DNA from: Burkholderiales bacterium PBB6
GTDB taxonomy: Bacteria > Pseudomonadota > Gammaproteobacteria > Burkholderiales > Burkholderiaceae_C
Length of the DNA stretch: 64,000 nt
Assembly: GCA_002255925.1 (NCBI GenBank)
Contig: NKIH01000005.1
Coordinates: forward strand, 124,001-188,000
Direction: 5' to 3'
Of this stretch, positions 1 to 64,000 are shown one piece after another (position 1 is the first letter of the stretch; each line of letters opens with the position of its first letter). A program made the translations under genes and the position numbers. Below the pieces are notes generated by a model. That model saw only the letters and a program-made list of their open reading frames with translations. It had not been told where the DNA came from and did no database searches.

Positions 1-166
1 GTGATGCGCGCTCGCCCTCCTCCGTCATCCGCAGCGCAGGCGCCAGCGCCACGGCGGCGGAGGTCTGTGCGGCGGCGGGCAAGGCCAGCGAGGCACCGGC
101 CACGGACAGCGCCATCATTCGCCGCAGCGCGGCCCACATGGACACGGCTTGGAGTCGGTTGGTCAC
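1..166 (-). CDS. Exported protein of the adhesin/TolC locus, N-terminus only (runs off the window)
   Basis: Only the first 55 codons are in the window. The GTG start at 166 overlaps the TGA stop of the preceding TolC gene (GTGA), which indicates translational coupling. An in-frame ATG at 139 is an alternative start. The visible protein has a short basic stretch followed by a hydrophobic core and an Ala-Ala-Ala-Gln cleavage-like site around residues 30-35, so a Sec signal peptide is likely. In DUF4347 adhesin loci the gene after tolC is usually a periplasmic adaptor (HlyD/MFP family). That is the likeliest identity here, but no adaptor domain is visible because the body of the gene lies left of position 1. 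Confidence 0.6.
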   Translation of the reverse strand, partial: MTNRLQAVSMWAALRRMMALSVAGASLALPAAAQTSAAVALAPALRMTEEGERAS

Positions 167-1698
167 GGCTTGCTCTCCGGCATCGCGGGCAGCGTCAGCG
201 CCCGTTCTGTCCAATGGGATTCGAGAAGGGCGGCGATCTGGTCGATCGACGTGTCCGACTTCACGTCGATCTCGAAGTTGTCGAGCCCCATCGATGCGTA
301 CAAATTGGCATAGGCGTTCTGCAGATCGGCGTAGGCGGCGTCGTAGCGCACCTCGGAGAGCGCCGCGTTGAATTCCTCGCGCACGAGGTTCTGCTGGCTG
401 ACGGCCTTGGCCTTGAAACTCCTGCGCGACAGCTCGAGGATGCGCTCCTGCACGCTGTTGGCGCGGCGCACGCTGTTGAGCTCCTGGGACAGCTTCACGA
501 AGCGGATACGCGACACCTGCACCTGCGTGGCCACCGCCATCGTCAGGGCCAGATCGCGCTGTTCCAGCACAGCGCTCTCGGCCTGGAGGGCGGCCTTCTG
601 CGCGGGGTAGCGAAACACCTCAAGCAGGTTCCAACTCACCCGCGCGCTCATGTTCAGCCAGCTGCCGTTGGCGAGGTATGAATTGGAATCAGTGCTCAAC
701 CCGAGCAGGCTCTTCACGCTGGGCAGGCTGCGCAGGAATGCGCCTTCCTGCTCGAGGGTGTTGATGTGTCGCCGATAGGCGGCCTCGCGCATCTCGGGGC
801 GAAAGCGCAGACCGGTCAGCACCATCTCATCGGCTGCACCGGGCAACTCCGGCACGACATTCGTGCGGTCCGGCAAGAGGAGCGTGAATTCGGTTTCCGG
901 CGTCAGGTTGATGAGCGCGGCGAGCTGCGTTTTGGCCAGCGAGAGCTCGCGCCGCAACCTCTGCGCTTCGCTTTGCGTCTGGATCAGGTCGCGCTGGTAA
1001 GCCAGCAGGGCCAGCGGCGGCACAAGGCCACGGGCCTCCAGCTCTTCCGACTCCCGCAGCGCGCGCAGGGCCAGCGTTTCGACGTCGCTGAGCTTCTTGA
1101 ATGTCCGGTCCGCACTCACGGCACGCCAGAACGCGGTACGCACGTCTTCCAGAATTCTGTTGGTGACCTTGCGGCGCCGCTCGACGGCGATCAAGGTTTC
1201 ATCCGCGGCCTGCATGCCGCGCACGTAGGCCAAGCCAAAATCCAGCACATCCCAGCTGGCCGTCAGATCACTGGTGCGAACGCCCCGATCACTGGAGGTG
1301 GAGGCCTCCAGCGACTGGTTTCCGGTGACCAGCGAGCGGCTGCGACCGCCGGCGTCGTTGTTGCGGCGGCTGTAGCCGGTGGAGGCGACGACAGCCGGCA
1401 GCATGTCGTAGCCCGCCAGGTCCAGCTTCTTGAAGCGCAGCGCTTCGTCCATCACCTCGATCTTCTGGTCGAGGTTGTATTTGAGGGCGCGCGCCATGGC
1501 CTCATACAGCGAGAGCGGGCCCTTGAGCGGCTCTTCCGAGGCAATGAGCGCCTTCAACTTGATCTGGGCCTGAACAGCTTCAGGCGCCGGGTCGATCGGC
1601 TTCGGTTGTATCGCGCAACCGGCCATCACCAACATGACGCCGACCAGCAGCGTGCGCCGGCACAGGGCCTGAGCGCAGGAGGTGATGGGGATTTTCAT
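163..1698 (-). CDS. TolC family outer membrane efflux lipoprotein
   Basis: 511 residues. The N-terminus has a hydrophobic stretch ending in a lipobox-like VMAGC (Cys at about residue 28), so the mature protein is probably a lipoprotein. The rest is rich in long amphipathic helices with Ala/Leu/Glu/Gln heptads, as in the two repeated halves of TolC/OEP proteins. TolC trimers form the outer-membrane channel of type I secretion and tripartite efflux systems. The gene begins 8 bp after the stop of the giant adhesin and overlaps the next exported protein by 4 bp, so the three are probably one transcript and this channel probably serves adhesin export. No ABC exporter is in the window, so the rest of the machine must lie further left or elsewhere. 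Confidence 0.85.
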   Translation of the reverse strand: MKIPITSCAQALCRRTLLVGVMLVMAGCAIQPKPIDPAPEAVQAQIKLKALIASEEPLKGPLSLYEAMARALKYNLDQKIEVMDEALRFKKLDLAGYDMLPAVVASTGYSRRNNDAGGRSRSLVTGNQSLEASTSSDRGVRTSDLTASWDVLDFGLAYVRGMQAADETLIAVERRRKVTNRILEDVRTAFWRAVSADRTFKKLSDVETLALRALRESEELEARGLVPPLALLAYQRDLIQTQSEAQRLRRELSLAKTQLAALINLTPETEFTLLLPDRTNVVPELPGAADEMVLTGLRFRPEMREAAYRRHINTLEQEGAFLRSLPSVKSLLGLSTDSNSYLANGSWLNMSARVSWNLLEVFRYPAQKAALQAESAVLEQRDLALTMAVATQVQVSRIRFVKLSQELNSVRRANSVQERILELSRRSFKAKAVSQQNLVREEFNAALSEVRYDAAYADLQNAYANLYASMGLDNFEIDVKSDTSIDQIAALLESHWTERALTLPAMPESKP

Positions 1699-1706
1699 TG
1701 CTCGTT

Positions 1707-4700
1707 CTATCCGAGTGCGTTGACCAAGTCTTGAATCTCGATTTGTTGGCGCAGGCTGGCATTGCGCAATTGCTCTGCCAGTGATATCGGACGCTGACCG
1801 GCGGTATTGAGATCGGCCGGGCTCGTGTCCTCCGATGGTGTGACGGGTTCGGCAGAACCCACGAGCGCCGACGCGACAGTGCCCAGATCGCCTGCCGCCG
1901 CAGCGGGCGGTGAGCCGGCCTCCGGGGTGGTCGAGCCTGGCGACAGGAGCGCTGGCATCTCGAGCGGTGCGCCAGGCCCGACGTTGAACACCCCTGCGGA
2001 GCCACCGCGAAGCGCCTCTGCCGTCGAGGCCTGCTTGAAGCCGCTGTTCAGGTCTCCCACGGCCTGGCCGATCGGGGAGCGATCAGCGCCGATCTCGACC
2101 CCGGAGTTCAGCGGAGAGATCGCATCGATCACGGCATTCAGCGGAATCCGTGAATCGAGGTTGCCCATGCCCTGCAGCCGCTTCACGTCGTTGACCGCAT
2201 CGAGCAGGAGGGGATCGAAGAAGGCCTCGGCAGAGGTATCGCGCATCAGGCCTTGCGGCGAGGCGACAAAGCCGACCGGCTCGATGAAGACCGCTGCGGA
2301 CGGCGGCGGCGCGGGCGGTGCAGCCGGGGCCTCGGCGATCACGTTGATGTTGACGGTGGCCACGCTGGTGCCCCCATCGGCATCGCGCAGGCGGTAGCTG
2401 AAGCTGTCGCTGCCGGCGAAGTTGGCATCTGGCGTGTAGACGTAGCTGCCGTCGGCATTGAGCACCAGCGTGCCGTGCGCGGGCCCGGTGACGGGCGTGG
2501 TGTCGACCGAGAGCGTGTCGCCGTCAGGGTCGCTGTCATTGATCATGACGCTGCTGGAAGCGTTGCGGCCTTCGGCCACGGTGAGGGTGTCGTTCCCGGC
2601 GGTCGGCGCGGGGTTGGTCACGGTGAGCGTGAAACCTTGCTGCGCTGTGCCGCCACGGCCATCGTCGGCGGTGACCACGATGGTGAAGAGGCCCCCCGCC
2701 ACGGCCGATGACGCATTCGACGCGAGCGTGCCGGTGATGACACCCGTGGCGGTGTCGATGGACAGGCCAGGTGGCAGACCGGTGGCGGTGAACGTGAGCA
2801 CGTCACCGTTCGGGTCATTGAAGGCCACGTCCGTGGCGATGGTCAGCGTCGCCGCATCGGCAGCGGCTCGTGGCGCCAGCGTACCCACAGTGGCCGGACC
2901 CTGGTTGGGACTGGCCACCGTCCACACGAACGACTGGGTCGTGCTCGCGCCGGCGGCGTCGGTGGCCGTCAGGGCGACGTTGTAGTTGCCAGCTACGCCG
3001 GGTATACCGCTGATCACGCCGGTAGCCGCATCCAGGCTCAGCCCCGGGGGCAGACCGGTCGCGCTGAAGGCCAGCGCATCGCCATCCCCGTCGGCAAAGA
3101 AGCCGTTTTCGCTGATGCTCACGGCCATACCGACGGTGCCCGTCTGGTCGGCCAGCGCGTTGGACGTCGGCGCATCGTTCACCGCCGTGACCGTGATGTT
3201 CACTGTCGCCACGCTGGTGCTGCCATCGGCATCGCGCAACAGGTAGCTGAAGCTGTCAGCACCGTTGAAGTTGGCATCTGGCGTGTAGGTGTAGCTGCCG
3301 TTGGCGTTCAGCACCAGGGTGCCGTGCGCCGGCGCCGTGACTGGCGTGGTATCGACCGTGAGCGCATCGCCGTCCGGGTCGCTGTCATTGGCCAGCACAT
3401 TGCCGGAAGCGTTGCCGTCTTCAGCCACCGTGAGCGTGTCGTTCCCGGCCGTCGGCGCGGCGTTGGCCACGGTGAGCGTGAAGCCCTGCTGCGCCGTGCC
3501 GCCGCGGCCATCGTTGGCGGTCACGATGATGGTGAAGACGCCGTCCACTGCAGCGCTTGAAGCGCCGCTGGCGAGCGTGCCGGTGATGACGCCGGTGGCA
3601 GTGTCGATGGCCAGGCCGGGCGGCAGGCCAGTGGCGCTGTACGTGAGCGCGTCGCCCTCGGCATCGCTGAAGTGGCCGGCCGTGGCAAGGCTGATCGCCG
3701 CGCCATCCGCGGCGGCCTGGGCGCCCAGCGCGCCGACGGTGTTCGGTGCATTGTTCGGTGCAGCCACGGTGGACCACAAGAACGTCTGGCTGGTCGCGGC
3801 ACCGGCCGGGTCAGTTGCCGTCACCGTGACCGAGTAGCTTCCGGCCACGATGGGCGTGCCGCTGATGACGCCGGTCGTGGCGTCCATGCTCAGTCCTGGC
3901 GGCAAGCCCGCGGCGCTGAACGTCAAGGCATCGCCGTCGATATCGGCGATGAAGCTGCCCGGGTTGATCGTCACCGGCGTGCCCACGGTGGCACTGCGGT
4001 CCGCCAGCGTGCTGGAGGTCGGCGCGTCGTTCACCGCGGTGACGGTGATGTTTACCGTCGCCACGCTGTTGCCACCATCACCATCGCGCAGGCGATAGCT
4101 GAAGCTGTCTGTTCCTGCGTAGTCGGCATCTGGCGTGTACGTGTAGCTGCCGTTGGCGTTCAGCACCAGGGTGCCGTGCGCAGGCCCGGTGACGGGTGTT
4201 GTGTCGACCGTGAGCGCATCGCCATCGGGGTCGCTGTCGTTGGTCAGCACGTTGCCGGAGGCGCTGCCGTCTTCGGCCACCGTGAGCGTGTCGTTCCCGG
4301 CGGTCGGAGCAGGGTTGGCCACAGTCAGCGTGAAGCCTTGCTGCACTGTGCCGCCGCGGCCGTCATCGGCCGTGACCACAACGGTGAACACGCCGTTCAC
4401 TGCGGCGCTTGAAGCCCCGCTGGAGAGCGTGCCAGTGATGACACCCGTGGCCGTGTCAATGGACAGGCCGGGTGGCAAGCCAGTGGCGCTGTACGTGAGT
4501 GCATCGCCATCCGGATCAGTGAAGTTCGGGGCGGTGGCCAGGCTGACGCTGCCGGCGTCCGTCGCCGTCTGCGCGCCGACACTGCCCACCGTGTTGGGGC
4601 CGTTGTTCGGCGCAGCCACGGTGGTCCACGCAAAGGTCTGGCTGGTGCTGGCGCCTGCCTGGTCGGTGGCAGTGAGCACCACGGTGTAGTTGCCCGCCAC

Positions 4701-7700
4701 GGTGGGCGCGCCGGTGATGACGCCGGTGGCAGTGTTCAGGCTCAAGCCCGGCGGCAGACCGGTGGCGCTGAACGACAGGGTGTCACCGTCCACATCGCCA
4801 AACAGGCTGGATTCATTCACCGTGACCGGCGTGCCAACGCTGTTGCTGCGGTCCGCCAGCGTGCTGGAGGTGGGCGCATCGTTCACGGCGGTAACCGTGA
4901 TGTTCACCGTCGCAACGCTGGTGCCACCGTCGCCATCGCGCAGCAGGTAGCTGAAGCTGTCAGCACCGTTGAAGTTGGCATCCGGCGTGTAGGTGTAGCT
5001 GCCGTTGGCGTTCAGCACCAGGGTGCCGTGTGCAGGCCCGGTGACGGGCGCGGTGTCGACCGTGAGCGCATCGCCATCGGGGTCGCTGTCATTGGTCAGC
5101 ACGTTGCCGGAAACGCTGCCGTCTTCGGCCACCGTGAGCGTGTCGTTCCCAGCCGTCGGAGCAGGGTTGGCTACGGTGAGCGTGAAGCCCTGCTGCGCGG
5201 TGCCGCCTCGGCCGTCGTCGGCGGTAACAACGATCGTGAAAACACCAGCTGCCACCGACGACGAGGCGTTGGACGCGAGCGTGCCAGTGATGACGCCCGT
5301 GGCCGTGTCGATGGCCAAGCCCGGCGGCAAGCCAGTCGCGCTGTACGTGAGCGTGTCGCCATCCGGGTCGGCGAAGTTCGGAGCGGTAGCCAGGCTGACG
5401 CTGCCGGCGTCCGTCGCCGTCTGCGCGCCGACACTGCCCACCGTGTTGGGGCCGTTGTTTGGCGCAGCCACGGTGGTCCACGCAAAAGTCTGGCTGGTGC
5501 TGGCGCCTGCCTGGTCGGTGGCAGTGAGCACCACGGTGAAGTTGCCCGCCACGGTGGGCGTGCCGGTGATGACGCCGGTGGCAGCGTTCAGGCTCAAGCC
5601 CGGCGGCAGACCGGTGGCACTGAACGACAGCGCATCACCGTCCACATCGCCGAACAGGCTGGATTCATTCACCGTGACCGGCGTACCGACGCTGTTGCTG
5701 CGGTCCGCCAAAACACTGGAGGTGGGCGCATCGTTCACGGCGGTGACCGTGATGTCGACGGTCGCGGTCGACGTGCCGCCATCGGCGTCGATCAGGGTGT
5801 AGGTGAAGCTGTCAGCACCGTTGAAGTTGGCATCCGGCGTGTAGGTGTAGCTGCCGTTGGCGTTCAGCACCAGCGTGCCGTGCGACGGTGCAGCGACTGG
5901 CGTGGTATCGACCGTGAGTGCATCGCCATCGGGGTCGCTGTCATTGGCCAGTGCGTTGCCGGAGGCGCTGCCATCTTCGGCCACCGTGAGCGTGTCGTTC
6001 CCGGCAGTCGGAGCAGGGTTGGCTACGGTGAGCGTAAAGCCCTGCTGCGCGGTGCCGCCTCGGCCGTCGTCCGCCGTGACTACAACGGTGAACACGCCGT
6101 TCACTGCAGCGCTTGAAGCCCCGCTGGCGAGCGTGCCAGTGATGACACCCGTGGCCGTGTCGATGGCCAAGCCCGGCGGCAAGCCAGTCGCGCTGTACGT
6201 GAGCGCATCGCCGTCCGGGTCGGTGAAATTCGGGGCGGTGGCCAGGCTGACGCTGCCGGCGTCCGTCGCCGTCTGCGCGCCAACGCTGCCCACGGTATTG
6301 GGCCCGTTGTTCGGCGCAGCCACGGTGGTCCACGCAAAAGTCTGGCTGCTGCTGGCGCCTGCCTGGTCAGTGGCAGTGAGCACCACGGTGAAATTGCCCG
6401 CCACGGTGGGCGTGCCGGTGATGACGCCGGTGGAAGCGTTCAGGCTCAAGCCAGGCGGCAGACCGGTGGCACTGAACGACAGCGCATCACCGTCCACATC
6501 GCCGAACAGGCCGGATTCATTCACCGTGACCGGCGTGCCAACGCTGTTGCTGCGGTCCGCCAGAACACTCGAGGTAGGCGCATCGTTCACCGCGGTGACC
6601 GTGATGTCGACGGTCGCGGTCGACGTGCCGCCATCGGCGTCGATCAGGGTGTAGGTGAAGCTGTCAGCACCGTTGAAGTTGGCATCCGGCGTGTAGGTGT
6701 AGCTGCCGTTGGCGTTCAGCACCAGGGTGCCGTGCGCAGGCCCGGTGACGGGTGTTGTGTCAACGGAGAGCGTGTCGCCATCGGGGTCGCTGTCATTGGT
6801 CAGCACACTGCCGGAGGCGCTGCCGTCTTCGGCCACCGTGAGCGTGTCGTTCCCGGCGGTCGGCGCGGGGTTGGCTACAGTCAGCGTGAAGCCCTGCTGC
6901 GCGGTGCCGCCTCGGCCGTCGTCGGCGGTGATCACGATGGTGAAGACGCCACCCGCCGCCGCCGACGAGGCGTTGGACGCTAGCGTGCCAGTAATGACGC
7001 CCGTGGCCGTGTCAATGGACAGTCCAGGCGGCAGCCCGGTAGCGCTGTAGCTCAACGTGTCGTTATCAGCATCGTTGAAACTTGCTGCGGTGGCGATGGT
7101 CTGGGTCGTGCCGTCCGCCGCGCTTAGCGCCGAGAGCGTTCCGACGGTGTTCGGACCGTTGTTGGCGCCGGGTGCGGTGGTCCAGGTGAAGCTCTGGCTG
7201 GTCGCGCTGCCAGCGGGGTCGGTGGCCGTGACCGTGACGGTGTAGCTGCCAATGACGAGCGGCGTGCCGCTGATCACGCCGGTATTCACGTCGATGCTCA
7301 GACCGATCGGCAGGCCGGTCGCGCTGTAGCTGAGCGCGTCGCCGTCGGGGTCGGTGAAGTGGCTGGACTCGTTCACGGCGACCGGCGTGCCGACGCTGTT
7401 GCTGCGGTCAGCCAGCGTGCTGGAGGTGGGCGCATCGTTCACCGCCGTGACCGTGATGGTCACCGTCGCCACGCTGGTGCCACCGTCGCCATCGCGCAGG
7501 CGGTAGCTGAAGCTGTCGTTGCCAGCGTAGTTGGCATCTGGCGTGTAGGTGTAGCTGCCGTTGGCGTTCAGCAACAGGGTGCCGTGCGCAGGCCCGGTGA
7601 CGGGCGTGGTGTCGACCGTGAGCGCATCGCCATCTAGGTCGCTGTCATTGGTCAGCACGTTACCGGAGGCGCTGCCGTCTTCAGCCACCGTGAGCGTGTC

Positions 7701-10700
7701 GTTCCCGGCCGTCGGCGTGGGGTTGGCAACGGTGAGCGTGAAGCCCTGCTGCGCGGTGCCGCCTCGGCCATCGTCGGCGGTGATCACGATGGTGAAGACG
7801 CCCGCCGCCGCCGCCGACGAGGCGTTGGGCGCGAGCGTGCCAGTGATGACGCCCGTGGCCGTGTCGATGGACAGGCCGGGTGGCAAGCCAGTGGCGCTGT
7901 AGGTGAGCGTGTCGCCATCCGGGTCGGCGAAGTTCGGGGCGGTGGCCAGGCTGACGCTGCCGGCGTCCATCGCCGTCTGCGCGCCGACACTGCCGACCGT
8001 GTTCGGGCCGTTGTTTGGCGCAGCCACGGTGGTCCACGCAAAGGTCTGGCTGGTGCTGGCACCTGCCGGATCAGTGGCGGTGAGCACCACGGTGAAGTTG
8101 CCCGCCACGGTGGGCGTGCCGGTGATGACGCCGGTGGCAGCGTTCAGGCTCAAGCCCGGCGGCAGGCCGGTGGCGCTGAACGACAGGGTGTCACCGTCCA
8201 CATCGCCAAACAGGCTGGATTCATTCACCGTGACAGGCGTGCCGACGGTGTTGCTGCGGTCCGCCAGCGTGCTGGAGGTGGGCGCATCGTTCACGGCGGT
8301 GACCGTGACGTTCACCGTCGCCACACTGGTGCCACCATCGCCATCACGCAGGCGATAGCTGAAGCTGTCAGCACCGTTGAAGTTGGCATCCGGCGCGTAC
8401 GTGTAGCTGCCGTTGGCGTTCAGCACCACGGTGCCGTGCGACGGTGCAGCGACTGGCGTGGTGTCGACCGTGAGTGCATCACCGTCCGGGTCACTGTCGT
8501 TGACCAGAACGTTGCCGGAGGCGCTGCCATCTTCGGCCACCGTGAGCGTGTCGTTCCCGGCCGTCGGCGCGGGGTTGGCAACGGTGAGCGTGAAGCCCTG
8601 CTGCGCTGTGCCTCCACGACCATCGTCGGCTGTGACAACGATGGTGAAGACGCCACCCGCCACGGCCGACGACGCGTTCGACGCGAGCATGCCAGTGATG
8701 ACACCCGTGGCCGTGTCGATGGACAGTCCAGGCGGCAAGCCGGTGGCGCTGTAGGTGAGCGCGTCGCCGTCCGGGTCGTTGAAGCCTGTGGCGGTGGCGA
8801 TGGTCACGGCCGTGCCGTCCGAGCCGGCATGGGCACCCAGCGAGCCCACCGTGTTGGGCCCGTTGTTGGGGATCGGCGACAAGGTCCAGTCGAACGTCTG
8901 CTGCGTCTGCGCACCGCTGGGGTCGGTGGCCGTCAGCGTGACGGCATAGCTGCCCACGGTGTTCGGCGTGCCGGAGATCACACCGGTGCTGGCATCGATC
9001 GTCAGGCCCGGCGGCAGACCAATGGCGCTGTAGGTGAGCGCGTCGCCATCCACGTCGGCGAACGAGGTGGAGAGATCCACCATCACCGCAGCGCCAACGG
9101 TGTTGCTGCGGTCGGCGACTGGGGCGGAAGTGGGCGCGTCGTTCACCGTGGTCACGGTGACGGCCACGTCGGCGCTGCTGCTGCCCCCAGAGCCGTCGCT
9201 CACGGTGTAGCTGATGGTGTCACTGCCGTGGTAGTTGGCCGCCGGCGTGTAGGTGAGCGTGCCGTTGCCGTTGATCGTGACTGTGCCGTGCAATGCCGTG
9301 GCGCCGGTCACGGTCAGGGTGTTGCCGTCGGCGTCGCTGTCGTTCGCCAGCACGGCGATGGTGTGGGCGGTGTCCTCGGGCGTGCTGAACGCATCTGCTG
9401 TGGCTACTGGCGCATCGTTCACCGCCGTGATGGTGATGCTGACGGTGGCCACGCTGGTGCCACCGTCGGCGTCGCGCAGCCGGTAGCTGAAGCTGTCGGT
9501 GCCTGCATAGTTGGCGTGCGGCGTGTAGGCGTAGCTGCCGTCTGCGTTGAGCGCGAGTGTGCCGTGCGCAGGGCCACTGACCGGCGTGGTGTCGACCGTG
9601 AGTGCGTCGCCGTCGGGGTCGCTGTCGTTGCCGATCACTGAGCCATTGGCGCTGCCGTCTTCGGCCAGCGTGAGGCTGTCGTTGGCAGCCGTGGGCGCCG
9701 GGTTGCCAACGGTGAGTTGAAAGGCCTGGCTGACGCTGCCGCCGCGGCCGTCGCTCGCGACGACGGTGACCGTGTACACCCCGCTGGCCACCCCGCTGGA
9801 GGCGCCGCTGCCCAGCGTGCCGCCGATCACGCCGGTCTGCGGGTCGATGGAGAGACCGGCGGGAAGGCCGGTGGCGATGTAAGTGAGCGGGTCGCCATCA
9901 CCGTCGAAGAAGGCACCAGAGACATCCAGGCTCACCGTCTGGCCGTCCTGCGCCGCGGCGTGGGTGATGGGTGCGGCGGTCGGATCCTGATTGGGCGCGG
10001 CGCCAATGGTCACGGTGACCGTGGCTGTTTCGAGCGTGCCGTTGGAGAGCACGGTGTAGGTGAACGTGTCGGTGCCCAGGTAGCCTGCTGCCGCGGTGTA
10101 GCTGGCCTGACCCTGCGCGTTGATGACGACGGTGCCGTGCGCCGGTGTGGTGTAGCCGCTGACCACGCGACCAGCGTTCTCGAAGCTGTCGTTCGCAAGC
10201 ACATTGAAGGTGCTGGTGGCGCCCGCCGTGGTCGACACATGGTCGTCCACGATGTCGGCCACCGCAGCGATGCCGATGGGCACCGTGGCATTCACCAGCA
10301 GCGACTGGCCGAGCTGGCCAAGGTCCACGTTCAGCGTCACGGGGCCGTTGTAGTCGGCACCCGGTGTGTAGATGAGGCCGTTGATGGCCGCGTTGATCGC
10401 CGCCGCGCTGCCTGAGATGCGGACGGTCGAATCATCTGTGCCGTCGCCTTCAGAGATCGACACGCCGGCCGTCTGGGCCAGGGTGAGCGTGCCCGCCGTC
10501 ACGCTCAGGCGCACGTCGAGCACAGCCCCGTCCACATCGCCCACGCTGATCTGCTGGCCCAGCAACGAGGCAAAGATCAGCGGCGTGTCCTCGGCCAGCA
10601 GATTGATCGTGGGCACGTGCAGCGTCGGCAGGTCCAGCACCGCGGCGAGCGTGACGGCGACGCTGCCGGTGGCGCTCGCACCATCGGCATCCATCACGGT

Positions 10701-13505
10701 GTAGGTGATGCTGTCGACACCGTTGTAATTGGCCTCTGGCGTATAGCTCAACGAGCCATCGGGGTTGAGCAGCACGACGCCATGCAGCGCGCTGGCGGCG
10801 GTGACGCTGAGGGCATCGCCGTCGGGGTCGACTGCATTCAGCAGCACGTCGAGGTGGAGGCTGCTGTCCTCCTGCCCGGCGGAGGCCGATGCGCTCACCA
10901 GCGGCCCGGGGTTGGCCACCGTGATCTGCAGGGTGCCGGTGACGCTGGCGCCTTCCGGGTCCGTCGCCGTCACCTGCACGTTGTACACGCCACCGCTGAC
11001 CTGGGAGGCATGGCCGCCGAGGGCGCCGCTGATCACGCCGGTGCTCGCGTTGATGCTCAGCCCCGCGGGCAGGCCGGTGGCGCTGAAGGTGAGCGTGTCA
11101 CCCAGGTCGGGGTCGGAGAAACTGGCCCCTGCGCTGATGACGATGAGTTGCTGGGCGTCGCTCAGGCCCACGCTGCCGGGACCGGTGGTGACCGGCGCGC
11201 TGTTGCTGCCAACCGTGACGTTGACCGTCACGGCCTCGGTGGCGCCGCCGGCACTCACCGTGCAGGTGAAGCTGTCGTTGCCGTGGTAGCCCGGGTCCGG
11301 CGTGTAGGTGACCGAGCCGCCAGGGCCCAGCACCAGCGTGCCGTGCGCTGCGCCGCCCACGCCGATGAGCGTGGCGGCACCGTCGAACTGGTCATTCGCC
11401 AGCGGGAAAAAGGTGACCGGCGTGAGCACGGGCGTGGTGACCACATCGACCACGCCATCGGCCACGCTCGCCAGGGCGAGCGCGACGCTGGCGGTCTGGG
11501 CAGCCTGGCCGTCGCTGGCTTGCAGGGTGATCGTGGCAGCGCCGTGGTAATCGGCCACCGGCGTGAACTGCAGCCCCTGCAGCGCGGCGTTGATGGCCGC
11601 GGGCGTGCCGCTGAAAACCAGGTTGGCATCTGACGTGCCATCGCCCACGGTGAAGCTGAGGCCGGTGGTCTGGCCCAGCGTCAGCTGGCCATGCGTGGCG
11701 CCGAGGGTGACGGTGAGTGGGTCGCCGTTCGAGTCCGCCACCGAGATGGCATTGCCCTGCCCCGTGGAGAACACCAGCACGGTGTCTTCACTGCCGCTCT
11801 GTGCGCCGGGCATGCTCACCACGGGCGGCACGTTGGGCACCACGGCGGTGATGTTGACGGTGCCCGTCTCCGTCGTGCCGTTGGACGTGACGGTGTAGGT
11901 GAAGCTGTCCGCTCCCGCGTAGCCGCTGGCCGGCGTGTAGGACGCGTTGCCCTGCGCGTCCAGCGTGATCGTGCCGTGCGTAGGCAAGGTGTAGCCGGTG
12001 ACGACGCGACCGCTGTTCTCGAAGCTGTCGTTGGCCAGCACATTGAAGGCGACGGCCTGATTGACAGGCGTGCTGACCGTGTCATTCACCACGTCGGCCA
12101 CGGCGGCGATCCCGATGGGCAACGGCGTGCTGACGATGGGCAGTGCCAGCAGGGTGTCCCGCAGGTCGATGGTGATCGTGACGGCGCCGTTGTAGTCCGC
12201 CGCCGGCGTGTAGATCAGCCCGTTCAGCGCTGCGTTCAGATTGGCGATCGAGCCGGACACGGTGATCGTGGCGTCGTGGCTGCCGTCGCCCTGGTGCAGC
12301 GTCAGGCCAGCCGTCTGCGACAGCGTGAGATCGCCCACAGGTACCGAGAGCGTCACGCGGGCGAGGCCACCGTCGATGTCGCCGAGGCTCAGCTGCGTGC
12401 CGTAGACGCTGGCAAAGATCAGCGGCGTGTCTTCAGACAGCAGGTTGAGCGTTGGCAGGTTCAGCGTGGGCAGGTCATCCACCGGATTGACCGTGATGGC
12501 CACCGTGCCGGGCAGCACGGCGTTGGCGCCCTGTGCATCGCGGATCGTGTAGGTGATCGTGTCCACGCCGGCGTAGTTGGTCGCGGGCGTGTAGCTGAGC
12601 GTGCCGTTGCCATTGATCGTGACCGTGCCGTGCAGCGCCGACGCACTGGTGACGGTGAGCGCATCGCCCTGCAGGTCGGTGTCGTTGGCGAGCACGGAGA
12701 GGATGCTCGTGGTGTCTTCGTTCACCACGGCCACGTCGGCCACAGCCACCGGCGGCGTGTTGAGCAACAGGTGGTCCCACTGCTCGGCATTCAGGGCCTG
12801 GGCGTACACCGCACCGGCATGCTGCTCCAGCAGCCAATCGCCCCCCAGTTGCGCGGCGCCGGTGAGGTCGTCAGAGGCTGCAACATCGGCGCCCAGGGCC
12901 TGGGCCAGCGCGTTCATCGCCGTCTGCCCTTGGGCACCGGCAGCAAAATCGCAGCCGTACACGAGCACGTCGGCATCAGCGCTCAAATGGGTGCCGATGG
13001 CAGCCAGCGTCGCGGAATGCTCGCCGCCCATGCTCTGCGCATCCAGCCGGGTGCTGCCCAGTTCCAGCGTGCCGGCGCTGCCGTGCGTGAGCAGGTGCAC
13101 TGCGGTGACGTCACTGCGGCCCTCCAGTGCTGCGGCGATCTGGGCGAGGCCGTCTCGCGTCGAGTCCAGCATCACGACCTCGGCACCGGACGGGAGGTCG
13201 GCGAGCAGCTTGCCCACATCGGGGAGCGAATCGGCAACGAAGATGATCTCGTGGGCCTGCGCCGGAGCGAGCGCTGGGCCACCGCTCAGGGCCTGCGCAA
13301 GGGCGGCCACTTCCGCTTCAGCCGAAGGTGGCAGATCACCCTGGGTGTGTTCCGCGGCCAGAGCTGCGGCCTCGACTTGATGCTGATCGGCAGCTACCTC
13401 GTGGGCGACGGCGGTGGCCACGGCGGCGCCGTCAAACAAGAGACGCGGCTCAAGGGCCAGGCGGGTGGCGCTGCGCTTGGTTCCGGAACGCGATAGAGGC
13501 TTCAT
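1707..13505 (-). CDS. Giant DUF4347 / cadherin-like repeat adhesin
   Basis: 3,932 residues. The ATG at 13505 is preceded by AAGGA and begins MKPLSRSG; upstream codons of the open frame carry no family features. Residues 19-26 hold the EPRLLFDG motif typical of DUF4347 giant surface proteins. Residues about 87-245 are the DUF4347 domain. Then come tandem-95/VCBS-like cadherin-type domains and putative-Ig (He_PIG) domains with GLPPGLS...TGVITG signatures. Eight copies of a 284-residue composite module occupy about residues 1450-3725. The last ~200 residues are non-repetitive and Pro/Ala-rich, ending in a short helical tail. The many DxDGD motifs suggest Ca-stiffened beta-sandwiches. No RTX GGxGxD nonapeptides were seen. 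The role is inferred to be cell-surface adhesion or biofilm formation, exported by the TolC-containing system encoded downstream. Confidence 0.9.
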   Translation of the reverse strand: MKPLSRSGTKRSATRLALEPRLLFDGAAVATAVAHEVAADQHQVEAAALAAEHTQGDLPPSAEAEVAALAQALSGGPALAPAQAHEIIFVADSLPDVGKLLADLPSGAEVVMLDSTRDGLAQIAAALEGRSDVTAVHLLTHGSAGTLELGSTRLDAQSMGGEHSATLAAIGTHLSADADVLVYGCDFAAGAQGQTAMNALAQALGADVAASDDLTGAAQLGGDWLLEQHAGAVYAQALNAEQWDHLLLNTPPVAVADVAVVNEDTTSILSVLANDTDLQGDALTVTSASALHGTVTINGNGTLSYTPATNYAGVDTITYTIRDAQGANAVLPGTVAITVNPVDDLPTLNLPTLNLLSEDTPLIFASVYGTQLSLGDIDGGLARVTLSVPVGDLTLSQTAGLTLHQGDGSHDATITVSGSIANLNAALNGLIYTPAADYNGAVTITIDLRDTLLALPIVSTPLPIGIAAVADVVNDTVSTPVNQAVAFNVLANDSFENSGRVVTGYTLPTHGTITLDAQGNASYTPASGYAGADSFTYTVTSNGTTETGTVNITAVVPNVPPVVSMPGAQSGSEDTVLVFSTGQGNAISVADSNGDPLTVTLGATHGQLTLGQTTGLSFTVGDGTSDANLVFSGTPAAINAALQGLQFTPVADYHGAATITLQASDGQAAQTASVALALASVADGVVDVVTTPVLTPVTFFPLANDQFDGAATLIGVGGAAHGTLVLGPGGSVTYTPDPGYHGNDSFTCTVSAGGATEAVTVNVTVGSNSAPVTTGPGSVGLSDAQQLIVISAGASFSDPDLGDTLTFSATGLPAGLSINASTGVISGALGGHASQVSGGVYNVQVTATDPEGASVTGTLQITVANPGPLVSASASAGQEDSSLHLDVLLNAVDPDGDALSVTAASALHGVVLLNPDGSLSYTPEANYNGVDSITYTVMDADGASATGSVAVTLAAVLDLPTLHVPTINLLAEDTPLIFASLLGQQISVGDVDGAVLDVRLSVTAGTLTLAQTAGVSISEGDGTDDSTVRISGSAAAINAAINGLIYTPGADYNGPVTLNVDLGQLGQSLLVNATVPIGIAAVADIVDDHVSTTAGATSTFNVLANDSFENAGRVVSGYTTPAHGTVVINAQGQASYTAAAGYLGTDTFTYTVLSNGTLETATVTVTIGAAPNQDPTAAPITHAAAQDGQTVSLDVSGAFFDGDGDPLTYIATGLPAGLSIDPQTGVIGGTLGSGASSGVASGVYTVTVVASDGRGGSVSQAFQLTVGNPAPTAANDSLTLAEDGSANGSVIGNDSDPDGDALTVDTTPVSGPAHGTLALNADGSYAYTPHANYAGTDSFSYRLRDADGGTSVATVSITITAVNDAPVATADAFSTPEDTAHTIAVLANDSDADGNTLTVTGATALHGTVTINGNGTLTYTPAANYHGSDTISYTVSDGSGGSSSADVAVTVTTVNDAPTSAPVADRSNTVGAAVMVDLSTSFADVDGDALTYSAIGLPPGLTIDASTGVISGTPNTVGSYAVTLTATDPSGAQTQQTFDWTLSPIPNNGPNTVGSLGAHAGSDGTAVTIATATGFNDPDGDALTYSATGLPPGLSIDTATGVITGMLASNASSAVAGGVFTIVVTADDGRGGTAQQGFTLTVANPAPTAGNDTLTVAEDGSASGNVLVNDSDPDGDALTVDTTPVAAPSHGTVVLNANGSYTYAPDANFNGADSFSYRLRDGDGGTSVATVNVTVTAVNDAPTSSTLADRSNTVGTPVTVNESSLFGDVDGDTLSFSATGLPPGLSLNAATGVITGTPTVAGNFTVVLTATDPAGASTSQTFAWTTVAAPNNGPNTVGSVGAQTAMDAGSVSLATAPNFADPDGDTLTYSATGLPPGLSIDTATGVITGTLAPNASSAAAAGVFTIVITADDGRGGTAQQGFTLTVANPTPTAGNDTLTVAEDGSASGNVLTNDSDLDGDALTVDTTPVTGPAHGTLLLNANGSYTYTPDANYAGNDSFSYRLRDGDGGTSVATVTITVTAVNDAPTSSTLADRSNSVGTPVAVNESSHFTDPDGDALSYSATGLPIGLSIDVNTGVISGTPLVIGSYTVTVTATDPAGSATSQSFTWTTAPGANNGPNTVGTLSALSAADGTTQTIATAASFNDADNDTLSYSATGLPPGLSIDTATGVITGTLASNASSAAAGGVFTIVITADDGRGGTAQQGFTLTVANPAPTAGNDTLTVAEDGSASGSVLTNDSDPDGDTLSVDTTPVTGPAHGTLVLNANGSYTYTPDANFNGADSFTYTLIDADGGTSTATVDITVTAVNDAPTSSVLADRSNSVGTPVTVNESGLFGDVDGDALSFSATGLPPGLSLNASTGVITGTPTVAGNFTVVLTATDQAGASSSQTFAWTTVAAPNNGPNTVGSVGAQTATDAGSVSLATAPNFTDPDGDALTYSATGLPPGLAIDTATGVITGTLASGASSAAVNGVFTVVVTADDGRGGTAQQGFTLTVANPAPTAGNDTLTVAEDGSASGNALANDSDPDGDALTVDTTPVAAPSHGTLVLNANGSYTYTPDANFNGADSFTYTLIDADGGTSTATVDITVTAVNDAPTSSVLADRSNSVGTPVTVNESSLFGDVDGDALSFSATGLPPGLSLNAATGVITGTPTVAGNFTVVLTATDQAGASTSQTFAWTTVAAPNNGPNTVGSVGAQTATDAGSVSLATAPNFADPDGDTLTYSATGLPPGLAIDTATGVITGTLASNASSSVAAGVFTIVVTADDGRGGTAQQGFTLTVANPAPTAGNDTLTVAEDGSVSGNVLTNDSDPDGDALTVDTAPVTGPAHGTLVLNANGSYTYTPDANFNGADSFSYLLRDGDGGTSVATVNITVTAVNDAPTSSTLADRSNSVGTPVTVNESSLFGDVDGDTLSFSATGLPPGLSLNTATGVITGAPTVAGNYTVVLTATDQAGASTSQTFAWTTVAAPNNGPNTVGSVGAQTATDAGSVSLATAPNFTDPDGDALTYSATGLPPGLSIDTATGVITGTLSSGASSAAVNGVFTVVVTADDGRGGTVQQGFTLTVANPAPTAGNDTLTVAEDGSASGNVLTNDSDPDGDALTVDTTPVTGPAHGTLVLNANGSYTYTPDADYAGTDSFSYRLRDGDGGNSVATVNITVTAVNDAPTSSTLADRSATVGTPVTINPGSFIADIDGDALTFSAAGLPPGLSMDATTGVISGTPIVAGSYSVTVTATDPAGAATSQTFLWSTVAAPNNAPNTVGALGAQAAADGAAISLATAGHFSDAEGDALTYSATGLPPGLAIDTATGVITGTLASGASSAAVDGVFTIIVTANDGRGGTAQQGFTLTVANAAPTAGNDTLTVAEDGNASGNVLANDSDPDGDALTVDTTPVTAPAHGTLVLNANGSYTYTPDANFNGADSFSYLLRDADGSTSVATVNITVTAVNDAPTSNALADQTGTVGMAVSISENGFFADGDGDALAFSATGLPPGLSLDAATGVISGIPGVAGNYNVALTATDAAGASTTQSFVWTVASPNQGPATVGTLAPRAAADAATLTIATDVAFNDPNGDVLTFTATGLPPGLSIDTATGVITGTLASNASSAVAGGLFTIVVTADDGRGGTAQQGFTLTVTNPAPTAGNDTLTVAEGRNASSSVMINDSDPDGDTLSVDTTPVTGPAHGTLVLNADGSYVYTPDANFAGSDSFSYRLRDADGGTSVATVNINVIAEAPAAPPAPPPSAAVFIEPVGFVASPQGLMRDTSAEAFFDPLLLDAVNDVKRLQGMGNLDSRIPLNAVIDAISPLNSGVEIGADRSPIGQAVGDLNSGFKQASTAEALRGGSAGVFNVGPGAPLEMPALLSPGSTTPEAGSPPAAAAGDLGTVASALVGSAEPVTPSEDTSPADLNTAGQRPISLAEQLRNASLRQQIEIQDLVNALG
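2330..9146 (-). repeat. Eight in-frame tandem modules of about 852 bp inside the adhesin gene
   Basis: The same landmark (gtgccgtg in the VLNANGSY...HGTL segment) recurs at 2470, 3319, 4171, 5023, 5875, 6727, 7579 and 8431. Spacing is exactly 852 bp except for the last, C-terminal unit at 849 bp. Each 284-residue module contains an ADRS-type Ig-like domain, a second putative-Ig domain ending in TADDGRGGTAQQGFTL, and a tandem-95-like domain starting TAGNDTLTVAEDGS. Units near 4.2-8.3 kb are nearly identical, while the edge units are more diverged, the pattern expected from unequal recombination or gene conversion. Copy number could therefore be misassembled or vary between strains. Confidence 0.9.
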
Positions 13506-13578
13506 GGCATTCCTTGTGGAATTGCGCTGGCGGGTCAGCCGACACCACGGCAGACAAATCGCACACCAGCCCATTGAG

Positions 13579-13600
13579 TCTTCTCGTCCGGCCAAGAAGA
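13579..13600. promoter_or_regulatory. Dyad in the adhesin leader (possible operator)
   Basis: The 175 bp between the adhesin start and the next gene contain TCTTCT-N10-AGAAGA, a perfect 6-bp inverted repeat about 75 bp upstream of the adhesin ATG. No convincing -35/-10, sigma-54 or sigma-28 promoter with correct spacing was found. It could be a regulator site or chance. Confidence 0.25.
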
Positions 13601-13680
13601 ATCTTGAGTGCGTGTTTACCCTTCCCCGGGCATTTCGCACCGGTACATCAGGAATCAACAACCAGATGTCAGCGGGCCCC

Positions 13681-14163
13681 TCACCCCACCCGCAACACCT
13701 CAAACACCTGCCGCACCGAACCCACCTGTATCGTCACCTCGTCCCCCTCGCATTTGCCCAGCATCGCCCGGCCCAGCGGCGCCTCACCGCTGATGACCTG
13801 GATGAGCTGGGTGCCGCTGAGCAAGGTCATGCTGCCGCCATCGGGGCCGAGAAAGAGCTGTTGCTGCTTGTCGTCGGCGTCTACCAGGCACACCAGCGCG
13901 CCGAGTTGTATGCCTTTGTCGGCGTCGTACGGCCGTGCGCGGAACTGGCGCCAGTTGGCCATGGCCTGGCGGATCGCCTCGGCGCGACGGGCCTGGCCGG
14001 CCGCCAGATAGGAGGCCTCCAACCCCAGGGTGTCGTACTTGTTCTCGGCGATGTTCTCTTCGTGCGTCGCCGTTTCGTGGGCCACCCGCACGGCCCGTTC
14101 AACCTGCAGCAGGTCGTCGGCAAGCCGTTCCAGCACCTGCTGCTGCAGCAAGAATTTATCCAT
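13681..14163 (-). CDS. GreA/GreB family transcription elongation factor-like protein
   Basis: 160 residues, starting at the ATG at 14163 (MDKFLLQQQ). The N-terminal ~75 residues are helical and could form the coiled coil that Gre factors insert into the RNA polymerase secondary channel. The C-terminal half (about residues 85-160) has the GreA_GreB C-terminal pattern: a beta-rich segment with VISGEAPLGRAMLGK followed by DEVTI, the element that docks on polymerase. Gre factors stimulate transcript cleavage in backtracked polymerase. The tip sequence of the coiled coil cannot be matched to the catalytic acidic residues by eye, so it may be a Gre-like factor without cleavage activity. It is a monocistronic-looking gene with no clear Shine-Dalgarno sequence. 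Confidence 0.75.
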   Translation of the reverse strand: MDKFLLQQQVLERLADDLLQVERAVRVAHETATHEENIAENKYDTLGLEASYLAAGQARRAEAIRQAMANWRQFRARPYDADKGIQLGALVCLVDADDKQQQLFLGPDGGSMTLLSGTQLIQVISGEAPLGRAMLGKCEGDEVTIQVGSVRQVFEVLRVG

Positions 14164-14219
14164 GGTGAAAGGTGTGCGTCTCGAACAAGCGGGGAGCGGG
14201 CCCGGATTATGAAGGGCCC

Positions 14220-14241
14220 GCCTGCGTAGTTTTACGCAGGC
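14220..14241. promoter_or_regulatory. Perfect 9-bp hairpin/dyad between divergent genes
   Basis: GCCTGCGTA-GTTT-TACGCAGGC lies in the 114-bp gap between the divergent Gre-like gene (start 14163) and the LuxR-type gene (start 14278). There is no T-run on either side, so it does not read as a terminator. Its position midway between divergent starts suggests an operator, possibly for the adjacent HTH protein. Confidence 0.45.
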
Positions 14242-14277
14242 TGCCGACGCGCCACGGCGCACGCGCCATGCCAACAT

Positions 14278-14637
14278 GTGGCCGAAGTTGATCTGCCCGT
14301 GTTGAACCGCTCCGAGCCCCTTCCTGCGCCCGTCCCGTCAGCCCCGCGTGTGCAACGCCTGTTGGGCGTGGCGCTGTTGCTGCTGCTGGCCGTGGCCGAG
14401 GCCGTTGAGTGCGGTGACGCCCTGGCCCTGTGGGCCCAGCTGACCCCGCGCGAGCGCGAAGTGGCGCGCCATGTGGCCGTGGGTGCAACCAACAAGGCGA
14501 TTGCCCGCACGCTGGTGCCCGAATGCAGCCCCCGCTCGGTGAAAACGCACCGCGCCAACCTGTTCGCCAAGCTGGGCGTGGCGAACGACAACGCACTGGG
14601 GCGCTGGATGGCCCGCTTTGAAAGCATGCTCGCATGA
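14278..14637 (+). CDS. LuxR/FixJ-type HTH protein lacking a receiver domain
   Basis: 119 residues from a GTG start at 14278; no ATG is available in frame and no clear Shine-Dalgarno is visible, so the start is uncertain (GTG 14299 is an alternative). Residues about 55-115 form a complete LuxR/NarL helix-turn-helix: LTPREREVARHV, a turn, then SVKTHRANLFAKLGV. The preceding ~50 residues resemble the linker that normally follows a receiver domain (hydrophobic LLGVALLLLLAV stretch), but no receiver precedes it. It is therefore either an HTH-only regulator or a truncated response regulator. Its last codon overlaps the next gene (ATGA), implying coupling to the CxxC protein. Confidence 0.6.
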   Translation: MAEVDLPVLNRSEPLPAPVPSAPRVQRLLGVALLLLLAVAEAVECGDALALWAQLTPREREVARHVAVGATNKAIARTLVPECSPRSVKTHRANLFAKLGVANDNALGRWMARFESMLA

Positions 14638-15008
14638 CCCCCACACAGTTGATGACCCTGGCCGTCGCCGCCGACCGAAGCACCCCCTGCGAGGCCTGCG
14701 GCCCGCTGCGCAGCCCGGGCTGGGAATCGATGCCCGGCAGCTTCGAGCAGAGCCGGCTGGAACGGGTGGGCACGCTGCGCGCAGCCAGCGATGAAGAACC
14801 GACGCTGGAGGAATACCACCCGGCGGGCACGAACGGCTGGTCAGTTGATGCGCCCATCGCGCCGGGCTTTCACCCGTACAACCGCTGCGATGTGTGGCGG
14901 TGCCGCAGCTGCCACCGCGCCTACCTGCGCTACACCGAGTTCGGCGGTTACTACCAGGACGAACGGGTGCGTGAGCTGGATGCGGCGCTGGTGGTTGAGG
15001 CTGGCTGA
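14634..15008 (+). CDS. Conserved-looking hypothetical protein with two CxxC pairs
   Basis: 124 residues, starting at an ATG that overlaps the stop of the LuxR-type gene by 4 bp. I do not recognise a family. Visible features are CEAC near residue 19, a central acidic region, and CRSC near residue 92 followed by an aromatic-rich YLRYTEFGGYYQDERV segment. The two CxxC pairs are compatible with a split zinc ribbon or with redox cysteines. There is no signal peptide or membrane segment, so it is probably cytoplasmic. The coupling suggests it works with, or modulates, the HTH protein, but that is inference. Confidence 0.6.
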   Translation: MTPTQLMTLAVAADRSTPCEACGPLRSPGWESMPGSFEQSRLERVGTLRAASDEEPTLEEYHPAGTNGWSVDAPIAPGFHPYNRCDVWRCRSCHRAYLRYTEFGGYYQDERVRELDAALVVEAG

Positions 15009-15077
15009 GGCCTTCCCCATACAGCCTGGGCAATGGGCGGCGAGTGATGTTTTCGGGTGGGCCTCAGCGGCCTCGCC

Positions 15078-15854
15078 TCAGATCAGCTCATCCGCGGTCA
15101 GCATGCGGTAGTGCACCGCCAGCGTGGCACCGCCCGCACGGGCCAGCTCGGTGGCAGACGCCACCTGCTCAGCCCCATCCACCTTCACCAGCAGAAAGCG
15201 CATGCCTTGCTGCGCCATCTTCAGGTAGCGCTGCAGCAAGGTGAGCTCGTAGCCGAAGCCGGCCAATGCGCCGGCGTTGTCGATCAAGGACTGCAGCTCC
15301 ACCACGGCGGTGCCGTCGGCAAAGCGCAGCAGTTGGTCGCGGGGCCAACCGGCATGGCGCAGGGCCTGAGCCAGTGCGTTGGCCTGGGCCAGCGTGGGCA
15401 GGCCCACCATCACATGGCCCACGGGCTTGAAGGTGCCGAACGACGTGGGCAGCGTGTCGGGAGTGGCCGGGGGTTCAACCGACGCCGCCTCAACCACCAG
15501 CGGGGGTTTGTCCGTGGCCGCCGGCTCCACCGCGGCACCCGCGGTGGCGCCGCCCAACGCCCCCGCCACCGCTCCGGCCGTCGCGCCCACCAGCACGCCG
15601 ACCGGCCCGGCCACGGTCAAGCCCACGGCCGCACCGGCCACGGCGCCCGCCACCAGCCCGCCGCCCACGAGGGCCGAGTTGGCTTCGCGCTGCTCCTCTT
15701 CAGGCCGCAGCGGGAACTGTGCGGCCAGGTTCGTGTCTTGCGACGGAATACCGTGGCCCGGGTGCGCCTGTTCTTCCAGGTCGGGGTCAGCGGCAGGCGC
15801 TGATGACACCGTGTCGTTGGCGGGAAGATCTGCCGGAATGACGGGGCGCGTCAT
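15078..15854 (-). CDS. Glycine-zipper hypothetical protein
   Basis: 258 residues, starting at ATG 15854, which overlaps the FMN reductase stop by 4 bp. The first 60 residues are hydrophilic and Pro/Ala-rich. Residues about 61-108 are an Ala/Gly/Val-rich glycine-zipper stretch (GGGLVAGAVAGAAVGLTV and similar GxxxG repeats) that could insert in a membrane. After a Pro/Glu linker, residues about 140-258 form a soluble alpha/beta segment. Similar layouts occur in uncharacterised envelope or stress-associated proteins. No enzymatic motif was found. Confidence 0.7.
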   Translation of the reverse strand: MTRPVIPADLPANDTVSSAPAADPDLEEQAHPGHGIPSQDTNLAAQFPLRPEEEQREANSALVGGGLVAGAVAGAAVGLTVAGPVGVLVGATAGAVAGALGGATAGAAVEPAATDKPPLVVEAASVEPPATPDTLPTSFGTFKPVGHVMVGLPTLAQANALAQALRHAGWPRDQLLRFADGTAVVELQSLIDNAGALAGFGYELTLLQRYLKMAQQGMRFLLVKVDGAEQVASATELARAGGATLAVHYRMLTADELI

Positions 15855-16408
15855 GGCCCGACCTGATGCTGCGTCACCCAGGCGGCGTAGCGGTTGATCC
15901 AGCTCTGCAGGAAGTCTTTGCTGGCGGTGCCGATGTGTCCGGCTTCGTCAAAAAGACCTTCCTGAGCGTGGATGAAGGCCTCCGGCTGGCCCAGCGTGGG
16001 CATATCCAGGTAGGCCAGCACATTGCGCAGATGCTGCTGCGCCAGCGCGGTGCCCACCGCGCCCACCGACACGCCGATCACCCCCGCCGGCTTGCCCGTC
16101 CAGGCACTTTGCCCATACGGGCGTGAGGCGTGGTCGATGGCGTTTTTCAGCACACCCGGGATCGAGCGGTTGTATTCCGGCGTCACGAACAGCAAGCCGT
16201 GGCTCGCGACGATCTCGGCCTTCAGGCGCTTGACCTGCGGCGCCTGATCGCCGTCGTCGTCCTGGTTGTAGAGCGGCAAATCGCCAATGTTGACTGGCTT
16301 GAAGGTGAACCCCGGCGGCGCCAGCGCGGCCAGCGCGGTGGCCATCTGCCGGTTGAGCGAGCCTTTGCGCAAGCTGCCGACAAAGACGGCGATCTGGATT
16401 TGACTCAT
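15851..16408 (-). CDS. NADPH-dependent FMN reductase family protein
   Basis: 185 residues from ATG 16408. It shows the flavodoxin-like FMN_red pattern: an initial beta strand, then the FMN phosphate-binding GSLRKGSLNRQ loop (about residues 11-21), then PEYNRSIPGVLKNAIDHAS (about 76-94) that contacts the flavin and dimer partner. These enzymes use NAD(P)H to reduce FMN, quinones, chromate or azo compounds; the substrate here is unknown. Length is normal for the family. It is co-transcribed with, and overlaps, the downstream glycine-zipper gene. Confidence 0.88.
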   Translation of the reverse strand: MSQIQIAVFVGSLRKGSLNRQMATALAALAPPGFTFKPVNIGDLPLYNQDDDGDQAPQVKRLKAEIVASHGLLFVTPEYNRSIPGVLKNAIDHASRPYGQSAWTGKPAGVIGVSVGAVGTALAQQHLRNVLAYLDMPTLGQPEAFIHAQEGLFDEAGHIGTASKDFLQSWINRYAAWVTQHQVGP

Positions 16409-16577
16409 GGCGGGCCCTGGGTGAAGACGGACGTGGACGGGATCGATGCGCAACAGCAGCGCCCGCGCCCAAGGTAGGCGCCTCGGGGCGTGGGGTCTGT
16501 GCGGCAACGAACCGGTGCGGCGTCCGGCCTTCAGGCCGTTTGTGTTTGACTTAGCCGGCTGACGCGGCTGACGCCAC

Positions 16578-17000
16578 TTAGGCGGCGGGTTCAGCCGGCG
16601 GCGTCATCGCAGCCGGGTCCAGCCAGAGCGCGGCCCACATGTGGCCGTCGGGGTCGGCCAGGTCACGCGTCACCATGAAGCCGTGGTCCTCCATCGGGTT
16701 CACGTCGGCCTGCCCACCGTGGGCGGCGGCAGCCTCGTTCATCGCATCCACCGCAGCGCGGCTTTCCAGTGCCAGCGACAACATCATTCCGCACGAACCC
16801 GCCGGCGGGAACGGGCGCTGGGTGAAGGTGCGCCACTTCGCATGCGTGACCAGCATGACCTGCACCGCCTCATTCCACACCATCGCCGAGCCGTCTGCGC
16901 TGCTGAACGCCGGGTTCAGGGTGAAGCCCAGTGCCTGGTAGAAGGCCGTGGACACGGCGAGGTCAGAGACAGGCAGGCTGATGAAGAGGGTCTTGGTCAT
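16578..17000 (-). CDS. VOC (glyoxalase/bleomycin-resistance) family protein
   Basis: 140 residues from ATG 17000, preceded by GAGGAG at good spacing. It has the two beta-alpha-beta-beta-beta modules of the vicinal oxygen chelate fold: FISLPVSDLAVSTAFYQALGF at the start and DLADPDGHMWAALWL near the end. Members include glyoxalase I, fosfomycin/bleomycin resistance proteins and many of unknown role. The substrate cannot be assigned. The 107-bp gap to the PAAR gene contains a T-rich stretch but no hairpin with it. Confidence 0.8.
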   Translation of the reverse strand: MTKTLFISLPVSDLAVSTAFYQALGFTLNPAFSSADGSAMVWNEAVQVMLVTHAKWRTFTQRPFPPAGSCGMMLSLALESRAAVDAMNEAAAAHGGQADVNPMEDHGFMVTRDLADPDGHMWAALWLDPAAMTPPAEPAA

Positions 17001-17108
17001 CGTGGGCTCCTCGAGGCTGGGGGTGGTTGGGCTTGTTGGTTTTTTTGAGGGTTTTGGCTTTGGCGGGCGCTCAGACGCCTTGGCGATTGCAGCGTACCTG
17101 CCGCTGGC

Positions 17109-17408
17109 TCATCCGCCAATCATCACGGTGGGCATGCCGATGACGATGCTGCCGCCATGCGCCGTCACGTCGCCCATGCGCGCGGCGGGCTTGCCGCCGA
17201 TCAGCACGGTGGATGACCCCTGAACGATCGTGTCGGGCGGGCCCACGCACACCGCGCAGTCACCCACCACCGCCGCAGGCAGCATGCCGATCAGGACGTT
17301 GGGCACGCCCGGGCCGATCACCGGGCCGCCCACATGCGGAATGGGCGGCAAACCCGGCGTGACCATGGGGCAGACGTGCAGGTCAGTGAGGCGAGCGGCG
17401 GGTGGCAT
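17109..17408 (-). CDS. PAAR domain protein (spike tip)
   Basis: 99 residues, starting at ATG 17408 with AAGGGA upstream. It begins MPPAARLTDLHVCP and is rich in Gly, Pro and Ile, with the repeating PNVLIG, STVLIGGKPAARMGD and HGG...IVIGMPTVMIGG elements of the PAAR fold. His and Cys residues (HVCP, CAVC, HGG) could be the Zn ligands of the cone. PAAR proteins sharpen the VgrG spike of contractile injection systems. There is no effector extension. It lies 20 bp downstream of the shortened VgrG gene and is its natural partner. No sheath, baseplate or ATPase gene of such a system is in the window. Confidence 0.88.
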   Translation of the reverse strand: MPPAARLTDLHVCPMVTPGLPPIPHVGGPVIGPGVPNVLIGMLPAAVVGDCAVCVGPPDTIVQGSSTVLIGGKPAARMGDVTAHGGSIVIGMPTVMIGG

Positions 17409-17428
17409 GGTGTTGGTCCCTTGTCTCG

Positions 17429-18358
17429 TCAGTTGATCAGCACCATCGCGCCCTTGACCGTGGTCTGGCCCGAGGCGCTGAGCTCGGCGGTGGCACTGCC
17501 CTTGCCGGTGAAGCCCACCTGCGCCGTGCAATTGATGTTGAGCGCGCTGGCCTGCAGATTGGCTACAGCGTTCAGCACCAGGTCCTTGCTTGATTCGATG
17601 CGGATGCCGCTGGCATCCATCTGGATCTGGTTGCCGTAGGCGTCCTTCAGCAGCAGCGAGCCATCTTCCTCATTCAGCACCAACGCGCGGGTGAGGTGGG
17701 GCTGCGGCAGGCCGAAGGCGACCTCGGTGGTCCAGTCGCCCTCCGAGAGCCGATGCCAAACGCGGTTGACAGGCTGCGTGCCACTGAACCACTTGCCCAC
17801 CCCAGCCAGCTCGATCATGCCGCCCGCAACGGCCAAGGCGCTGCCCTGAAAACGGGCTGTGCCGCGAACACGACGTGTTGACGCGGTGGACTGATCTGGC
17901 GACTTCCCCGCAAGCAGCTCAGCCTCGAACGCCTGCAAGTCCACCCCCCAGGTCAGCTTGAGCGCCGCCTCCGTTGCAGTCGCCGGGGCCTGGCTCTCAG
18001 GCGCGGCGTCAGCCACCGCACAGTCCCGGCACTCCAGCGTGAGCTGCGAGCGGTTGGGGCCGCTGATACCCACCCCCATGCGCGCGATCACACCCTTGAA
18101 GATCGTCGAGCTCACGGCGTCGTACCCGGCGAAGATCTCGACCGCGGTGCCCGGCAGGAAGGCGCCTGAATCCGCCAGCGGCCAGTCGCCAGTGGGCATG
18201 TCACCGTCCATCAGCACGATGCGGGCACGGGGCACTTCGCCCAAGGCATGCTGCACCTCGATCTCGATGACCGGTGCCTCAGGGGCCAGATCGATGCCGC
18301 CCAGAAGCACGCGGTAGGAAGTAACGTTGCCGGTGCTGGCGAGGGGGCTGGTGGGCAT
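17429..18358 (-). CDS. Internally shortened VgrG-like spike protein
   Basis: 309 residues, about half the usual VgrG length, from ATG 18358 with AGGA upstream. Residues 1-112 match the first gp27-like part of VgrG (VEIFAGYDAVSSTIFKGVI, ending LTLECRD). The normal continuation is missing. Residues about 130-230 resume with AALKLTWGVDL, VRGTARFQGSA, MIELAGVGKWFSG and DWTTEVAFGL. The gp5 OB-fold is absent. Residues about 235-309 are the C-terminal beta-helix (SLLLKDAYGNQIQMDASGI, then SATAELSASGQTTVKGA). The pieces are joined in frame without stops. With the PAAR gene it forms a minimal spike pair. It could be a functional miniature spike or a decaying orphan. The sequence type is closest to VgrG of phage-like or extracellular injection systems, as I recall that family. 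Confidence 0.75.
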   Translation of the reverse strand: MPTSPLASTGNVTSYRVLLGGIDLAPEAPVIEIEVQHALGEVPRARIVLMDGDMPTGDWPLADSGAFLPGTAVEIFAGYDAVSSTIFKGVIARMGVGISGPNRSQLTLECRDCAVADAAPESQAPATATEAALKLTWGVDLQAFEAELLAGKSPDQSTASTRRVRGTARFQGSALAVAGGMIELAGVGKWFSGTQPVNRVWHRLSEGDWTTEVAFGLPQPHLTRALVLNEEDGSLLLKDAYGNQIQMDASGIRIESSKDLVLNAVANLQASALNINCTAQVGFTGKGSATAELSASGQTTVKGAMVLIN

Positions 18359-18417
18359 GAGCTGTCCTGAGGTGGTGTGACCGGATGCGGGTCAATTTAC
18401 CTCAGCAGCGTGTTGGC

Positions 18418-19815
18418 TCAGCCACCCGATGCAAAGGGCACGGCGTCCGGCCCGCGGCGCGGAATCCACAGGCTCACCTGCAGCCCACCACCCTCCCGGT
18501 TGGCCAGCGCAATGCGCCCGCCGTGGGCCTCGGCAATCTCGCGGGCCAGCGCCAGGCCCAGGCCTGAGCCGCTGCGCTTGGTTGAATAGAACGGCAGCAG
18601 CGCCTGCGCCAGCACCTGCTCGCTCATGCCGGGGCCGCGGTCGCTCACGCACAGCCGCCAGTGGCCTTGGCCTGAACCTGGTGCCTGGCCTTCACCACTC
18701 AACGCACTCAGGCTCAGCTGCACATCATCCGCAGCCGAGCCAGATTCATGCGCGTTCTTCAGCAGGTTGATCAGGGCCTGCTCCAACTGCGCAGCATCGA
18801 AGGCCGCCAAGGCGTCCGGCCCATCAGCTGCGGGCAACTCGCCCTGCACCTCGAAACGGGCATGGCTGTGCAGGCTGGCCAGAAACTCCGACCAGACCAC
18901 CGGCTGCCAGCGCGGCGCCGGCAGCTTGGCCACCTGGGCATAACCCGCCAGAAAGCTGTGCAGATGCGCCGCCCGCTGCCCGATGCTGGTGAGCACGCCC
19001 GGCAGGCGCTCCAGGTCACCGCGCCGGGCCAGCTCAGCCCCGCTGTGGGCGAGTGACGAAATGGGCGCCAGCGAGTTGTTCAGCTCGTGGCTGATGACGC
19101 GGATCACCCGTTTCCAGCTGGCCACCTCCTGGCGAGACAGCTCACGCGTCATGCGCCGCAGCAGGATCAACCGGTGAGCCTGCCCCAGCAGCAGCACCGG
19201 CCGCTGCGACACCAGAAAGCTGTCCTCGTCCGTGCCACTGCCCTGGGCGCCCGGCACGCTCACCAGCTGGTCGCGGTCGTCGCGCAGGGCCTGGGCGAGT
19301 GCGGGCGGGGCGCGCTCCAGCAAATCAGCCAGGGCCAGGCCGCGCACGCTGCGGCCCTGGTCCAGCAAGTCGCGGGCGGCCAGGTTGGCGAACTGGATCT
19401 GCCCGGCCGGGTCTACCAGCAGCAAGGCCACGGGCGTGTGCTGCACCAGGGTGTCGAGCAGCAGCTCGCGCTGGGCCAGCTGCTGGCGTTGTTCGCGCAG
19501 GGCCAGGCCCAGGTCATGGTGCAGGCGCAGCAACTCACGCAGCTCGCCGCCGCCCTGCACCGACAGCAGCATGCTGTAGTCGCCGTCGCGGTAGTTGTGT
19601 ACCGCCCCCTGCAGCGCCTTCAGGAATCGCTGCAAAGGTTGCAGCTGCCAGGCTTCGCCGGCCAGCCCCAGCAGCAGGCCCAGCGCCAACAGCAGGGGCC
19701 AGTGCCAGCCCGCTGCCGCCACCCATTGCAGCAGAAGCGCATGGCCGCCAGCACCCACCAGCACCGCCGCCAGAATCAGCAGCACCAGGCGTGGCCGCAT
19801 GCCCAGCCCCTTCAT
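18418..19815 (-). CDS. NtrY-like sensor histidine kinase
   Basis: 465 residues from ATG 19815, overlapping the regulator gene by 4 bp. Two hydrophobic segments (about 8-32 and 38-55) anchor it in the inner membrane with almost no periplasmic loop. A HAMP-like linker, a PAS domain (about 118-220), the H-box ISHELNNSLAPI (His at 243), an N-box LINLLKNAHES, DRGPGM and GSGLGLALA (HATPase_c) follow. It should autophosphorylate and pass phosphate to the adjacent sigma-54 response regulator. As the last gene of the exporter operon it likely senses membrane or envelope stress rather than a periplasmic ligand; that is inference from the topology. Confidence 0.9.
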   Translation of the reverse strand: MKGLGMRPRLVLLILAAVLVGAGGHALLLQWVAAAGWHWPLLLALGLLLGLAGEAWQLQPLQRFLKALQGAVHNYRDGDYSMLLSVQGGGELRELLRLHHDLGLALREQRQQLAQRELLLDTLVQHTPVALLLVDPAGQIQFANLAARDLLDQGRSVRGLALADLLERAPPALAQALRDDRDQLVSVPGAQGSGTDEDSFLVSQRPVLLLGQAHRLILLRRMTRELSRQEVASWKRVIRVISHELNNSLAPISSLAHSGAELARRGDLERLPGVLTSIGQRAAHLHSFLAGYAQVAKLPAPRWQPVVWSEFLASLHSHARFEVQGELPAADGPDALAAFDAAQLEQALINLLKNAHESGSAADDVQLSLSALSGEGQAPGSGQGHWRLCVSDRGPGMSEQVLAQALLPFYSTKRSGSGLGLALAREIAEAHGGRIALANREGGGLQVSLWIPRRGPDAVPFASGG

Positions 19816-21146
19816 TCGCCGGGCAGGCCGTAGCGGTCCATGCGCCGGTACAAGGCCTGTCGTGAGAGCCCCAGCTGTTGCGCCGCGCGGCTGACCACTC
19901 CGTCGGCCTGCGCCAGTGCGGCCAGCACCGCATCGCGGCTGGGCTCATCGAGTGAGCGACTGGCCGATGGCGCGGCTTCGATGCCCAGCTGCGCGGGGGT
20001 GATCAAACCGCCCTCGCACAGCAACGCCGCACGCGCCATCACATTGCCCAGCTGCCGCACATTGCCAGGCCAGGCGTGGGCCAGCAGCAGCTCACGCGCG
20101 GCTTCGGTCAGGCGGGCGCGGCCCTGCAGGAAGTGCTGCGCCAGCGGCAGGATGTCGTCGCGTCGCTCAGCCAGTGACGGCAAGCGGATTTCGACCACGT
20201 TGAGCCGGTAATACAGGTCTTCGCGAAAGGTGCCTGCCGCCACCATGGCCTTCAGATCGGCATTGGTGGCACTGATGACGCGCACCCGGGCATCGCGGCT
20301 GCGGCTGGAGCCGAGCCGCTCGAAGCGGCCTGTCTCCAGCACGCGCAGCAGCTTGACCTGGCCCGCCAGCGGCAGCGTGCCGATCTCGTCCAGGAACAGC
20401 GTGCCGCCATCGGCCGCCTCGAAGCGCCCCTCGCGGGCGCGTTGGGCGCTGGTGAACGCGCCGCTCTCGGCCCCAAACAGTTCGGCTTCGATCAGCTCGG
20501 CCGGCAAGGCGCCGCAGTTGAGCGCCACGAAGGGCCCGCTGCGCACGGCCGAATTGGCATGGACCAGCGCCGCGATGCGCTCCTTGCCGCTGCCGTTCGG
20601 GCCTGTGACGAGCACGGGCAGGCTGGAGCGCGCCACCTGGCAGGCCAGCTCCAGCACGGCCAGCATGGCCTCGGACTCGAACACGCCGTCGCCCAGCTCG
20701 AAGCGCTGGCGCAGGGCCTGCATGCGCTGCCGGCGCGCCTGCTGGTGGCGCTGCAGGGTGCGGCCGGCCTCGCCCAGTTCCAGCAGGTTTTCCACGGTGG
20801 CCAGCAGCTTGGCATCGTCCCAGGGCTTGGCCAGGTAATCGGCCGCGCCGGCCTTCACCAGCGCCACGGCATGCTCCAGGTGGGTCCAGGCGGTGAGCAG
20901 GATCACCGGCAGATCGGGCTGCAGCGCACGCAGCCGGTGGAACAGCGCCGCGCCCTCCAGGCCCGAGGTGGTGTCGGCACTGAAGTTCATGTCCTGGATC
21001 ACCAGATCCACGGGCTGGGTGGCCAGCAGGGCCAGCGCCTCGTCGGGGCTGCTGGCCACCAGCGGGCGGATGTCGTGCAGCGACAGCAGCAAGGCCAGGG
21101 CCTCGCAGATGCCGGGGTGGTCATCGATGATCAGGACGCTGCGCAT
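19812..21146 (-). CDS. Sigma-54-dependent response regulator (NtrC family)
   Basis: 444 residues from ATG 21146 ([10 protein letters not shown]). Receiver domain residues 1-120 have the acidic pair DD at 8-9, phospho-acceptor Asp52 and Lys108. The AAA+ domain has Walker A GPNGSGKE (182-189), Walker [10 protein letters not shown] and arginine-rich sensor segments. The sigma-54 contact loop reads GAFTSA (229-234) instead of the consensus GAFTGA. The C-terminus is a Fis-type HTH ([18 protein letters not shown]). It should open sigma-54 promoters when phosphorylated by the kinase encoded next. The -24/-12 promoter at 27104-27119 and the upstream repeats make the operon itself the likely target. 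Confidence 0.93.
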
Positions 21147-21168
21147 GGGCTGGGATTGTGACCGGGCT

Positions 21169-22386
21169 TCAGCCACGCAGCGCGGCCACCGGTGGCAAGG
21201 CGGCCGCGCGCCGCGCCGGGGCCAGCACGGCCAGCTGGCCCAGGCCGAACAGCACCACTGCGCCGATGGGCAGGTAGAACCAGGGCAGCGGCGGCAGCTC
21301 ATACAGCCGCATCAACGCCAGGCTGCCGCCGTAGGCCCCGCTCATGCCCAGCACGATGCCAATGCCGGTGAGCAGCAGGTTTTCGGTCTGGAAGTAGCGC
21401 AGGATCTGCCCGCGGGTGGCGCCCAGCGCGCGCCGCGTGCCGATCATGCGGGTGCGCTGCTGCACCCAGAAGCTGGCCAGACCCACGATGCCCACCGCCG
21501 TGACCAGCAGCAAGGCCAGACACACACCCGCCATCAGCCACGCCATGTTCAGGTCTTGCCGGTAATAGTCCGTGCGTTGCTCGGTGAAGAAGCGCTTGTG
21601 CGTCACCACCCGCTTCGGGTCGACCTTGAGCAAGGCGGCCTCGGCACGCTTGAGCACGTCGGCCCGCTGATCGGGCGCCGTGCGCAGCATGTAGACGGCG
21701 CCGATGTAGATGGGCCGCACGGGCAGCATGAAAGCGTTCAGGTCATGGTCCATCTGGCCGCCGGGCGCCGGCGACAGCAGGCTCTGCACGACACCGACCA
21801 CCCGCATCGGCTGCTGCCCGAAAATGTAGACCGCCTCGCCGACGGCCGGCTTGTCCGGGAACAGCTTGGTGGCCAGATGCTGGTTCAGAATGACGGCGGT
21901 GATCGGCCGCGAATCGGCCCGCTCGGTTTCGGCGACGTCCATGCGCTCTTCGGCGATGAAATCACGCCCGGCCACCAGACGCAGGCCGAGCGTCTCCAGC
22001 CAGCCCTCGCTGGCAACGTAGTTGGCGGCACCGGCGTCGCGCGCTTCGGCCTCGGGCTTCAGTCGCACACCGCTGACCCAGAAGTTGTCGCCAAACGGCC
22101 GCTGGTTGATGAGCGTGGCGGCCGTCACGCTGGGCAGGTTGCGCAAGGCTGCCAGATCAGCGCGGGTGGCCACGGCAGGTGCCAGGCTGCCACTGAGCGC
22201 GCTCACCTCGACCTCCACCAGTTCGTTGTCGGGCATGCCGGTGGGCATAGCCATGCGTTCGGTGCGCTGCTGGATCAGGAACAGCGCGTTGCAGACGATG
22301 GCGCACGTCAGCGCCACCTGCAGCACGATCAGGCCGGCGGCCGTCTTGTGGCGCTTCAGCGTGGCCAGGATGGGCAGGATGTCCAT
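21169..22386 (-). CDS. ABC transporter permease, FtsX/MacB type (second permease)
   Basis: 405 residues. One N-terminal membrane helix (about 16-38), a ~235-residue periplasmic MacB_PCD-like domain, then three C-terminal membrane helices with the FtsX core (RTRMIGTRRALGATRGQILRYF between helices). Such permeases do not move substrate through the membrane. They transmit ATPase motion to a periplasmic adaptor/TolC machine that expels peptides, macrolides or lipoproteins. It starts 10 bp after the sister permease stop, and the two probably form a heterodimer. Confidence 0.88.
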   Translation of the reverse strand: MDILPILATLKRHKTAAGLIVLQVALTCAIVCNALFLIQQRTERMAMPTGMPDNELVEVEVSALSGSLAPAVATRADLAALRNLPSVTAATLINQRPFGDNFWVSGVRLKPEAEARDAGAANYVASEGWLETLGLRLVAGRDFIAEERMDVAETERADSRPITAVILNQHLATKLFPDKPAVGEAVYIFGQQPMRVVGVVQSLLSPAPGGQMDHDLNAFMLPVRPIYIGAVYMLRTAPDQRADVLKRAEAALLKVDPKRVVTHKRFFTEQRTDYYRQDLNMAWLMAGVCLALLLVTAVGIVGLASFWVQQRTRMIGTRRALGATRGQILRYFQTENLLLTGIGIVLGMSGAYGGSLALMRLYELPPLPWFYLPIGAVVLFGLGQLAVLAPARRAAALPPVAALRG

Positions 22387-22396
22387 GGTCAGGTCC

Positions 22397-23701
22397 TCAT
22401 TGGGTCTTGAGTTGCAGGGCCGGCGTGACCTGGCAGGCGCGCCAGGCTGGCAGCAAGCCCGCCAGCAGGCTGGCCAGCAGGGCCAGGCCCAGCGTGGTCA
22501 GCAGCATCGGGCCGTCCAGGCCCACCAGCGCGGCATACGGGTTGCTGCCTTGGCGTACGGCCCACAGTCCCGCCCAGGTCAGCAGCAAACCCAGCAGGCC
22601 ACCGGCCAGGCCCAGCGTGCCGGCCTCGACCAGGAACTGGGCAAAGATCGCCCGGCGTGACGCCCCCAGCGCGCGGCGCACACCGATCTCCCCCGAGCGG
22701 CGCAGGCACTTGGCCAGCAGCAGGCTCACCGTGTTGACCAGACACACCGCGAGGAAGCCGAAGGCCAGCCACAGCTGCAGGCCCAGATCGGCCGGCACCA
22801 CCTTGCTGGTGGCCAGCCAGTCCATCACCGGGCGCATGCGCACATTGGTGGGCCGCTCGAAGCGCCCGGCCTGGCGCTGCTGGTCGGAGTAGTTCTTCAG
22901 GTACTGCAGGTAGGCCTGTGCCTTGGCCGGCGTGCCCAGCTCGGCCCAGTACTGGATCCAGGCGCAGGGCGCGCCCACGCTGCGGCTGTCTTCAGACGCA
23001 TGCTCGGCCCAGCAGTTGAAGTTGCCGCTGGTACTGAGCTTCAGGCCGATGGCGGTGGAGAACGGCAGGTACAGGTCTTCGGCCGGGTTGAACTTGCCGG
23101 TGGTCAGGTCGTAGTAGTGCGGCACCGGCCGCCACGGCGCCAGCACACCGATCACGCGGAAGGGCTTGTCACGCAGGTTCAGCGTCTTGCCCCGGCTGTC
23201 GGCGCCACCAAACAAGCGTTGATTGGCCGAATGCGACAGCACCACCACCCGCGCCTCGGCCGCGTCATCAGCGGCAGTCCAGCCCGTGCCCAGCGCCAAT
23301 GGTGCGTCGAACATGGCGAAGAAGTCGGCACTGGCGTAGCGGGTGCGGGCCTGCATGGCACTCTGGCCGGGCTCCACCGGCTCCACGAGCAGGCCGCCAC
23401 CCACCATCATCACCTGCCGGTCGGCCTTGGCCTCGCGCAGCAGGTTCTGGGCGTCCTGGCGGCTCAGCTGCAGCGTCGGCTCTTGCCCTGCTTCATAGCC
23501 CCGCATCGGCCAGGCGTCGAGCTGGATGTTGAACAACTGGTCGCTCTTGTGCGGAATCGGGTCACCCGACAGCACATGAAAGATCGCCAGCGTGGTCATG
23601 CTCGCACCCACGCCCAGGGCGATGGTCAGCAGCATCAGCACGGTCAGGCCCTTGGCCGCCTTGAAGCTGCGCAGGGCCAGCTCGAAGTAGTAGCTCAGCA
23701 T
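22397..23701 (-). CDS. ABC transporter permease, FtsX/MacB type (first permease)
   Basis: 434 residues with the same 1+3 topology: helix 1 near residues 16-40, a large periplasmic MacB_PCD domain, and three C-terminal helices around LRRSGEIGVRRALGASRRAIFAQFL. Its ATG shares one base with the TolC gene stop (TGATG), so expression is coupled. Paired with the downstream permease and the ATPase it makes an asymmetric MacB-like exporter. The substrate is not evident from sequence; antimicrobial peptides are common for this arrangement. Confidence 0.88.
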   Translation of the reverse strand: MLSYYFELALRSFKAAKGLTVLMLLTIALGVGASMTTLAIFHVLSGDPIPHKSDQLFNIQLDAWPMRGYEAGQEPTLQLSRQDAQNLLREAKADRQVMMVGGGLLVEPVEPGQSAMQARTRYASADFFAMFDAPLALGTGWTAADDAAEARVVVLSHSANQRLFGGADSRGKTLNLRDKPFRVIGVLAPWRPVPHYYDLTTGKFNPAEDLYLPFSTAIGLKLSTSGNFNCWAEHASEDSRSVGAPCAWIQYWAELGTPAKAQAYLQYLKNYSDQQRQAGRFERPTNVRMRPVMDWLATSKVVPADLGLQLWLAFGFLAVCLVNTVSLLLAKCLRRSGEIGVRRALGASRRAIFAQFLVEAGTLGLAGGLLGLLLTWAGLWAVRQGSNPYAALVGLDGPMLLTTLGLALLASLLAGLLPAWRACQVTPALQLKTQ

Positions 23702-25029
23702 CAGGAATCTCCCAGCAATTGATTGGCAGCGGCCATCTCGACCGGCCCCAGGCTGCCGGCCGCTTGCAGCAGCAGCAGCTTGGCCAGCACATAACGGTGG
23801 CGGGCCTGGTCGAGCGCCGATTGCGCGGTGCTCAGGTTCTGGATCGCCAGCAGCAGGTCGGTCATCGACCGGGTGCCCAGCACCTGGCCCGTGCGGGTGG
23901 ATTCAAGCGCCTTGCGCGCCGCATTCACCGCGGCCCGGCTGCTGGCCAGCGTGGCCACGCCGGACTGCACGGCCTGGTACTGCGCGCGGGTGTCGCGCAG
24001 CAGTTCACGCCGGGTGGCTTCCAGCGTTTGCGCGGCCTGATCACGCTGGAGCACGGCCACGCGGCGCGACGATTCGGTGGCCCCGCCGGCCAGCAGGGGC
24101 ACGGTCAGCGTCAGGCTCAGGGTGTTGGCGCGCGGGGCCTCGCCAGTGATGCTCAAGCCGCTGCCGCTGCGGCGCGCGCTGTCAAGACCCGCACTCAGTG
24201 TGGGCAGGTGCGCTGACCCAGCCGCACTCACCCGCTGGCCACTGGCCTGCAGGCTCAGTCGCTGAGCCTGCAGCTGCGGATTGGCGGCCAGCGCCTGCGC
24301 CACCCAGGCGTCCACATCAGCAGGCTGGGGCAGCAGCGCCGGCAGCTCGGCCACCAGGGGCTTCAGCACCACCGGGCGCTGGCCGGTCAACTGGGCCAGC
24401 GCTTCACCCGCATCCGCCACTTGCTGGCGGGCGGCCTCGCTGGCGCCCTGTGCCAGCGCATGGAAGGTGCGCGCCTGGTCCACATCCACGGCTGCGCCCA
24501 AACCGGCAGCGAAGCGCGCCTGCGCCTGCACCACCTGCTGCTCGAACGCCGCCTCATTGGCCAGCACATTGCTGAGCGCCGCTTCGGCAGACAGCCGCTC
24601 CAGGTAGGCCCGTGCGACGCGGGCGCACAAAGCCTGCTCGGCCGCGCGGGCCCGTGCGGCTTCGGCCGATGCATCAATCTGCGCGGCGCTCAAGGTTTGC
24701 CACTGGCCGAGGTCGATCAGCACCTGGCTGATGTGGCTGCCCAGCTCACGCACGGGCGCTGCGCCGCTCACATCGGTGGCCGCGCTTCGGCGCTCAGAAG
24801 CCTGCAGCGACCACTGCGGCAGCAGGCCGGCTCTGGCCTGGGCCACGCGCTCGTCCTGCAAGGCCAGCGCCGTGGCTGCACCGGCAAACTGCGGATCAGC
24901 GGCGCGCGCCTGCGCCAACACGGCCAGCAAATCATCGGCGTGCGCCAGGCCCACGCCAGCGCCCAGCCACAGCACCACGGCCAGTGCCCGGGTGGCTGCG
25001 CGCACGGAGGTGCGACGGCCTGCGCTCAT
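23701..25029 (-). CDS. TolC family outer membrane channel of the exporter
   Basis: 442 residues from ATG 25029, overlapping the ATPase stop by 4 bp. A hydrophobic signal sequence (ALAVVLWLGAGVGLAHA, about residues 14-30) precedes two OEP repeats rich in Ala/Gln/Leu helices. There is no lipobox, unlike the TolC protein at 163-1698. It supplies the outer-membrane duct for the adaptor/permease complex encoded around it. Confidence 0.88.
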   Translation of the reverse strand: MSAGRRTSVRAATRALAVVLWLGAGVGLAHADDLLAVLAQARAADPQFAGAATALALQDERVAQARAGLLPQWSLQASERRSAATDVSGAAPVRELGSHISQVLIDLGQWQTLSAAQIDASAEAARARAAEQALCARVARAYLERLSAEAALSNVLANEAAFEQQVVQAQARFAAGLGAAVDVDQARTFHALAQGASEAARQQVADAGEALAQLTGQRPVVLKPLVAELPALLPQPADVDAWVAQALAANPQLQAQRLSLQASGQRVSAAGSAHLPTLSAGLDSARRSGSGLSITGEAPRANTLSLTLTVPLLAGGATESSRRVAVLQRDQAAQTLEATRRELLRDTRAQYQAVQSGVATLASSRAAVNAARKALESTRTGQVLGTRSMTDLLLAIQNLSTAQSALDQARHRYVLAKLLLLQAAGSLGPVEMAAANQLLGDS

Positions 25030-25730
25030 GCCACGGCCTGCACCGGGTGGAGGCCCAGGTCGGCGGACAGATCCACCACCCTGCCGTCCATCACATGCAC
25101 ATTGCGCTGCGCACGGGCGGCCAGCTGCATGTCGTGGGTCACCATGACGATGGTGGCGCCGTCGCGGTGCAGCTCTTCCAGCAGGTCCATCACGCTGCGG
25201 GCCATCTGGCTGTCGAGGTTGCCGGTGGGCTCGTCGGCCAACAACAGGCGGGGCTGCCCGGCCAGCGCGCGGGCAATCGCCACACGCTGCTGCTGCCCGC
25301 CCGACAACTCCGCCGGATAGTGACGCGCCCGGGCCGACAGGCCCACGCGGCCCAGCGCATCGGCCGCGCGCTGGCGACGCTCGGCTGCCGGCATGCCGCG
25401 GTAGCGCAGCGGCACCTCGATGTTGTCCATCACGTTCAGGTCGGGAATCAGGTTGAAGGCCTGGAAGATGAAGCCGATCTTCTGGTTGCGCAGCCGCGAG
25501 CGCTGGTCGTCGCCCAGCCCGCTCACATCCACACCGTCGAGCAGGTACTGCCCACCTGTGAAGGCTTCGAGCAGGCCGGCAATGGTCAGGAAGGTGGTCT
25601 TGCCCGAGCCCGACGGGCCGGTGACGGCGACAAACTCGCCGGCCTTCACCTCGAGGTTGAAATCACGCAGGGCATAGGTCTCGACCATCTCGGTGCGGTA
25701 GACCTTGGACAGGGATTGCATCTTCAGCAT
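25026..25730 (-). CDS. ABC transporter ATP-binding protein, MacB/LolD type
   Basis: 234 residues. Walker A GPSGSGKTT (about 39-47), Q-loop, signature LSGGQQQRVAIARAL and Walker B LLLADEPTGNLD are all intact, with the H-loop in VMVTHD. The stand-alone nucleotide-binding domain of about 230 residues is the form used by FtsX-type exporters such as LolD and YknY. It is the second gene of the operon, 56 bp after the adaptor, and powers the two permeases. Confidence 0.93.
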   Translation of the reverse strand: MLKMQSLSKVYRTEMVETYALRDFNLEVKAGEFVAVTGPSGSGKTTFLTIAGLLEAFTGGQYLLDGVDVSGLGDDQRSRLRNQKIGFIFQAFNLIPDLNVMDNIEVPLRYRGMPAAERRQRAADALGRVGLSARARHYPAELSGGQQQRVAIARALAGQPRLLLADEPTGNLDSQMARSVMDLLEELHRDGATIVMVTHDMQLAARAQRNVHVMDGRVVDLSADLGLHPVQAVA

Positions 25731-25786
25731 GGCGGATCCTTGAAGAGAAATTGGGGAAGGAAATGGCGTGCGGGTGCTGACCCGGT

Positions 25787-27058
25787 TCAGGGGATCAGCG
25801 TCACCCGCTCGGCGCCCTTGAACTGCTCGGCCCCGGAGATGACGACCTGGTCACCCGCCTTGAGCCCGTCGAGCACTTCAACGGCACTCAGGCTCTGGGC
25901 GCCCAGGCGGATGGCGCGGCGCTCAGCCTGGCCGTCGCGCAGCACGTAGGCGAAGCGGCCGCCGCTTTCGTCCACGAAGGCGCCGCGGGCCAGCTTCAGC
26001 ACCTTGTCGCGCTGGTCGAGCAGCACCCGCACCGACAGGCGCTGGTTCTGCCGCAATTGCTCGGGCTGGGCGCCATCAAAACGCAGCCGCGCCGCCACCT
26101 CGTTGGCCACCACTTCCGGCGACACCGAGCTGACGCGTCCGGGCCAGCGCTGCCCGTTGCCGCTGATCTCGCCGGGCATGCCGGCCTGCAGCTCGCGGGC
26201 ATAACTCTCGGCCACCTGCACCTGCACCTCCAGCGCCGACAGGTCGATCACCGTCAGCAGCTTGGCGTCCCTGGCCACGCTTTCACGCTCGCTCACGAAG
26301 AGCTGGCCGACCTGACCGTCCACCGGCGAGCGCACTTCCAGCTCACCCAGCTGGCGGGCCATGTCGGCCACCACCAGCTGCTGGCGCTCGAAGGCCTGGC
26401 GCTTGGCCTGCAGCTCGAAGCCCGTGGCCTCGTCCTTCAGGCCCAGCAGCTGCTGCGCTTGCTTCAGGGCCACCTCGGCGCGGGCCAGCGCATCGCGCGC
26501 CTGGTCGACCTGCGCCTGGGCGGTGGCGCCCGCCTCAAACGCGCGGGTCTGCCGGGCCAGCTCGTTCACGGCCGTCTGCTGCTCGATGCGGGCCAGCGCA
26601 AGCGCGCTCTCCGCCTGGGCATGCTGCTGCCGCACATCGGCCTGCGCACGCAGCCAGTCGCTGTGCAGGGCGTCGGCATTCGAGCGCTCCTGCGCGGCCT
26701 TGGCCTGCAATTCGGGGCTGGCGATGCGCAGCAGCGGCTGGCCGCGCTTGACGCTGTCGCCCGCCTTGGCCAGCAGGCTGATCGAGCCCGCGTTGGCGGC
26801 GTACAGCGTGGGGCTGACGGCGGCCACCACCTTGCCCTCGGCCGCCACATCACGCACCAGCGGGCCCACTTCCACCGCAGCCACACTCAAGCGCGACAGC
26901 GACACCGACGTGCCGCCCGACAAGCCCCGCAGCCAGTTCGGCACAGCCCAGGCCAGCAGCGCCACCAGGGCCAAGGCCAGGCCGCCCCACAGCCAGCGCC
27001 GGACGGGCCGGTGGGCGTGCGCCAGGGGCTGGTCTTGCCCGGAAATGTCTCGAATCAT
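25787..27058 (-). CDS. Periplasmic adaptor (MacA/HlyD family), first gene of the exporter operon
   Basis: 423 residues from ATG 27058, giving MIRDISGQDQPL, which resembles the start I recall for this adaptor family. A GTG at 27079 with AAAGG upstream is an alternative adding seven residues. A membrane anchor (about 24-45) is followed by split lipoyl/barrel-sandwich segments (TLYAANAGSISLLAKAGD and ELEVRSPVDGQVGQLFV) around a long coiled-coil hairpin (about 110-220), then beta-barrel and membrane-proximal domains. It bridges the inner-membrane permeases to TolC. The sigma-54 promoter predicts transcription starting near 27093, which leaves about 35 nt of leader before ATG 27058 but only about 15 nt before the GTG. 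Confidence 0.88.
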   Translation of the reverse strand: MIRDISGQDQPLAHAHRPVRRWLWGGLALALVALLAWAVPNWLRGLSGGTSVSLSRLSVAAVEVGPLVRDVAAEGKVVAAVSPTLYAANAGSISLLAKAGDSVKRGQPLLRIASPELQAKAAQERSNADALHSDWLRAQADVRQQHAQAESALALARIEQQTAVNELARQTRAFEAGATAQAQVDQARDALARAEVALKQAQQLLGLKDEATGFELQAKRQAFERQQLVVADMARQLGELEVRSPVDGQVGQLFVSERESVARDAKLLTVIDLSALEVQVQVAESYARELQAGMPGEISGNGQRWPGRVSSVSPEVVANEVAARLRFDGAQPEQLRQNQRLSVRVLLDQRDKVLKLARGAFVDESGGRFAYVLRDGQAERRAIRLGAQSLSAVEVLDGLKAGDQVVISGAEQFKGAERVTLIP

Positions 27059-27103
27059 GTCGGTGTCCACGGGCCGCACCCATGCGGCCTTTGCACCATG
27101 AAG

Positions 27104-27119
27104 TGCAATCGGCGTGCCC
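27104..27119 (-). promoter_or_regulatory. Sigma-54 (-24/-12) promoter of the exporter operon
   Basis: On the minus strand the sequence is GGGCACG-CCGA-TTGCA. It matches TGGCACG-N4-TTGCA everywhere except the first base, with the invariant GG and GC exactly ten bases apart. It sits 46 bp upstream of the adaptor ATG. The operon encodes its own sigma-54 activator, which makes the call far more credible than the match alone. Confidence 0.8.
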
Positions 27120-27184
27120 GCGTGGGCCCGCCAGCAAAGTCGTTTGGAATCAATGACTTGGTGGGTTCGGGGGTGTGCCGAGGG

Positions 27185-27229
27185 GTGTCCGCGGACAGTG
27201 TGCGGACACCAGCGGTGCGGCTGCGGACA
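27185..27229 (-). promoter_or_regulatory. Upstream activator sites for the sigma-54 regulator
   Basis: GTGTCCGC-N9-GCGGACAC (27185-27209) is a perfect 8-bp inverted repeat. It contains the 12-bp palindrome TGTCCGCGGACA at 27186-27197. GCGGACA occurs three times, at 27191, 27202 and 27223, spaced 11 and 21 bp, about one and two helical turns. The cluster lies roughly 90-135 bp upstream of the predicted start, the classic distance for bacterial enhancer-binding proteins. Confidence 0.7.
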
Positions 27230-27287
27230 GCGGTGGAGACGGCAGTGCAGACTGGAGCGGCGGCCACGAAAGACCGCCGAGAGGCCC

Positions 27288-28220
27288 TCAGCGACGCCGC
27301 CGCCAGCCGTCCCAGACGATGAGCAGCCCGGCCAGCAGGATCACGCCGCAGCCCAGCAGCATGCGGCTGTCCACACGTTCACCAAAAGCCACCGCCCCCA
27401 TGCCAACGCCGAACAGCAGGCGGGTGTAGCGGAACGGCGTGACGGCGGCGATGTCGCCGGCACGCATGGCCTTCATCAACGCCGTGTAGGCGCCGGCCCC
27501 CACCAGGAAGGCGGCCACCAGCACCTGGGCCTGCGCAGCGCCGGGCATCACGAACGGGCGTGAGTCCCAGACTGCGTAGAGCGCCCCCGCCACGCAGGCG
27601 GTGCTGAAGCCGTAGAAGCCGAGGTGGCGAACGTCGAGCGTGGCCGGCACGGCGCGGCTGGCCAGGTCCCGGCCGGCAAAGCCGATCAGGCCGATGACGG
27701 TGAGCAGCGACAGCCACGAAAAATCAGAGGAGGCCGGGCGCAGCACGATCAGCACACCCGCCAGCCCCACCACCACCGCACACCAGCGGCGCCACCCCAC
27801 CTGCTCACCGAAGTAGACCTTGGCCCCGAGCACCACCAGCACGGGCGTGGCCTGCAGGATGGCAGTGGCCGACGAGAGCGGCGTGAGGGCAATGGCCAGG
27901 CCATAAAACAGCCGCCCGGTCAGCTCAAACCCGGCGCGAACACCCATGGTGCGCGTCCACACATCAGGGTGGAACAAGGGCTTGGCGCTGCGCCAGCCGG
28001 AGGCCGCAAAGACAAGCGCACCGCCCGCGCCAAACACCATCAGCACCTCCCCCACGGGCAAGGTGCGCGCGGCGAACTTGATCAGGGCGTCTTCAACCGC
28101 GAAGGCGGCCATCGCCAGCACCATCCAGGCGATGCCCTGCATGTTGGAGCCACGCGGCTGCGCCGTCATGGGCGAAGGAACGCGCGGCGTCGATGGATCA
28201 GGCGTGGCATGGGAGGGCAT
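27288..28220 (-). CDS. DMT superfamily (EamA-like) transporter
   Basis: 310 residues with ten hydrophobic segments in two EamA repeats. The basic C-terminal RRRR lies in the cytoplasm by the positive-inside rule. The GERV segment near the penultimate helix is typical of the family. Members export amino acids, nucleobases or other small metabolites; the substrate here is unknown. ATG 28220 was kept as the start, but ATG 28142 (MQGIAWMVLAM), immediately before helix 1, is equally plausible since neither has a clear Shine-Dalgarno. It looks monocistronic, with the sigma-54 region of the exporter operon just downstream. Confidence 0.82.
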   Translation of the reverse strand: MPSHATPDPSTPRVPSPMTAQPRGSNMQGIAWMVLAMAAFAVEDALIKFAARTLPVGEVLMVFGAGGALVFAASGWRSAKPLFHPDVWTRTMGVRAGFELTGRLFYGLAIALTPLSSATAILQATPVLVVLGAKVYFGEQVGWRRWCAVVVGLAGVLIVLRPASSDFSWLSLLTVIGLIGFAGRDLASRAVPATLDVRHLGFYGFSTACVAGALYAVWDSRPFVMPGAAQAQVLVAAFLVGAGAYTALMKAMRAGDIAAVTPFRYTRLLFGVGMGAVAFGERVDSRMLLGCGVILLAGLLIVWDGWRRRR

Positions 28221-28321
28221 GTGCGGCCCATTGTGCGCCGGTGCCGCACGTGAAAGCGGATCAGCCAGGGTCGACGTTCATCGCGCCGCGGTGAGGCCTC
28301 GTCCGCGGGCCCAACGATGAA

Positions 28322-28351
28322 CGGCTGCAGCGAATCCCTTCGCTGCAGCCG
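28322..28351 (-). terminator. Strong hairpin after the TonB receptor gene
   Basis: A perfect 13-bp stem CGGCTGCAGCGAA / TTCGCTGCAGCCG with a 4-nt loop lies 58 bp beyond the receptor stop and 101 bp before the DMT start. The following T-content is poor (TTCATCG), so it may act as a weak intrinsic terminator or an mRNA 3'-end stabiliser of the beta-glucoside operon. Confidence 0.55.
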
Positions 28352-28409
28352 CACATGTGTGTTGAATGAGGGGTGGCGTCATCCCGACACCACCCCTTGT
28401 GTCAGCGCA

Positions 28410-31115
28410 TCAGAACGACACGCGACCGCGCACGCCGTAGCTGCGGGCATCGTTCAGGAAGCGGACGTTTACGCCCGAACCCACGAGCGCCTTTTGCGAG
28501 GCCTGCTCATTCGTCAGGTTGTTGGCATAGCCCTCGATGCGCCAGGCGCCGCGGGTGTAGCCCAGGCCCAGATTAACGGTGGCGTAGCCCTTCTGGTGGT
28601 CAGGGAAGCCGGCGGCCATGGCCGTCTGCGAACTGCCGTCCAGGCGACGAACCGGGGCTTCGTTGAACTGCGTCAGGAAGTAGTCCGAACGGTAGCTGAC
28701 CAGGGTCTGCCAGTCGAAGCGGCCACCGGCCCAGCCCCAGGCTTGCTGGAAGCGCGCCGACAGGTTGAACTCCGAAGCCAGCGGCAGGCGGTTGCCGGCC
28801 AGGTTGATCAGCGGGGTGTTGCCACCGGCGCTGAAGTCCTGGGCGCGGGCATCCGCCACCTGGCCCTTGGAAATCTTCGCGTCCAGCCAGGTCATGTTCA
28901 CGTCCAGCGTGGTGCTGGGTGCGAGCACGAAGCGGCCTTCAACTTCGATGCCTGCAATGCGTGACTTGCCGATGTTGCGGTTCACCAGCGAGTAACCCGT
29001 GCATGGTGGCGTGGCCGTGGGGTCCACGTTGATGCAGGTGAGATCCTGGAAAGCCTGGTCGGTGTAGTCATACAGGAAGCCGGTGACGTTGAACACCGCG
29101 CGGCGGCCGTTCAGCATCAGCGTCTGGCGCGAGCCAGCTTCCAGCACGGTCACACGTTCCGGCTTGAACACTTCGGGCACGGGCGAGGTGCGGAAGGTAT
29201 CGTTGAAGCCACCCGCCTTGTGGCCCGTCGAAACCTTGGCGTAGACCAGGTGGTCGCGGCTGAGGTCGTGCTCGAAGCCGAGGCGGAAGTCACCGTAGCG
29301 GGCCTTGCTGCTGCCCACTTGCTGCTCAGGCAGACCGAGGTTGGCATAGCTGAAGCCGCCGTTGGTGCCAGGGCACTTCACGAAGCCGTTGTCGATGTCG
29401 GGCCGCGTGAAGCAGTTGCCGCTCGGGTTGCTGCCGTTGGCGATGGCGCCGATCTGGCTGATCAGGGTGTCGCGCAGGCCGGGCACCTTGATGCTGTCGA
29501 TCAGGAACTGCGCCTTCTGCGCTTCGGTCGTCACCTGGCTCAGGTCGAAGTTCGGGCGGTCCAGCAAGTTGGGCACGAAGCCTTCGGTGCCAAAGCGCGT
29601 GGCTACGCAGCAGGCGAAGTCCTGGCCGCCCAGCGTCAGCGCCATGTTGCCGCCGATGCCGTAGCGGTACTTGCTTTCTTCGGTGTAGCGCAGGCCGCCC
29701 AGCAGGCGCCAGGCCGGTGCCACTTCCAGCGTGCCGTCGGCAAATGCCGCGGTGCTGCGGCCCCTCACGTCAGGCATGGTGAATTCCGTGCCCGAGTAGC
29801 AGCAGTAGCCCCGGTCAGCCAGCGACAGGTAACCCACTTGCTGATCTTCATTGAAGTGGAAGAGGCCGGCGGTCCACTTGAGGCGGGCACGCGGGTCTGA
29901 CGAGGTCAGGCGCAACTCGTGGATCTCGCTCTGCGAGCGGGTTTGCCACCACTGGTTGCTGAAGTTGTCGTAGTCCACGGTCGACAAGTTGCGGCCCGGC
30001 CAGTTGATCCCATCGGCGCCGGAATTGCGCTGATAGAAATCCACGTTGCGGCGGCTGCTGGCCCAATCGACGTCCATGCCGTCCAGGGCCAGGCTGGCCT
30101 TGAACTGCAGGCCGCTGAGCTTGTTGCTCATCTCGCCTTGCAGGCCGCGGTACACCACCTGGCGCAGGTCCAGGTTGTCCGGGTGCAGGCCACTGTTGGT
30201 GACGGCGCTGTAGATGTTGGCGGCCGGGTAGCCGGTGCCACTTTCCTTGCCGTAGTCGGCCACGGCCGTGAAGCGCAGGGTCTCACTCGGCTCCCAGGTG
30301 GCCGAGATACGCAGCGCGTGGTTCTCTTCCAGACCGGCAGGCTTGAGCGCGCTGGCCTTGGCGTCGGTCGACACGTTCGTGAAGCCGTGGTCCTTCTTCT
30401 GATAGAAGCCCGCCAGGCGCACGGCGGCCGTGCTGCTCAATGGCAGGTTGACGGCGCCTTCGGCAGCGCTGCTGTCACGGTTGCTGGCCTCAGTCTGGAG
30501 GTAGCCACCGAACTCACCCAGACGTGCCCGGGCCGTCAGCACATTCAAGGTGCCGGCCATGGCATTGCGGCCATACAGCGTGCCCTGCGGGCCCTTGTTC
30601 ACTTCCACCCGTTCCAGGTCATAGAACATCAGGCCCAGGCCACGAGGGCGGGGGATGTAGATGCCGTTGAGGTGGGGTGCCGCGCCGGGGTCGCCCAGCT
30701 CGGTGTTGTTGGCCGAACCCACGCCGCGAATGAAGATCTCGACGTTGCCTTCCTGGTTCGCGATCGACAGACCAGGCACCACGCTCTGCAGGTGCTCGAC
30801 CTTCTGGATGCCATCACGACGCAGCTGATCGCCGCTGACGGACAACACCACGCCGGAGACCTTCTGCTGCTCCTGTTCGCGGCGATTGGCGGTGACGGTG
30901 ACCGACTGCACGCCGTCGTCGGCAGCCGCTGCGGAGGCGGCTGACGCTGCGGCTGCAGGTGCGCGCGGCGCGGTGCTGTCGGCGGCGGTTTGCGCCTGGG
31001 CGGTGCAGGCCGCCAGGGCCAGCAGGGCGCCCAGGCTGCGCATGACCGCAGTCGATATCGATGTCCGCGGCGGCGGGTAGCCTGCGGCTGGTTGTGGACG
31101 GGGTGGTGTGTACAT
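28410..31115 (-). CDS. TonB-dependent receptor of the beta-glucoside operon
   Basis: 901 residues from ATG 31115, preceded by GAGGAGA. A signal peptide (RSLGALLALAACTAQAQ, about 26-42) and a low-complexity Ala stretch precede the TonB-box-like VQSVTVTANRR and the plug domain (KVEHLQSVVPGLSI... to LERVEVNKGPQGTLYGRNA). The rest is a 22-strand-type beta-barrel ending in the Phe-terminated GVRGRVSF needed for BAM-assisted insertion. It should import oligosaccharides across the outer membrane with TonB energy. It is the last gene of the LacI-controlled operon, 63 bp after the GH5 gene. Confidence 0.9.
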   Translation of the reverse strand: MYTPPRPQPAAGYPPPRTSISTAVMRSLGALLALAACTAQAQTAADSTAPRAPAAAASAASAAAADDGVQSVTVTANRREQEQQKVSGVVLSVSGDQLRRDGIQKVEHLQSVVPGLSIANQEGNVEIFIRGVGSANNTELGDPGAAPHLNGIYIPRPRGLGLMFYDLERVEVNKGPQGTLYGRNAMAGTLNVLTARARLGEFGGYLQTEASNRDSSAAEGAVNLPLSSTAAVRLAGFYQKKDHGFTNVSTDAKASALKPAGLEENHALRISATWEPSETLRFTAVADYGKESGTGYPAANIYSAVTNSGLHPDNLDLRQVVYRGLQGEMSNKLSGLQFKASLALDGMDVDWASSRRNVDFYQRNSGADGINWPGRNLSTVDYDNFSNQWWQTRSQSEIHELRLTSSDPRARLKWTAGLFHFNEDQQVGYLSLADRGYCCYSGTEFTMPDVRGRSTAAFADGTLEVAPAWRLLGGLRYTEESKYRYGIGGNMALTLGGQDFACCVATRFGTEGFVPNLLDRPNFDLSQVTTEAQKAQFLIDSIKVPGLRDTLISQIGAIANGSNPSGNCFTRPDIDNGFVKCPGTNGGFSYANLGLPEQQVGSSKARYGDFRLGFEHDLSRDHLVYAKVSTGHKAGGFNDTFRTSPVPEVFKPERVTVLEAGSRQTLMLNGRRAVFNVTGFLYDYTDQAFQDLTCINVDPTATPPCTGYSLVNRNIGKSRIAGIEVEGRFVLAPSTTLDVNMTWLDAKISKGQVADARAQDFSAGGNTPLINLAGNRLPLASEFNLSARFQQAWGWAGGRFDWQTLVSYRSDYFLTQFNEAPVRRLDGSSQTAMAAGFPDHQKGYATVNLGLGYTRGAWRIEGYANNLTNEQASQKALVGSGVNVRFLNDARSYGVRGRVSF

Positions 31116-31178
31116 GGGGGTGTCTCCTCTGCGAGTGCGCCTCGTGGGGGCGCGTGGGTGAATCAGGTGGCGCCGTTG

Positions 31179-32354
31179 TCAGGCGCCAAACAGGGCAGCC
31201 TTCAGTTCCGGCCGGAATTGATGGGTGGCGGGGTCGTACAAGCCAAAGCCCGAGGCCAGCTCCCAATACATCCAGGGCAACTGGCGGGCTTCCATGGCTT
31301 GCCGCATGAAACTCAGGTAGGCCACGCGGGCGGCGAGCGGGGCCTTGCTGTAGGCACCAAATTCACCGACCAGCATCGGGCGTTGGCGCCGCAGGGCATC
31401 GGCAGCAGCCAGGTCGAGCAGGCGCAGCATCAGGGCTTGCTGGGGTGCGGTGCAGCAGCCCAGGCCCACCGGCTTGGCAGGGCTGACCCAGTCGGCGCCC
31501 TGGTGCGTGAACTCGAAGGGCTCGTAGTGGTGCACCGTCAGCGCCAGGAAGCGATCGGGCGGCAGCACCAGGCGCGGCAAGGCATTGGCGCTGTTCCATT
31601 CGGTGGGGCCGGCAAACACGATCCGCTCGGGGTTGCGCTGGCGGATCACCCGCAGCGCGCGCGACAGCAGGTCGTTCCACAGCGGCTCAAGCCGGCCATG
31701 CGGCTCGTTGTAGATCTCGAACATCAGCGCCGGGCTGCGGTTGGCGAAGCGCTCGGCAATCTGTTGCCACAGGGCGAGGAAGCGCACGTCAACCACCGTC
31801 GGGTCAACGGCCGTTTCACCGGCATCCAGCGGGTCGCCGTCGAGTTGACGGTAGTGGTGGATGTTGAGCAGCACGCTGGCCCCACGGGCGAGCAGGCGGT
31901 CGACGGTGCGCTCCACGCGCGCCATGTAGGCGGGGTCGATGCGGGCGCTGGCGTCCGGGCTGGCGTGGTTGCTCCAGCGCACCGGCAGGCGCACGCTGCG
32001 CGTGAAGGTGCCGGTGCCCACCAGGTCGATGAACTCGTCGTCGGCACGCAGGCCCCAGTCGCCTTCGCGGGGGGCGTCGAAGATGTTGCCGAAATTGATG
32101 CCGCGGCCCAGTGCCTGCACCTGCTGGTGCACGCGCGGATCGGCCCCGGTGTCGGTGCCCGTGGGCGACAAGGGGAAGGCAGCCAGGGCTTCAGCCGTGG
32201 CGGGCGGCGCCGCGGCGGGGCCGTTGGGCGAGCCCGCGCAGGCGCTGAGGACCAGCGGCAAGGCGGATGCACCCGCCAAGGTGGCCAGTCGGCCCAGCGC
32301 CTCGCGGCGGCTGCTCAAAGGAGTGGCTGGCGGTCGGGGCAGGGTCTGTCGCAT
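31179..32354 (-). CDS. GH5 family glycoside hydrolase (endoglucanase-like lipoprotein)
   Basis: 391 residues from ATG 32354. The N-terminus has a twin Arg (RREALGRLA, 16-24) and a lipobox LSAC (Cys39), so it is probably an exported, lipid-anchored enzyme. The GH5 barrel follows: RLPVRWSNH (about 122-130), LNIHHY, acid/base FEIYNEP (Glu217), HHYEPF, and nucleophile VGEFGAY (Glu331). Family members cut beta-1,4-glucan, beta-1,3/1,4-glucan or mannan, and the exact specificity cannot be read from sequence. Operon logic: it shortens glucans outside or in the periplasm, the receptor and ABC system import them, and GH1 finishes the job. Confidence 0.87.
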   Translation of the reverse strand: MRQTLPRPPATPLSSRREALGRLATLAGASALPLVLSACAGSPNGPAAAPPATAEALAAFPLSPTGTDTGADPRVHQQVQALGRGINFGNIFDAPREGDWGLRADDEFIDLVGTGTFTRSVRLPVRWSNHASPDASARIDPAYMARVERTVDRLLARGASVLLNIHHYRQLDGDPLDAGETAVDPTVVDVRFLALWQQIAERFANRSPALMFEIYNEPHGRLEPLWNDLLSRALRVIRQRNPERIVFAGPTEWNSANALPRLVLPPDRFLALTVHHYEPFEFTHQGADWVSPAKPVGLGCCTAPQQALMLRLLDLAAADALRRQRPMLVGEFGAYSKAPLAARVAYLSFMRQAMEARQLPWMYWELASGFGLYDPATHQFRPELKAALFGA

Positions 32355-32364
32355 GGGTGGCACC

Positions 32365-33412
<1,048 letters not shown>

Positions 33413-33420
<8 letters not shown>

Positions 33421-34792
33421 GGCCGCTCCCGGCGCGCAGCGCGGCGATGGTGTTGCGGTACCAGTGCGCGCTGTCCTTCAAGGTGCGGGTCTGGGTGGCG
33501 TAGTCCACATGCACGATGCCGAAGCGCTTGGCGTAGCCCGAGTCCCACTCGTAGTTGTCCATCAGGCTCCAGTAGAAGTAGCTGCGCACGTCGACCCCCT
33601 GGCTGCGGGCACGGGCCACGGCCAGCAGGTGGCTGCGCACGTACTCGATGCGGCGCGGATCGTGGATGGCGCCGTCTTGCAGCACATCGGCCTCGGGCAT
33701 GCCGTTTTCTGTGATGTGGAGGGGCGGCAGGCCCAGGTGGCCGTACCGACGCTGGTTGTCGAGCAGCAGCTCTTCCAGACCCTGCGGGTGGATTTCCCAG
33801 CCCATGTCGTTCACGCCTTCAACACACGGTGCGGGCACCGGCGGCTGGGCTGCACTGCACCAGATGCGCGTGTAGTAGTTCAGGCCGAGGAAATCCAGCG
33901 GCTGCTGGATGCAGGCCATGTCGCCGGGGGCCACCTGCAGCGGCGCACGCTGCTCGCCGGCGTCTTCCGGGTAGCAGCCCTTGAAGATCGGATCCATGAA
34001 CCAGTCAACGAAGCCGCGCCGGGCAGAGGCCGCTGCGGCCTGGTCGGCGGCGCTGTCGGTGGCGGCATGCGCCGGGCTCTGGTTCAGCACGATGCCCAGC
34101 GGCGCGCGCACGCCATCAGCCCGCATGGCTTGCAGGGCCAGCCCGTGCGAGAGCAGCAGGTGGTGCGCGACCTGCGTCGCCAGCGCCCAGTCTTGCAAGC
34201 CGGGCGCGAACTTGCCCAGCTGATGGCCCAGGAAGGCTGTGCACCAGGGCTCGTTGTGCGTGGCGATGGAGCTGACGCGGTCACCCAGCAGGCGGCCCAT
34301 CTTTTCGGCGTAGCGCGCGAAGTGGTGCGCCGTGTCGCGCACACCCCAGCCACCCAGCTCCTGCAGCGCTTGCGGCAAGTCCCAGTGGTAGAGCGTGACG
34401 TGGGGCTGGATGCCGCGCTCCAGCAGGCCGTCCACCAGCCGGTCATAAAAGCCGATGCCCTCCGGGTTCCAGGCGCCCTGCCCTGCGGGCTGCACCCGCG
34501 GCCACGCGATGGAGAAGCGGTAGGCGTCCACGCCCAACCCGGCGATCAGGTCGAGGTCTTCACGCCAGCGGTGGAAGTGGTCGCAGGCCACGTCGCCGGT
34601 ATCGCCGTTCACAGTCTTGCCCGGCGTGTGCGAGAAGTGGTCCCAGATGGACGGACCGCGGCCACCCTCGGTCGCGCCGCCTTCGATCTGATAGGCCGCA
34701 GTCGCCACGCCGAAGCTGAAGGCGGGGTCGGCCAAGGCGGCCAGGCTGGTCAAGTCAGCCGCTTGCGGCGTGGTGCAGGAAATCGATTTCAT
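33413..34792 (-). CDS. GH1 beta-glucosidase
   Basis: 459 residues from ATG 34792. Complete GH1 barrel: FSFGVATAAYQIEGG (about 25-39), sugar-binding WPRVQP, acid/base THNEPW (Glu181), NYYTR, nucleophile HITENGM (Glu362), and the closing YFYWSLMDNYEWDSGY. There is no signal peptide, so it is cytoplasmic. It would hydrolyse imported cello- or other beta-gluco-oligosaccharides to glucose. It sits between the permease and ATPase genes of the same operon. Confidence 0.95.
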
Positions 34793-34844
34793 GGTCAACA
34801 AAGGTTTCAGTCTGAAAGTGGTTCGGTAGAGCGTCGGTGGTGGG

Positions 34845-35684
34845 TCACTTCACGGCGCCGGCGCTCAGGCCTTCGATGAGGCGTTTGGACGCGAGCATGA
34901 AGATCAGCATCAGTGGCAACACCGCCATGGCGGCACCGGCACACAGCGCCCCCCAGGGTGTCTGCCCGGTGGATTGCAGGGAGCGCAGTGCCAGGGGCAA
35001 GGTGTAGAGCTCGGTGTCAGACAGGATCACCAGCGGGCCGATGAAGTTGTTCCAGGAGCCGATGAAGGTGATCAGCCCCAGCGTGCCCAGCGCGGGCGCG
35101 ACCAGCGGCAACACGATGCGCCAGAAGATGCCGAACTCCGAGCAGCCGTCGAGCCGGGCCGCATCCAGCAAGTCGTGCGGCACGGCGGCCCCAACGTACT
35201 GCCGCATCATGAACACACCGACGGCGCCGCAGGCACCGGGAATGATCAACGCGCGGTGGGTGTTCATCCAGCCCAGCTCGCTCATGGTCATGACGGTGGG
35301 CACCATGCCCAGGAAGGCCGGCAGCAGCATCGTGGCCAGCACGGCGCTGAACAGGGGCTCGCGACCGGGGAAGTCCATCAAGGCAAAGGCATGCCCGGCC
35401 AGCGCGCAGAAGAACAGGTTCAACGCGGTGATGGCCAGCGCCACATACAGGCTGTAGCCCAGGTTCTGCGGCAAGGTGGGCAACGCCGTCATCAGGGTGC
35501 GCAGGTTGTCTGGCAGCGCGTCGCCAAACCACAGGGGCGGCGGCAGCGAGAGGATGGCGCTGTCGGTGTGCGTGGCAAACACGAACATCAGATAAAAGGG
35601 CGCCAGCATCAGCAGGCCGCCCGCCAGCACCAGCACCAGGGCCAGCGTCTGCGCCGATTTTTGAGCGTAGTGGTGGGGCTTCAT
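34845..35684 (-). CDS. Carbohydrate ABC transporter permease (MalG type)
   Basis: 279 residues with six predicted membrane helices. The EAA loop reads LLDAARLDGCSEFGIFWRIVLP, docking with the MalK-type ATPase. The C-terminus ends just after helix 6, as in MalG-like CUT1 permeases. It overlaps the MalF-type gene by 4 bp. Confidence 0.93.
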   Translation of the reverse strand: MKPHHYAQKSAQTLALVLVLAGGLLMLAPFYLMFVFATHTDSAILSLPPPLWFGDALPDNLRTLMTALPTLPQNLGYSLYVALAITALNLFFCALAGHAFALMDFPGREPLFSAVLATMLLPAFLGMVPTVMTMSELGWMNTHRALIIPGACGAVGVFMMRQYVGAAVPHDLLDAARLDGCSEFGIFWRIVLPLVAPALGTLGLITFIGSWNNFIGPLVILSDTELYTLPLALRSLQSTGQTPWGALCAGAAMAVLPLMLIFMLASKRLIEGLSAGAVK

Positions 35685-36652
35685 GCGTTGCGTCCCAGCA
35701 GTCGGCGGTTGAGCCAGGTGCCGGCCGTCACCAGCAGGAACAGCAGCCAGGCCATGGCCGATGCGGTGCCGAAGTCGCCCTCGCTGAAGGCCACGGCATA
35801 CAGGTGCATGGCGGCGGTCTTGCCGGCCTGGTCGGTGCCGCCGGTGCCACTGGTCAGGATGAAAGGCTCTTCAAACAACTGCAGGTTGCCGATGAGCGTG
35901 AGCGTGACGGCAAAGAACACCATGGGCTTGAGCAGCGGCAGCACGATGTGCCAGAAGCGCCGCACAGGGCCGGCACCGTCCATGGCGGCGGCTTCGAGCA
36001 AGTCCTTCGGCACGGTTTGCATGGCCGACAGATAGAGCACGGTGTTCCAGCCCAGGTAGCGCCAGAAGACGACGGCGCTGATCATGGTGGGCAGGTGCGC
36101 GGGCTGCGTCCAATCAACAGGCTGATCGGGGAACAGCCCACCCAGCAGGGGCCATGTGTGCAGGCTGGCCAAGGCCTGGTTCACCACGCCGAACTCACGC
36201 GAGAACAATGCGCCAAACACCAGCGAGATGGCCACCGTGCTGGTGATGAAGGGCAGGAAATACAAGCCCAGCACCGCATTGCGCCAGCGGCCCAGCTGCG
36301 TGTGCATGAACCACGCCAGCGGCAGAGCCACCAGGTGTTGCGGCACGCCAGCCAGCAGCGCAATCCACAGCGTGTTCAGCAGCGAGGTGTGGAACCAGTC
36401 GTCATTGAACAGTGCGTACTTGTAGTTCGCCAGGCCCACCCACTGCATGGCGGCCAGGCCCGCGGCGGGGTCCCAGGTGTGCAGCGACATCCACACTGAA
36501 AACAGCAGCGGGAACAGGCCGAACACGCCAAAGAGAATGAAGAAGGGGCTGATGAAGACATAGGGCAGCCAGCGCCGGCTGTCACGCCAGGGGCTGCGCG
36601 CCTTGACGCCCTGAGCGGCGGCGGTGGAGGGCATGGAAGAGGACGAAGTCAT
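35681..36652 (-). CDS. Sugar ABC transporter permease (MalF/UgpA type)
   Basis: 323 residues from ATG 36652, which overlaps the binding-protein stop (ATGA). Six membrane helices; EAA loop DLLEAAAMDGAGPVRRFWHI. A cytoplasmic N-terminal tail of about 30 residues precedes helix 1 (LPYVFISPFFILFGVFGLFPL). It forms the heterodimeric channel with the MalG-type protein. Confidence 0.93.
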   Translation of the reverse strand: MTSSSSMPSTAAAQGVKARSPWRDSRRWLPYVFISPFFILFGVFGLFPLLFSVWMSLHTWDPAAGLAAMQWVGLANYKYALFNDDWFHTSLLNTLWIALLAGVPQHLVALPLAWFMHTQLGRWRNAVLGLYFLPFITSTVAISLVFGALFSREFGVVNQALASLHTWPLLGGLFPDQPVDWTQPAHLPTMISAVVFWRYLGWNTVLYLSAMQTVPKDLLEAAAMDGAGPVRRFWHIVLPLLKPMVFFAVTLTLIGNLQLFEEPFILTSGTGGTDQAGKTAAMHLYAVAFSEGDFGTASAMAWLLFLLVTAGTWLNRRLLGRNA

Positions 36653-37935
36653 GAGCGACGAACACGGCGGTTGAGTTGCAGACGTGCGTCGGCGAGCGCG
36701 CGATCCACGGGCTTGCCGAGGTCCAGCACCTTCATCAGCTCGGCCTGCACCACCAGGCTGGCGATGGGGTCGTAGCGGTCTGATGCCGTGGGGGCGATCT
36801 GCGCGGCCGCCGTGCGCCACAGCAGCCGGGCGGGCTGGCCACCCAGGTAAGGCAGCGGCTTTTCCATCACGGGGCTGGCCTGGGCGTCGAGCAGCGCGGG
36901 GAAGGCGTCCAGCGATTCAAAGGCCGAAACCTGCTGCGGTGTGTCGAGGGCCAACAATTGCAGGAACTGCCAGGCCAGCGCGGGCTGGCGCGCCGCCTTC
37001 GGAATGGCGTAGTACGAACCACCCCAGGCGGCGAACGCCTGGTTCGGCAACTGCGCGGCGCGCCAGCGACCAGCTGATTCCGGGGCAATCCAGTTCTTCA
37101 GGTGGCCGGCCAGCCACGAACCCATCATCTGGCTGGCAACACGGCCGCCGCGCAGGCCTTCCGTCCATTCGTTGGACCAGGCGCGCATGCGCCCATCGAT
37201 GCCGGCCGCGCGGGCGGCGCGGGCGTTTTCGAAGGCCCGCACGAAGCGGGGGCTCTCGACGATGGGCTCGCCCTTGGCATCGAAATACACCCCCTCGCCT
37301 GCGCGCAGGCCGGAGCGGATGCCGATGTCCGCGAGGTCAACGGCGTGGGCCACCAGATACGCCCCGGTACGGCGCTTGAGCTGCACGCCGGCCGCCACGA
37401 AGGACGCCCAGCTGCCCGTCAGATCGGCTTCGTTCAGGCCGGCGGCCTGCAGCAGGTCGTGCCGGTAAAAGAGCGCGCCGGGGCCGATGTCCACCGGCAA
37501 CGCGGTTTGCACACCGGGCTGCGGCTGCGCGGCGGCCAGGGCATAGGCCGCAAGCCGCTGCGATGACGCGGCGGCGCCAAAGGGGGCACTGGCCAGGTTC
37601 TGAAGACCGGCGGAGCGCGACAGGCGACCGATGTAGTCGACGTCGATGGCCATCAGGTCAGGCAGGTTGGCACTGGTGGCCAGGGCGGTGGTCATGGCGG
37701 TGTGGTGGTCGGCCACACCCAGGGCCGTGATGCGCACCTTCACCTGCGGCTGCAGCTGGCTGAAGCGAGCCACGGCCGCACGCACGCCCCGGTCCAGATC
37801 CGGGAAAGAAGCCACCCGCAGCACCGTGCCTTCAGGATGAAGGTCAACGGCCTGGCCGGGCCAGGCCCAAGCACCAGCCAGGCCCAGCAGGGCACTGCGG
37901 CGTCGGGGGTCGTGAACCTGAGAATCAGACGGCAT
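36649..37935 (-). CDS. Extracellular sugar-binding protein of the ABC transporter
   Basis: 428 residues from ATG 37935. The twin-Arg N-terminus RRRSALLGLAGAWAWPG points to Tat or Sec export. The mature protein has the SBP_bac_1 pattern (LRVASFPDLDRGVRAAVARF, LPDLMAIDVDYIG, and a C-terminal helical lobe rich in Trp/Ala). It should bind oligosaccharides in the periplasm and deliver them to the two permeases. It is the first gene of the operon, and a LacI-type operator abuts its start codon. No Shine-Dalgarno is evident upstream, so translation may rely on an unstructured leader. A much longer open frame continues upstream but carries no domain. Confidence 0.9.
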   Translation of the reverse strand: MPSDSQVHDPRRRSALLGLAGAWAWPGQAVDLHPEGTVLRVASFPDLDRGVRAAVARFSQLQPQVKVRITALGVADHHTAMTTALATSANLPDLMAIDVDYIGRLSRSAGLQNLASAPFGAAASSQRLAAYALAAAQPQPGVQTALPVDIGPGALFYRHDLLQAAGLNEADLTGSWASFVAAGVQLKRRTGAYLVAHAVDLADIGIRSGLRAGEGVYFDAKGEPIVESPRFVRAFENARAARAAGIDGRMRAWSNEWTEGLRGGRVASQMMGSWLAGHLKNWIAPESAGRWRAAQLPNQAFAAWGGSYYAIPKAARQPALAWQFLQLLALDTPQQVSAFESLDAFPALLDAQASPVMEKPLPYLGGQPARLLWRTAAAQIAPTASDRYDPIASLVVQAELMKVLDLGKPVDRALADARLQLNRRVRRS

Positions 37936-37948
37936 GAAAACGATTTCG
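37935..37948. promoter_or_regulatory. LacI-type operator at the sugar operon start
   Basis: TGAAAACGATTTCG matches the generic LacI-family operator TGNNANCGNTNNCA at all but the last constrained position. It lies directly upstream of the binding-protein ATG. Confidence 0.55.
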
Positions 37949-37959
37949 CGTTTATTCAG

Positions 37960-37978
37960 AAAAAAGCGCCGGGGCGCT
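37960..37978 (-). terminator. Small hairpin plus T-run in the leader of the sugar operon
   Basis: On the minus strand AGCGCC-CC-GGCGCT is followed by six T. It lies about 25-45 nt upstream of the binding-protein ATG, inside the presumed leader. The short stem could form an attenuator-like stop or be incidental. Confidence 0.35.
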
Positions 37979-38059
37979 ATATCTACGAGATGACGGGAAC
38001 AATTTTGCAGCAATGCAGCCACCTGTTGTTCCAGGAGAACTCGCATTGCGCGGTAAACG

Positions 38060-38073
38060 TGAAAACGATATCC
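38060..38073. promoter_or_regulatory. Second LacI-type operator between the divergent genes
   Basis: TGAAAACGATATCC repeats the TGAAAACGAT core of the operator at 37935. It also fits TGNNANCGNTNNCA except for the last position. It lies 74 bp upstream of the LacI gene, 125 bp from the other site, allowing looping or dual control of the divergent transcripts. Confidence 0.55.
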
Positions 38074-38146
38074 TGATCTGGAACACGAGTCAGCAGGGTC
38101 TTCCCCAAGGGCTGGTGTTTTCAACTTTCTTTCCCTGTTCGCCCTG

Positions 38147-39256
38147 ATGCCATCTCGCTCCAAAGACCGTGCCGAGCGCGCGGCCCCTGCCGCGCAGCCA
38201 GCCGCTGCCCCCGCTGCACCGGCTGCCCCTCCTGCTGCCGCAACCAAGGCCAGCGCCCCTGCCGTGGTGACACTGCATGATGTGGCGCGCCTGGCCGGTG
38301 TGTCGCCCGCCACCGTGTCGCGCATCCTGAATGGCACGGCGCGAGTGGCCACCGACAAACGGCAGGCGGTGGAGCGCGCCATCGAGCAGCTGCACTTCAA
38401 GCCGAATCTGTCAGCACGCAGCTTGCGCAGTGGCTCGACGCGCACGGTGGGTATCCTGACCCAGGAAATCGAGAGCCCGTATTTCGCCCGTGGCGTGCGC
38501 GGCATTGATGAAGGCCTGCAGGGCAGCGGCTACGCGCCCATCATCGTGCCGGGCCACTGGAACCCGCAGGAAGAAGCCGAGCGCATGCGGCTGCTGATCG
38601 CGCGACGCGTCGACGCCATCGCCATCCTCGGCGGGCAGATGACGGACGCCGAGATCATCGAGTTTGCCCAGCAGCAGCCCACGGCCGTGACGGCCCGTTC
38701 GCTGCAGGCACCGAACGTCGTGTCCTTCGAGTTCGATCAGTTCGAAGGCGGGCGTCTCGCGGCGCATCACCTGATCGAGCTGGGCCACCGCCGCATCGCC
38801 CACATCTCGGGGATGCGCAGCCAGGCCGATGCCATCAAGCGCAAGGAGGGCTTCCTGCAGGCCCATGCCGATGCTGGTCTGGCGGTGGAGCCCCGCCTCA
38901 TCGTCGAGGGCAATTTCGTGGAGACCGGCGGCATGCTGGCCGTGGATCAGCTGGTGGACAGCGGCGTGCCCTTCACCGCCATCTTCTGCGCCAATGACCA
39001 GACCGCCTGGGGCGCGCTGCGGGCCTTGCAGCGGCGCGGCCTGCGCGTGCCGGAAGATGTGTCGCTGGTGGGCTTTGACGACCTGCCGCAATCGTCTTTC
39101 ATGTCGCCGCCCATCACCACCGTGCGCCAGCCTGTCTACGAAATGGGACTGGCGGTGGCTGCGGCCTTGCTGCAGGCCTTGGGGCAAACCAGCCAGCCGG
39201 CAACCACCTGCCCGCCTTTGTCGCTGGTGGTTCGGGAATCGACGCGCAAGGTTTGA
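38147..39256 (+). CDS. LacI family regulator of the beta-glucoside operon
   Basis: 369 residues from ATG 38147. A ~40-residue Ala/Pro-rich extension precedes the LacI HTH (TLHDVARLAGVSPATVSRILNG, about 42-63) and hinge helix (LSARSLRSGSTRT). The periplasmic-binding-protein-like effector domain follows (GILTQEIESPYFARG... IFCANDQTAWGALRAL... VSLVGFDDLP). It is divergent from the sugar transporter operon and should repress it until an imported beta-glucoside binds. The two TGAAAACGAT sites between the genes are its likely operators. Confidence 0.92.
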   Translation: MPSRSKDRAERAAPAAQPAAAPAAPAAPPAAATKASAPAVVTLHDVARLAGVSPATVSRILNGTARVATDKRQAVERAIEQLHFKPNLSARSLRSGSTRTVGILTQEIESPYFARGVRGIDEGLQGSGYAPIIVPGHWNPQEEAERMRLLIARRVDAIAILGGQMTDAEIIEFAQQQPTAVTARSLQAPNVVSFEFDQFEGGRLAAHHLIELGHRRIAHISGMRSQADAIKRKEGFLQAHADAGLAVEPRLIVEGNFVETGGMLAVDQLVDSGVPFTAIFCANDQTAWGALRALQRRGLRVPEDVSLVGFDDLPQSSFMSPPITTVRQPVYEMGLAVAAALLQALGQTSQPATTCPPLSLVVRESTRKV

Positions 39257-40262
39257 GCTGACCAGGCCGTTCCGTCACGAACAGAGCCCTGCCACCACTC
39301 GAGAACCGCAGATCTGGCCTGGCAGGCAAGGGACCGATCAGACGCGCTCAAGCACGACAGCAATGCCCTGGCCCACGCCGATGCACATCGTCAGCAGCGC
39401 ATAGCGGCCACCGGTGGCATGAAGTTGGTTCACCGCCGTTGTGGCCGCAGGAAATACTCACCGTGACGGCGCCCTCCTGCTGAACCACGCCCTTGCGCCT
39501 GGCGAGTGCTTCCAGGCGGGTGTCACGAGGGTGCTCGTCCTGCGAGAGGATCACCGCCTCACCCTTTTTCTGGGCGATCGAGACGGGGACGACCTCGGCG
39601 TCACACTCAATGCACCCAACAAGTAGGGTTCGTCGTGCAGGACGCCTGTAAGCCATTGACATCCATCGCACTGCGTGCAAGGCCAATGTCTGTCAGAAAT
39701 CTGGAAACCGGCCGGTCAGCAAAGGCGCAAAAAAAGTCGCGTCCGATTCGCGCCAGACACCATGTGGGCTGAGGCCAAGCACTGGACAACCTGTTTCCGA
39801 GCCTGCAACAAGAACCTAAAGTCACTACGCCGTCGACGCTCGCTTTGAGTGCCCGGTTGGCACTGCGGAATCACAGGTTTCAGCACCCGGCACCCACGGC
39901 CCAACCATCCAGAGGCGCCAGTGCGATCCAGTCGACATTGGCGTGGCCTTGATCTTCCTTTTTGCACGTCACGCGGCAGAGGTCTTGATGATCTCAACCA
40001 AGAACTGTTGGCGTGCCTGCCGTTTACCGGGGCAGGTTGAAGGTGCGCATGTGCGACCGGTGGCAGCTAAATCGCCCGCCGTCACTTGGCCAGGCGATAC
40101 GCATCCGGCGCACCTGGATCAACCACCAACGCCACGGCAGGGCAATGAGGAGACTTGATCGCGTCTAAGCCAACCAGGCGCTTGACTGGCGCCACTCGCA
40201 AAATGGGGCGCCGCCGTTGACCTGTTGACGGCGGACACCCCGGGCAGCACACGGCGTCCTGG
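39257..40262. other. About 1 kb without an intact gene
   Basis: Between the LacI gene and the HhH gene there is no credible intact coding sequence. The left third holds a thiolase remnant (39338-39640). From 39641 to 40262 I recognise nothing: codon structure is weak and base composition is less GC-biased than in the flanks (for example an A-run near 39730). It looks like a deletion scar of a former operon or the remains of transferred DNA. Confidence 0.6.
39338..39640 (-). pseudogene. Thiolase (acetyl-CoA acyltransferase) remnant
   Basis: On the minus strand one frame encodes a central thiolase segment (EVVPVSIAQKKGEAVILSQ, then DEHPRDTRLEALARRKGVV). A different frame then encodes the thiolase C-terminus (HATGGRYALLTMCIGVGQGIA, VVLERV, stop at 39338). 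In intact thiolases these segments are about 150 residues apart. Here they are fused with a frameshift, so the ~200-residue N-terminus and most of the second half, including its active-site Cys, are gone. It is clearly non-functional. Confidence 0.8.
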
Positions 40263-40523
40263 TCAGGCGCCAGACCGGTGGAGATAGCTGGTCAGCGCCT
40301 GCTGCAGGGCATTGCGCCGATTGCGCCACGCGAGGTTCGTGCCGGGTGTACACAAGGCGCACACCACCGTCTCCACCCCCAGGCGATGCAGCGTGGCCAT
40401 GGAAGAGATGCCGGCCGCTTCCAGCCGCTCGATCACGATCGGGCCCAGCCCGGGGGTCTTCAACAAGTGCCGCCGCTCGGCATCGGCGAACCGGGGGCTG
40501 GCGGTGGATGACGCGTGTGACAT
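40263..40523 (-). CDS. Small helix-hairpin-helix protein
   Basis: 86 residues from ATG 40523, 4 bp after the rhamnosidase stop; a TTG at 40544 is a less likely start. The core KTPGLGPIVIERLEAAGISSMATLHRL is a helix-hairpin-helix-like motif as seen in DNA-binding or polymerase-associated proteins. The remainder has a CALC pair and a basic RNRR segment. Similar small proteins of unknown role are common in Burkholderiales. It is probably carried on the tail of the rhamnosidase transcript; any functional link to glycoside use is doubtful. Confidence 0.65.
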   Translation of the reverse strand: MSHASSTASPRFADAERRHLLKTPGLGPIVIERLEAAGISSMATLHRLGVETVVCALCTPGTNLAWRNRRNALQQALTSYLHRSGA

Positions 40524-40527
40524 GAGG

Positions 40528-43257
40528 TCAGGCACCGCGCTCAAAGCGGTGCGTGCCCCCTACCCGCTCCACCGGCGGCTGCCCCGGCAAGCAGACGGTG
40601 GCTGGCAGACCTTCGGGCAGCTGCCATTCATGCCAGCAGGCCCCATCAGCCGTCACGCCCCAGGTAGCCACCACCGGGCCTTGCACCGTGTGCTGCACCG
40701 CGCGGCCGCTGCCCAGACGGGCATCCATCAAGGGCCGGCACAACACGGCCGCAAAGCCGGGGCTCGCCGCTTCCACGCCAGCCACACGGCGGTACAGGAA
40801 GCCCGTCACTGCACCCAGTGCGTAGTGGTTGAACGAGTTCATCGCCACGTCGCCGGTATCGCCATTCCAGCGCTCCCAGATGGTGGTGGCGCCGCGCACC
40901 ACCATGTACCCCCAGCTCGGGAATTCGGTGCGCAGCAAGAGCTCAACGGCCAGGTCGGCATGGCCATGCGCTGCCAGCACGTCGAGGCTGTAGGGCGTGC
41001 CCAGAAAACCGGTGGTCAGCAAGGTGCCGCGTGCGCGGATGGCAGCGGCCAGGTGTGAAGCCGCTGCAGCGCGCAAGTCGTCGGGCAGCAGATCAAACGC
41101 CAGCGCCAGGATGTAGCCGGTGTGGCTGTGGTTGCCCACCTGCCCGTCGGCCTGCACGAAGCGCGCGTTGAACGCCGCCCGCACGCGCTGCTGCCAGGCA
41201 GTGAAATGCGCCGCACGCTCGGCGCGCCCGCTGACCCGCGCCAGCTCGGCCATCATGCCCAGCATGCGGGCCCAGCAGGCCGTGGCGGTCAGTAGCTTCG
41301 GCGTGGTTTCGTCCATCAAGGTCTTGGCGTCGAGCGACAACCAATCGCCAAAGTCCACCTCGCGCCGTTGCTGCCACAGGCCATCGGGGTTGACCTCGGC
41401 GATCCAGTGCATCCACCGCTCCATCGACGCCCAATGCTCGTCCAGCACGGTGGTGTCGGCGTAGTGGCGCCACAAGGTGTGCGGCAGCACCACGCCAGCG
41501 TCACTCCAGCCATGTGCGCCGTAGGCGGGCAAGGCGGGCGGGTTGGTGTCGGCATAGGCGCCGTCGGCACGCTGGCTGGCCCGCAAATCACCGAGGAACC
41601 GGCGGGTAAAACCCCGCACATCCATGTTGCAGGCCGCCGTGGGCCAGAACACCTGCGCATCACCCGTCCAGCCCAGGCGCTCGTCGCGCTGCGGGCAATC
41701 GGTCGGCACGCCGACGAAGTTGCTGCGCTGGCTCCAGAAGGTGTTGTGCCACAGGCCCTGCAGCACGGGGTGGCTGCTTTCAAACTCGCCCGTCACGGCC
41801 AGGTCGCTGTGCACCACCACGCCGTCGATGTCGCTGGCTTTCAACTCGCCCGGCCAGCCACTGACATGCACGTAGCGGAAGCCGTGGTACGTGAAGCGCG
41901 GCGCCCAGGTCTCGCCGGCGGCATCGCCTCGCAAGGTGTAGCGGTCGGTGCAGCGGGCGGCGCGCAGGTTGCGCATGTCGATCTGGCCGTCCTCACCGAG
42001 AATTTCGGCGAAGCGCAGCGTCACCGTTCGGCCGGCCTCACCCCGCACCCGGATGCGGCACCAACCGGCGAAGTTCTGGCCGAAGTCGAGCACATGCTCG
42101 CCGTTGGGCAGTTGGGTGATCTGGCGTGGTGCCAAGCTCAGCGTTTCGCGGATCGGCTCACTGCTCTGAAGATGCAGGGCACAGGGCGGCACCGGTGCCG
42201 CCCAGACAGGCAGCCAGTCTCGGTCATCGAAGCCCGGGCTGGCCCAGCCGGCCTGCTCCAGCCGCGCGTCGTGGCTTTCACCGTGGTAAATCTCGGCAAA
42301 ACGCACCGGGGCGGTGGCGCTGCGCCAGGCGGTGTCGGTGCCCCACACCTGCGTGCTGCCGTCGGCCAGCAGCACCTCCAGACGTGCCCACAAACGGCGC
42401 GGCGCTGAGCCAAACGGATAGCGGCCACGGCCAATCGCCTCGCTGGCGTAGAAGCCGTCCCCCACCATCACGCCCAGCGCATTGGGGCCGGCGTGCAGCA
42501 GCGCGGTCACGTCATGGCTTTGCACCAGCAAGCGCACACGAAAGTCACTGTTTTCCGGTGTCAGCAAAGCATCACTGATCCGCTGGCCGTTCAGCAGCGC
42601 CTCGTAGCCGCCCAGGGCGGTGATGTGCAGACGCGCCTGCTGCACGGGGCCGGGCAGCGTGAATTCGCGGCGCATCAAGCGCGCGGGCTGAGCGGGCGCC
42701 GGGTGCCAGTCGATCGCTTCGGCAGGCGCCTGTGCCGGCGCCCAGGCGGGCGCCAGCAGCACCGCATCGGCTGCGTGCCAACCTTCTTCCGCGCGCTGGC
42801 ATGTCCACCAGTCAGCCGGCTGCGGCGCCAGGAACACAGCGTCGCCTTGTTCACCTTTGGCCCGCAGCAAGGCCCCGACACCACCCTGGCGCGGCTCCGC
42901 GATGAAGGGATGGAAGGTGCGCACGGCCACGGCCAAGCGGTGCTCGCCAGCGGCCAGGTCGCCCAGCGCCATGTCTTGCAGTTCGCGGCCCGCCATCGGG
43001 TCGGTGGAGGCATGCAGCAACACGCCGTCGAGCCACACGCCGGGCAAGCCCTTCTGAGCCGCCACGCTGAGGCGAGCGTCGGTCAATGGCTGGGCGAGCG
43101 TGAAACGCCACACGAAGGCCCGTGGCGCCTTCTCGCCCGGGGTATCGCCCCAGGCCCACCACCAGCCGGCTTCACGCTCGGCACGGCCGGCCTCGTCTTC
43201 AGCGGCCAGCCAGATCAGGCCGTCGGCCGGGGCATCAACTTCGGTATCCATGGTCAT
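40528..43257 (-). CDS. GH78 alpha-L-rhamnosidase
   Basis: 909 residues from ATG 43257. The N-terminal beta-sandwich domains include a Bac_rhamnosid_N region (AWRSATAPVRFAEIYHGES) and LDFGQNFAGW. The (alpha/alpha)6 catalytic barrel has the GH78 hallmark DCPQRDERLGWTGDA (around residue 520) carrying catalytic acidic residues, followed by FLGDLRASQRADGAYADTNP. There is no signal peptide, so it acts in the cytoplasm on imported rhamnosides, releasing L-rhamnose for the isomerase/kinase/aldolase encoded at 52179-57014. A terminator-like structure lies only 26 bp upstream of its start. Confidence 0.93.
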   Translation of the reverse strand: MTMDTEVDAPADGLIWLAAEDEAGRAEREAGWWWAWGDTPGEKAPRAFVWRFTLAQPLTDARLSVAAQKGLPGVWLDGVLLHASTDPMAGRELQDMALGDLAAGEHRLAVAVRTFHPFIAEPRQGGVGALLRAKGEQGDAVFLAPQPADWWTCQRAEEGWHAADAVLLAPAWAPAQAPAEAIDWHPAPAQPARLMRREFTLPGPVQQARLHITALGGYEALLNGQRISDALLTPENSDFRVRLLVQSHDVTALLHAGPNALGVMVGDGFYASEAIGRGRYPFGSAPRRLWARLEVLLADGSTQVWGTDTAWRSATAPVRFAEIYHGESHDARLEQAGWASPGFDDRDWLPVWAAPVPPCALHLQSSEPIRETLSLAPRQITQLPNGEHVLDFGQNFAGWCRIRVRGEAGRTVTLRFAEILGEDGQIDMRNLRAARCTDRYTLRGDAAGETWAPRFTYHGFRYVHVSGWPGELKASDIDGVVVHSDLAVTGEFESSHPVLQGLWHNTFWSQRSNFVGVPTDCPQRDERLGWTGDAQVFWPTAACNMDVRGFTRRFLGDLRASQRADGAYADTNPPALPAYGAHGWSDAGVVLPHTLWRHYADTTVLDEHWASMERWMHWIAEVNPDGLWQQRREVDFGDWLSLDAKTLMDETTPKLLTATACWARMLGMMAELARVSGRAERAAHFTAWQQRVRAAFNARFVQADGQVGNHSHTGYILALAFDLLPDDLRAAAASHLAAAIRARGTLLTTGFLGTPYSLDVLAAHGHADLAVELLLRTEFPSWGYMVVRGATTIWERWNGDTGDVAMNSFNHYALGAVTGFLYRRVAGVEAASPGFAAVLCRPLMDARLGSGRAVQHTVQGPVVATWGVTADGACWHEWQLPEGLPATVCLPGQPPVERVGGTHRFERGA

Positions 43258-43283
43258 GCAGTCACGCGTCAAAACGCCCAGGG

Positions 43284-43323
43284 AAAAAAATCCTCCCCGA
43301 CCCGGCAGACGCCGGGGTCGGGG
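43284..43323 (-). terminator. Rho-independent terminator after the esterase gene
   Basis: Minus-strand hairpin CCCCGACCC ... GGGTCGGGG (9-bp stem, partly extended by GGC/GCC) followed within a few bases by seven T. It lies 49 bp after the esterase stop and only 26 bp before the rhamnosidase start codon. Confidence 0.8.
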
Positions 43324-43372
43324 TGGAAACCAGGCAGCACCGGAAGACACATCCGGCGCCCGGGGCCTTCAC

Positions 43373-44326
43373 TCATTGGCGGGCCAGCCAAGCCAGGTAG
43401 GCGCTCATCCAGCCATCGCTGGTATTGCCGCGCGGCGCCATGGCGCCGAAGCCGTGACCCCCACGCTCATACAGGTGCAGCTCGACGCGCTGGCCGGCCT
43501 GACGCCAGTTCTGGACCATGTCAAAACTGTTGGGCGGAAACAGCGCGTCGTCCGCTGCCTGGGCCAGGAATAGCGGCGGTACCGGCTGGCGTGGCTGGGT
43601 GGCGTAGAAGCCGCCGTAGATCAACGCCAGCGTGGCCGGCATTTCATCAGCGCTGGCTTGCGACACCAGCGCCCGGCCGGTGCGCGCCCCCGCTGAAAAA
43701 CCGATGTAGCCGATGCGCTGCGCATCAATGCCCTGCTCGCCCGCATGCGCCTTGAGCCAGACCATGGCGGCCTTGGCGTCGGCCACGGCGGGCGCGTAGG
43801 GCTGCAGGTCATCGGCCACCTTCGGAGCACCGGGCGCAAAGCGCTTGGCGATCTCCTGGTTGATGACGGCGGCGAAGTCATCATCCGGCACCGGCGTGGG
43901 GTTGACGCGGTACACCAGCACGAATGCGGTGGTGCCTTCGGCCGCGAGCTTCTGCGCAACCGGCATGCCCTCGTTCTCGATGGCGACGAACTGGTAGCCA
44001 CCACCGGGCACCACCAGCACCGCCCGGCCGTTGGCCTGCCCGGCGGCAGGCCGCACCACGAACAGCTGCGGCCGAACCACGTTGCGCACGACACGCTCGC
44101 GGCCCAGACCGGTCCACTGGAAGGCCGGGGCGTTGTTGTTTGCAGCGCCACCCAGCTCGATCGGCGCTGGCAACACCATCGGGGCCGCCGGCACGGTGCG
44201 AAACACGAAGCCGCCTGGCGCTGCGGGTGCATTGCCCTCGGCTGCAGACGCAGTCATGGGCAGGCACAGTGCAGCCAGCGACAGCGCACTCAGCGTGAGT
44301 GCGCGGCGAGCATTGCGGCGCTTCAT
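43373..44326 (-). CDS. Exported alpha/beta-hydrolase (acetyl esterase/lipase-like)
   Basis: 317 residues from ATG 44326, overlapping the fusion-gene stop by 4 bp. The basic start RRNARRALTLSALSLAALC and an Ala-Ser-Ala cleavage site (about 27-29) indicate a signal peptide. Alpha/beta-hydrolase motifs are an oxyanion PGGGYQF, nucleophile elbow GFSAGA, Asp in AADDALF, and catalytic His in RGGHGFG. Members deacetylate xylo-oligosaccharides or acylated glycosides. In this operon it would remove acyl groups in the periplasm before uptake by the GPH transporter. Confidence 0.85.
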   Translation of the reverse strand: MKRRNARRALTLSALSLAALCLPMTASAAEGNAPAAPGGFVFRTVPAAPMVLPAPIELGGAANNNAPAFQWTGLGRERVVRNVVRPQLFVVRPAAGQANGRAVLVVPGGGYQFVAIENEGMPVAQKLAAEGTTAFVLVYRVNPTPVPDDDFAAVINQEIAKRFAPGAPKVADDLQPYAPAVADAKAAMVWLKAHAGEQGIDAQRIGYIGFSAGARTGRALVSQASADEMPATLALIYGGFYATQPRQPVPPLFLAQAADDALFPPNSFDMVQNWRQAGQRVELHLYERGGHGFGAMAPRGNTSDGWMSAYLAWLARQ

Positions 44327-46914
44327 GCCGCCACCGCTTCTGGCTGGCTGACCGGCAGCTTGTGGAAAGCGCCGTCCTTCATGATGGCGGCCAGCTTGTG
44401 CTTGTCCTGCATCACGGCAACATCGAGCGTCGGGTCGCCGTCCACCAGCAACAGGTCGGCCAGGAAGCCTTCGCGCAGCAGGCCCAGCTCATCACCCAGG
44501 CCCATGATCTGTCCGCCCAGCATCGTCGCGGCACTCAGGGCCTCGGCCGGCGTGTAGCCGAAGTGGCGCACGAACAGCTCCAGGTCCCAGGCATTGCGGC
44601 CATTGGGGTTGAACGGGAAGCCGTAGTCGCCGCCGGGCAGCAGGCGTATGCCGCGTCGGCGTAGCTCAGGCACCAGCACCTTCTGGCGGGCCAGCACCAC
44701 TTCGGCGTCCTGCTTCATGTGGGTCATGTCGAAATGCGGGGGCGGCGCAGCGTCCAGCGTCGCCTGGATGATGCCGATGCTCGGCGCAACGAACAGCTCG
44801 TCCTTGTGCGCTTCCAGCAAGTCCAGCGCTTCTTCGTCGGCGTAGGTGCAGTGGTACAGCACGCGAAAGCCCGCCCGCACGCCCAGTTTCACGGCCTCGG
44901 CCGCGTGGGCATGGCCGGTCAGCCACAGGTCGTTCGCGCGCGCAGCTTCGCCCGCGGCCATCAGCTCTTCCGGCGTGTAGAGCAATTCCAGCGATGCACC
45001 CGGCTTGAGCGCACTCTCGCCCGATATCAGGAACTTCACCGACTTCGCGCCGATGTCCTTGCAGCCCTTCACGAAGGCCGCCACGTTGACCGGCCCGGCG
45101 CCATGCTCGTCGGCCTTGCCCGGATCCAGCAGCGTGCCGTCGCTCGGCGGCTCACGCTCGACGGAAGACGGAATCAGGCGCGGGCCGGGCAAGCCGCCGC
45201 TCTCGATCTGGTCGCGCAGGCTGATCTCCAGCGTCTTGCTCAGGGCGCCGGCCGAATAGCAGCTGGTGAAGCCATGGTCGAGCAGGATGCGCGCATTGCG
45301 TGCAGCCGTCAGCGCGAGTTGCTCGGGCGGCAGGTACATGCCGGGCACGAACTTCTCGACGCTGGTGGGCCAGGTCAGGTGGGCATGGGCTTCGGTCAGG
45401 CCGGGCATCAGCACCCCGCCACGGCCGTCGACCAGCCGGGCGTTGGTGCGCGGCACGCGTTGGCCGTCGCGGGCGATGGCGGTGATGCGGTTGCCATCCA
45501 CCCGCAGCTCACCCGCGAAGGGCGCGCTGCCGGTGCCGTCAAACAAGCGCACGTTGGTGAACACCACGCCCGGCGGTGCGGCAGGCGGCACGTACTGGTG
45601 GTCTTGCGGCAGGTCGACCGAATTACCGGGCTGCGGCTGTGGCTGCACCGCATTCACCAGCGCATTGGCCCGTGCGATGGCGCCCAGGTGGTAGGCGCTG
45701 GGCTTGGGGAGGCGCTGCTGCGTGCTGCGATCCACGGCGATCAGGCCGAAGCGCATGCCGAAGCCGAACACCCACTCGAAGTTGTCGAAGGCCGTCCAGT
45801 AGGTGTAGCCGGTGATGGGCACACCGTCGGCGATGGCCGCGTGCAGGCCGGCCAACGCGCGATCGATGAAAACCAAACGGCGCTCGTCGTTGTCACCGCA
45901 ATAGCCGTTCTCCGTGATGATGATGGGCAGCTTCAGCTCAGCCGCCACGCGGCGCGCCACCGAAGCGATCGCCTCGGGCGCGAACTCATAACCGGCGCCG
46001 GTGGTTTCAGTGCCGGCAGGCGTGGCCACCTGACCCTGCGGGCCGTAGATTTCACGGGTGTAGTTCTGCAACGCAAAGAAGTCATCGCCGTCGATGGCAG
46101 GCAGCCACTGGCGGAAGTTGCCGTGCCACATGCGGGCGGCGTTCTGCTCACCACCGGGCACCATGTGCGGCTGCGACAGTGCCAGCGACAGGCCCACCTT
46201 CACGCCCGGCGCCACCTTGCGAATGACCGCCCGTGCGGCCATGTGCGCCGCCGAGATCGTGGCCACACCGCGCGCGTCACCGGCCATCTGGAAACCGCAG
46301 TAAGTGATGGGATCGGTGCCGCAGGCCTTGGCCGCGCTCTCGCGCCAGGCCGGTGCGCGCCAGGCTTTCACGTCCACCCCGATCGGCGGCACAAACCCCA
46401 GCTGCGAAAACATCGACTGCAGCAAAACGCCAATGTTGCATTCGTTCAGCGTGACCACACGTTGCACCGCCGAGCCCAGGGCCGGCATCACCTGCGCCAC
46501 ATAGCGGGCAAACAGCTCGGGCGTGCGCTCACCGCGCCAGCCGCCGAGCGGCATCAGCCACTTCGGCGACGTGAAGTGGTGCAGCGTCACCAGCGGCTCC
46601 AGGCCGTGCTCCACGCAGGCGTCCACCACGGCGCGGTAATGGGCCAGGGCCTCGGCGCTGAACACGCCTTCGCTGGGCTCCACACGGGCCCACTCCACCG
46701 AGAAGCGGTAGTGCTTGAAGCCGAGGGAGGCGATCAGCGCGATGTCGTCACGGAAGCGCCGGTAGTGGTCGATGGCGATGCCGCTCTTGTCAACGTAAGG
46801 CGAGCCTTCGGCCATTTCTTCGGCCCAGGTGTCGCAGTTGTCGTTGAAGCCCTCAACCTGGTGGGCAGCCGTGGCCACGCCCCAGCGAAAGTCCGCAGGA
46901 AATTGTGAAGTCAT
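44323..46914 (-). CDS. GH1 glycosidase - amidohydrolase fusion protein
   Basis: 863 residues, starting MTSQFPADFRWGVATAAHQ. Residues 1-420 are a complete GH1 barrel with acid/base TLNECN (Glu158) and nucleophile IITENGY (Glu335), closing with YWTAFDNFEWVFGFGMRFG. A Gln/Pro-rich linker (about 422-450) leads to an imidazolonepropionase/prolidase-like amidohydrolase (451-863). That domain has the metal motif HAH (His510, His512), Lys627, His668, His688 and Asp763, plus the small beta domain at both ends (VVFTNVRLFDG and LLLVDGDPTLDV). Both halves look catalytically intact and the frame is unbroken. There is no signal peptide, so it is cytoplasmic. It would remove a beta-linked sugar and hydrolyse a C-N or ester-type bond of the same imported molecule. 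It lies between the GPH transporter and the esterase. Confidence 0.88.
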   Translation of the reverse strand: MTSQFPADFRWGVATAAHQVEGFNDNCDTWAEEMAEGSPYVDKSGIAIDHYRRFRDDIALIASLGFKHYRFSVEWARVEPSEGVFSAEALAHYRAVVDACVEHGLEPLVTLHHFTSPKWLMPLGGWRGERTPELFARYVAQVMPALGSAVQRVVTLNECNIGVLLQSMFSQLGFVPPIGVDVKAWRAPAWRESAAKACGTDPITYCGFQMAGDARGVATISAAHMAARAVIRKVAPGVKVGLSLALSQPHMVPGGEQNAARMWHGNFRQWLPAIDGDDFFALQNYTREIYGPQGQVATPAGTETTGAGYEFAPEAIASVARRVAAELKLPIIITENGYCGDNDERRLVFIDRALAGLHAAIADGVPITGYTYWTAFDNFEWVFGFGMRFGLIAVDRSTQQRLPKPSAYHLGAIARANALVNAVQPQPQPGNSVDLPQDHQYVPPAAPPGVVFTNVRLFDGTGSAPFAGELRVDGNRITAIARDGQRVPRTNARLVDGRGGVLMPGLTEAHAHLTWPTSVEKFVPGMYLPPEQLALTAARNARILLDHGFTSCYSAGALSKTLEISLRDQIESGGLPGPRLIPSSVEREPPSDGTLLDPGKADEHGAGPVNVAAFVKGCKDIGAKSVKFLISGESALKPGASLELLYTPEELMAAGEAARANDLWLTGHAHAAEAVKLGVRAGFRVLYHCTYADEEALDLLEAHKDELFVAPSIGIIQATLDAAPPPHFDMTHMKQDAEVVLARQKVLVPELRRRGIRLLPGGDYGFPFNPNGRNAWDLELFVRHFGYTPAEALSAATMLGGQIMGLGDELGLLREGFLADLLLVDGDPTLDVAVMQDKHKLAAIMKDGAFHKLPVSQPEAVAA

Positions 46915-46959
46915 GATGGTGTCGATTCGATACGCCCCGCCTTGGGGGCAAAGAAGAGA

Positions 46960-48315
46960 TCAAGCCGCCTGAGCGGTGCGCCGCTGGGTCAGCTCGGCGT
47001 TCATCTGTTGCAGCTGGGCGAGGCCCAGCGGATAGCCCCAGGCCATGACGGCCGCCACGCCCAAGGCCATCAGGGCCGGGATCACGCTCATCAAGGCCAC
47101 GATGCCCTGCTGCGCCATCGGCGCCTGCGCAGCCACGCCGGCCTGGTAAGCGGTGAAGCTCAGCACGCCACCAACGATGGCGCTGCACAGGCCCGAGCCC
47201 ACCTTGGAGGCGAAGTTGATGGTGGCAACCAAGGTGCCCACCACCCGCTGGCCCTCGCGGCGCTCGATGTCGTCGGCGATGTCGCCACTCATCGAATAGC
47301 TGATGGGCGCACTGATGCCCAGGCACAGGTTGCTGAGCAAGGCCAGCGCAAACACCAGCGGCAGGCGATCAGCGCCGCCGAACAGCATGGCGCTGAGCAT
47401 CACCGCGCCGCTCAGCATCGCGCCCACATACACGCGCTTCTTGCACAGACGGCGGGTGAGCTGGTCACTGACGATCACGCCCAGCACCAGGCCGATGCCG
47501 CCCAGCCCCATGAAGGGCCCGATCAGCTGTGGCTGGCCCATCACCACGGCGAAGTAATACACGCCGCTCGACAAGGGCAGGCCGATCAAGATGCCCAGCA
47601 CACACTGCGCCAACACACCCGTGCGCCAGGCGCGGCTGGCCAACAGGGAACGCAGATCGGCTTTGAGTGCCGCCCGCGGCCCGGACATGGGCGGCACGCG
47701 CTCACGCACGAAGGCAAAGCACAGCCAGGTGAACAACAGGCCCAGCCCGGCGAACAGCATGGCCGCACGCTGGAAGCCCTGCGCTGGCACACCGTCCGAC
47801 AGCACGTCCTTCAAGATGGGGAAGCCCGCGCTGCAGCCGATGACGAAGATGAACTGCACGAGGCTGTTGACGCCGGCCAGACGCAGCCGCTCGTCCGGGT
47901 CTGGCGCGATCATCGGCATCATCGACTGGAACGGGATCTGGATCAGGCTGTAGGCACACCACAGCGCCACATAGGCCAGCACGTAATACACCGTGCGTGC
48001 CGCGCCCTCCAGCGGCGGCACGCTGAAGCTCAGCACCAGCGCCAGGGCCAGCACCGGCGCGAACCACAGCAGGTAAGGCCTTGCCTGGCCAAAGCGGCTG
48101 CGGGTGGCGTCTACCCGGCGCCCCACCCAGATGTCCCACACGGCATCAACCACCCGCACCAGCAACAACAAGGTACCGATGAACGCCGCCGACAGCCCGG
48201 CCACGTCGGTGTAGAAATACATCGCCATGCCACCGGTGGCGGTCACGGCCGTGGGCATGAAGTTGCCCAGGCCGTAGGCCACTTTTTCGTGCAAAGGCAG
48301 TCGCAGCTTGCTCAT
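46960..48315 (-). CDS. GPH family glycoside:cation symporter (MFS)
   Basis: 451 residues with twelve membrane helices. The start LPLHEKVAYGLGNFM, the loop DAVWDIWVGRRVDATRSRFGQARPYLLW and the helix-4/5 region SLIQIPFQSMMPMIAPDPDERLRL are characteristic of the glycoside-pentoside-hexuronide family (MelB-like). It should carry a glycoside across the inner membrane with Na+ or H+. It is the second gene after the TonB receptor and feeds the cytoplasmic GH1 fusion and GH78 enzymes. Confidence 0.92.
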   Translation of the reverse strand: MSKLRLPLHEKVAYGLGNFMPTAVTATGGMAMYFYTDVAGLSAAFIGTLLLLVRVVDAVWDIWVGRRVDATRSRFGQARPYLLWFAPVLALALVLSFSVPPLEGAARTVYYVLAYVALWCAYSLIQIPFQSMMPMIAPDPDERLRLAGVNSLVQFIFVIGCSAGFPILKDVLSDGVPAQGFQRAAMLFAGLGLLFTWLCFAFVRERVPPMSGPRAALKADLRSLLASRAWRTGVLAQCVLGILIGLPLSSGVYYFAVVMGQPQLIGPFMGLGGIGLVLGVIVSDQLTRRLCKKRVYVGAMLSGAVMLSAMLFGGADRLPLVFALALLSNLCLGISAPISYSMSGDIADDIERREGQRVVGTLVATINFASKVGSGLCSAIVGGVLSFTAYQAGVAAQAPMAQQGIVALMSVIPALMALGVAAVMAWGYPLGLAQLQQMNAELTQRRTAQAA

Positions 48316-48331
48316 GAAAACTCTCAGGTGA

Positions 48332-48389
48332 GGCCGGCGGCCACGGGGGCTCGCCGGCCGGTCAGATCGCCCCGCTGCCGTGGCAGCGG
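48332..48389 (-). other. Two GC-rich hairpins between the TonB receptor and transporter genes
   Basis: GGCCGGCG/CGCCGGCC (48332-48359, 12-nt loop) and CCGCTGCC/GGCAGCGG (48372-48389) lie in the 91-bp gap. Neither has a T-run. They may dampen readthrough or stabilise the receptor mRNA end. Confidence 0.4.
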
Positions 48390-48406
48390 TGGTCTTGCGG
48401 CAGCAC

Positions 48407-50743
48407 TCAGAACTTCACATCCGCCGTGATGCCCACGCTGCGGAACGAGTTGCCGCCCAGCGAGTAGGCGTAACCCGAGCCAGCGCCCTTGCCCGGCAGC
48501 GGGTAGAGGATGGCGTTGGGCACACGCTCGTCACCGGCGTTGCGAACGAACAGGCCGACGCCCCACTTGTCATCCGGGCTGCGCACACCGGTGCGCAGGC
48601 CAACGATGGTGTGTGACTGGTAGCTGCACTCCGGTGCCAGCGTGTTGCACAGGCGCACGGCCGTCTTGTAGGTCACGTCAGCACCCAGGCTCCATTCGTA
48701 GTCGCCGAAGATGCCGGTGGTGTATTCCACGCCCAGCGTGACCTTGCCCTTGGGCGAATACAGCAGGCGCTGGCCGCCTACATCCTGGCCGTCGAACTGG
48801 AAGCCGGTGGGGTACTCGGTGCCGAGAATCACCGCGCTGCTGGCATTCACCGTCAAGCCGGCCATCGGGCGGGCCCGCAGATCCAGCTCGAGGCCATAGC
48901 TCAGCACCTTGGGCACATTCAGCGGAATGCAGTTCAGGGCGCCGATGGCCGTCAGGGTGCAGTTCTGCTCCTGGAAGTCCTTGATGGTGGTGCGGAACAA
49001 GGCCACGTCCACATCCAGACGGCGGTTCAGCAGGCTGGTCTTCAGGCCCAGCTCGAAGCTGGTCGGCTGCTCGGCCTTGACGATGTCGCCGGTGGTGGTG
49101 CCACTGGCGGTGAGCAGGCCCATCGGCGTGTCGTTATCGATCTGCGGCGCCTTGTAGCCGCGGCTCAAGGTGGCGTAGACATTGGTGTCCTTGTCGAGCA
49201 CGGCTTGCAGGCCGACCTTGCCCGACAGGTTGCTCTTGGTGATCGACGCCGAGCCGGTCTTGATCGTGGCCGGCAGGGTGAACGGTGCGAACGCCACCAC
49301 GCTGGACTGGGTCTGCGTGTCTTCCACCTTGTCACGGGTGTAGCGCAGGCCCGCCAAGGCGCTGAACTGCTCATTGAGCTTGAAGCTGGCCTGGCCAAAC
49401 AGGGCGGCCGAGCGGCTGTCGGTCACGGTGTCGGCGGTGTTGGTGATCGAGCGCGGCACCGGCGGCGACGGCACGTAGGGCGGCGGCAGGATGGTGGTGA
49501 TGATGTGCTTGTCGGAGTGGTAATCCGACAGGAACAGGCCGGCCACCCAGTCGACTTCCTGCTTGCCCGGGCTGGACAGACGCAGCTCCTGGCTGAACTG
49601 GCGGATGTCCTTGGTGGAGTCGCTGGTGCGCACCTTGTCCCAGCCTTGCGACATGTCGATGGCTGCGGAATCAGGGCCGGTGCTGCGTTCACGCGCGGCG
49701 GTGATCGAGGTCAGCGTCAAGCCGTTGGCCAGCGTCTTGTCGATCTGGGCCGACAGGCCACTGACACGGGCCGTGTTCAACTCCAGCGCGTCGGAACAAA
49801 CCGTGTTGTTGCGCAGGCTGACGGTGACACCGCAGGCGGCGAACTCGGCCTTCGGCGCATGGTTGCCGGCGGTGTTGCTGTCATAGGCAATCGCGGGCGC
49901 AAAGAAGGTGGCGCCGGTGGCCTTGCTGCGGTCGTGCTCGGCGATCAGGTTGATGGCCAGGTCGGCATCCGGCTTGAGCAGGTAACGCACGCGCACGCCA
50001 TTGCCGGTGGTGGCACTGTCGGTGTTGTTGAAGACGTTGAAGTACACGCCGGTCTGGCGGTCAGAGTGGGCCGTGACGCGCAGAGCGGAATCATCGGTCA
50101 GCGGCACATTCAGGCCGCCGCGCACCACGGTGTTGCCCAGCTTCGAGCCCAGCACATCCCCGCCTGACAGCTCGACATTCGCGAAGCCACCAAAGCGCCC
50201 CAGCACCGGCGACTTGCTCACCAGGTTCAGCACACCGGCCGACGCGCTCTTGCCGAACAAGGTGCCTTGCGGGCCGCGCAGCACTTCCACGCGCTCCATG
50301 TCGAACAGCGCACCGCCGGCCGTGTTGCCCAGCGGCACGCCGTCGACCACCACGCCCACCGAGCTTTCAGCCGAGGTGGTGAACACCGCCGTGCCGATGC
50401 CGCGAATGGAAGCGCTGCCACCGGCGCCGCCGGTTTTCTGATCGCCGAACTCCAGGCTGGCGGCCGACTTGGCCAGATCACCCAGGTCGCGGATGCCTTG
50501 CTTTTCAAGCTGCTCGGCATTGACCACGCTCAGCGCCACCGGCACGTCTTTCAGACGCTGGCTGCGCTTCTGCGCCGTGACCACCACGGACTGCACCTCA
50601 CCGCTGTCGGCCTTGGGCTGATCAGGGGTGGTTTGTGCGCCGACGGGCAGCGCCAGAACGATCAGGCCACCGGCGGCCATCAGGTGAACCAGGGGGCTCA
50701 GGGACTTGTGCAGGGTCTTCTGCGGGTTGGTCTGCGCATGCAT
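48407..50743 (-). CDS. TonB-dependent receptor of the rhamnoside locus
   Basis: 778 residues from ATG 50743, preceded by GGAGA at good spacing. Signal peptide about 18-37 (LMAAGGLIVLALPVGAQ). TonB-box-like VQSVVVTAQKRSQ, then the plug domain (VPVALSVVNAEQLEKQGI to MERVEVLRGPQGTLFGKSA), then a beta-barrel ending in FRSVGITADVKF. VVTAQKR receptors of this type are common in plant-material degraders and import aryl glycosides or oligosaccharides. It is the first minus-strand gene divergent from the second LacI regulator, whose operator pair lies 94 bp upstream. Confidence 0.92.
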   Translation of the reverse strand: MHAQTNPQKTLHKSLSPLVHLMAAGGLIVLALPVGAQTTPDQPKADSGEVQSVVVTAQKRSQRLKDVPVALSVVNAEQLEKQGIRDLGDLAKSAASLEFGDQKTGGAGGSASIRGIGTAVFTTSAESSVGVVVDGVPLGNTAGGALFDMERVEVLRGPQGTLFGKSASAGVLNLVSKSPVLGRFGGFANVELSGGDVLGSKLGNTVVRGGLNVPLTDDSALRVTAHSDRQTGVYFNVFNNTDSATTGNGVRVRYLLKPDADLAINLIAEHDRSKATGATFFAPAIAYDSNTAGNHAPKAEFAACGVTVSLRNNTVCSDALELNTARVSGLSAQIDKTLANGLTLTSITAARERSTGPDSAAIDMSQGWDKVRTSDSTKDIRQFSQELRLSSPGKQEVDWVAGLFLSDYHSDKHIITTILPPPYVPSPPVPRSITNTADTVTDSRSAALFGQASFKLNEQFSALAGLRYTRDKVEDTQTQSSVVAFAPFTLPATIKTGSASITKSNLSGKVGLQAVLDKDTNVYATLSRGYKAPQIDNDTPMGLLTASGTTTGDIVKAEQPTSFELGLKTSLLNRRLDVDVALFRTTIKDFQEQNCTLTAIGALNCIPLNVPKVLSYGLELDLRARPMAGLTVNASSAVILGTEYPTGFQFDGQDVGGQRLLYSPKGKVTLGVEYTTGIFGDYEWSLGADVTYKTAVRLCNTLAPECSYQSHTIVGLRTGVRSPDDKWGVGLFVRNAGDERVPNAILYPLPGKGAGSGYAYSLGGNSFRSVGITADVKF

Positions 50744-50836
50744 GTGCGTTGTCTCCGTGGTGGGCGTCGGTGGCACCGTGCTGGTGGCCGCGCCTGTGTT
50801 GTGGTTCGTGGTTACAGTACCGCCATTGGTAGAAAT

Positions 50837-50863
50837 TGGAAGCGGTTCCTGGAAGCGCTTCCA
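50837..50863. promoter_or_regulatory. Tandem LacI operators between TonB receptor and LacI genes
   Basis: TGGAAGCGGTTCCT (50837-50850) and TGGAAGCGCTTCCA (50850-50863) are head-to-tail and share one base. The second is a perfect 14-bp palindrome fitting TGNNANCGNTNNCA, and the first differs at the last position. They sit 61 bp before the LacI start and 94 bp before the receptor start. Confidence 0.8.
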
Positions 50864-50923
50864 TTATGTGAACCACCACCCCACTGCGCATCAAGGCAAA
50901 CCCTGACGCATCGAGGCTACGAC

Positions 50924-52006
50924 ATGCCCTCCAAAGCTGCACCTCCGGTTGACAATGCACCGGTGAAATCCCCTGCAACGCCGCCGAAAAAGATCACCAT
51001 CTACGACGTGGCGCGTGCCGCTGGCGTGGGCACCACCACCGTGTCGCGGGTGCTGAACAACGACCCCGCGGTGAAGCCGCAGACGCGCGACTCGGTGCTG
51101 GCCACCATCACCGCGTTGGGCTACCGGCCGAACATCGCGGCGCGCAGCACGGGTGGCGGCAAGTCTCGGTGGATCGCGCTGCTTTACCAGAACCCGGTCA
51201 TCCACTACATCCACCCGATCCAGCAAGGCGCGATCGACCGTTGCCGTGATGCTGACCACATGCTCTCGGTGCACTCGTGCCAGAACACCGGTCAGGCGCT
51301 GATCGACGAGGTGCTCGACATCGTCGACCAGCTGCAACCCAGCGGCGTGGTGCTGACACTGCCATTGAGCATTTCTCCCAAGCTCATCCAGGCCCTGCGC
51401 GAACGCCAGGTGTCGCTCGTGCGGGTGGCCCCGGCCGGCCTGAACGACCCGGCCGCAAGGGTGTATTTCGACGAGCGCAGCGCCGGTGCCGCCATGACCC
51501 GCGCATTGATCGCGCAAGGCCACCGCCGCATCGGCTTTCTGGCCGGTCTGCCCGAGGGCCATCCGCAGCCGGACGAGCGTCGCCAGGGCTTCGCTGACGC
51601 CATGCTGGAGGCCGGCCTGAAAGTGCCCGCAGCGCACATGGGCTGCGGCTCGTTCCACTTCGACGAAGCCCTGGCCCCGCTGCGCACGATGCTGAGCCGC
51701 AAGCAGCCGCCCACCGCCATCTTCTGCGCGAATGACGACATGGCCGCAGCCGCGTTGCAGGTGGCGGCCGAGCTGAACCTGGCCGTGCCGCGTGATCTCT
51801 CGGTGGTCGGTTTCGATGACTCCTACATCGCCCGCATCGTGACGCCCCGGCTCACCACCATCCGCCAGCCACTGCACGAAATGGGCTGGGAGGCCGTGGA
51901 CATGATCCTGCGCGGCCAGGCCACCCCCGACATGGGCTACCAGCGGGTGCTGCCGTACCAGCTGGTGGAAGGACGCAGCACGGCCGGCCTGCCCGCCGAA
52001 GGCTGA
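50924..52006 (+). CDS. LacI family regulator of the rhamnoside locus
   Basis: 360 residues from ATG 50924 (GAGG upstream). HTH ITIYDVARAAGVGTTTVSRVLN (about 24-45), hinge ARSTGGGKSRW, and an effector domain with AIFCANDDMAAAALQVA and LSVVGFDDSY. Compared with the other LacI protein (38147-39256) the N-terminal extension is shorter and the recognition helix differs (VGTTTVSRVL versus VSPATVSRIL), consistent with the different operator core (GGAAGCGCTTCC versus GAAAACGAT). It probably represses the receptor/transporter/glycosidase side and possibly the downstream rhamnose genes, with an imported glycoside or rhamnose as inducer. Confidence 0.92.
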   Translation: MPSKAAPPVDNAPVKSPATPPKKITIYDVARAAGVGTTTVSRVLNNDPAVKPQTRDSVLATITALGYRPNIAARSTGGGKSRWIALLYQNPVIHYIHPIQQGAIDRCRDADHMLSVHSCQNTGQALIDEVLDIVDQLQPSGVVLTLPLSISPKLIQALRERQVSLVRVAPAGLNDPAARVYFDERSAGAAMTRALIAQGHRRIGFLAGLPEGHPQPDERRQGFADAMLEAGLKVPAAHMGCGSFHFDEALAPLRTMLSRKQPPTAIFCANDDMAAAALQVAAELNLAVPRDLSVVGFDDSYIARIVTPRLTTIRQPLHEMGWEAVDMILRGQATPDMGYQRVLPYQLVEGRSTAGLPAEG

Positions 52007-52178
52007 GGCCACGGCGCGACGCCGCGCAGCGTGGCTTTGCGCCCCATAAGCCAAAGTGATGGTGCCCCCAAGCGCGGGGCCATTGAGTGCGCCGCAGGTG
52101 CTGCCTACAGTGCGGCCACCGCTCGGCCAGGCGCCGGGCAACCTGCCCCTCCACCTGCACAGCGCTGCTGCCACCACC
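52007..52178. other. 172-bp gap before the rhamnose genes
   Basis: There is a weak GCCACG...CGTGGC stem followed by three T just after the LacI stop, and no recognisable LacI operator or promoter. Rhamnose genes may therefore be read through from the LacI transcript or use a promoter I could not identify. Confidence 0.35.
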
Positions 52179-54278
52179 ATGTCCACTGCCACCCCGTTCC
52201 CCGTGTGGGACGACGCCCGCGCCGCCTCGCTCGACGCGCCCAATGCCCTGCTCTACCGCTCGAACCTGCTGGGCTCGGACCTGCGCATCACCAACTACGG
52301 CGGCGGCAACACCTCGGCGAAGATCTGGCAAACCGACCCGCTCACGGGCGAGCAAGTGGAGGTGCTGTGGGTCAAGGGCTCGGGTGGTGATGTGGGCTCG
52401 ATGAAGCTCGACGGCTTCTCCACGCTGTACATGGACAAGCTGCGCGCCTTGAAGGGCTTGTACCGCGGCCTGGCGCATGAAGACGAGATGGTGGCCTACC
52501 TGCCCCACTGCACCTTCAACCTCAACAGCCGCGCGGCGTCCATCGACACGCCGCTGCACTCCAGCCTGCCGTATGCGCATGTCGACCACATGCACCCGGA
52601 CGCCGTGATCGCGATGGCCGCGATGGCCAACTCGCAAGCCATCACCGAGCAGGTGTTTGAAGGCACCGTGGGCTGGATGCCCTGGCTGCGTCCGGGCTAC
52701 GAGCTGGGCCAGCAACTGGCGGCCTACAACGAGGCCCATCCGGGCCTGCGCGGCATCGTGCTGGGCGGCCATGGCCTGTTCAGCTGGGGCGACACCGCCA
52801 AGAGCTGCTACGAGAACACCGTGAGCCTGATCGAGCGGGCCCAGCAGTGGCTGGAAACCGAGCGCACCGCGCGCCAGGTGCAGGTGTTTGGCGGCGCCGC
52901 CGTGAGCACCCTGGCCGATGCTGACCGTGACGCCACCCTGGCCCGCGTGCTGCCGGTGCTGCGCGGCCTGTCGGCCGAGGGCGCGCCGAAGCTGCTGCAT
53001 GTGAACACCTCCCCCGAGGTGCTGGCCTTCGTCAACTCGAACGACCTGCTGCCGCTGGCCGCCCTCGGCACCTCTTGCCCCGACCACTTCCTGCGCACCA
53101 AGATCCGCCCGCTGATCGTGCCCGAGGCGGTCTACCAGCTCGACGGCGACGCCCTGAAGGCGGCCCTGAACGAGCTGGTGGCCGGCTACCGTGCTGATTA
53201 CGCTGCCTACTACGAGCGCTGCAAGCGCCCGACCAGCCCGGCGCTGCGTGACCCGAACCCGGTGGTCATCCTGCTGCCGCGCATCGGCATGGTCACCATC
53301 GCGAAGGACAAGGCCACGGCGCGCATCGCCGGCGAGTTCTATGTCAACGCCATCAACGTGATGCGCGAGGCCAATGCGGTGGACGAGTATGTCGGCCTGC
53401 CCGAGCAGGAAGCCTTCGACATCGAATACTGGTTGCTGGAAGAAGCCAAGCTGCAGCGCATGCCACGCCCCAAGCCCATGGTGGGCAAGGTGGCCGTGGT
53501 GACGGGTGGCGCTGGCGGCATCGGCCAGGCGATTGCGCGTCGCATCCTGGCCGACGGTGGCTGCGTGGTGCTGGCCGACATCGACCAGGAAGCACTCGAT
53601 AGCGTGAGCGCCGAGCTGGCCCGAGCCCACGGCCGTGACCATGTGCGCGGCGTGCGCTGCGACGTGACCGACGAAGCCAGCGTGATCGCCGCCTTCGGCC
53701 GCGCTGCCATCGAGTTCGGCGGCGTCGACATCCTGGTGAGCAACGCCGGCATTGCCTCGGCCGCGCCGATCGAGGAGACGACGCTGGCACTGTGGATGCG
53801 CAACCAGAGCATCCTGGCCACTGGCTACTTCCTGGTTGGCCGCGAGGCCTTCAAACAGATGAAGGCCCAGGGCACCGGCGGCGCCATCGTGATGATCGCC
53901 AGCAAGAACGGCATGGTGGCCAGCAACCAGGCCACCGCCTACTGCGCGGCCAAGGCCGCCGAGATCCAGCTCAGCCGCAGCTTCGCGCTGGAAGGCGCAC
54001 CGCTGGGCATCCGCTCGAACGTGGTGAATCCCGACGCGGTGATCCGCGGCTCGAAGATCTGGACTGGCAAGTGGAGCGAAGAACGCGCCGCCGCCAACAA
54101 GATTGGCGAGAACGACCTCGAAGCCTTCTACCGCGACCGCAGCCTGCTCAAGCGCAGCGTGCTGCCCGAAGACATTGCCGAGGCCACCTACTTCTTCGCC
54201 GCCGAACACCTCAGCGCCAAGAGCACCGGCAACATCCTGAACGTGGATGCCGGCAACCTCGCAGCCTTTACCCGGTGA
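52179..54278 (+). CDS. rhaD: Bifunctional rhamnulose-1-phosphate aldolase / lactaldehyde dehydrogenase (SDR)
   Basis: 699 residues from ATG 52179. Residues about 20-400 are a class II aldolase domain: NYGGGNTSAKI, GTVGWM, HVDHMHPDAVIA, which supplies metal-binding His, and GIVLGGHGLFSWG. Residues about 430-699 are a short-chain dehydrogenase: VVTGGAGGIGQAI (NAD site), NAGIAS, and YCAAK (catalytic Tyr/Lys near 587). The fused enzyme splits L-rhamnulose 1-phosphate into dihydroxyacetone phosphate and L-lactaldehyde, and the SDR half oxidises lactaldehyde. It is the first of three rhamnose genes, and the isomerase starts 5 bp after its stop. Confidence 0.93.
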   Translation: MSTATPFPVWDDARAASLDAPNALLYRSNLLGSDLRITNYGGGNTSAKIWQTDPLTGEQVEVLWVKGSGGDVGSMKLDGFSTLYMDKLRALKGLYRGLAHEDEMVAYLPHCTFNLNSRAASIDTPLHSSLPYAHVDHMHPDAVIAMAAMANSQAITEQVFEGTVGWMPWLRPGYELGQQLAAYNEAHPGLRGIVLGGHGLFSWGDTAKSCYENTVSLIERAQQWLETERTARQVQVFGGAAVSTLADADRDATLARVLPVLRGLSAEGAPKLLHVNTSPEVLAFVNSNDLLPLAALGTSCPDHFLRTKIRPLIVPEAVYQLDGDALKAALNELVAGYRADYAAYYERCKRPTSPALRDPNPVVILLPRIGMVTIAKDKATARIAGEFYVNAINVMREANAVDEYVGLPEQEAFDIEYWLLEEAKLQRMPRPKPMVGKVAVVTGGAGGIGQAIARRILADGGCVVLADIDQEALDSVSAELARAHGRDHVRGVRCDVTDEASVIAAFGRAAIEFGGVDILVSNAGIASAAPIEETTLALWMRNQSILATGYFLVGREAFKQMKAQGTGGAIVMIASKNGMVASNQATAYCAAKAAEIQLSRSFALEGAPLGIRSNVVNPDAVIRGSKIWTGKWSEERAAANKIGENDLEAFYRDRSLLKRSVLPEDIAEATYFFAAEHLSAKSTGNILNVDAGNLAAFTR

Positions 54279-54283
54279 CCGCC

Positions 54284-55573
54284 ATGACCCTGCACATTGA
54301 CGCCACCCTGATCGCCGCGCGCAACGACGCTGAACAACGCGCCGTGCGCAGCGACTACGCCCACCTGGGCGAGCAGCTGGAGCGCCGCGGCATCCAGATC
54401 GACCAGGTGCGCGAGCAGGTTGCTCGCTTCGGCGTGGCCATCCCCAGCTGGGGCGTGGGCACGGGCGGCACCCGTTTCGCGCGCTTTCCCGGCCAGGGCG
54501 AGCCGCGCCATGTGTTCGACAAGCTGCAGGACTGCGGCGTGATCCAGCAACTGGCGCGCGCCACGCCCACTGTCTCGCTGCACATCCCTTGGGACAAGTG
54601 CAGCGACTGGGGTGAGCTGCGCGAGGCCGCCGGCTTCCATGGCCTGGGCTTCGACGCCATCAACTCCAACACCTTCAGCGACCAGGCCGGCCAGGCGCAC
54701 AGCTACAAGTTCGGCAGCCTCAGCCACACCGATGCGGCCACCCGCGCCCAGGCGGTGGCGCACAACCTGGAGTGCATCGCGATCGGCCAGCAGCTCGGCA
54801 GCAAGGCGCTGACGGTGTGGGTGGGTGACGGCAGCAACTTCCCCGGCCAGCAGCACTTCCGACGCGCGTTCGACCGCTACCTCGAGAGTGCCCGGCAGAT
54901 CTACGCCGCCCTGCCCGGCGACTGGCGCATGATGCTGGAACACAAGATCTGCGAGCCGGCCTTCTACAGCACCGTCATCCAGGACTGGGGCTCCAGCCTG
55001 ATGGCCGCGCAACTGCTGGGCCCGAAGGCGCAATGCCTGGTCGACCTCGGCCACCATGCCCCCAATGTGAACATCGAGCTGATCGTGGCCCGCCTGCTGG
55101 CCGCGGACAAGCTGGCCGGCTTCCACTTCAACGACAGCAAGTACGGCGACGACGACCTTGACGCCGGCAGCGTCAGCCCCTACCGCCTGTTCCTGGTGTT
55201 CAACGAGCTGGTGGCCGCGGCCAAGGAAGGCGTGGCGTTTGATCCTGCCTACATGCTGGACCAGAGCCACAACGTGACCGACCCCATCGAGAGCCTGATG
55301 ACCAGCGCCATCCAGGTGCAGCGCAGCTACGCTCAAGCCCTGCTGGTGGACCGCGCTGCACTGGACGCCGCACAGGAAGCCAACGACGCGCTGACGGCCA
55401 CCCACCTGCTCAAGCAGGCCTTCCAGACCGACGTGACGCCGCTGCTGCAGCGCGTGCGGCTGGACGGCGGTGGCGCCATCGACCCGGTGGCCACCTACCG
55501 GGCCAGCGGCTACCGCAACCGCGTGGCGCAAACCCGCCCGGCCGCGGCTGGAGGCGGCGGTGGCATCGTCTGA
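54284..55573 (+). CDS. rhaI: L-rhamnose isomerase (RhaI type)
   Basis: 429 residues from ATG 54284 (MTLHIDATLI). A TIM-barrel xylose-isomerase-like enzyme with SLHIPWDK, WVGDGSNFPGQ, MMLEHKICEPAFYSTVIQDWG, DLGHHAPNVNIE and FHFNDSKYGDDDLDAG, whose Glu/Asp/His side chains form the two-metal site. It is the Pseudomonas/rhizobial type rather than the E. coli RhaA type. It converts L-rhamnose to L-rhamnulose. The last 14 bp overlap the kinase gene. Confidence 0.93.
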   Translation: MTLHIDATLIAARNDAEQRAVRSDYAHLGEQLERRGIQIDQVREQVARFGVAIPSWGVGTGGTRFARFPGQGEPRHVFDKLQDCGVIQQLARATPTVSLHIPWDKCSDWGELREAAGFHGLGFDAINSNTFSDQAGQAHSYKFGSLSHTDAATRAQAVAHNLECIAIGQQLGSKALTVWVGDGSNFPGQQHFRRAFDRYLESARQIYAALPGDWRMMLEHKICEPAFYSTVIQDWGSSLMAAQLLGPKAQCLVDLGHHAPNVNIELIVARLLAADKLAGFHFNDSKYGDDDLDAGSVSPYRLFLVFNELVAAAKEGVAFDPAYMLDQSHNVTDPIESLMTSAIQVQRSYAQALLVDRAALDAAQEANDALTATHLLKQAFQTDVTPLLQRVRLDGGGAIDPVATYRASGYRNRVAQTRPAAAGGGGGIV

Positions 55574-57014
55574 GGCACCGGCACTGCACCTGAGCTGCCA
55601 CCCTCTGACGGGCATCGTTGACATCGGCAAGACGCACACGCGGCTGATGCTGATCGACTCGGTGGGCGAGTTGGTGCATGAGCGCGGCACCGACAGCCGG
55701 GCCGTGCCCGGCGCGCTGGGTTATGACGCGCTGGACGTGGCCACCACCGAGGCCTGGCTGTGCGAACAATTGGCCGGCCTGGGCCCGCTGGCACGGCATC
55801 TGCGCCACCTCACCGTGAGCGCGCATGGCGCCGCTGTGGCGGCCCTGCGCGGCAGCGAGCTGGCCCTGCCTGTGGCCGACTATGAGTGGGCGGGCTTCGA
55901 TGACCGCCCGGCCACACTGGCCGCGCAGCTCGACCCCTTCGAGGCCACAGGCAGCCCGCTGCTGCCACGCGGGTTGAACATGGGCGTGCAGCTGGACTGG
56001 CTGAGCCGCCATGCGGCGGACGAGCTGGCCGCCGCCGATACCTTGCTGCCCTACGGCCAGTACTGGACGCATTGGCTGAGTGGCGTGGCCAGCAGCGAGC
56101 TGAGCTCGCTCGGCTGCCACACGCTGCTGTGGCGCCCGCGCGAAAAGACATTCTCTGACTGGGCACGCCACCGGGGCTGGGCGCAGAAGTTCGCGCCGCT
56201 GAAACCGGCCTGGGCCACGCTGGGCCCGTTGCGGGCCGAGCTGGCCACGCGCCTTGGCCTGCCACGCAGCGTGATGGTGCACACCGGCGTACACGACAGC
56301 AATGCCTGCCTGGCGCGCTACCTGCACCACTGGCCACGACTGACGCTGGTATCCACCGGCACCTGGGTGGTGGTGATGGCGCCTGGCGCGGCCCAGCGCC
56401 CGCTCGACGCCACGCAGGACCAACTCGCCAACGTCTCGGTGCGGGGCGAATTCGTGCCCACCGCTCGTTTCATGGGCGGGCGTGAGCTGGCCGTGGTGTG
56501 CGCTGGTGCTGACCCTGCGGCCGCCAGCCTCGACCGCCTGCCAGCCCTGCTGGCGCGTGGCCTGCGGGTGCTGCCCGCCTTCAGCGATCAGGGTGGGCCG
56601 TTCAGCGGCCAGTCCGGCTGCCTGGAGATCGACGGCCGCACACTGGACAAGGCCAGCTGGCTCGCCACGGTCCGTGACGAAGCTGACCGCGCCACCGCTG
56701 CCGCCTGGTACGCCGCGCAGATGTGCGCCTGGCTGATCGAGCACCTGGGCGCCACCGGCCCCGTGGTGGTGGAAGGCCCCTACGCCCACAACCCGGTCAT
56801 CCTGGCCGCATTGCAAACCCTGCTCGGGCGCGAGGTGCTGCACAGCCTCGATGAGGTGGAAGGCACGGCGCGTGGCAGCTGGCGGCTGTGCCACTGGACC
56901 GACCCGGTCAGCGATGCACCGCGCACTGCACCCATCAGCCAACCAGCGTGGAATGCTTCGCTGCTGCAGGCCGCCCACCGCCACTGGTTGGCGCAACTGC
57001 CGGGCCAAGACTAA
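55560..57014 (+). CDS. FGGY family carbohydrate kinase (probable L-rhamnulokinase)
   Basis: 484 residues from a GTG at 55560 with GGAGG five bases upstream; the frame extends further upstream only inside the isomerase gene. ASKHA fold: phosphate-1 motif GIVDIGKTHTRLMLID (about 17-32), TVSAHGAAVAAL, HTGVHDSNACLARYL, and adenosine/phosphate-2 region LVSTGTWVVVM. It should phosphorylate L-rhamnulose at O1 to feed the aldolase. The pathway is complete apart from a mutarotase, which was not seen. It converges on the LysR gene with only 3 bp between the stops. Confidence 0.9.
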   Translation: MASSEAPALHLSCHPLTGIVDIGKTHTRLMLIDSVGELVHERGTDSRAVPGALGYDALDVATTEAWLCEQLAGLGPLARHLRHLTVSAHGAAVAALRGSELALPVADYEWAGFDDRPATLAAQLDPFEATGSPLLPRGLNMGVQLDWLSRHAADELAAADTLLPYGQYWTHWLSGVASSELSSLGCHTLLWRPREKTFSDWARHRGWAQKFAPLKPAWATLGPLRAELATRLGLPRSVMVHTGVHDSNACLARYLHHWPRLTLVSTGTWVVVMAPGAAQRPLDATQDQLANVSVRGEFVPTARFMGGRELAVVCAGADPAAASLDRLPALLARGLRVLPAFSDQGGPFSGQSGCLEIDGRTLDKASWLATVRDEADRATAAAWYAAQMCAWLIEHLGATGPVVVEGPYAHNPVILAALQTLLGREVLHSLDEVEGTARGSWRLCHWTDPVSDAPRTAPISQPAWNASLLQAAHRHWLAQLPGQD

Positions 57015-57017
57015 CAG

Positions 57018-57932
57018 TCAGCCCAGCACGCAGGCCGCCAGCGCCGCCCCTTCGGCCAGCACAAACTCGCGCAGCGCCTGCTGCACGCTGCTGAGCGGTC
57101 GGTCGCGGCGGTACAGCAGGCACCAGTCCAGCCACTTCGGCATGCCGGCCACGTCCAGCACGCGAATCAGCCCGTGGCTGATTTCGGTCTGGCACACATG
57201 GGCCGACATGAAGCTGATGCCCATGCCCGCCATCACGGCCTGCCGAATGGTTTCAGGCCCCTGCAGCTCGATGGCGGTTTGCACCTGCAGGCCCTGCACC
57301 ATCATCAGCTGCTCAAGGAACTGGCGCGTTGATGAGCCGGGCTCACGGAACAAGAACGGCTCGTGCCGCAAGTCGGCCCACTGCAGGCCGCGCTGGTCGG
57401 CCAGCGGATGGCCGGCCGCCGCCACCAGGACATGCGGGTGTCGGGCAAAGGCCTCCGCCTCCACCTCGGCGTGCGCCGGCGGATAGCCGCCAATGACCAG
57501 ATCCACCTTGTGTTCTGCCAGCTGTGCCAGCAGGGTGTCGCGCTGGGCGATGCTGAGCTTCACGCGCACCTGCGGATAACGCTCGCGGAAGGCCGTGAGC
57601 AGCGCCGGCGCGAAGTACTGTGCCGGCGACACCACCCCCAGGTGGATCTGCCCCTTGAACTGCCCTTCGAGCGAACTCATCGCGTCAGCGGCCACCTCGA
57701 CCTGCGCAAGGATGGCACGGGCATGGCGCAGCAATTCGCGGCCGGCGTCCGTCAGCTGGATGGGGCGCGCGTGGGTATCAAACAGGCGCAGGCCGGCCTC
57801 TTCTTCCAGCTGCCGTATCTGCTGCGACACCGCAGGCTGGCTCATCGCCATCAGCTCAGCCGCCCGCGAGAAGCTGCTGGTGGATGCCGCCGCTTCAAAG
57901 ACGCGCAGGCTGCGCAGCGTCAGCTCGCGCAT
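57018..57932 (-). CDS. LysR family transcriptional regulator
   Basis: 304 residues from ATG 57932. Winged HTH in residues 1-60 (LRSLRVFEAAASTSSFSRAAELMAMSQPAVSQQIRQLEEE) and a two-lobed effector domain (GQIHLGVVSPAQYFAPALL, DLVIGGYPPAHAEVE, EPFLFREPGSSTRQFLE). It is the last gene of the aromatic operon, overlapping the alpha/beta-hydrolase by 13 bp, an unusual place for a LysR regulator, which is normally divergent. The PGSSTRQ segment resembles CbbR-like members. The target is unknown but the overlap suggests it controls this operon or a linked pathway. Confidence 0.9.
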   Translation of the reverse strand: MRELTLRSLRVFEAAASTSSFSRAAELMAMSQPAVSQQIRQLEEEAGLRLFDTHARPIQLTDAGRELLRHARAILAQVEVAADAMSSLEGQFKGQIHLGVVSPAQYFAPALLTAFRERYPQVRVKLSIAQRDTLLAQLAEHKVDLVIGGYPPAHAEVEAEAFARHPHVLVAAAGHPLADQRGLQWADLRHEPFLFREPGSSTRQFLEQLMMVQGLQVQTAIELQGPETIRQAVMAGMGISFMSAHVCQTEISHGLIRVLDVAGMPKWLDWCLLYRRDRPLSSVQQALREFVLAEGAALAACVLG

Positions 57933-58840
57933 GCGCCGTGAATGAAGCGGGCCAGCAGGCTGCTGACCGACGTGTCTTCAGTGCCCACGCTGTGCCCACC
58001 TGAAAAATGGTTGTGCTCGGGCAGGCAGTGCAGTTGCGGCGCAAAGCCGTGGCGGCTGACCAAGCTGCCAAACAACTCGCCGGCCTGCACCTGCATCTGC
58101 AGCAGGTCGCGCTGGGCGAAGGTGATGAGCATCGGCAGTGGGGCGGCATCGATGTGGTCGACGATGCTCGCGGCATCCCAGGCTGCGGGGTCTGGCCCGA
58201 AATAGGCTTCGTTGCGGGGGTCTGGCGTGGCGGTGCCGAACTGCGCGCGCGAAAGCCCCTCGAGCCGGGCGTTGTAAGGCCCGGACATCAACACCGCGCC
58301 GGCCACGTGCCAGGCGGCCGGCTGAAAGCGCCGCAGCAGCGTGGCCGCCGCGACATGTGCCGCGCCGGCCGATTCGCCGGCCAGCACACACCGCCGGGCA
58401 TCGGCCTGGAAGTTGGCGGCCTGGGCCTGCAACCATTGCCAGACCAGCACCACATCCTGCGGGCCACTGGGCCAGACGCTGGCGGGTGCCAGGCGGTAAT
58501 TGGGCACCACGGTGAGCACGCCCTGCCGGGCGAAATGCCAACCCATGTTGGCCCGTGCGCGCTTGTCGCCCCGGATGAAACCACCGCCGTGAAACATCAC
58601 CAGCACCGGCCACGGCCGACCGTCGGCAGCGGGCTGCGTGGGCTGGTACACGTCCAGCACCTGACGTTCGTCTGGGCCGTAAGGCAAGTCGGTGTGCAGT
58701 TGCACGCCGTCGCGGGGCTGCCGGGCCAGCAGCGGCTCATAAAAAGCCTGGACCTGCGGCAGGTTGAAGCCACTGCCCATGGCGCGCAAGGCGTCTGCAT
58801 GGGGAAGAGGCACGGAAGGCGATTCAGGCAGCTGGTGCAT
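57920..58840 (-). CDS. Alpha/beta-hydrolase (HSL/kynurenine-formamidase-like)
   Basis: 306 residues from ATG 58840. Oxyanion motif MFHGGGFIRG, nucleophile elbow AGESAGAAH, and a late His in EHNHFSGGHSVG. Family members hydrolyse esters, lactones or formamides of aromatic compounds. In this operon it may open a lactone or ester, or cleave a side chain released by the ring-fission enzymes. It overlaps the LysR gene and lies 24 bp after the GST gene. Confidence 0.88.
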   Translation of the reverse strand: MHQLPESPSVPLPHADALRAMGSGFNLPQVQAFYEPLLARQPRDGVQLHTDLPYGPDERQVLDVYQPTQPAADGRPWPVLVMFHGGGFIRGDKRARANMGWHFARQGVLTVVPNYRLAPASVWPSGPQDVVLVWQWLQAQAANFQADARRCVLAGESAGAAHVAAATLLRRFQPAAWHVAGAVLMSGPYNARLEGLSRAQFGTATPDPRNEAYFGPDPAAWDAASIVDHIDAAPLPMLITFAQRDLLQMQVQAGELFGSLVSRHGFAPQLHCLPEHNHFSGGHSVGTEDTSVSSLLARFIHGACAS

Positions 58841-58864
58841 GGTTGTGATTGTGAGGGGCGGGGC

Positions 58865-59530
58865 TCAGGCCAGAGCAGCCTCGGCCTGCACGGCGCGGGC
58901 ATGCACGGGCCAGGCATGGAGCCGCTCGGCATGGGCTTGCAGGTTCGGAAATGGTGTGCCGGGCAAGCCACTCAGCGTGGCCCGACCGAAGGCCCATCCC
59001 AAAGCGGCGTCTGCGATGTTGGCTTGCTCACCGCCCAGCCAGGGCACGCCGGCCAGCGCCTGTTCAGCCACCAACAACTGCTGCGTCAGCTCCGCCAGCG
59101 CAGCGGCCTGGACACCCGCATGCGTGTGTTCATCGGCGTGTATGCGCCGGGGCATGCGCAGCCGGTAAATGAGGGGATGCAGGCCCGCATTGGCAAACGC
59201 CAGCCAGCTGACCGCTTGCGCATGTGCCCAGGCTTGATGCGCAGGCGGCAGCAAGCCCGCACCGGGGTAGCAGGCCTCCAGCCAGCTGATGATGGCCAAT
59301 GTTTCCGTGAGCAGTCCGTGCGGGGTCTGCAGCAGGGGCACCTTGCCCTTCGGGTTCAGCGCCAGAAAGTCAGCCTGACGCTGCTGGCCTTGGGCGAGGG
59401 CCACCGGCACCAACTGGAACGGCGCGCCGCACATCAACAAGGCGGTGATGCTGATGCGTGAGCAGGCCCCCGGCGCGGCCCACAACCGCAACGTGGGCTC
59501 GGCGGGTGCCGTCGCGGCAGGCATCGTCAT
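58865..59530 (-). CDS. Glutathione S-transferase family protein
   Basis: 221 residues from ATG 59530 (overlaps the Bug gene stop, ATGA). The N-terminal thioredoxin-like domain has APGACSRISITALL and the cis-Pro segment GKVPLLQTPHGLLTETLAI. The helical C-terminal domain has WLGGEQANIADAALGWAF. The APGACS motif resembles beta-class GSTs, with Cys/Ser near the glutathione. In aromatic operons such proteins isomerise ring-fission products or detoxify intermediates; that role is inferred from context. Confidence 0.87.
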   Translation of the reverse strand: MTMPAATAPAEPTLRLWAAPGACSRISITALLMCGAPFQLVPVALAQGQQRQADFLALNPKGKVPLLQTPHGLLTETLAIISWLEACYPGAGLLPPAHQAWAHAQAVSWLAFANAGLHPLIYRLRMPRRIHADEHTHAGVQAAALAELTQQLLVAEQALAGVPWLGGEQANIADAALGWAFGRATLSGLPGTPFPNLQAHAERLHAWPVHARAVQAEAALA

Positions 59531-60510
59531 TCCGGCAAGACCCCGATCTCGCGGGTGATGTCGGCCCAACGGCGGTGCTCGGACTTCAGCCAGACATCGA
59601 CCTGGGCCAGCGTCATGCCACCGGCCGCGATCGGCCCGATGCCGGCGATGCGCTCCACGATGTCGCGATCGGCCAAGGCCGCATTCAGGTCGCGGTTCAC
59701 CCGCTGCAACACGGCCTCCGGCGTGCCTGCGGGCGCCACCAGGGTGAACCAGCCTGCCATGTCAAAGCCCGGCACGGTGTCGGCCACGGTCGGGGTGCTC
59801 TCGAAGCCCGGCACGCGCTGTGCGGTGGTCACGGCCAGCAAGCGCAGGCGGCCCTGGCGCACCAGCGTGGCGGTTGAGGCCAGGTCCGCCACCAGCAGGT
59901 CGACATGGCCGCCCAGCGTGTCTTGCGTGGCCACACCCACCGAGGCGTACGACGCCATGTTCAGGTCCAGCTTCAGGCGGGCGGCCAGCAGCCGGCAAAC
60001 CATGCCGCCGAAGGTGCGTGGGCCTTCGGTGGCCACCTTCACATCGCCGGGCTTGGCACGGGCCCGCTGCACCAGATCAGCCAGCGACCGCAGGGGCGAG
60101 TTCGCGTCCACCAGTACCGCGAACGGACTGCGTGCCACGAAGGCCACGGGGACGAAGTCTTTCTGGGGGTCATACGGCAGTTGCTTGAACAAGAAGGCGT
60201 TGGTGACCAGCGCGGCCGTGGTCGCGAAGTAGAAGTTGTGGCCGTCGGGAGCCGAGCGGGCCGCCGCCTGCGCGCCGATGGTGTTCTGGCCACCCGGCTT
60301 GTTGTCCACCAGCACGGCCTGCCCCCAAGACTTGGTCAGTCGATCGGTCAGCAAGCGGGCCACGTTGTCGGGGCCTGAGCCCGCGGGCTGCGACAGCACC
60401 CACCGAACTGGTTTCTCGGGCCAGGTCTGGGCCTTGGCGGCCGTGTTCAAGGTCAGGCCTAATGGCAGCGCGCTGGCAGCCAGCGCGAAGGAAAAATGAC
60501 GTCGTTGCAT
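59527..60510 (-). CDS. Bug family tripartite tricarboxylate transporter substrate-binding protein
   Basis: 327 residues from ATG 60510, preceded by GGAGA. Signal peptide about 1-28 (FSFALAASALPLGLTLNTAAKAQ). Mature features are WPEKPVRWVLSQPAGSGPDNVARLL, VDNKPGGQNTIGAQAAARSAPDGHN, and GLGxx-like hinge segments typical of Bug/TctC receptors, which are highly expanded in Burkholderiales. It binds carboxylates or aromatic acids in the periplasm. No TctA/TctB membrane genes are in the window, so the receptor would act with a remote transporter or in sensing. Confidence 0.92.
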   Translation of the reverse strand: MQRRHFSFALAASALPLGLTLNTAAKAQTWPEKPVRWVLSQPAGSGPDNVARLLTDRLTKSWGQAVLVDNKPGGQNTIGAQAAARSAPDGHNFYFATTAALVTNAFLFKQLPYDPQKDFVPVAFVARSPFAVLVDANSPLRSLADLVQRARAKPGDVKVATEGPRTFGGMVCRLLAARLKLDLNMASYASVGVATQDTLGGHVDLLVADLASTATLVRQGRLRLLAVTTAQRVPGFESTPTVADTVPGFDMAGWFTLVAPAGTPEAVLQRVNRDLNAALADRDIVERIAGIGPIAAGGMTLAQVDVWLKSEHRRWADITREIGVLPE

Positions 60511-60597
60511 GCGTTGTCTCCGGTGTCGGCGCAAGGTGGAGGGCTGCCCAGCTCTGCGGCTGGTGGTGGCCCGGGGGAATCACATCGAATCAAGGCT

Positions 60598-62151
60598 TCA
60601 GTGCAGGGCCAGGCGTGCCTCGTGCAGCAGGGCTGTCAGGCCGGCGGCGTCAGCGGCCGTGCCAAAAACGTAGTTGTCTGGCCGCACCAGCGCCGCCACA
60701 CACGCGTGGCGCTTGAACCAGGCCGCCAGCACGCCGTCGGCCTCGCGGTCTTCGTGCTCGCTGAGCGCAAATACGCGCAGCGGCAGTCCGCCTTCGCCGA
60801 AGTCGCGCACCGCGTCTGCGGGCGCCACGCTCGGGCGCTGCAGCAGCAGCCGCCAGCCACCGCCCAGGCTGTCGTCCATACGCACGCGGTCGCCACCGGC
60901 GGCCACCAGCCACGGCTGCGGGCTCAAGGTGCCCCGCGCCGTGGTGTCGTGGGCAGACAGCAGGCCCTGCTCCAGGCGGGGCAGCACGTCTTGCCGCGGG
61001 GTGTCTTTGACGACGCCGCCGCAATCGGCCAACAAGCGGGCGTCACGGGCGCGGGCCAGGCCCACATCGCGTTCACAGATCAGCGCGCCCACGGCCTTGA
61101 TGCGGGTAGTGAGTTCACGCACATGCGCGCCGCGCTCTGCGCCGTAGCTGTCGAGCAGGCGCTCGGCAGCGCCGCCCTGCACCTCACCGCGCAGCACGCT
61201 GCCGAGCTTCCAGCACAGGTTGGCCACGTCACGGATGCCCTGGCACATGCCCTGCCCGAGGAACGGCGGCTGCATGTGCGCGGCATCACCGGCCAGGAAG
61301 ATGCGGCCAGCGCGCCAGCGTTCAGCCACCAGAGCGTGAAAGCGGTAGCTGGACTGGCGCCACAAGGTGCCGTCCTCCGGCTTCAACCATCGCGACAGCA
61401 GCGCCCAGGTGGCCTCCGGAGTGGCGGCCTGATGCGGGTCTTCGCCAGCCTTGAGCGAGATCTCCCAGCGGCGGTGGTTGCCCGGGCCGATCACCAGCGT
61501 GCAGGGGCGTTCGGGCTCGCAGTACTGCACGCTGGTGGTGGGCAGCTTGGCCAGGCCCTGCTCATTCACCAGCACATCCACCACCAGCCAGGGCTCGTCA
61601 AAATCCAGATCCACCAGCGGAATGCCCAGGCTGCCGCGCACGCCGCTGCTGCCACCGTCGCAGGCCAGCACCCACTTGGCTTCCAGCGCGTGCGTGGCGC
61701 CATCAGCCGAGCGGGTGTGCAGCAGCACGCCGTCACCGCGCTCGGCCACGTCGGTCACCGTCACGCCGAGCGCCACGGTCACGTTGGGCATCTCAGCCAC
61801 CCGGGCCCGCAAGGCGCGCTCCACCGGCGGCTGGGTGAACACCATCGAAGGCACATGGCCTTGCGGGTAAGGCGGCGCCACCATCGTCATGCGCCGGATG
61901 AGCTGGCCGTCCACACCAAAAAATTCGGACGGCGTGAAGGGCTCGCAGTACGGGGACACCGCCTCCAGCAGGCCGAGCTGCTGGAACACGCGCATGATCT
62001 CGTGGTCCAGCGCAATCGCGCGGGGGATCTCGTAGACCTCGGTCAGGCGATCGCCCACCCACACCTTCAGGCCCGCCTGGCCCAGCAGCGCAGCGGCGGT
62101 GGCGCCAGCGGGGCCGAAGCCCACGATGGCCACATCAAATGCGGTCGACAT
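60598..62151 (-). CDS. FAD-dependent aromatic hydroxylase (MhpA-like)
   Basis: 517 residues from ATG 62151. GxGxxG FAD site VAIVGFGPAGATAAALL (about 6-22), the DG motif ACDGGSSGVRGSLG, and the GD motif GDAAHMQPPFLGQGMCQGIRD that binds FAD ribose. The C-terminal ~120 residues form the thioredoxin-like domain of class A flavin hydroxylases such as MhpA (3-(3-hydroxyphenyl)propionate hydroxylase). It should ortho-hydroxylate a phenol using NAD(P)H and O2, giving the catechol substrate for the extradiol dioxygenase at 63034. The stop of the FAH gene lies 4 bp upstream. Confidence 0.9.
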   Translation of the reverse strand: MSTAFDVAIVGFGPAGATAAALLGQAGLKVWVGDRLTEVYEIPRAIALDHEIMRVFQQLGLLEAVSPYCEPFTPSEFFGVDGQLIRRMTMVAPPYPQGHVPSMVFTQPPVERALRARVAEMPNVTVALGVTVTDVAERGDGVLLHTRSADGATHALEAKWVLACDGGSSGVRGSLGIPLVDLDFDEPWLVVDVLVNEQGLAKLPTTSVQYCEPERPCTLVIGPGNHRRWEISLKAGEDPHQAATPEATWALLSRWLKPEDGTLWRQSSYRFHALVAERWRAGRIFLAGDAAHMQPPFLGQGMCQGIRDVANLCWKLGSVLRGEVQGGAAERLLDSYGAERGAHVRELTTRIKAVGALICERDVGLARARDARLLADCGGVVKDTPRQDVLPRLEQGLLSAHDTTARGTLSPQPWLVAAGGDRVRMDDSLGGGWRLLLQRPSVAPADAVRDFGEGGLPLRVFALSEHEDREADGVLAAWFKRHACVAALVRPDNYVFGTAADAAGLTALLHEARLALH

Positions 62152-62155
62152 CGAC

Positions 62156-62998
62156 TCAGGCCTCGTTGCTGATCGGGTTGACCAAGGTGCCGATGCGTTC
62201 GATCTCGACCTCGATGACATCGCCGGCCTTCATCCAGACCGGCGGTGTGCGGGCCTGGCCAACGCCGGCGGGTGTGCCCATGGCAATCACGTCGCCCGGC
62301 TCCAGCGTCATGCATTCCGACAGCAGCGAGATGGTTTCGGCAACGCCCCAGATCATGTCGCTGGTCGTGGCGTGCTGCATCACCTGGCCGTTCAGGCGGC
62401 TCTGGATGGTCAGGCCCGTGGCACCGGGGGCCAGCTCATCGGCCGTGACCAGCACCGGACCAAAACCACCGGTCGCATCGAAGTTCTTGCCGATGGTCCA
62501 CTGCGGGGTGCGCTTCTGATAGTCACGTACCGACATGTCGTTGAAGCAGGTGTAGCCAAACACGTGCTTGAGCGCATCGGCCTGCGACACGTGGCGCGGC
62601 ACCTTGGTGCCAATCACCAGCGCCAACTCGGCTTCGTAGTCGAACTTGGCCGAGACACGCGGCACCACGCCGGCCGCGCCGTGCGACAGCAAACTGCTCT
62701 TGCCGCGGTAGAAGAACCACGGGTATTCCGGCTTCTCGCGACCACCTTCCTTGGCATGGTCGAAGTAGTTCAGCCCCAGGCAGATGATCTTGCCCGGCTC
62801 GGGCACCAGCGGGGCCAGGGTCAGCTCGGCCAGCGGCACGCGCGGGGCGTCCGATGCCAGTGCGGCGCGGCCTGCGGCGAGCAAGTCGGTGCCCGCTTCA
62901 AGGGCGCGGCGCAAGTCGCTGGTCACGGGCACGACAAGGGCGCCGTCAAGCACGCCCACATGGGGCTGGCCGTCTTTCAGGTAGGTGGTGAATCGCAT
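62156..62998 (-). CDS. Fumarylacetoacetate hydrolase family protein
   Basis: 280 residues from ATG 62998. An N-terminal small domain (MRFTTYLKDGQPHVGVLDG) and the FAH catalytic domain with CLGLNYFDHAKEGG, the metal-site FDYEAELALVIG, FNDMSVRDYQKR, and GTPAGVGQARTPPVWMKAGD. Such enzymes hydrolyse acylpyruvates or hydrate/decarboxylate dienoic acids from meta-cleavage. It is sandwiched between the dioxygenase and hydroxylase genes, consistent with processing of the ring-fission product. Confidence 0.92.
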   Translation of the reverse strand: MRFTTYLKDGQPHVGVLDGALVVPVTSDLRRALEAGTDLLAAGRAALASDAPRVPLAELTLAPLVPEPGKIICLGLNYFDHAKEGGREKPEYPWFFYRGKSSLLSHGAAGVVPRVSAKFDYEAELALVIGTKVPRHVSQADALKHVFGYTCFNDMSVRDYQKRTPQWTIGKNFDATGGFGPVLVTADELAPGATGLTIQSRLNGQVMQHATTSDMIWGVAETISLLSECMTLEPGDVIAMGTPAGVGQARTPPVWMKAGDVIEVEIERIGTLVNPISNEA

Positions 62999-63033
62999 GT
63001 TGGTCTCCTGGGGGGTGTGTCTGTGTGTGTTGG

Positions 63034-63942
63034 TCAGCGGGCTGGCGCAAAGAAGACCGCCCGTTGGGCAGCCTTCAGTTCAGGCGTTGGCGGAATGGCA
63101 ATGCCCCACTGGTCGATGCGGCCGGGCGGCCAGGTCCAGTCGGTCGGGCTGCCGACTGGATAGCTATCGTCGATCTGCTCGACTTCCGCCGTGTACTCAA
63201 TGACGACGCCGAACGGATCGATGAAGTAGTTGAAGGCGTTGTCGCCCGGGCCATGACGGCCGGGGCCCCACTGGATGCCGTGACCGGCATCACGCATGCG
63301 ACCGCCGCCGCGCATCACGTCGTCCAGCGTGGGCACCACAAAGGCGATGTGGTTGAGCGCGTCGTTGTCGGTGTCACCGATCGCGAGCGAGTGGTGATCC
63401 GCGTTGCAGTTCATGAAGGCCATGATCCGGGTCCGGTCCGCCAGCACGAAGCCCAGCGCCTGCTCCAGAAACGTCCGGGTGAGCTCGACGGCGTGGCTGT
63501 TGAGCACGGCGTGCGCCAGGCGTTGCGGCCGGTCGGCCGGCGCGGGCTCATCAGGCGTGCGGCGGGCGTCGCCGTACACCACCTCGAACCGGCGCCCGTC
63601 GGCGTCACGAATCACCACACAGTGGCCACCCGCCGGGCCTGAGGCCGGTGTGCCGGCGGCCACTTCCACCACACCACCCGCCGCCAGCGTGGCCAACTCG
63701 ATCGCGCCAAGCGCCTCGGCCGTGCGGGCACGCAGGGTGATGTGCAGCAACTGCGGCGTGCCCGGGGCTTCGCTGAGTGCCAGCAAGTGATGGTCGGCGC
63801 CGCTGCCGCGCAGATACAGCACGCCGTCAGCACGGTCGGCCACCGTCAGGTGCCAGACCTGGGTGTAGAAGGTTTCCGCAGCGGCCAGGTCAGGGACGGT
63901 GAGGGCCACGCTGCGCAAGGCCTGAACAAGAGGTGATTTCAT
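63034..63942 (-). CDS. Type I extradiol (catechol 2,3-) dioxygenase, VOC family
   Basis: 302 residues from ATG 63942. Two VOC domains. The C-terminal one has the Fe(II) triad His144 (RLAHAVLNS), His198 (LNHIAFVVP) and Glu249 (VVIEYTAEVE), and an acid-base His in ADHHSLAIG (183-184), as in catechol 2,3-dioxygenases. It should cleave a catechol next to the diol (meta cleavage). Its start overlaps the stop of the gene at the window edge (ATGA). Confidence 0.9.
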   Translation of the reverse strand: MKSPLVQALRSVALTVPDLAAAETFYTQVWHLTVADRADGVLYLRGSGADHHLLALSEAPGTPQLLHITLRARTAEALGAIELATLAAGGVVEVAAGTPASGPAGGHCVVIRDADGRRFEVVYGDARRTPDEPAPADRPQRLAHAVLNSHAVELTRTFLEQALGFVLADRTRIMAFMNCNADHHSLAIGDTDNDALNHIAFVVPTLDDVMRGGGRMRDAGHGIQWGPGRHGPGDNAFNYFIDPFGVVIEYTAEVEQIDDSYPVGSPTDWTWPPGRIDQWGIAIPPTPELKAAQRAVFFAPAR

Positions 63943-64000
63943 GGGTGCTCCGTGGCCAGTGCGCTGCCGGCGCGTGGGCCGAGGAAACGACGGGCGTTGT
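63939..64000 (-). CDS. Amidohydrolase-like protein, last 19 codons only
   Basis: The minus strand reads NARRFLGPRAGSALATEHP then TGA at 63939, overlapping the dioxygenase ATG by 4 bp. NARRFLG is the typical last helix of amidohydrolase-2 (ACMSD-like) decarboxylases/hydrolases of aromatic catabolism. The rest lies beyond the window, so identity is tentative, but a coding sequence ending here is well supported by the overlap. Confidence 0.6.
   Translation of the reverse strand, partial: NARRFLGPRAGSALATEHP

Follow-up and report, generated by a model that had tools for sequence, protein, structure and literature searches.

The window analysed here is a 64,000-nt stretch from Burkholderiales bacterium PBB6, and its minus strand carries a gene (44323..46914, read from 46914 to 44323) in which a GH1 glycosidase is joined to a metal-dependent amidohydrolase (AH), as judged from the open frame, Pfam matches and fused orthologues. 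The earlier note had placed a single uninterrupted 863-residue frame at these coordinates, with a full GH1 domain and a full amidohydrolase, and our analysis agreed on each point, with the strand being minus. The GH1 half (residues 1–420; 45655..46914, minus), in which no leader peptide was seen, matched Glyco_hydro_1 with 220 bits against a Pfam cut-off of 22.6, and its catalytic Glu158 (T-x-N-E) and Glu335 (T-E-N-G) were invariant in 26 aligned GH1 sequences. A linker (residues 421–449; 45568..45654, minus) leads to the AH half (residues 450–863; 44326..45567, minus), which matched Amidohydro_1 (PF01979) at residues 501–848 (66.7 bits; Pfam cut-off 25). Its metal ligands, namely the HxH pair H510 and H512, K627, H668, H688 and D763, were invariant in 41 aligned AH sequences and aligned with those of Cc2672. 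Neither half showed the loss of active-site residues that the earlier note had named as grounds for doubt. The protein scored below the NCBIfam cut-offs of the GH1 beta-glucosidase equivalog TIGR03356 (245.5 bits; cut-off 478.5) and of the Xaa-Pro dipeptidase family NF051886 (164.1 bits; cut-off 500), for which two unfused relatives reached 166–167 bits. A 729-codon open frame lies antisense to the gene on the plus strand (44719–46908); such frames are frequent opposite GC-rich genes.

On the same strand, 45 nt upstream, lies a gene for a GPH-type sugar:cation symporter (46960..48315, minus; Pfam MFS_2; TIGR00792, 255.5 bits against a cut-off of 231.35), followed by a TonB-dependent outer-membrane receptor gene (48407..50776, minus). 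At its other end, the fusion gene overlaps by 4 nt the gene of an esterase-like alpha/beta-hydrolase whose N-terminus looks by eye like a hydrophobic leader (43373..44326, minus), beyond which a GH78 alpha-L-rhamnosidase is encoded (40528..43350, minus; four rhamnosidase domains above Pfam cut-offs). Divergent to the receptor gene, the plus strand carries genes for a LacI-type regulator (50915..52006), a two-domain class II aldolase/short-chain dehydrogenase protein, probably of L-rhamnose catabolism (52143..54278), an isomerase of L-rhamnose catabolism (54284..55573; TIGR02629 above cut-off) and an FGGY-family sugar kinase, a probable rhamnulokinase (55590..57014). GH78 and the rhamnose genes give the window a rhamnose signature in line with a rhamnosyl-glucoside substrate. 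A LysR-type regulator gene (57018..57932, minus) adjoins a ring-cleavage operon, also on the minus strand, which encodes an alpha/beta-hydrolase that is the neighbour of AH in unfused relatives (57920..58840), a glutathione-S-transferase-like protein resembling maleylacetoacetate isomerase below cut-off (58865..59569), a TctC-type solute-binding protein named from sequence and synteny, with no NCBIfam match (59527..60534), an MhpA-like FAD monooxygenase (60598..62220; NF004829 above cut-off), an FAA-hydrolase family protein (62156..62998) and a VOC-family extradiol-type dioxygenase (63034..63942). The window thus encodes the FAD monooxygenase close to the VOC dioxygenase (60598–63942), as expected of an A-ring cleavage pathway of the fde/ifc type.

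The one-frame GH1-AH fusion was found in four further genomes, with 67–84% identity per half. Three of these fused genes (G332, G154 and G391) came from 399 family genomes, and the fourth (L100, genome G813, a MAG) from a scan of genome contigs that yielded 79 loci, in which G391 and G154 were met again as L101 and L120. Full-length co-linear relatives, which the earlier note had proposed to search for, therefore exist, and its fear that every relative might be encoded as two genes did not come true: five genomes have one frame, and most relatives have separate genes. The two-enzyme fusion is real, intact and conserved. Both halves showed dN < dS in each of the 10 pairwise comparisons among the five fused genes. 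The linkers were of comparable length and low identity (31–62%); four of the five share a D-H-x-Y-x-P-P motif, and the Gln/Pro run is peculiar to the protein of the window. A search of the linkers for a shared internal start of the AH half, limited to ATG codons, found none. Massilia matches spanning query residues 5–854 were considered as further fusions and rejected, as frame analysis showed two genes.

The GH1 halves of the five fused genes formed one clade (SH-aLRT 99), whereas their AH halves fell into no single clade (3 changes; p-AU 0.04); a simple single fusion therefore does not account for their history. A single event for both halves was rejected on this disagreement between the trees, the likely cause being that AH was exchanged between operon and fused copies, or that the fusion was split in certain lineages.

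Close relatives of the AH half (44–79% identity) are separate genes at 76 of the 79 loci, mostly beside genes for an FAD monooxygenase, an extradiol (VOC) dioxygenase, an FAA-hydrolase and an alpha/beta-hydrolase. These four were seen near AH at 64, 66, at least 60 and 66 of the 79 loci, respectively, and three or more of them at 61. Monooxygenase and dioxygenase were both unseen at nine loci, two of them fused (L100 and L101); at L101 the two genes lie at the edge of the examined stretch or beyond, and the MAG with L100 gave no monooxygenase match at E 1e-80 and no rhamnosidase match within the 22 kb examined. In four unfused genomes of the same family (L065–L068), AH lies inside the operon, flanked by the monooxygenase and alpha/beta-hydrolase genes; the operons of the window, G332, G154 and G391 start about 11 kb or less from the fusion and are without AH. 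Within the 399 family genomes, AH (67% identity or more) occurred in seven, all of which had the monooxygenase, itself present in 37 (hypergeometric p 3e-8 for co-occurrence). Six clusters with monooxygenase and without AH, from 6 of the 30 such genomes, gave no alpha/beta-hydrolase, GH1 or TonB-receptor matches, and TctC-type binding proteins were present in all six. GH106 was found near 25 of the 79 AH loci and RhaI near 7. The AH-bearing aromatic-catabolism cluster recurs across alpha-, beta- and gammaproteobacteria (Novosphingobium, Massilia, Paraburkholderia, relatives of Alteromonas and others). AH homologues include a stand-alone one in Ideonella livida and SARO_RS17935 of Novosphingobium aromaticivorans DSM 12444, which has a monooxygenase gene as neighbour.

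A Tat-like RR leader was present in 35 of the 36 separate GH1s recovered from these clusters versus none of the five fused GH1s, which form a separate clade without leaders. Since no leader was seen, the fusion protein is probably cytoplasmic, which supports the location assumed in the earlier note. Four of the five fused loci have the GPH symporter next to the fusion, and no unfused locus (0 of 76) has it nearby; the fused exception, G154, had no GPH homologue at E 1e-20. These results suggest that deglycosylation, once periplasmic, became cytoplasmic as the transporter changed. The fused genomes are mutually related, so the common symporter and the missing leader may also reflect shared descent. 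In Massilia and Telluria, GH1 stands directly upstream of AH within one ring-cleavage operon, but as two genes, and this GH1 mostly carries a Tat-like leader and is 39–41% identical to the fused GH1.

From the fusion, its intact active sites and conservation, the gene context and the absence of a leader, all of which were computed, we infer a substrate class, an order of steps and a lactone as the AH substrate. The resulting reading, for and against which we see the balance as even, is that the fusion works in the cytoplasm as a bifunctional enzyme that breaks down rhamnosyl-glucosides of a flavonoid-type phenolic (rutinoside- or neohesperidoside-like), with AH opening the pyranone that follows ring cleavage. 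The glycoside would enter through the TonB receptor and GPH symporter, GH78 would remove rhamnose, and the GH1 half would then release beta-glucose. The FAD monooxygenase would hydroxylate the phenolic at position 8 and the extradiol dioxygenase would open its A-ring, after which the FAA-hydrolase would cut off the acylpyruvate arm and leave the old C-ring as an aryl-pyranone (lactone). The AH half, as a metal-dependent hydrolase, probably opens this pyranone, a chemistry deduced from context, and the neighbouring alpha/beta-hydrolase would cut the resulting chain. A point against this order is that the GH1 and AH steps would not follow one another, except where the C-ring carries the sugar.

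The same order of 8-hydroxylation and A-ring opening is described for the fde (naringenin, Herbaspirillum seropedicae) and ifc (isoflavone, Variovorax V35) pathways, whose group-A FAD monooxygenase and glyoxalase-type enzyme resemble those of the window by description (PMC11069340, PMC8552027, PMC11303751). According to PMC11069340, the ifc pathway runs through 8-hydroxydaidzein and later the pyranone 2-hydroxy-5-(4-hydroxyphenyl)-4H-pyran-4-one, a substrate of the cupins IfcD1/D2; the window has an amidohydrolase, GH1 and rhamnosidases instead. That a cupin carries out the known pyranone step speaks against AH in this role. No IfcD-type cupin was found among the window genes scanned, and homologues of an N. 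aromaticivorans cupin, used as query and not IfcD itself, were near 5 of the 79 AH loci. The word amidohydrolase is absent from the main texts of PMC11069340, PMC8552027 and PMC11303751, and a search of the open-access PMC literature found neither a GH1-amidohydrolase fusion nor an amidohydrolase in flavonoid degradation. By tying a sugar-removing enzyme to this recurrent aromatic-catabolism cluster, the fusion indicates a candidate for the enzyme that opens the ring once the A-ring has been cleaved. If the reading is true, the gene could mark organisms that degrade flavonoid glycosides of plants aerobically, and the pyranone step, attributed in the papers examined to one cupin pair (PMC11069340), would gain a simple assay. 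A bolder version, which we hold to be unlikely, sees in the AH clade metal-dependent pyranone (C-ring) lactonases of a new kind, which in aerobic flavonoid degradation take the place of the ifc cupin: with 3-O-glycosides, the A-ring would be removed first, and one polypeptide would deglucosylate (GH1) and open (AH) the 3-O-glucosyl pyranone, so that deglycosylation would come late rather than early.

Among the alternatives, the best surviving one, though unlikely, has AH act on the aglycone once this is freed and while its rings are still intact, by C-C hydrolysis (a phloretin hydrolase-like reaction) or as an ester hydrolase, so that the A-ring is split from the B-ring, leaving the A-ring part to the monooxygenase, dioxygenase and FAA-hydrolase. 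GH1 and AH would then be consecutive steps, as fits a fusion, and the monooxygenase-dioxygenase core also occurs without AH and with TctC-type proteins, as if using a simple aromatic. However, phloretin hydrolase is not known as an amidohydrolase, and the characterised fde and ifc monooxygenases take whole flavonoids. It is likewise unlikely that the fusion lacks a joint function, co-transcribed neighbours having been joined and tolerated while the halves serve unrelated steps. The poorly conserved, low-confidence linker and the adjacent separate GH1 and AH genes of Massilia would agree with this, but five genomes keep the fusion with both halves conserved, and the fused GH1s form a distinct leaderless clade with its own symporter association.

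The earlier note had envisaged a glycosylated natural product bearing both a beta-glycosidic and an amide, ester or imide bond. Its first part is likely, because the rhamnosidase, TonB receptor, GPH symporter and rhamnose catabolism adjoin the fusion. The second, in which the imported substrate itself has both bonds and the halves attack in turn, is not supported and seems to us more improbable still. The nearest solved AH relatives include the carboxypeptidase Cc2672 and ochratoxin hydrolases, which perform amide chemistry, and the overlapping esterase-like gene with its leader would also suit such a substrate; yet unfused AH keeps company with ring-cleavage genes, a GH1 relative was not seen near 41 of 79 AH loci, and the score stays below the Xaa-Pro dipeptidase cut-off (164 of 500 bits). 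Since unfused AH mostly stands beside ring-cleavage genes, the bond it cuts more likely forms during aglycone breakdown. Finally, a sequencing or assembly artefact that joined the two genes separate in most relatives has virtually no probability and was ruled out, because the same one-frame fusion, with comparable linker length, recurs in four other assemblies.

The AH half shares its fold and all metal ligands with the Cc2672/Xaa-Pro dipeptidase/ochratoxinase group (20–27% identity in the listed structural matches), but differs in scoring below the NCBIfam peptidase cut-off, in a conserved G-G-D-Y-G-F-P-x-N-P stretch, and in its ring-cleavage gene context. These nearest solved relatives carry peptidase or ochratoxin hydrolase names, not lactonase, which counts against a pyranone role. 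In the predicted structure of the fusion, pLDDT was below 50 at residues 419–444, and with this low-confidence linker and a pTM of 0.56 the model gives no fixed arrangement of the GH1 and AH sites that would favour the transfer without release envisaged in the earlier note; its GH1 part is the weaker, as 4 of 41 alignment rows cover that half. For several solved relatives of the AH half, the deposited structure has 8 or more chains, so by analogy the GH1 domains may be displayed on an AH oligomer. The main role of the fusion may be to keep both activities at a fixed ratio in the cytoplasm. The solved structure nearest to the GH1 half was BGL167 (4r27); BGL167 and SGR_2426 (Streptomyces griseus) are 35–46% identical to it and, unlike the two-domain fusion, have deposited entries with a single GH1 domain and a length of about 410–430 residues.

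The GH1-amidohydrolase fusion gene runs from 46914 to 44323 on the minus strand and encodes 863 residues, in which both GH1 and Amidohydro_1 were recognised by Pfam. An earlier note had claimed one uninterrupted frame carrying both enzymes with complete active sites. The frame was confirmed by full-length co-linear matches in four other genomes, and the active sites by alignment, with the GH1 catalytic pair E158/E335 invariant in 26/26 sequences and the amidohydrolase metal set (H510, H512, K627, H668, H688 and D763), which aligns with that of Cc2672, invariant in 41/41. The AlphaFold model (mean pLDDT 78.6, pTM 0.56) showed two domains joined by a linker of low confidence (419-444). In Foldseek, BGL167 matched the GH1 half, and the prolidase/Cc2672/ochratoxinase group matched the amidohydrolase half.

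In an even draw of 399 family genomes, full-length one-frame matches were detected in four (the window genome and comparison genomes G332, G154 and G391), the amidohydrolase alone at ≥67% in three more, and only amidohydrolase paralogues (about 36-44%) in the remaining 34 of the 41 matched genomes. The phylum sample (398 genomes) gave a full-length match in the window genome only. A contig scan using search patterns from the amidohydrolase half (one genome per species, 84,980 species) yielded 79 amidohydrolase loci, three with one-frame fusions: L100 (new), L101 (G391) and L120 (G154), so that five fused genomes were known in total. dN was below dS for both halves in 10/10 pairs of the five fused genes. 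In Ideonella livida (G003, locus L108), the nearest named relative within the window's genus, the amidohydrolase stands unfused and alone. These results show that the fusion is real and conserved. At loci L093, L094 and L098, and among the 36-44% matches, related amidohydrolases form tandem pairs in several family genomes; next to them lie ABC-transporter genes, a relative of the FAA-hydrolase and a further hydrolase-like gene.

The fusion's strand carries, in order, a TonB receptor, a GPH symporter ending 45 nt ahead of the fusion, the fusion, an esterase-like protein with a leader whose gene overlaps the fusion gene by 4 nt, and a GH78 rhamnosidase; a LacI regulator and rhamnose-catabolism genes are divergent from this group. 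A second operon, starting about 10 kb past the fusion gene, encodes LysR, alpha/beta-hydrolase, GST-like, TctC-type, FAD monooxygenase, FAA-hydrolase and VOC extradiol-type dioxygenase proteins. The dioxygenase, FAA-hydrolase, monooxygenase and alpha/beta-hydrolase were all present in the window, G332, G154 and G391, starting at most about 11 kb from the fusion, and no amidohydrolase lay among them; genome-wide, it occurred solely fused, bar two distant G154 paralogues (43% and 28%). In 4/4 unfused family genomes compared (I. livida, Sphaerotilus hippei, Hydrogenophaga flava and Azohydromonas australica), it lay between the monooxygenase and the alpha/beta-hydrolase of this operon. Outside the family the order is variable; in the Paraburkholderia loci, for example, the monooxygenase group is a few kb distant, and the amidohydrolase and alpha/beta-hydrolase are oriented away from it.

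Taking two 399-genome draws as identical (equal size, shared handles), the monooxygenase was present in 7/7 family genomes with the amidohydrolase versus 37/399 overall (p 3e-8); as the exception among the fused genomes, the MAG G813 (which carries L100) gave no monooxygenase match at E 1e-80. Near the 79 loci, 12 of them on stretches shorter than 18 kb, we found the monooxygenase at 64, the dioxygenase and the alpha/beta-hydrolase at 66 each and the FAA-hydrolase at no fewer than 60 (some hidden by overlap filtering); at least three of the four were near 61 loci, all four near 56, and neither monooxygenase nor dioxygenase near nine. At seven control loci of amidohydrolase paralogues, FAA-hydrolase relatives occurred in six, and monooxygenase, dioxygenase, alpha/beta-hydrolase, GH1, GPH and TonB-receptor had no match. 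Six monooxygenase clusters lacking the amidohydrolase (from 6 of 30 such genomes) gave no match for alpha/beta-hydrolase, GH1 or TonB-receptor.

Sugar genes accompanied many of the 79 loci: a GH1 relative near 38, a GH106 rhamnosidase near 25 (L124 and L060 by Pfam) and RhaI near seven; no rhamnosidase match was found near L100. A separate GH1 gene lies immediately upstream of the amidohydrolase in seven Massilia/Telluria loci (six genomes). With leaders assigned by motif alone, a Tat-like RR motif ahead of a hydrophobic stretch was seen in 35/36 separate GH1s from these clusters versus 0/5 fused proteins. The GPH symporter was near 4/5 fused genes (window, G332, G391 and L100) and 0/76 unfused loci at E 1e-15; fused G154 had none genome-wide at E 1e-20, and distant homologues (29-33%) occurred in 5/10 unfused genomes tested. 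Because the fused GH1s lack the leader and mostly adjoin a symporter, we read deglucosylation as having probably shifted from periplasm to cytoplasm in the fused lineages, with the caveat for this pattern that common descent links the fused genes through their GH1 halves.

This cytoplasmic GH1 would release a flavonoid-type aglycone, and the amidohydrolase may act after A-ring cleavage. According to PMC11069340, the isoflavone (ifc) pathway of Variovorax V35 proceeds through an FAD monooxygenase to 8-hydroxydaidzein and then a glyoxalase-type enzyme, and the cupins IfcD1/D2 process the pyranone 2-hydroxy-5-(4-hydroxyphenyl)-4H-pyran-4-one, whereas here the candidate for the pyranone step is the amidohydrolase. 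On chemical grounds, we infer that extradiol cleavage beside C8a would leave the former C-ring of 5-hydroxyflavonoids as a lactone with an acylpyruvate arm; the arm would fit an FAA-hydrolase, lactone opening the amidohydrolase, and a decarboxylation the Amidohydro_2 protein (Pfam assignment) seen in 27/79 loci. IfcA does not accept isoflavone glycosides (PMC11069340), which argues that 7-O-glycosides would be deglycosylated first and speaks against late deglycosylation there. FdeE of the Herbaspirillum seropedicae naringenin pathway reportedly takes flavanones, flavones, isoflavones and flavonols (PMC11303751); that text contains none of the terms glycoside, glucoside, rutin or naringin. Within the terms searched, the open-access library yielded no account of the fusion or of its amidohydrolase in flavonoid degradation. 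The system is a variation on a known catabolic system; the role of its amidohydrolase is testable and, within that search, had no earlier assignment.

The GH1 halves of the fused proteins formed one clade (SH-aLRT 99), and the amidohydrolase halves were intermixed with unfused ones (three changes; single clade rejected, p-AU 0.04). The mixed tree would follow if fused and operon copies had exchanged the amidohydrolase, or if fused genes had been split in some lineages; either would suggest that fused and unfused forms do the same job.

An unfused cluster in the model strain Novosphingobium aromaticivorans (pNL2, L179:12995-18852) is suited to genetic tests of the unfused system; the annotation of its genes goes no further than amidohydrolase family protein, MhpA-like hydroxylase, heme-binding, VOC, alpha/beta-hydrolase and FAA-hydrolase, and a cupin gene lies about 3 kb beyond it on the opposite strand. 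In Duganella (L134, L135 and L142) the amidohydrolase gene occurs twice per cluster, the second copy (62-64%) downstream of a GH1 and a LysR-type gene. In Pseudomonas sp. T1-3-2 (L117:12253-14178), a small gene is present twice with the same visible start, around an additional copy of the alpha/beta-hydrolase, a pattern resembling a recent tandem duplication. Within the window, a second sugar operon (32365-38505) encodes a solute-binding protein (Pfam) and two permeases and an ATPase (named by reading the sequence), together with a LacI regulator (38147-39256) and a further GH1 (33413-34801) that shares about 34% identity with the GH1 of the fusion. A single open frame of 3998 codons on the minus strand (1707-13703) perhaps encodes a giant surface or adhesin-like protein.
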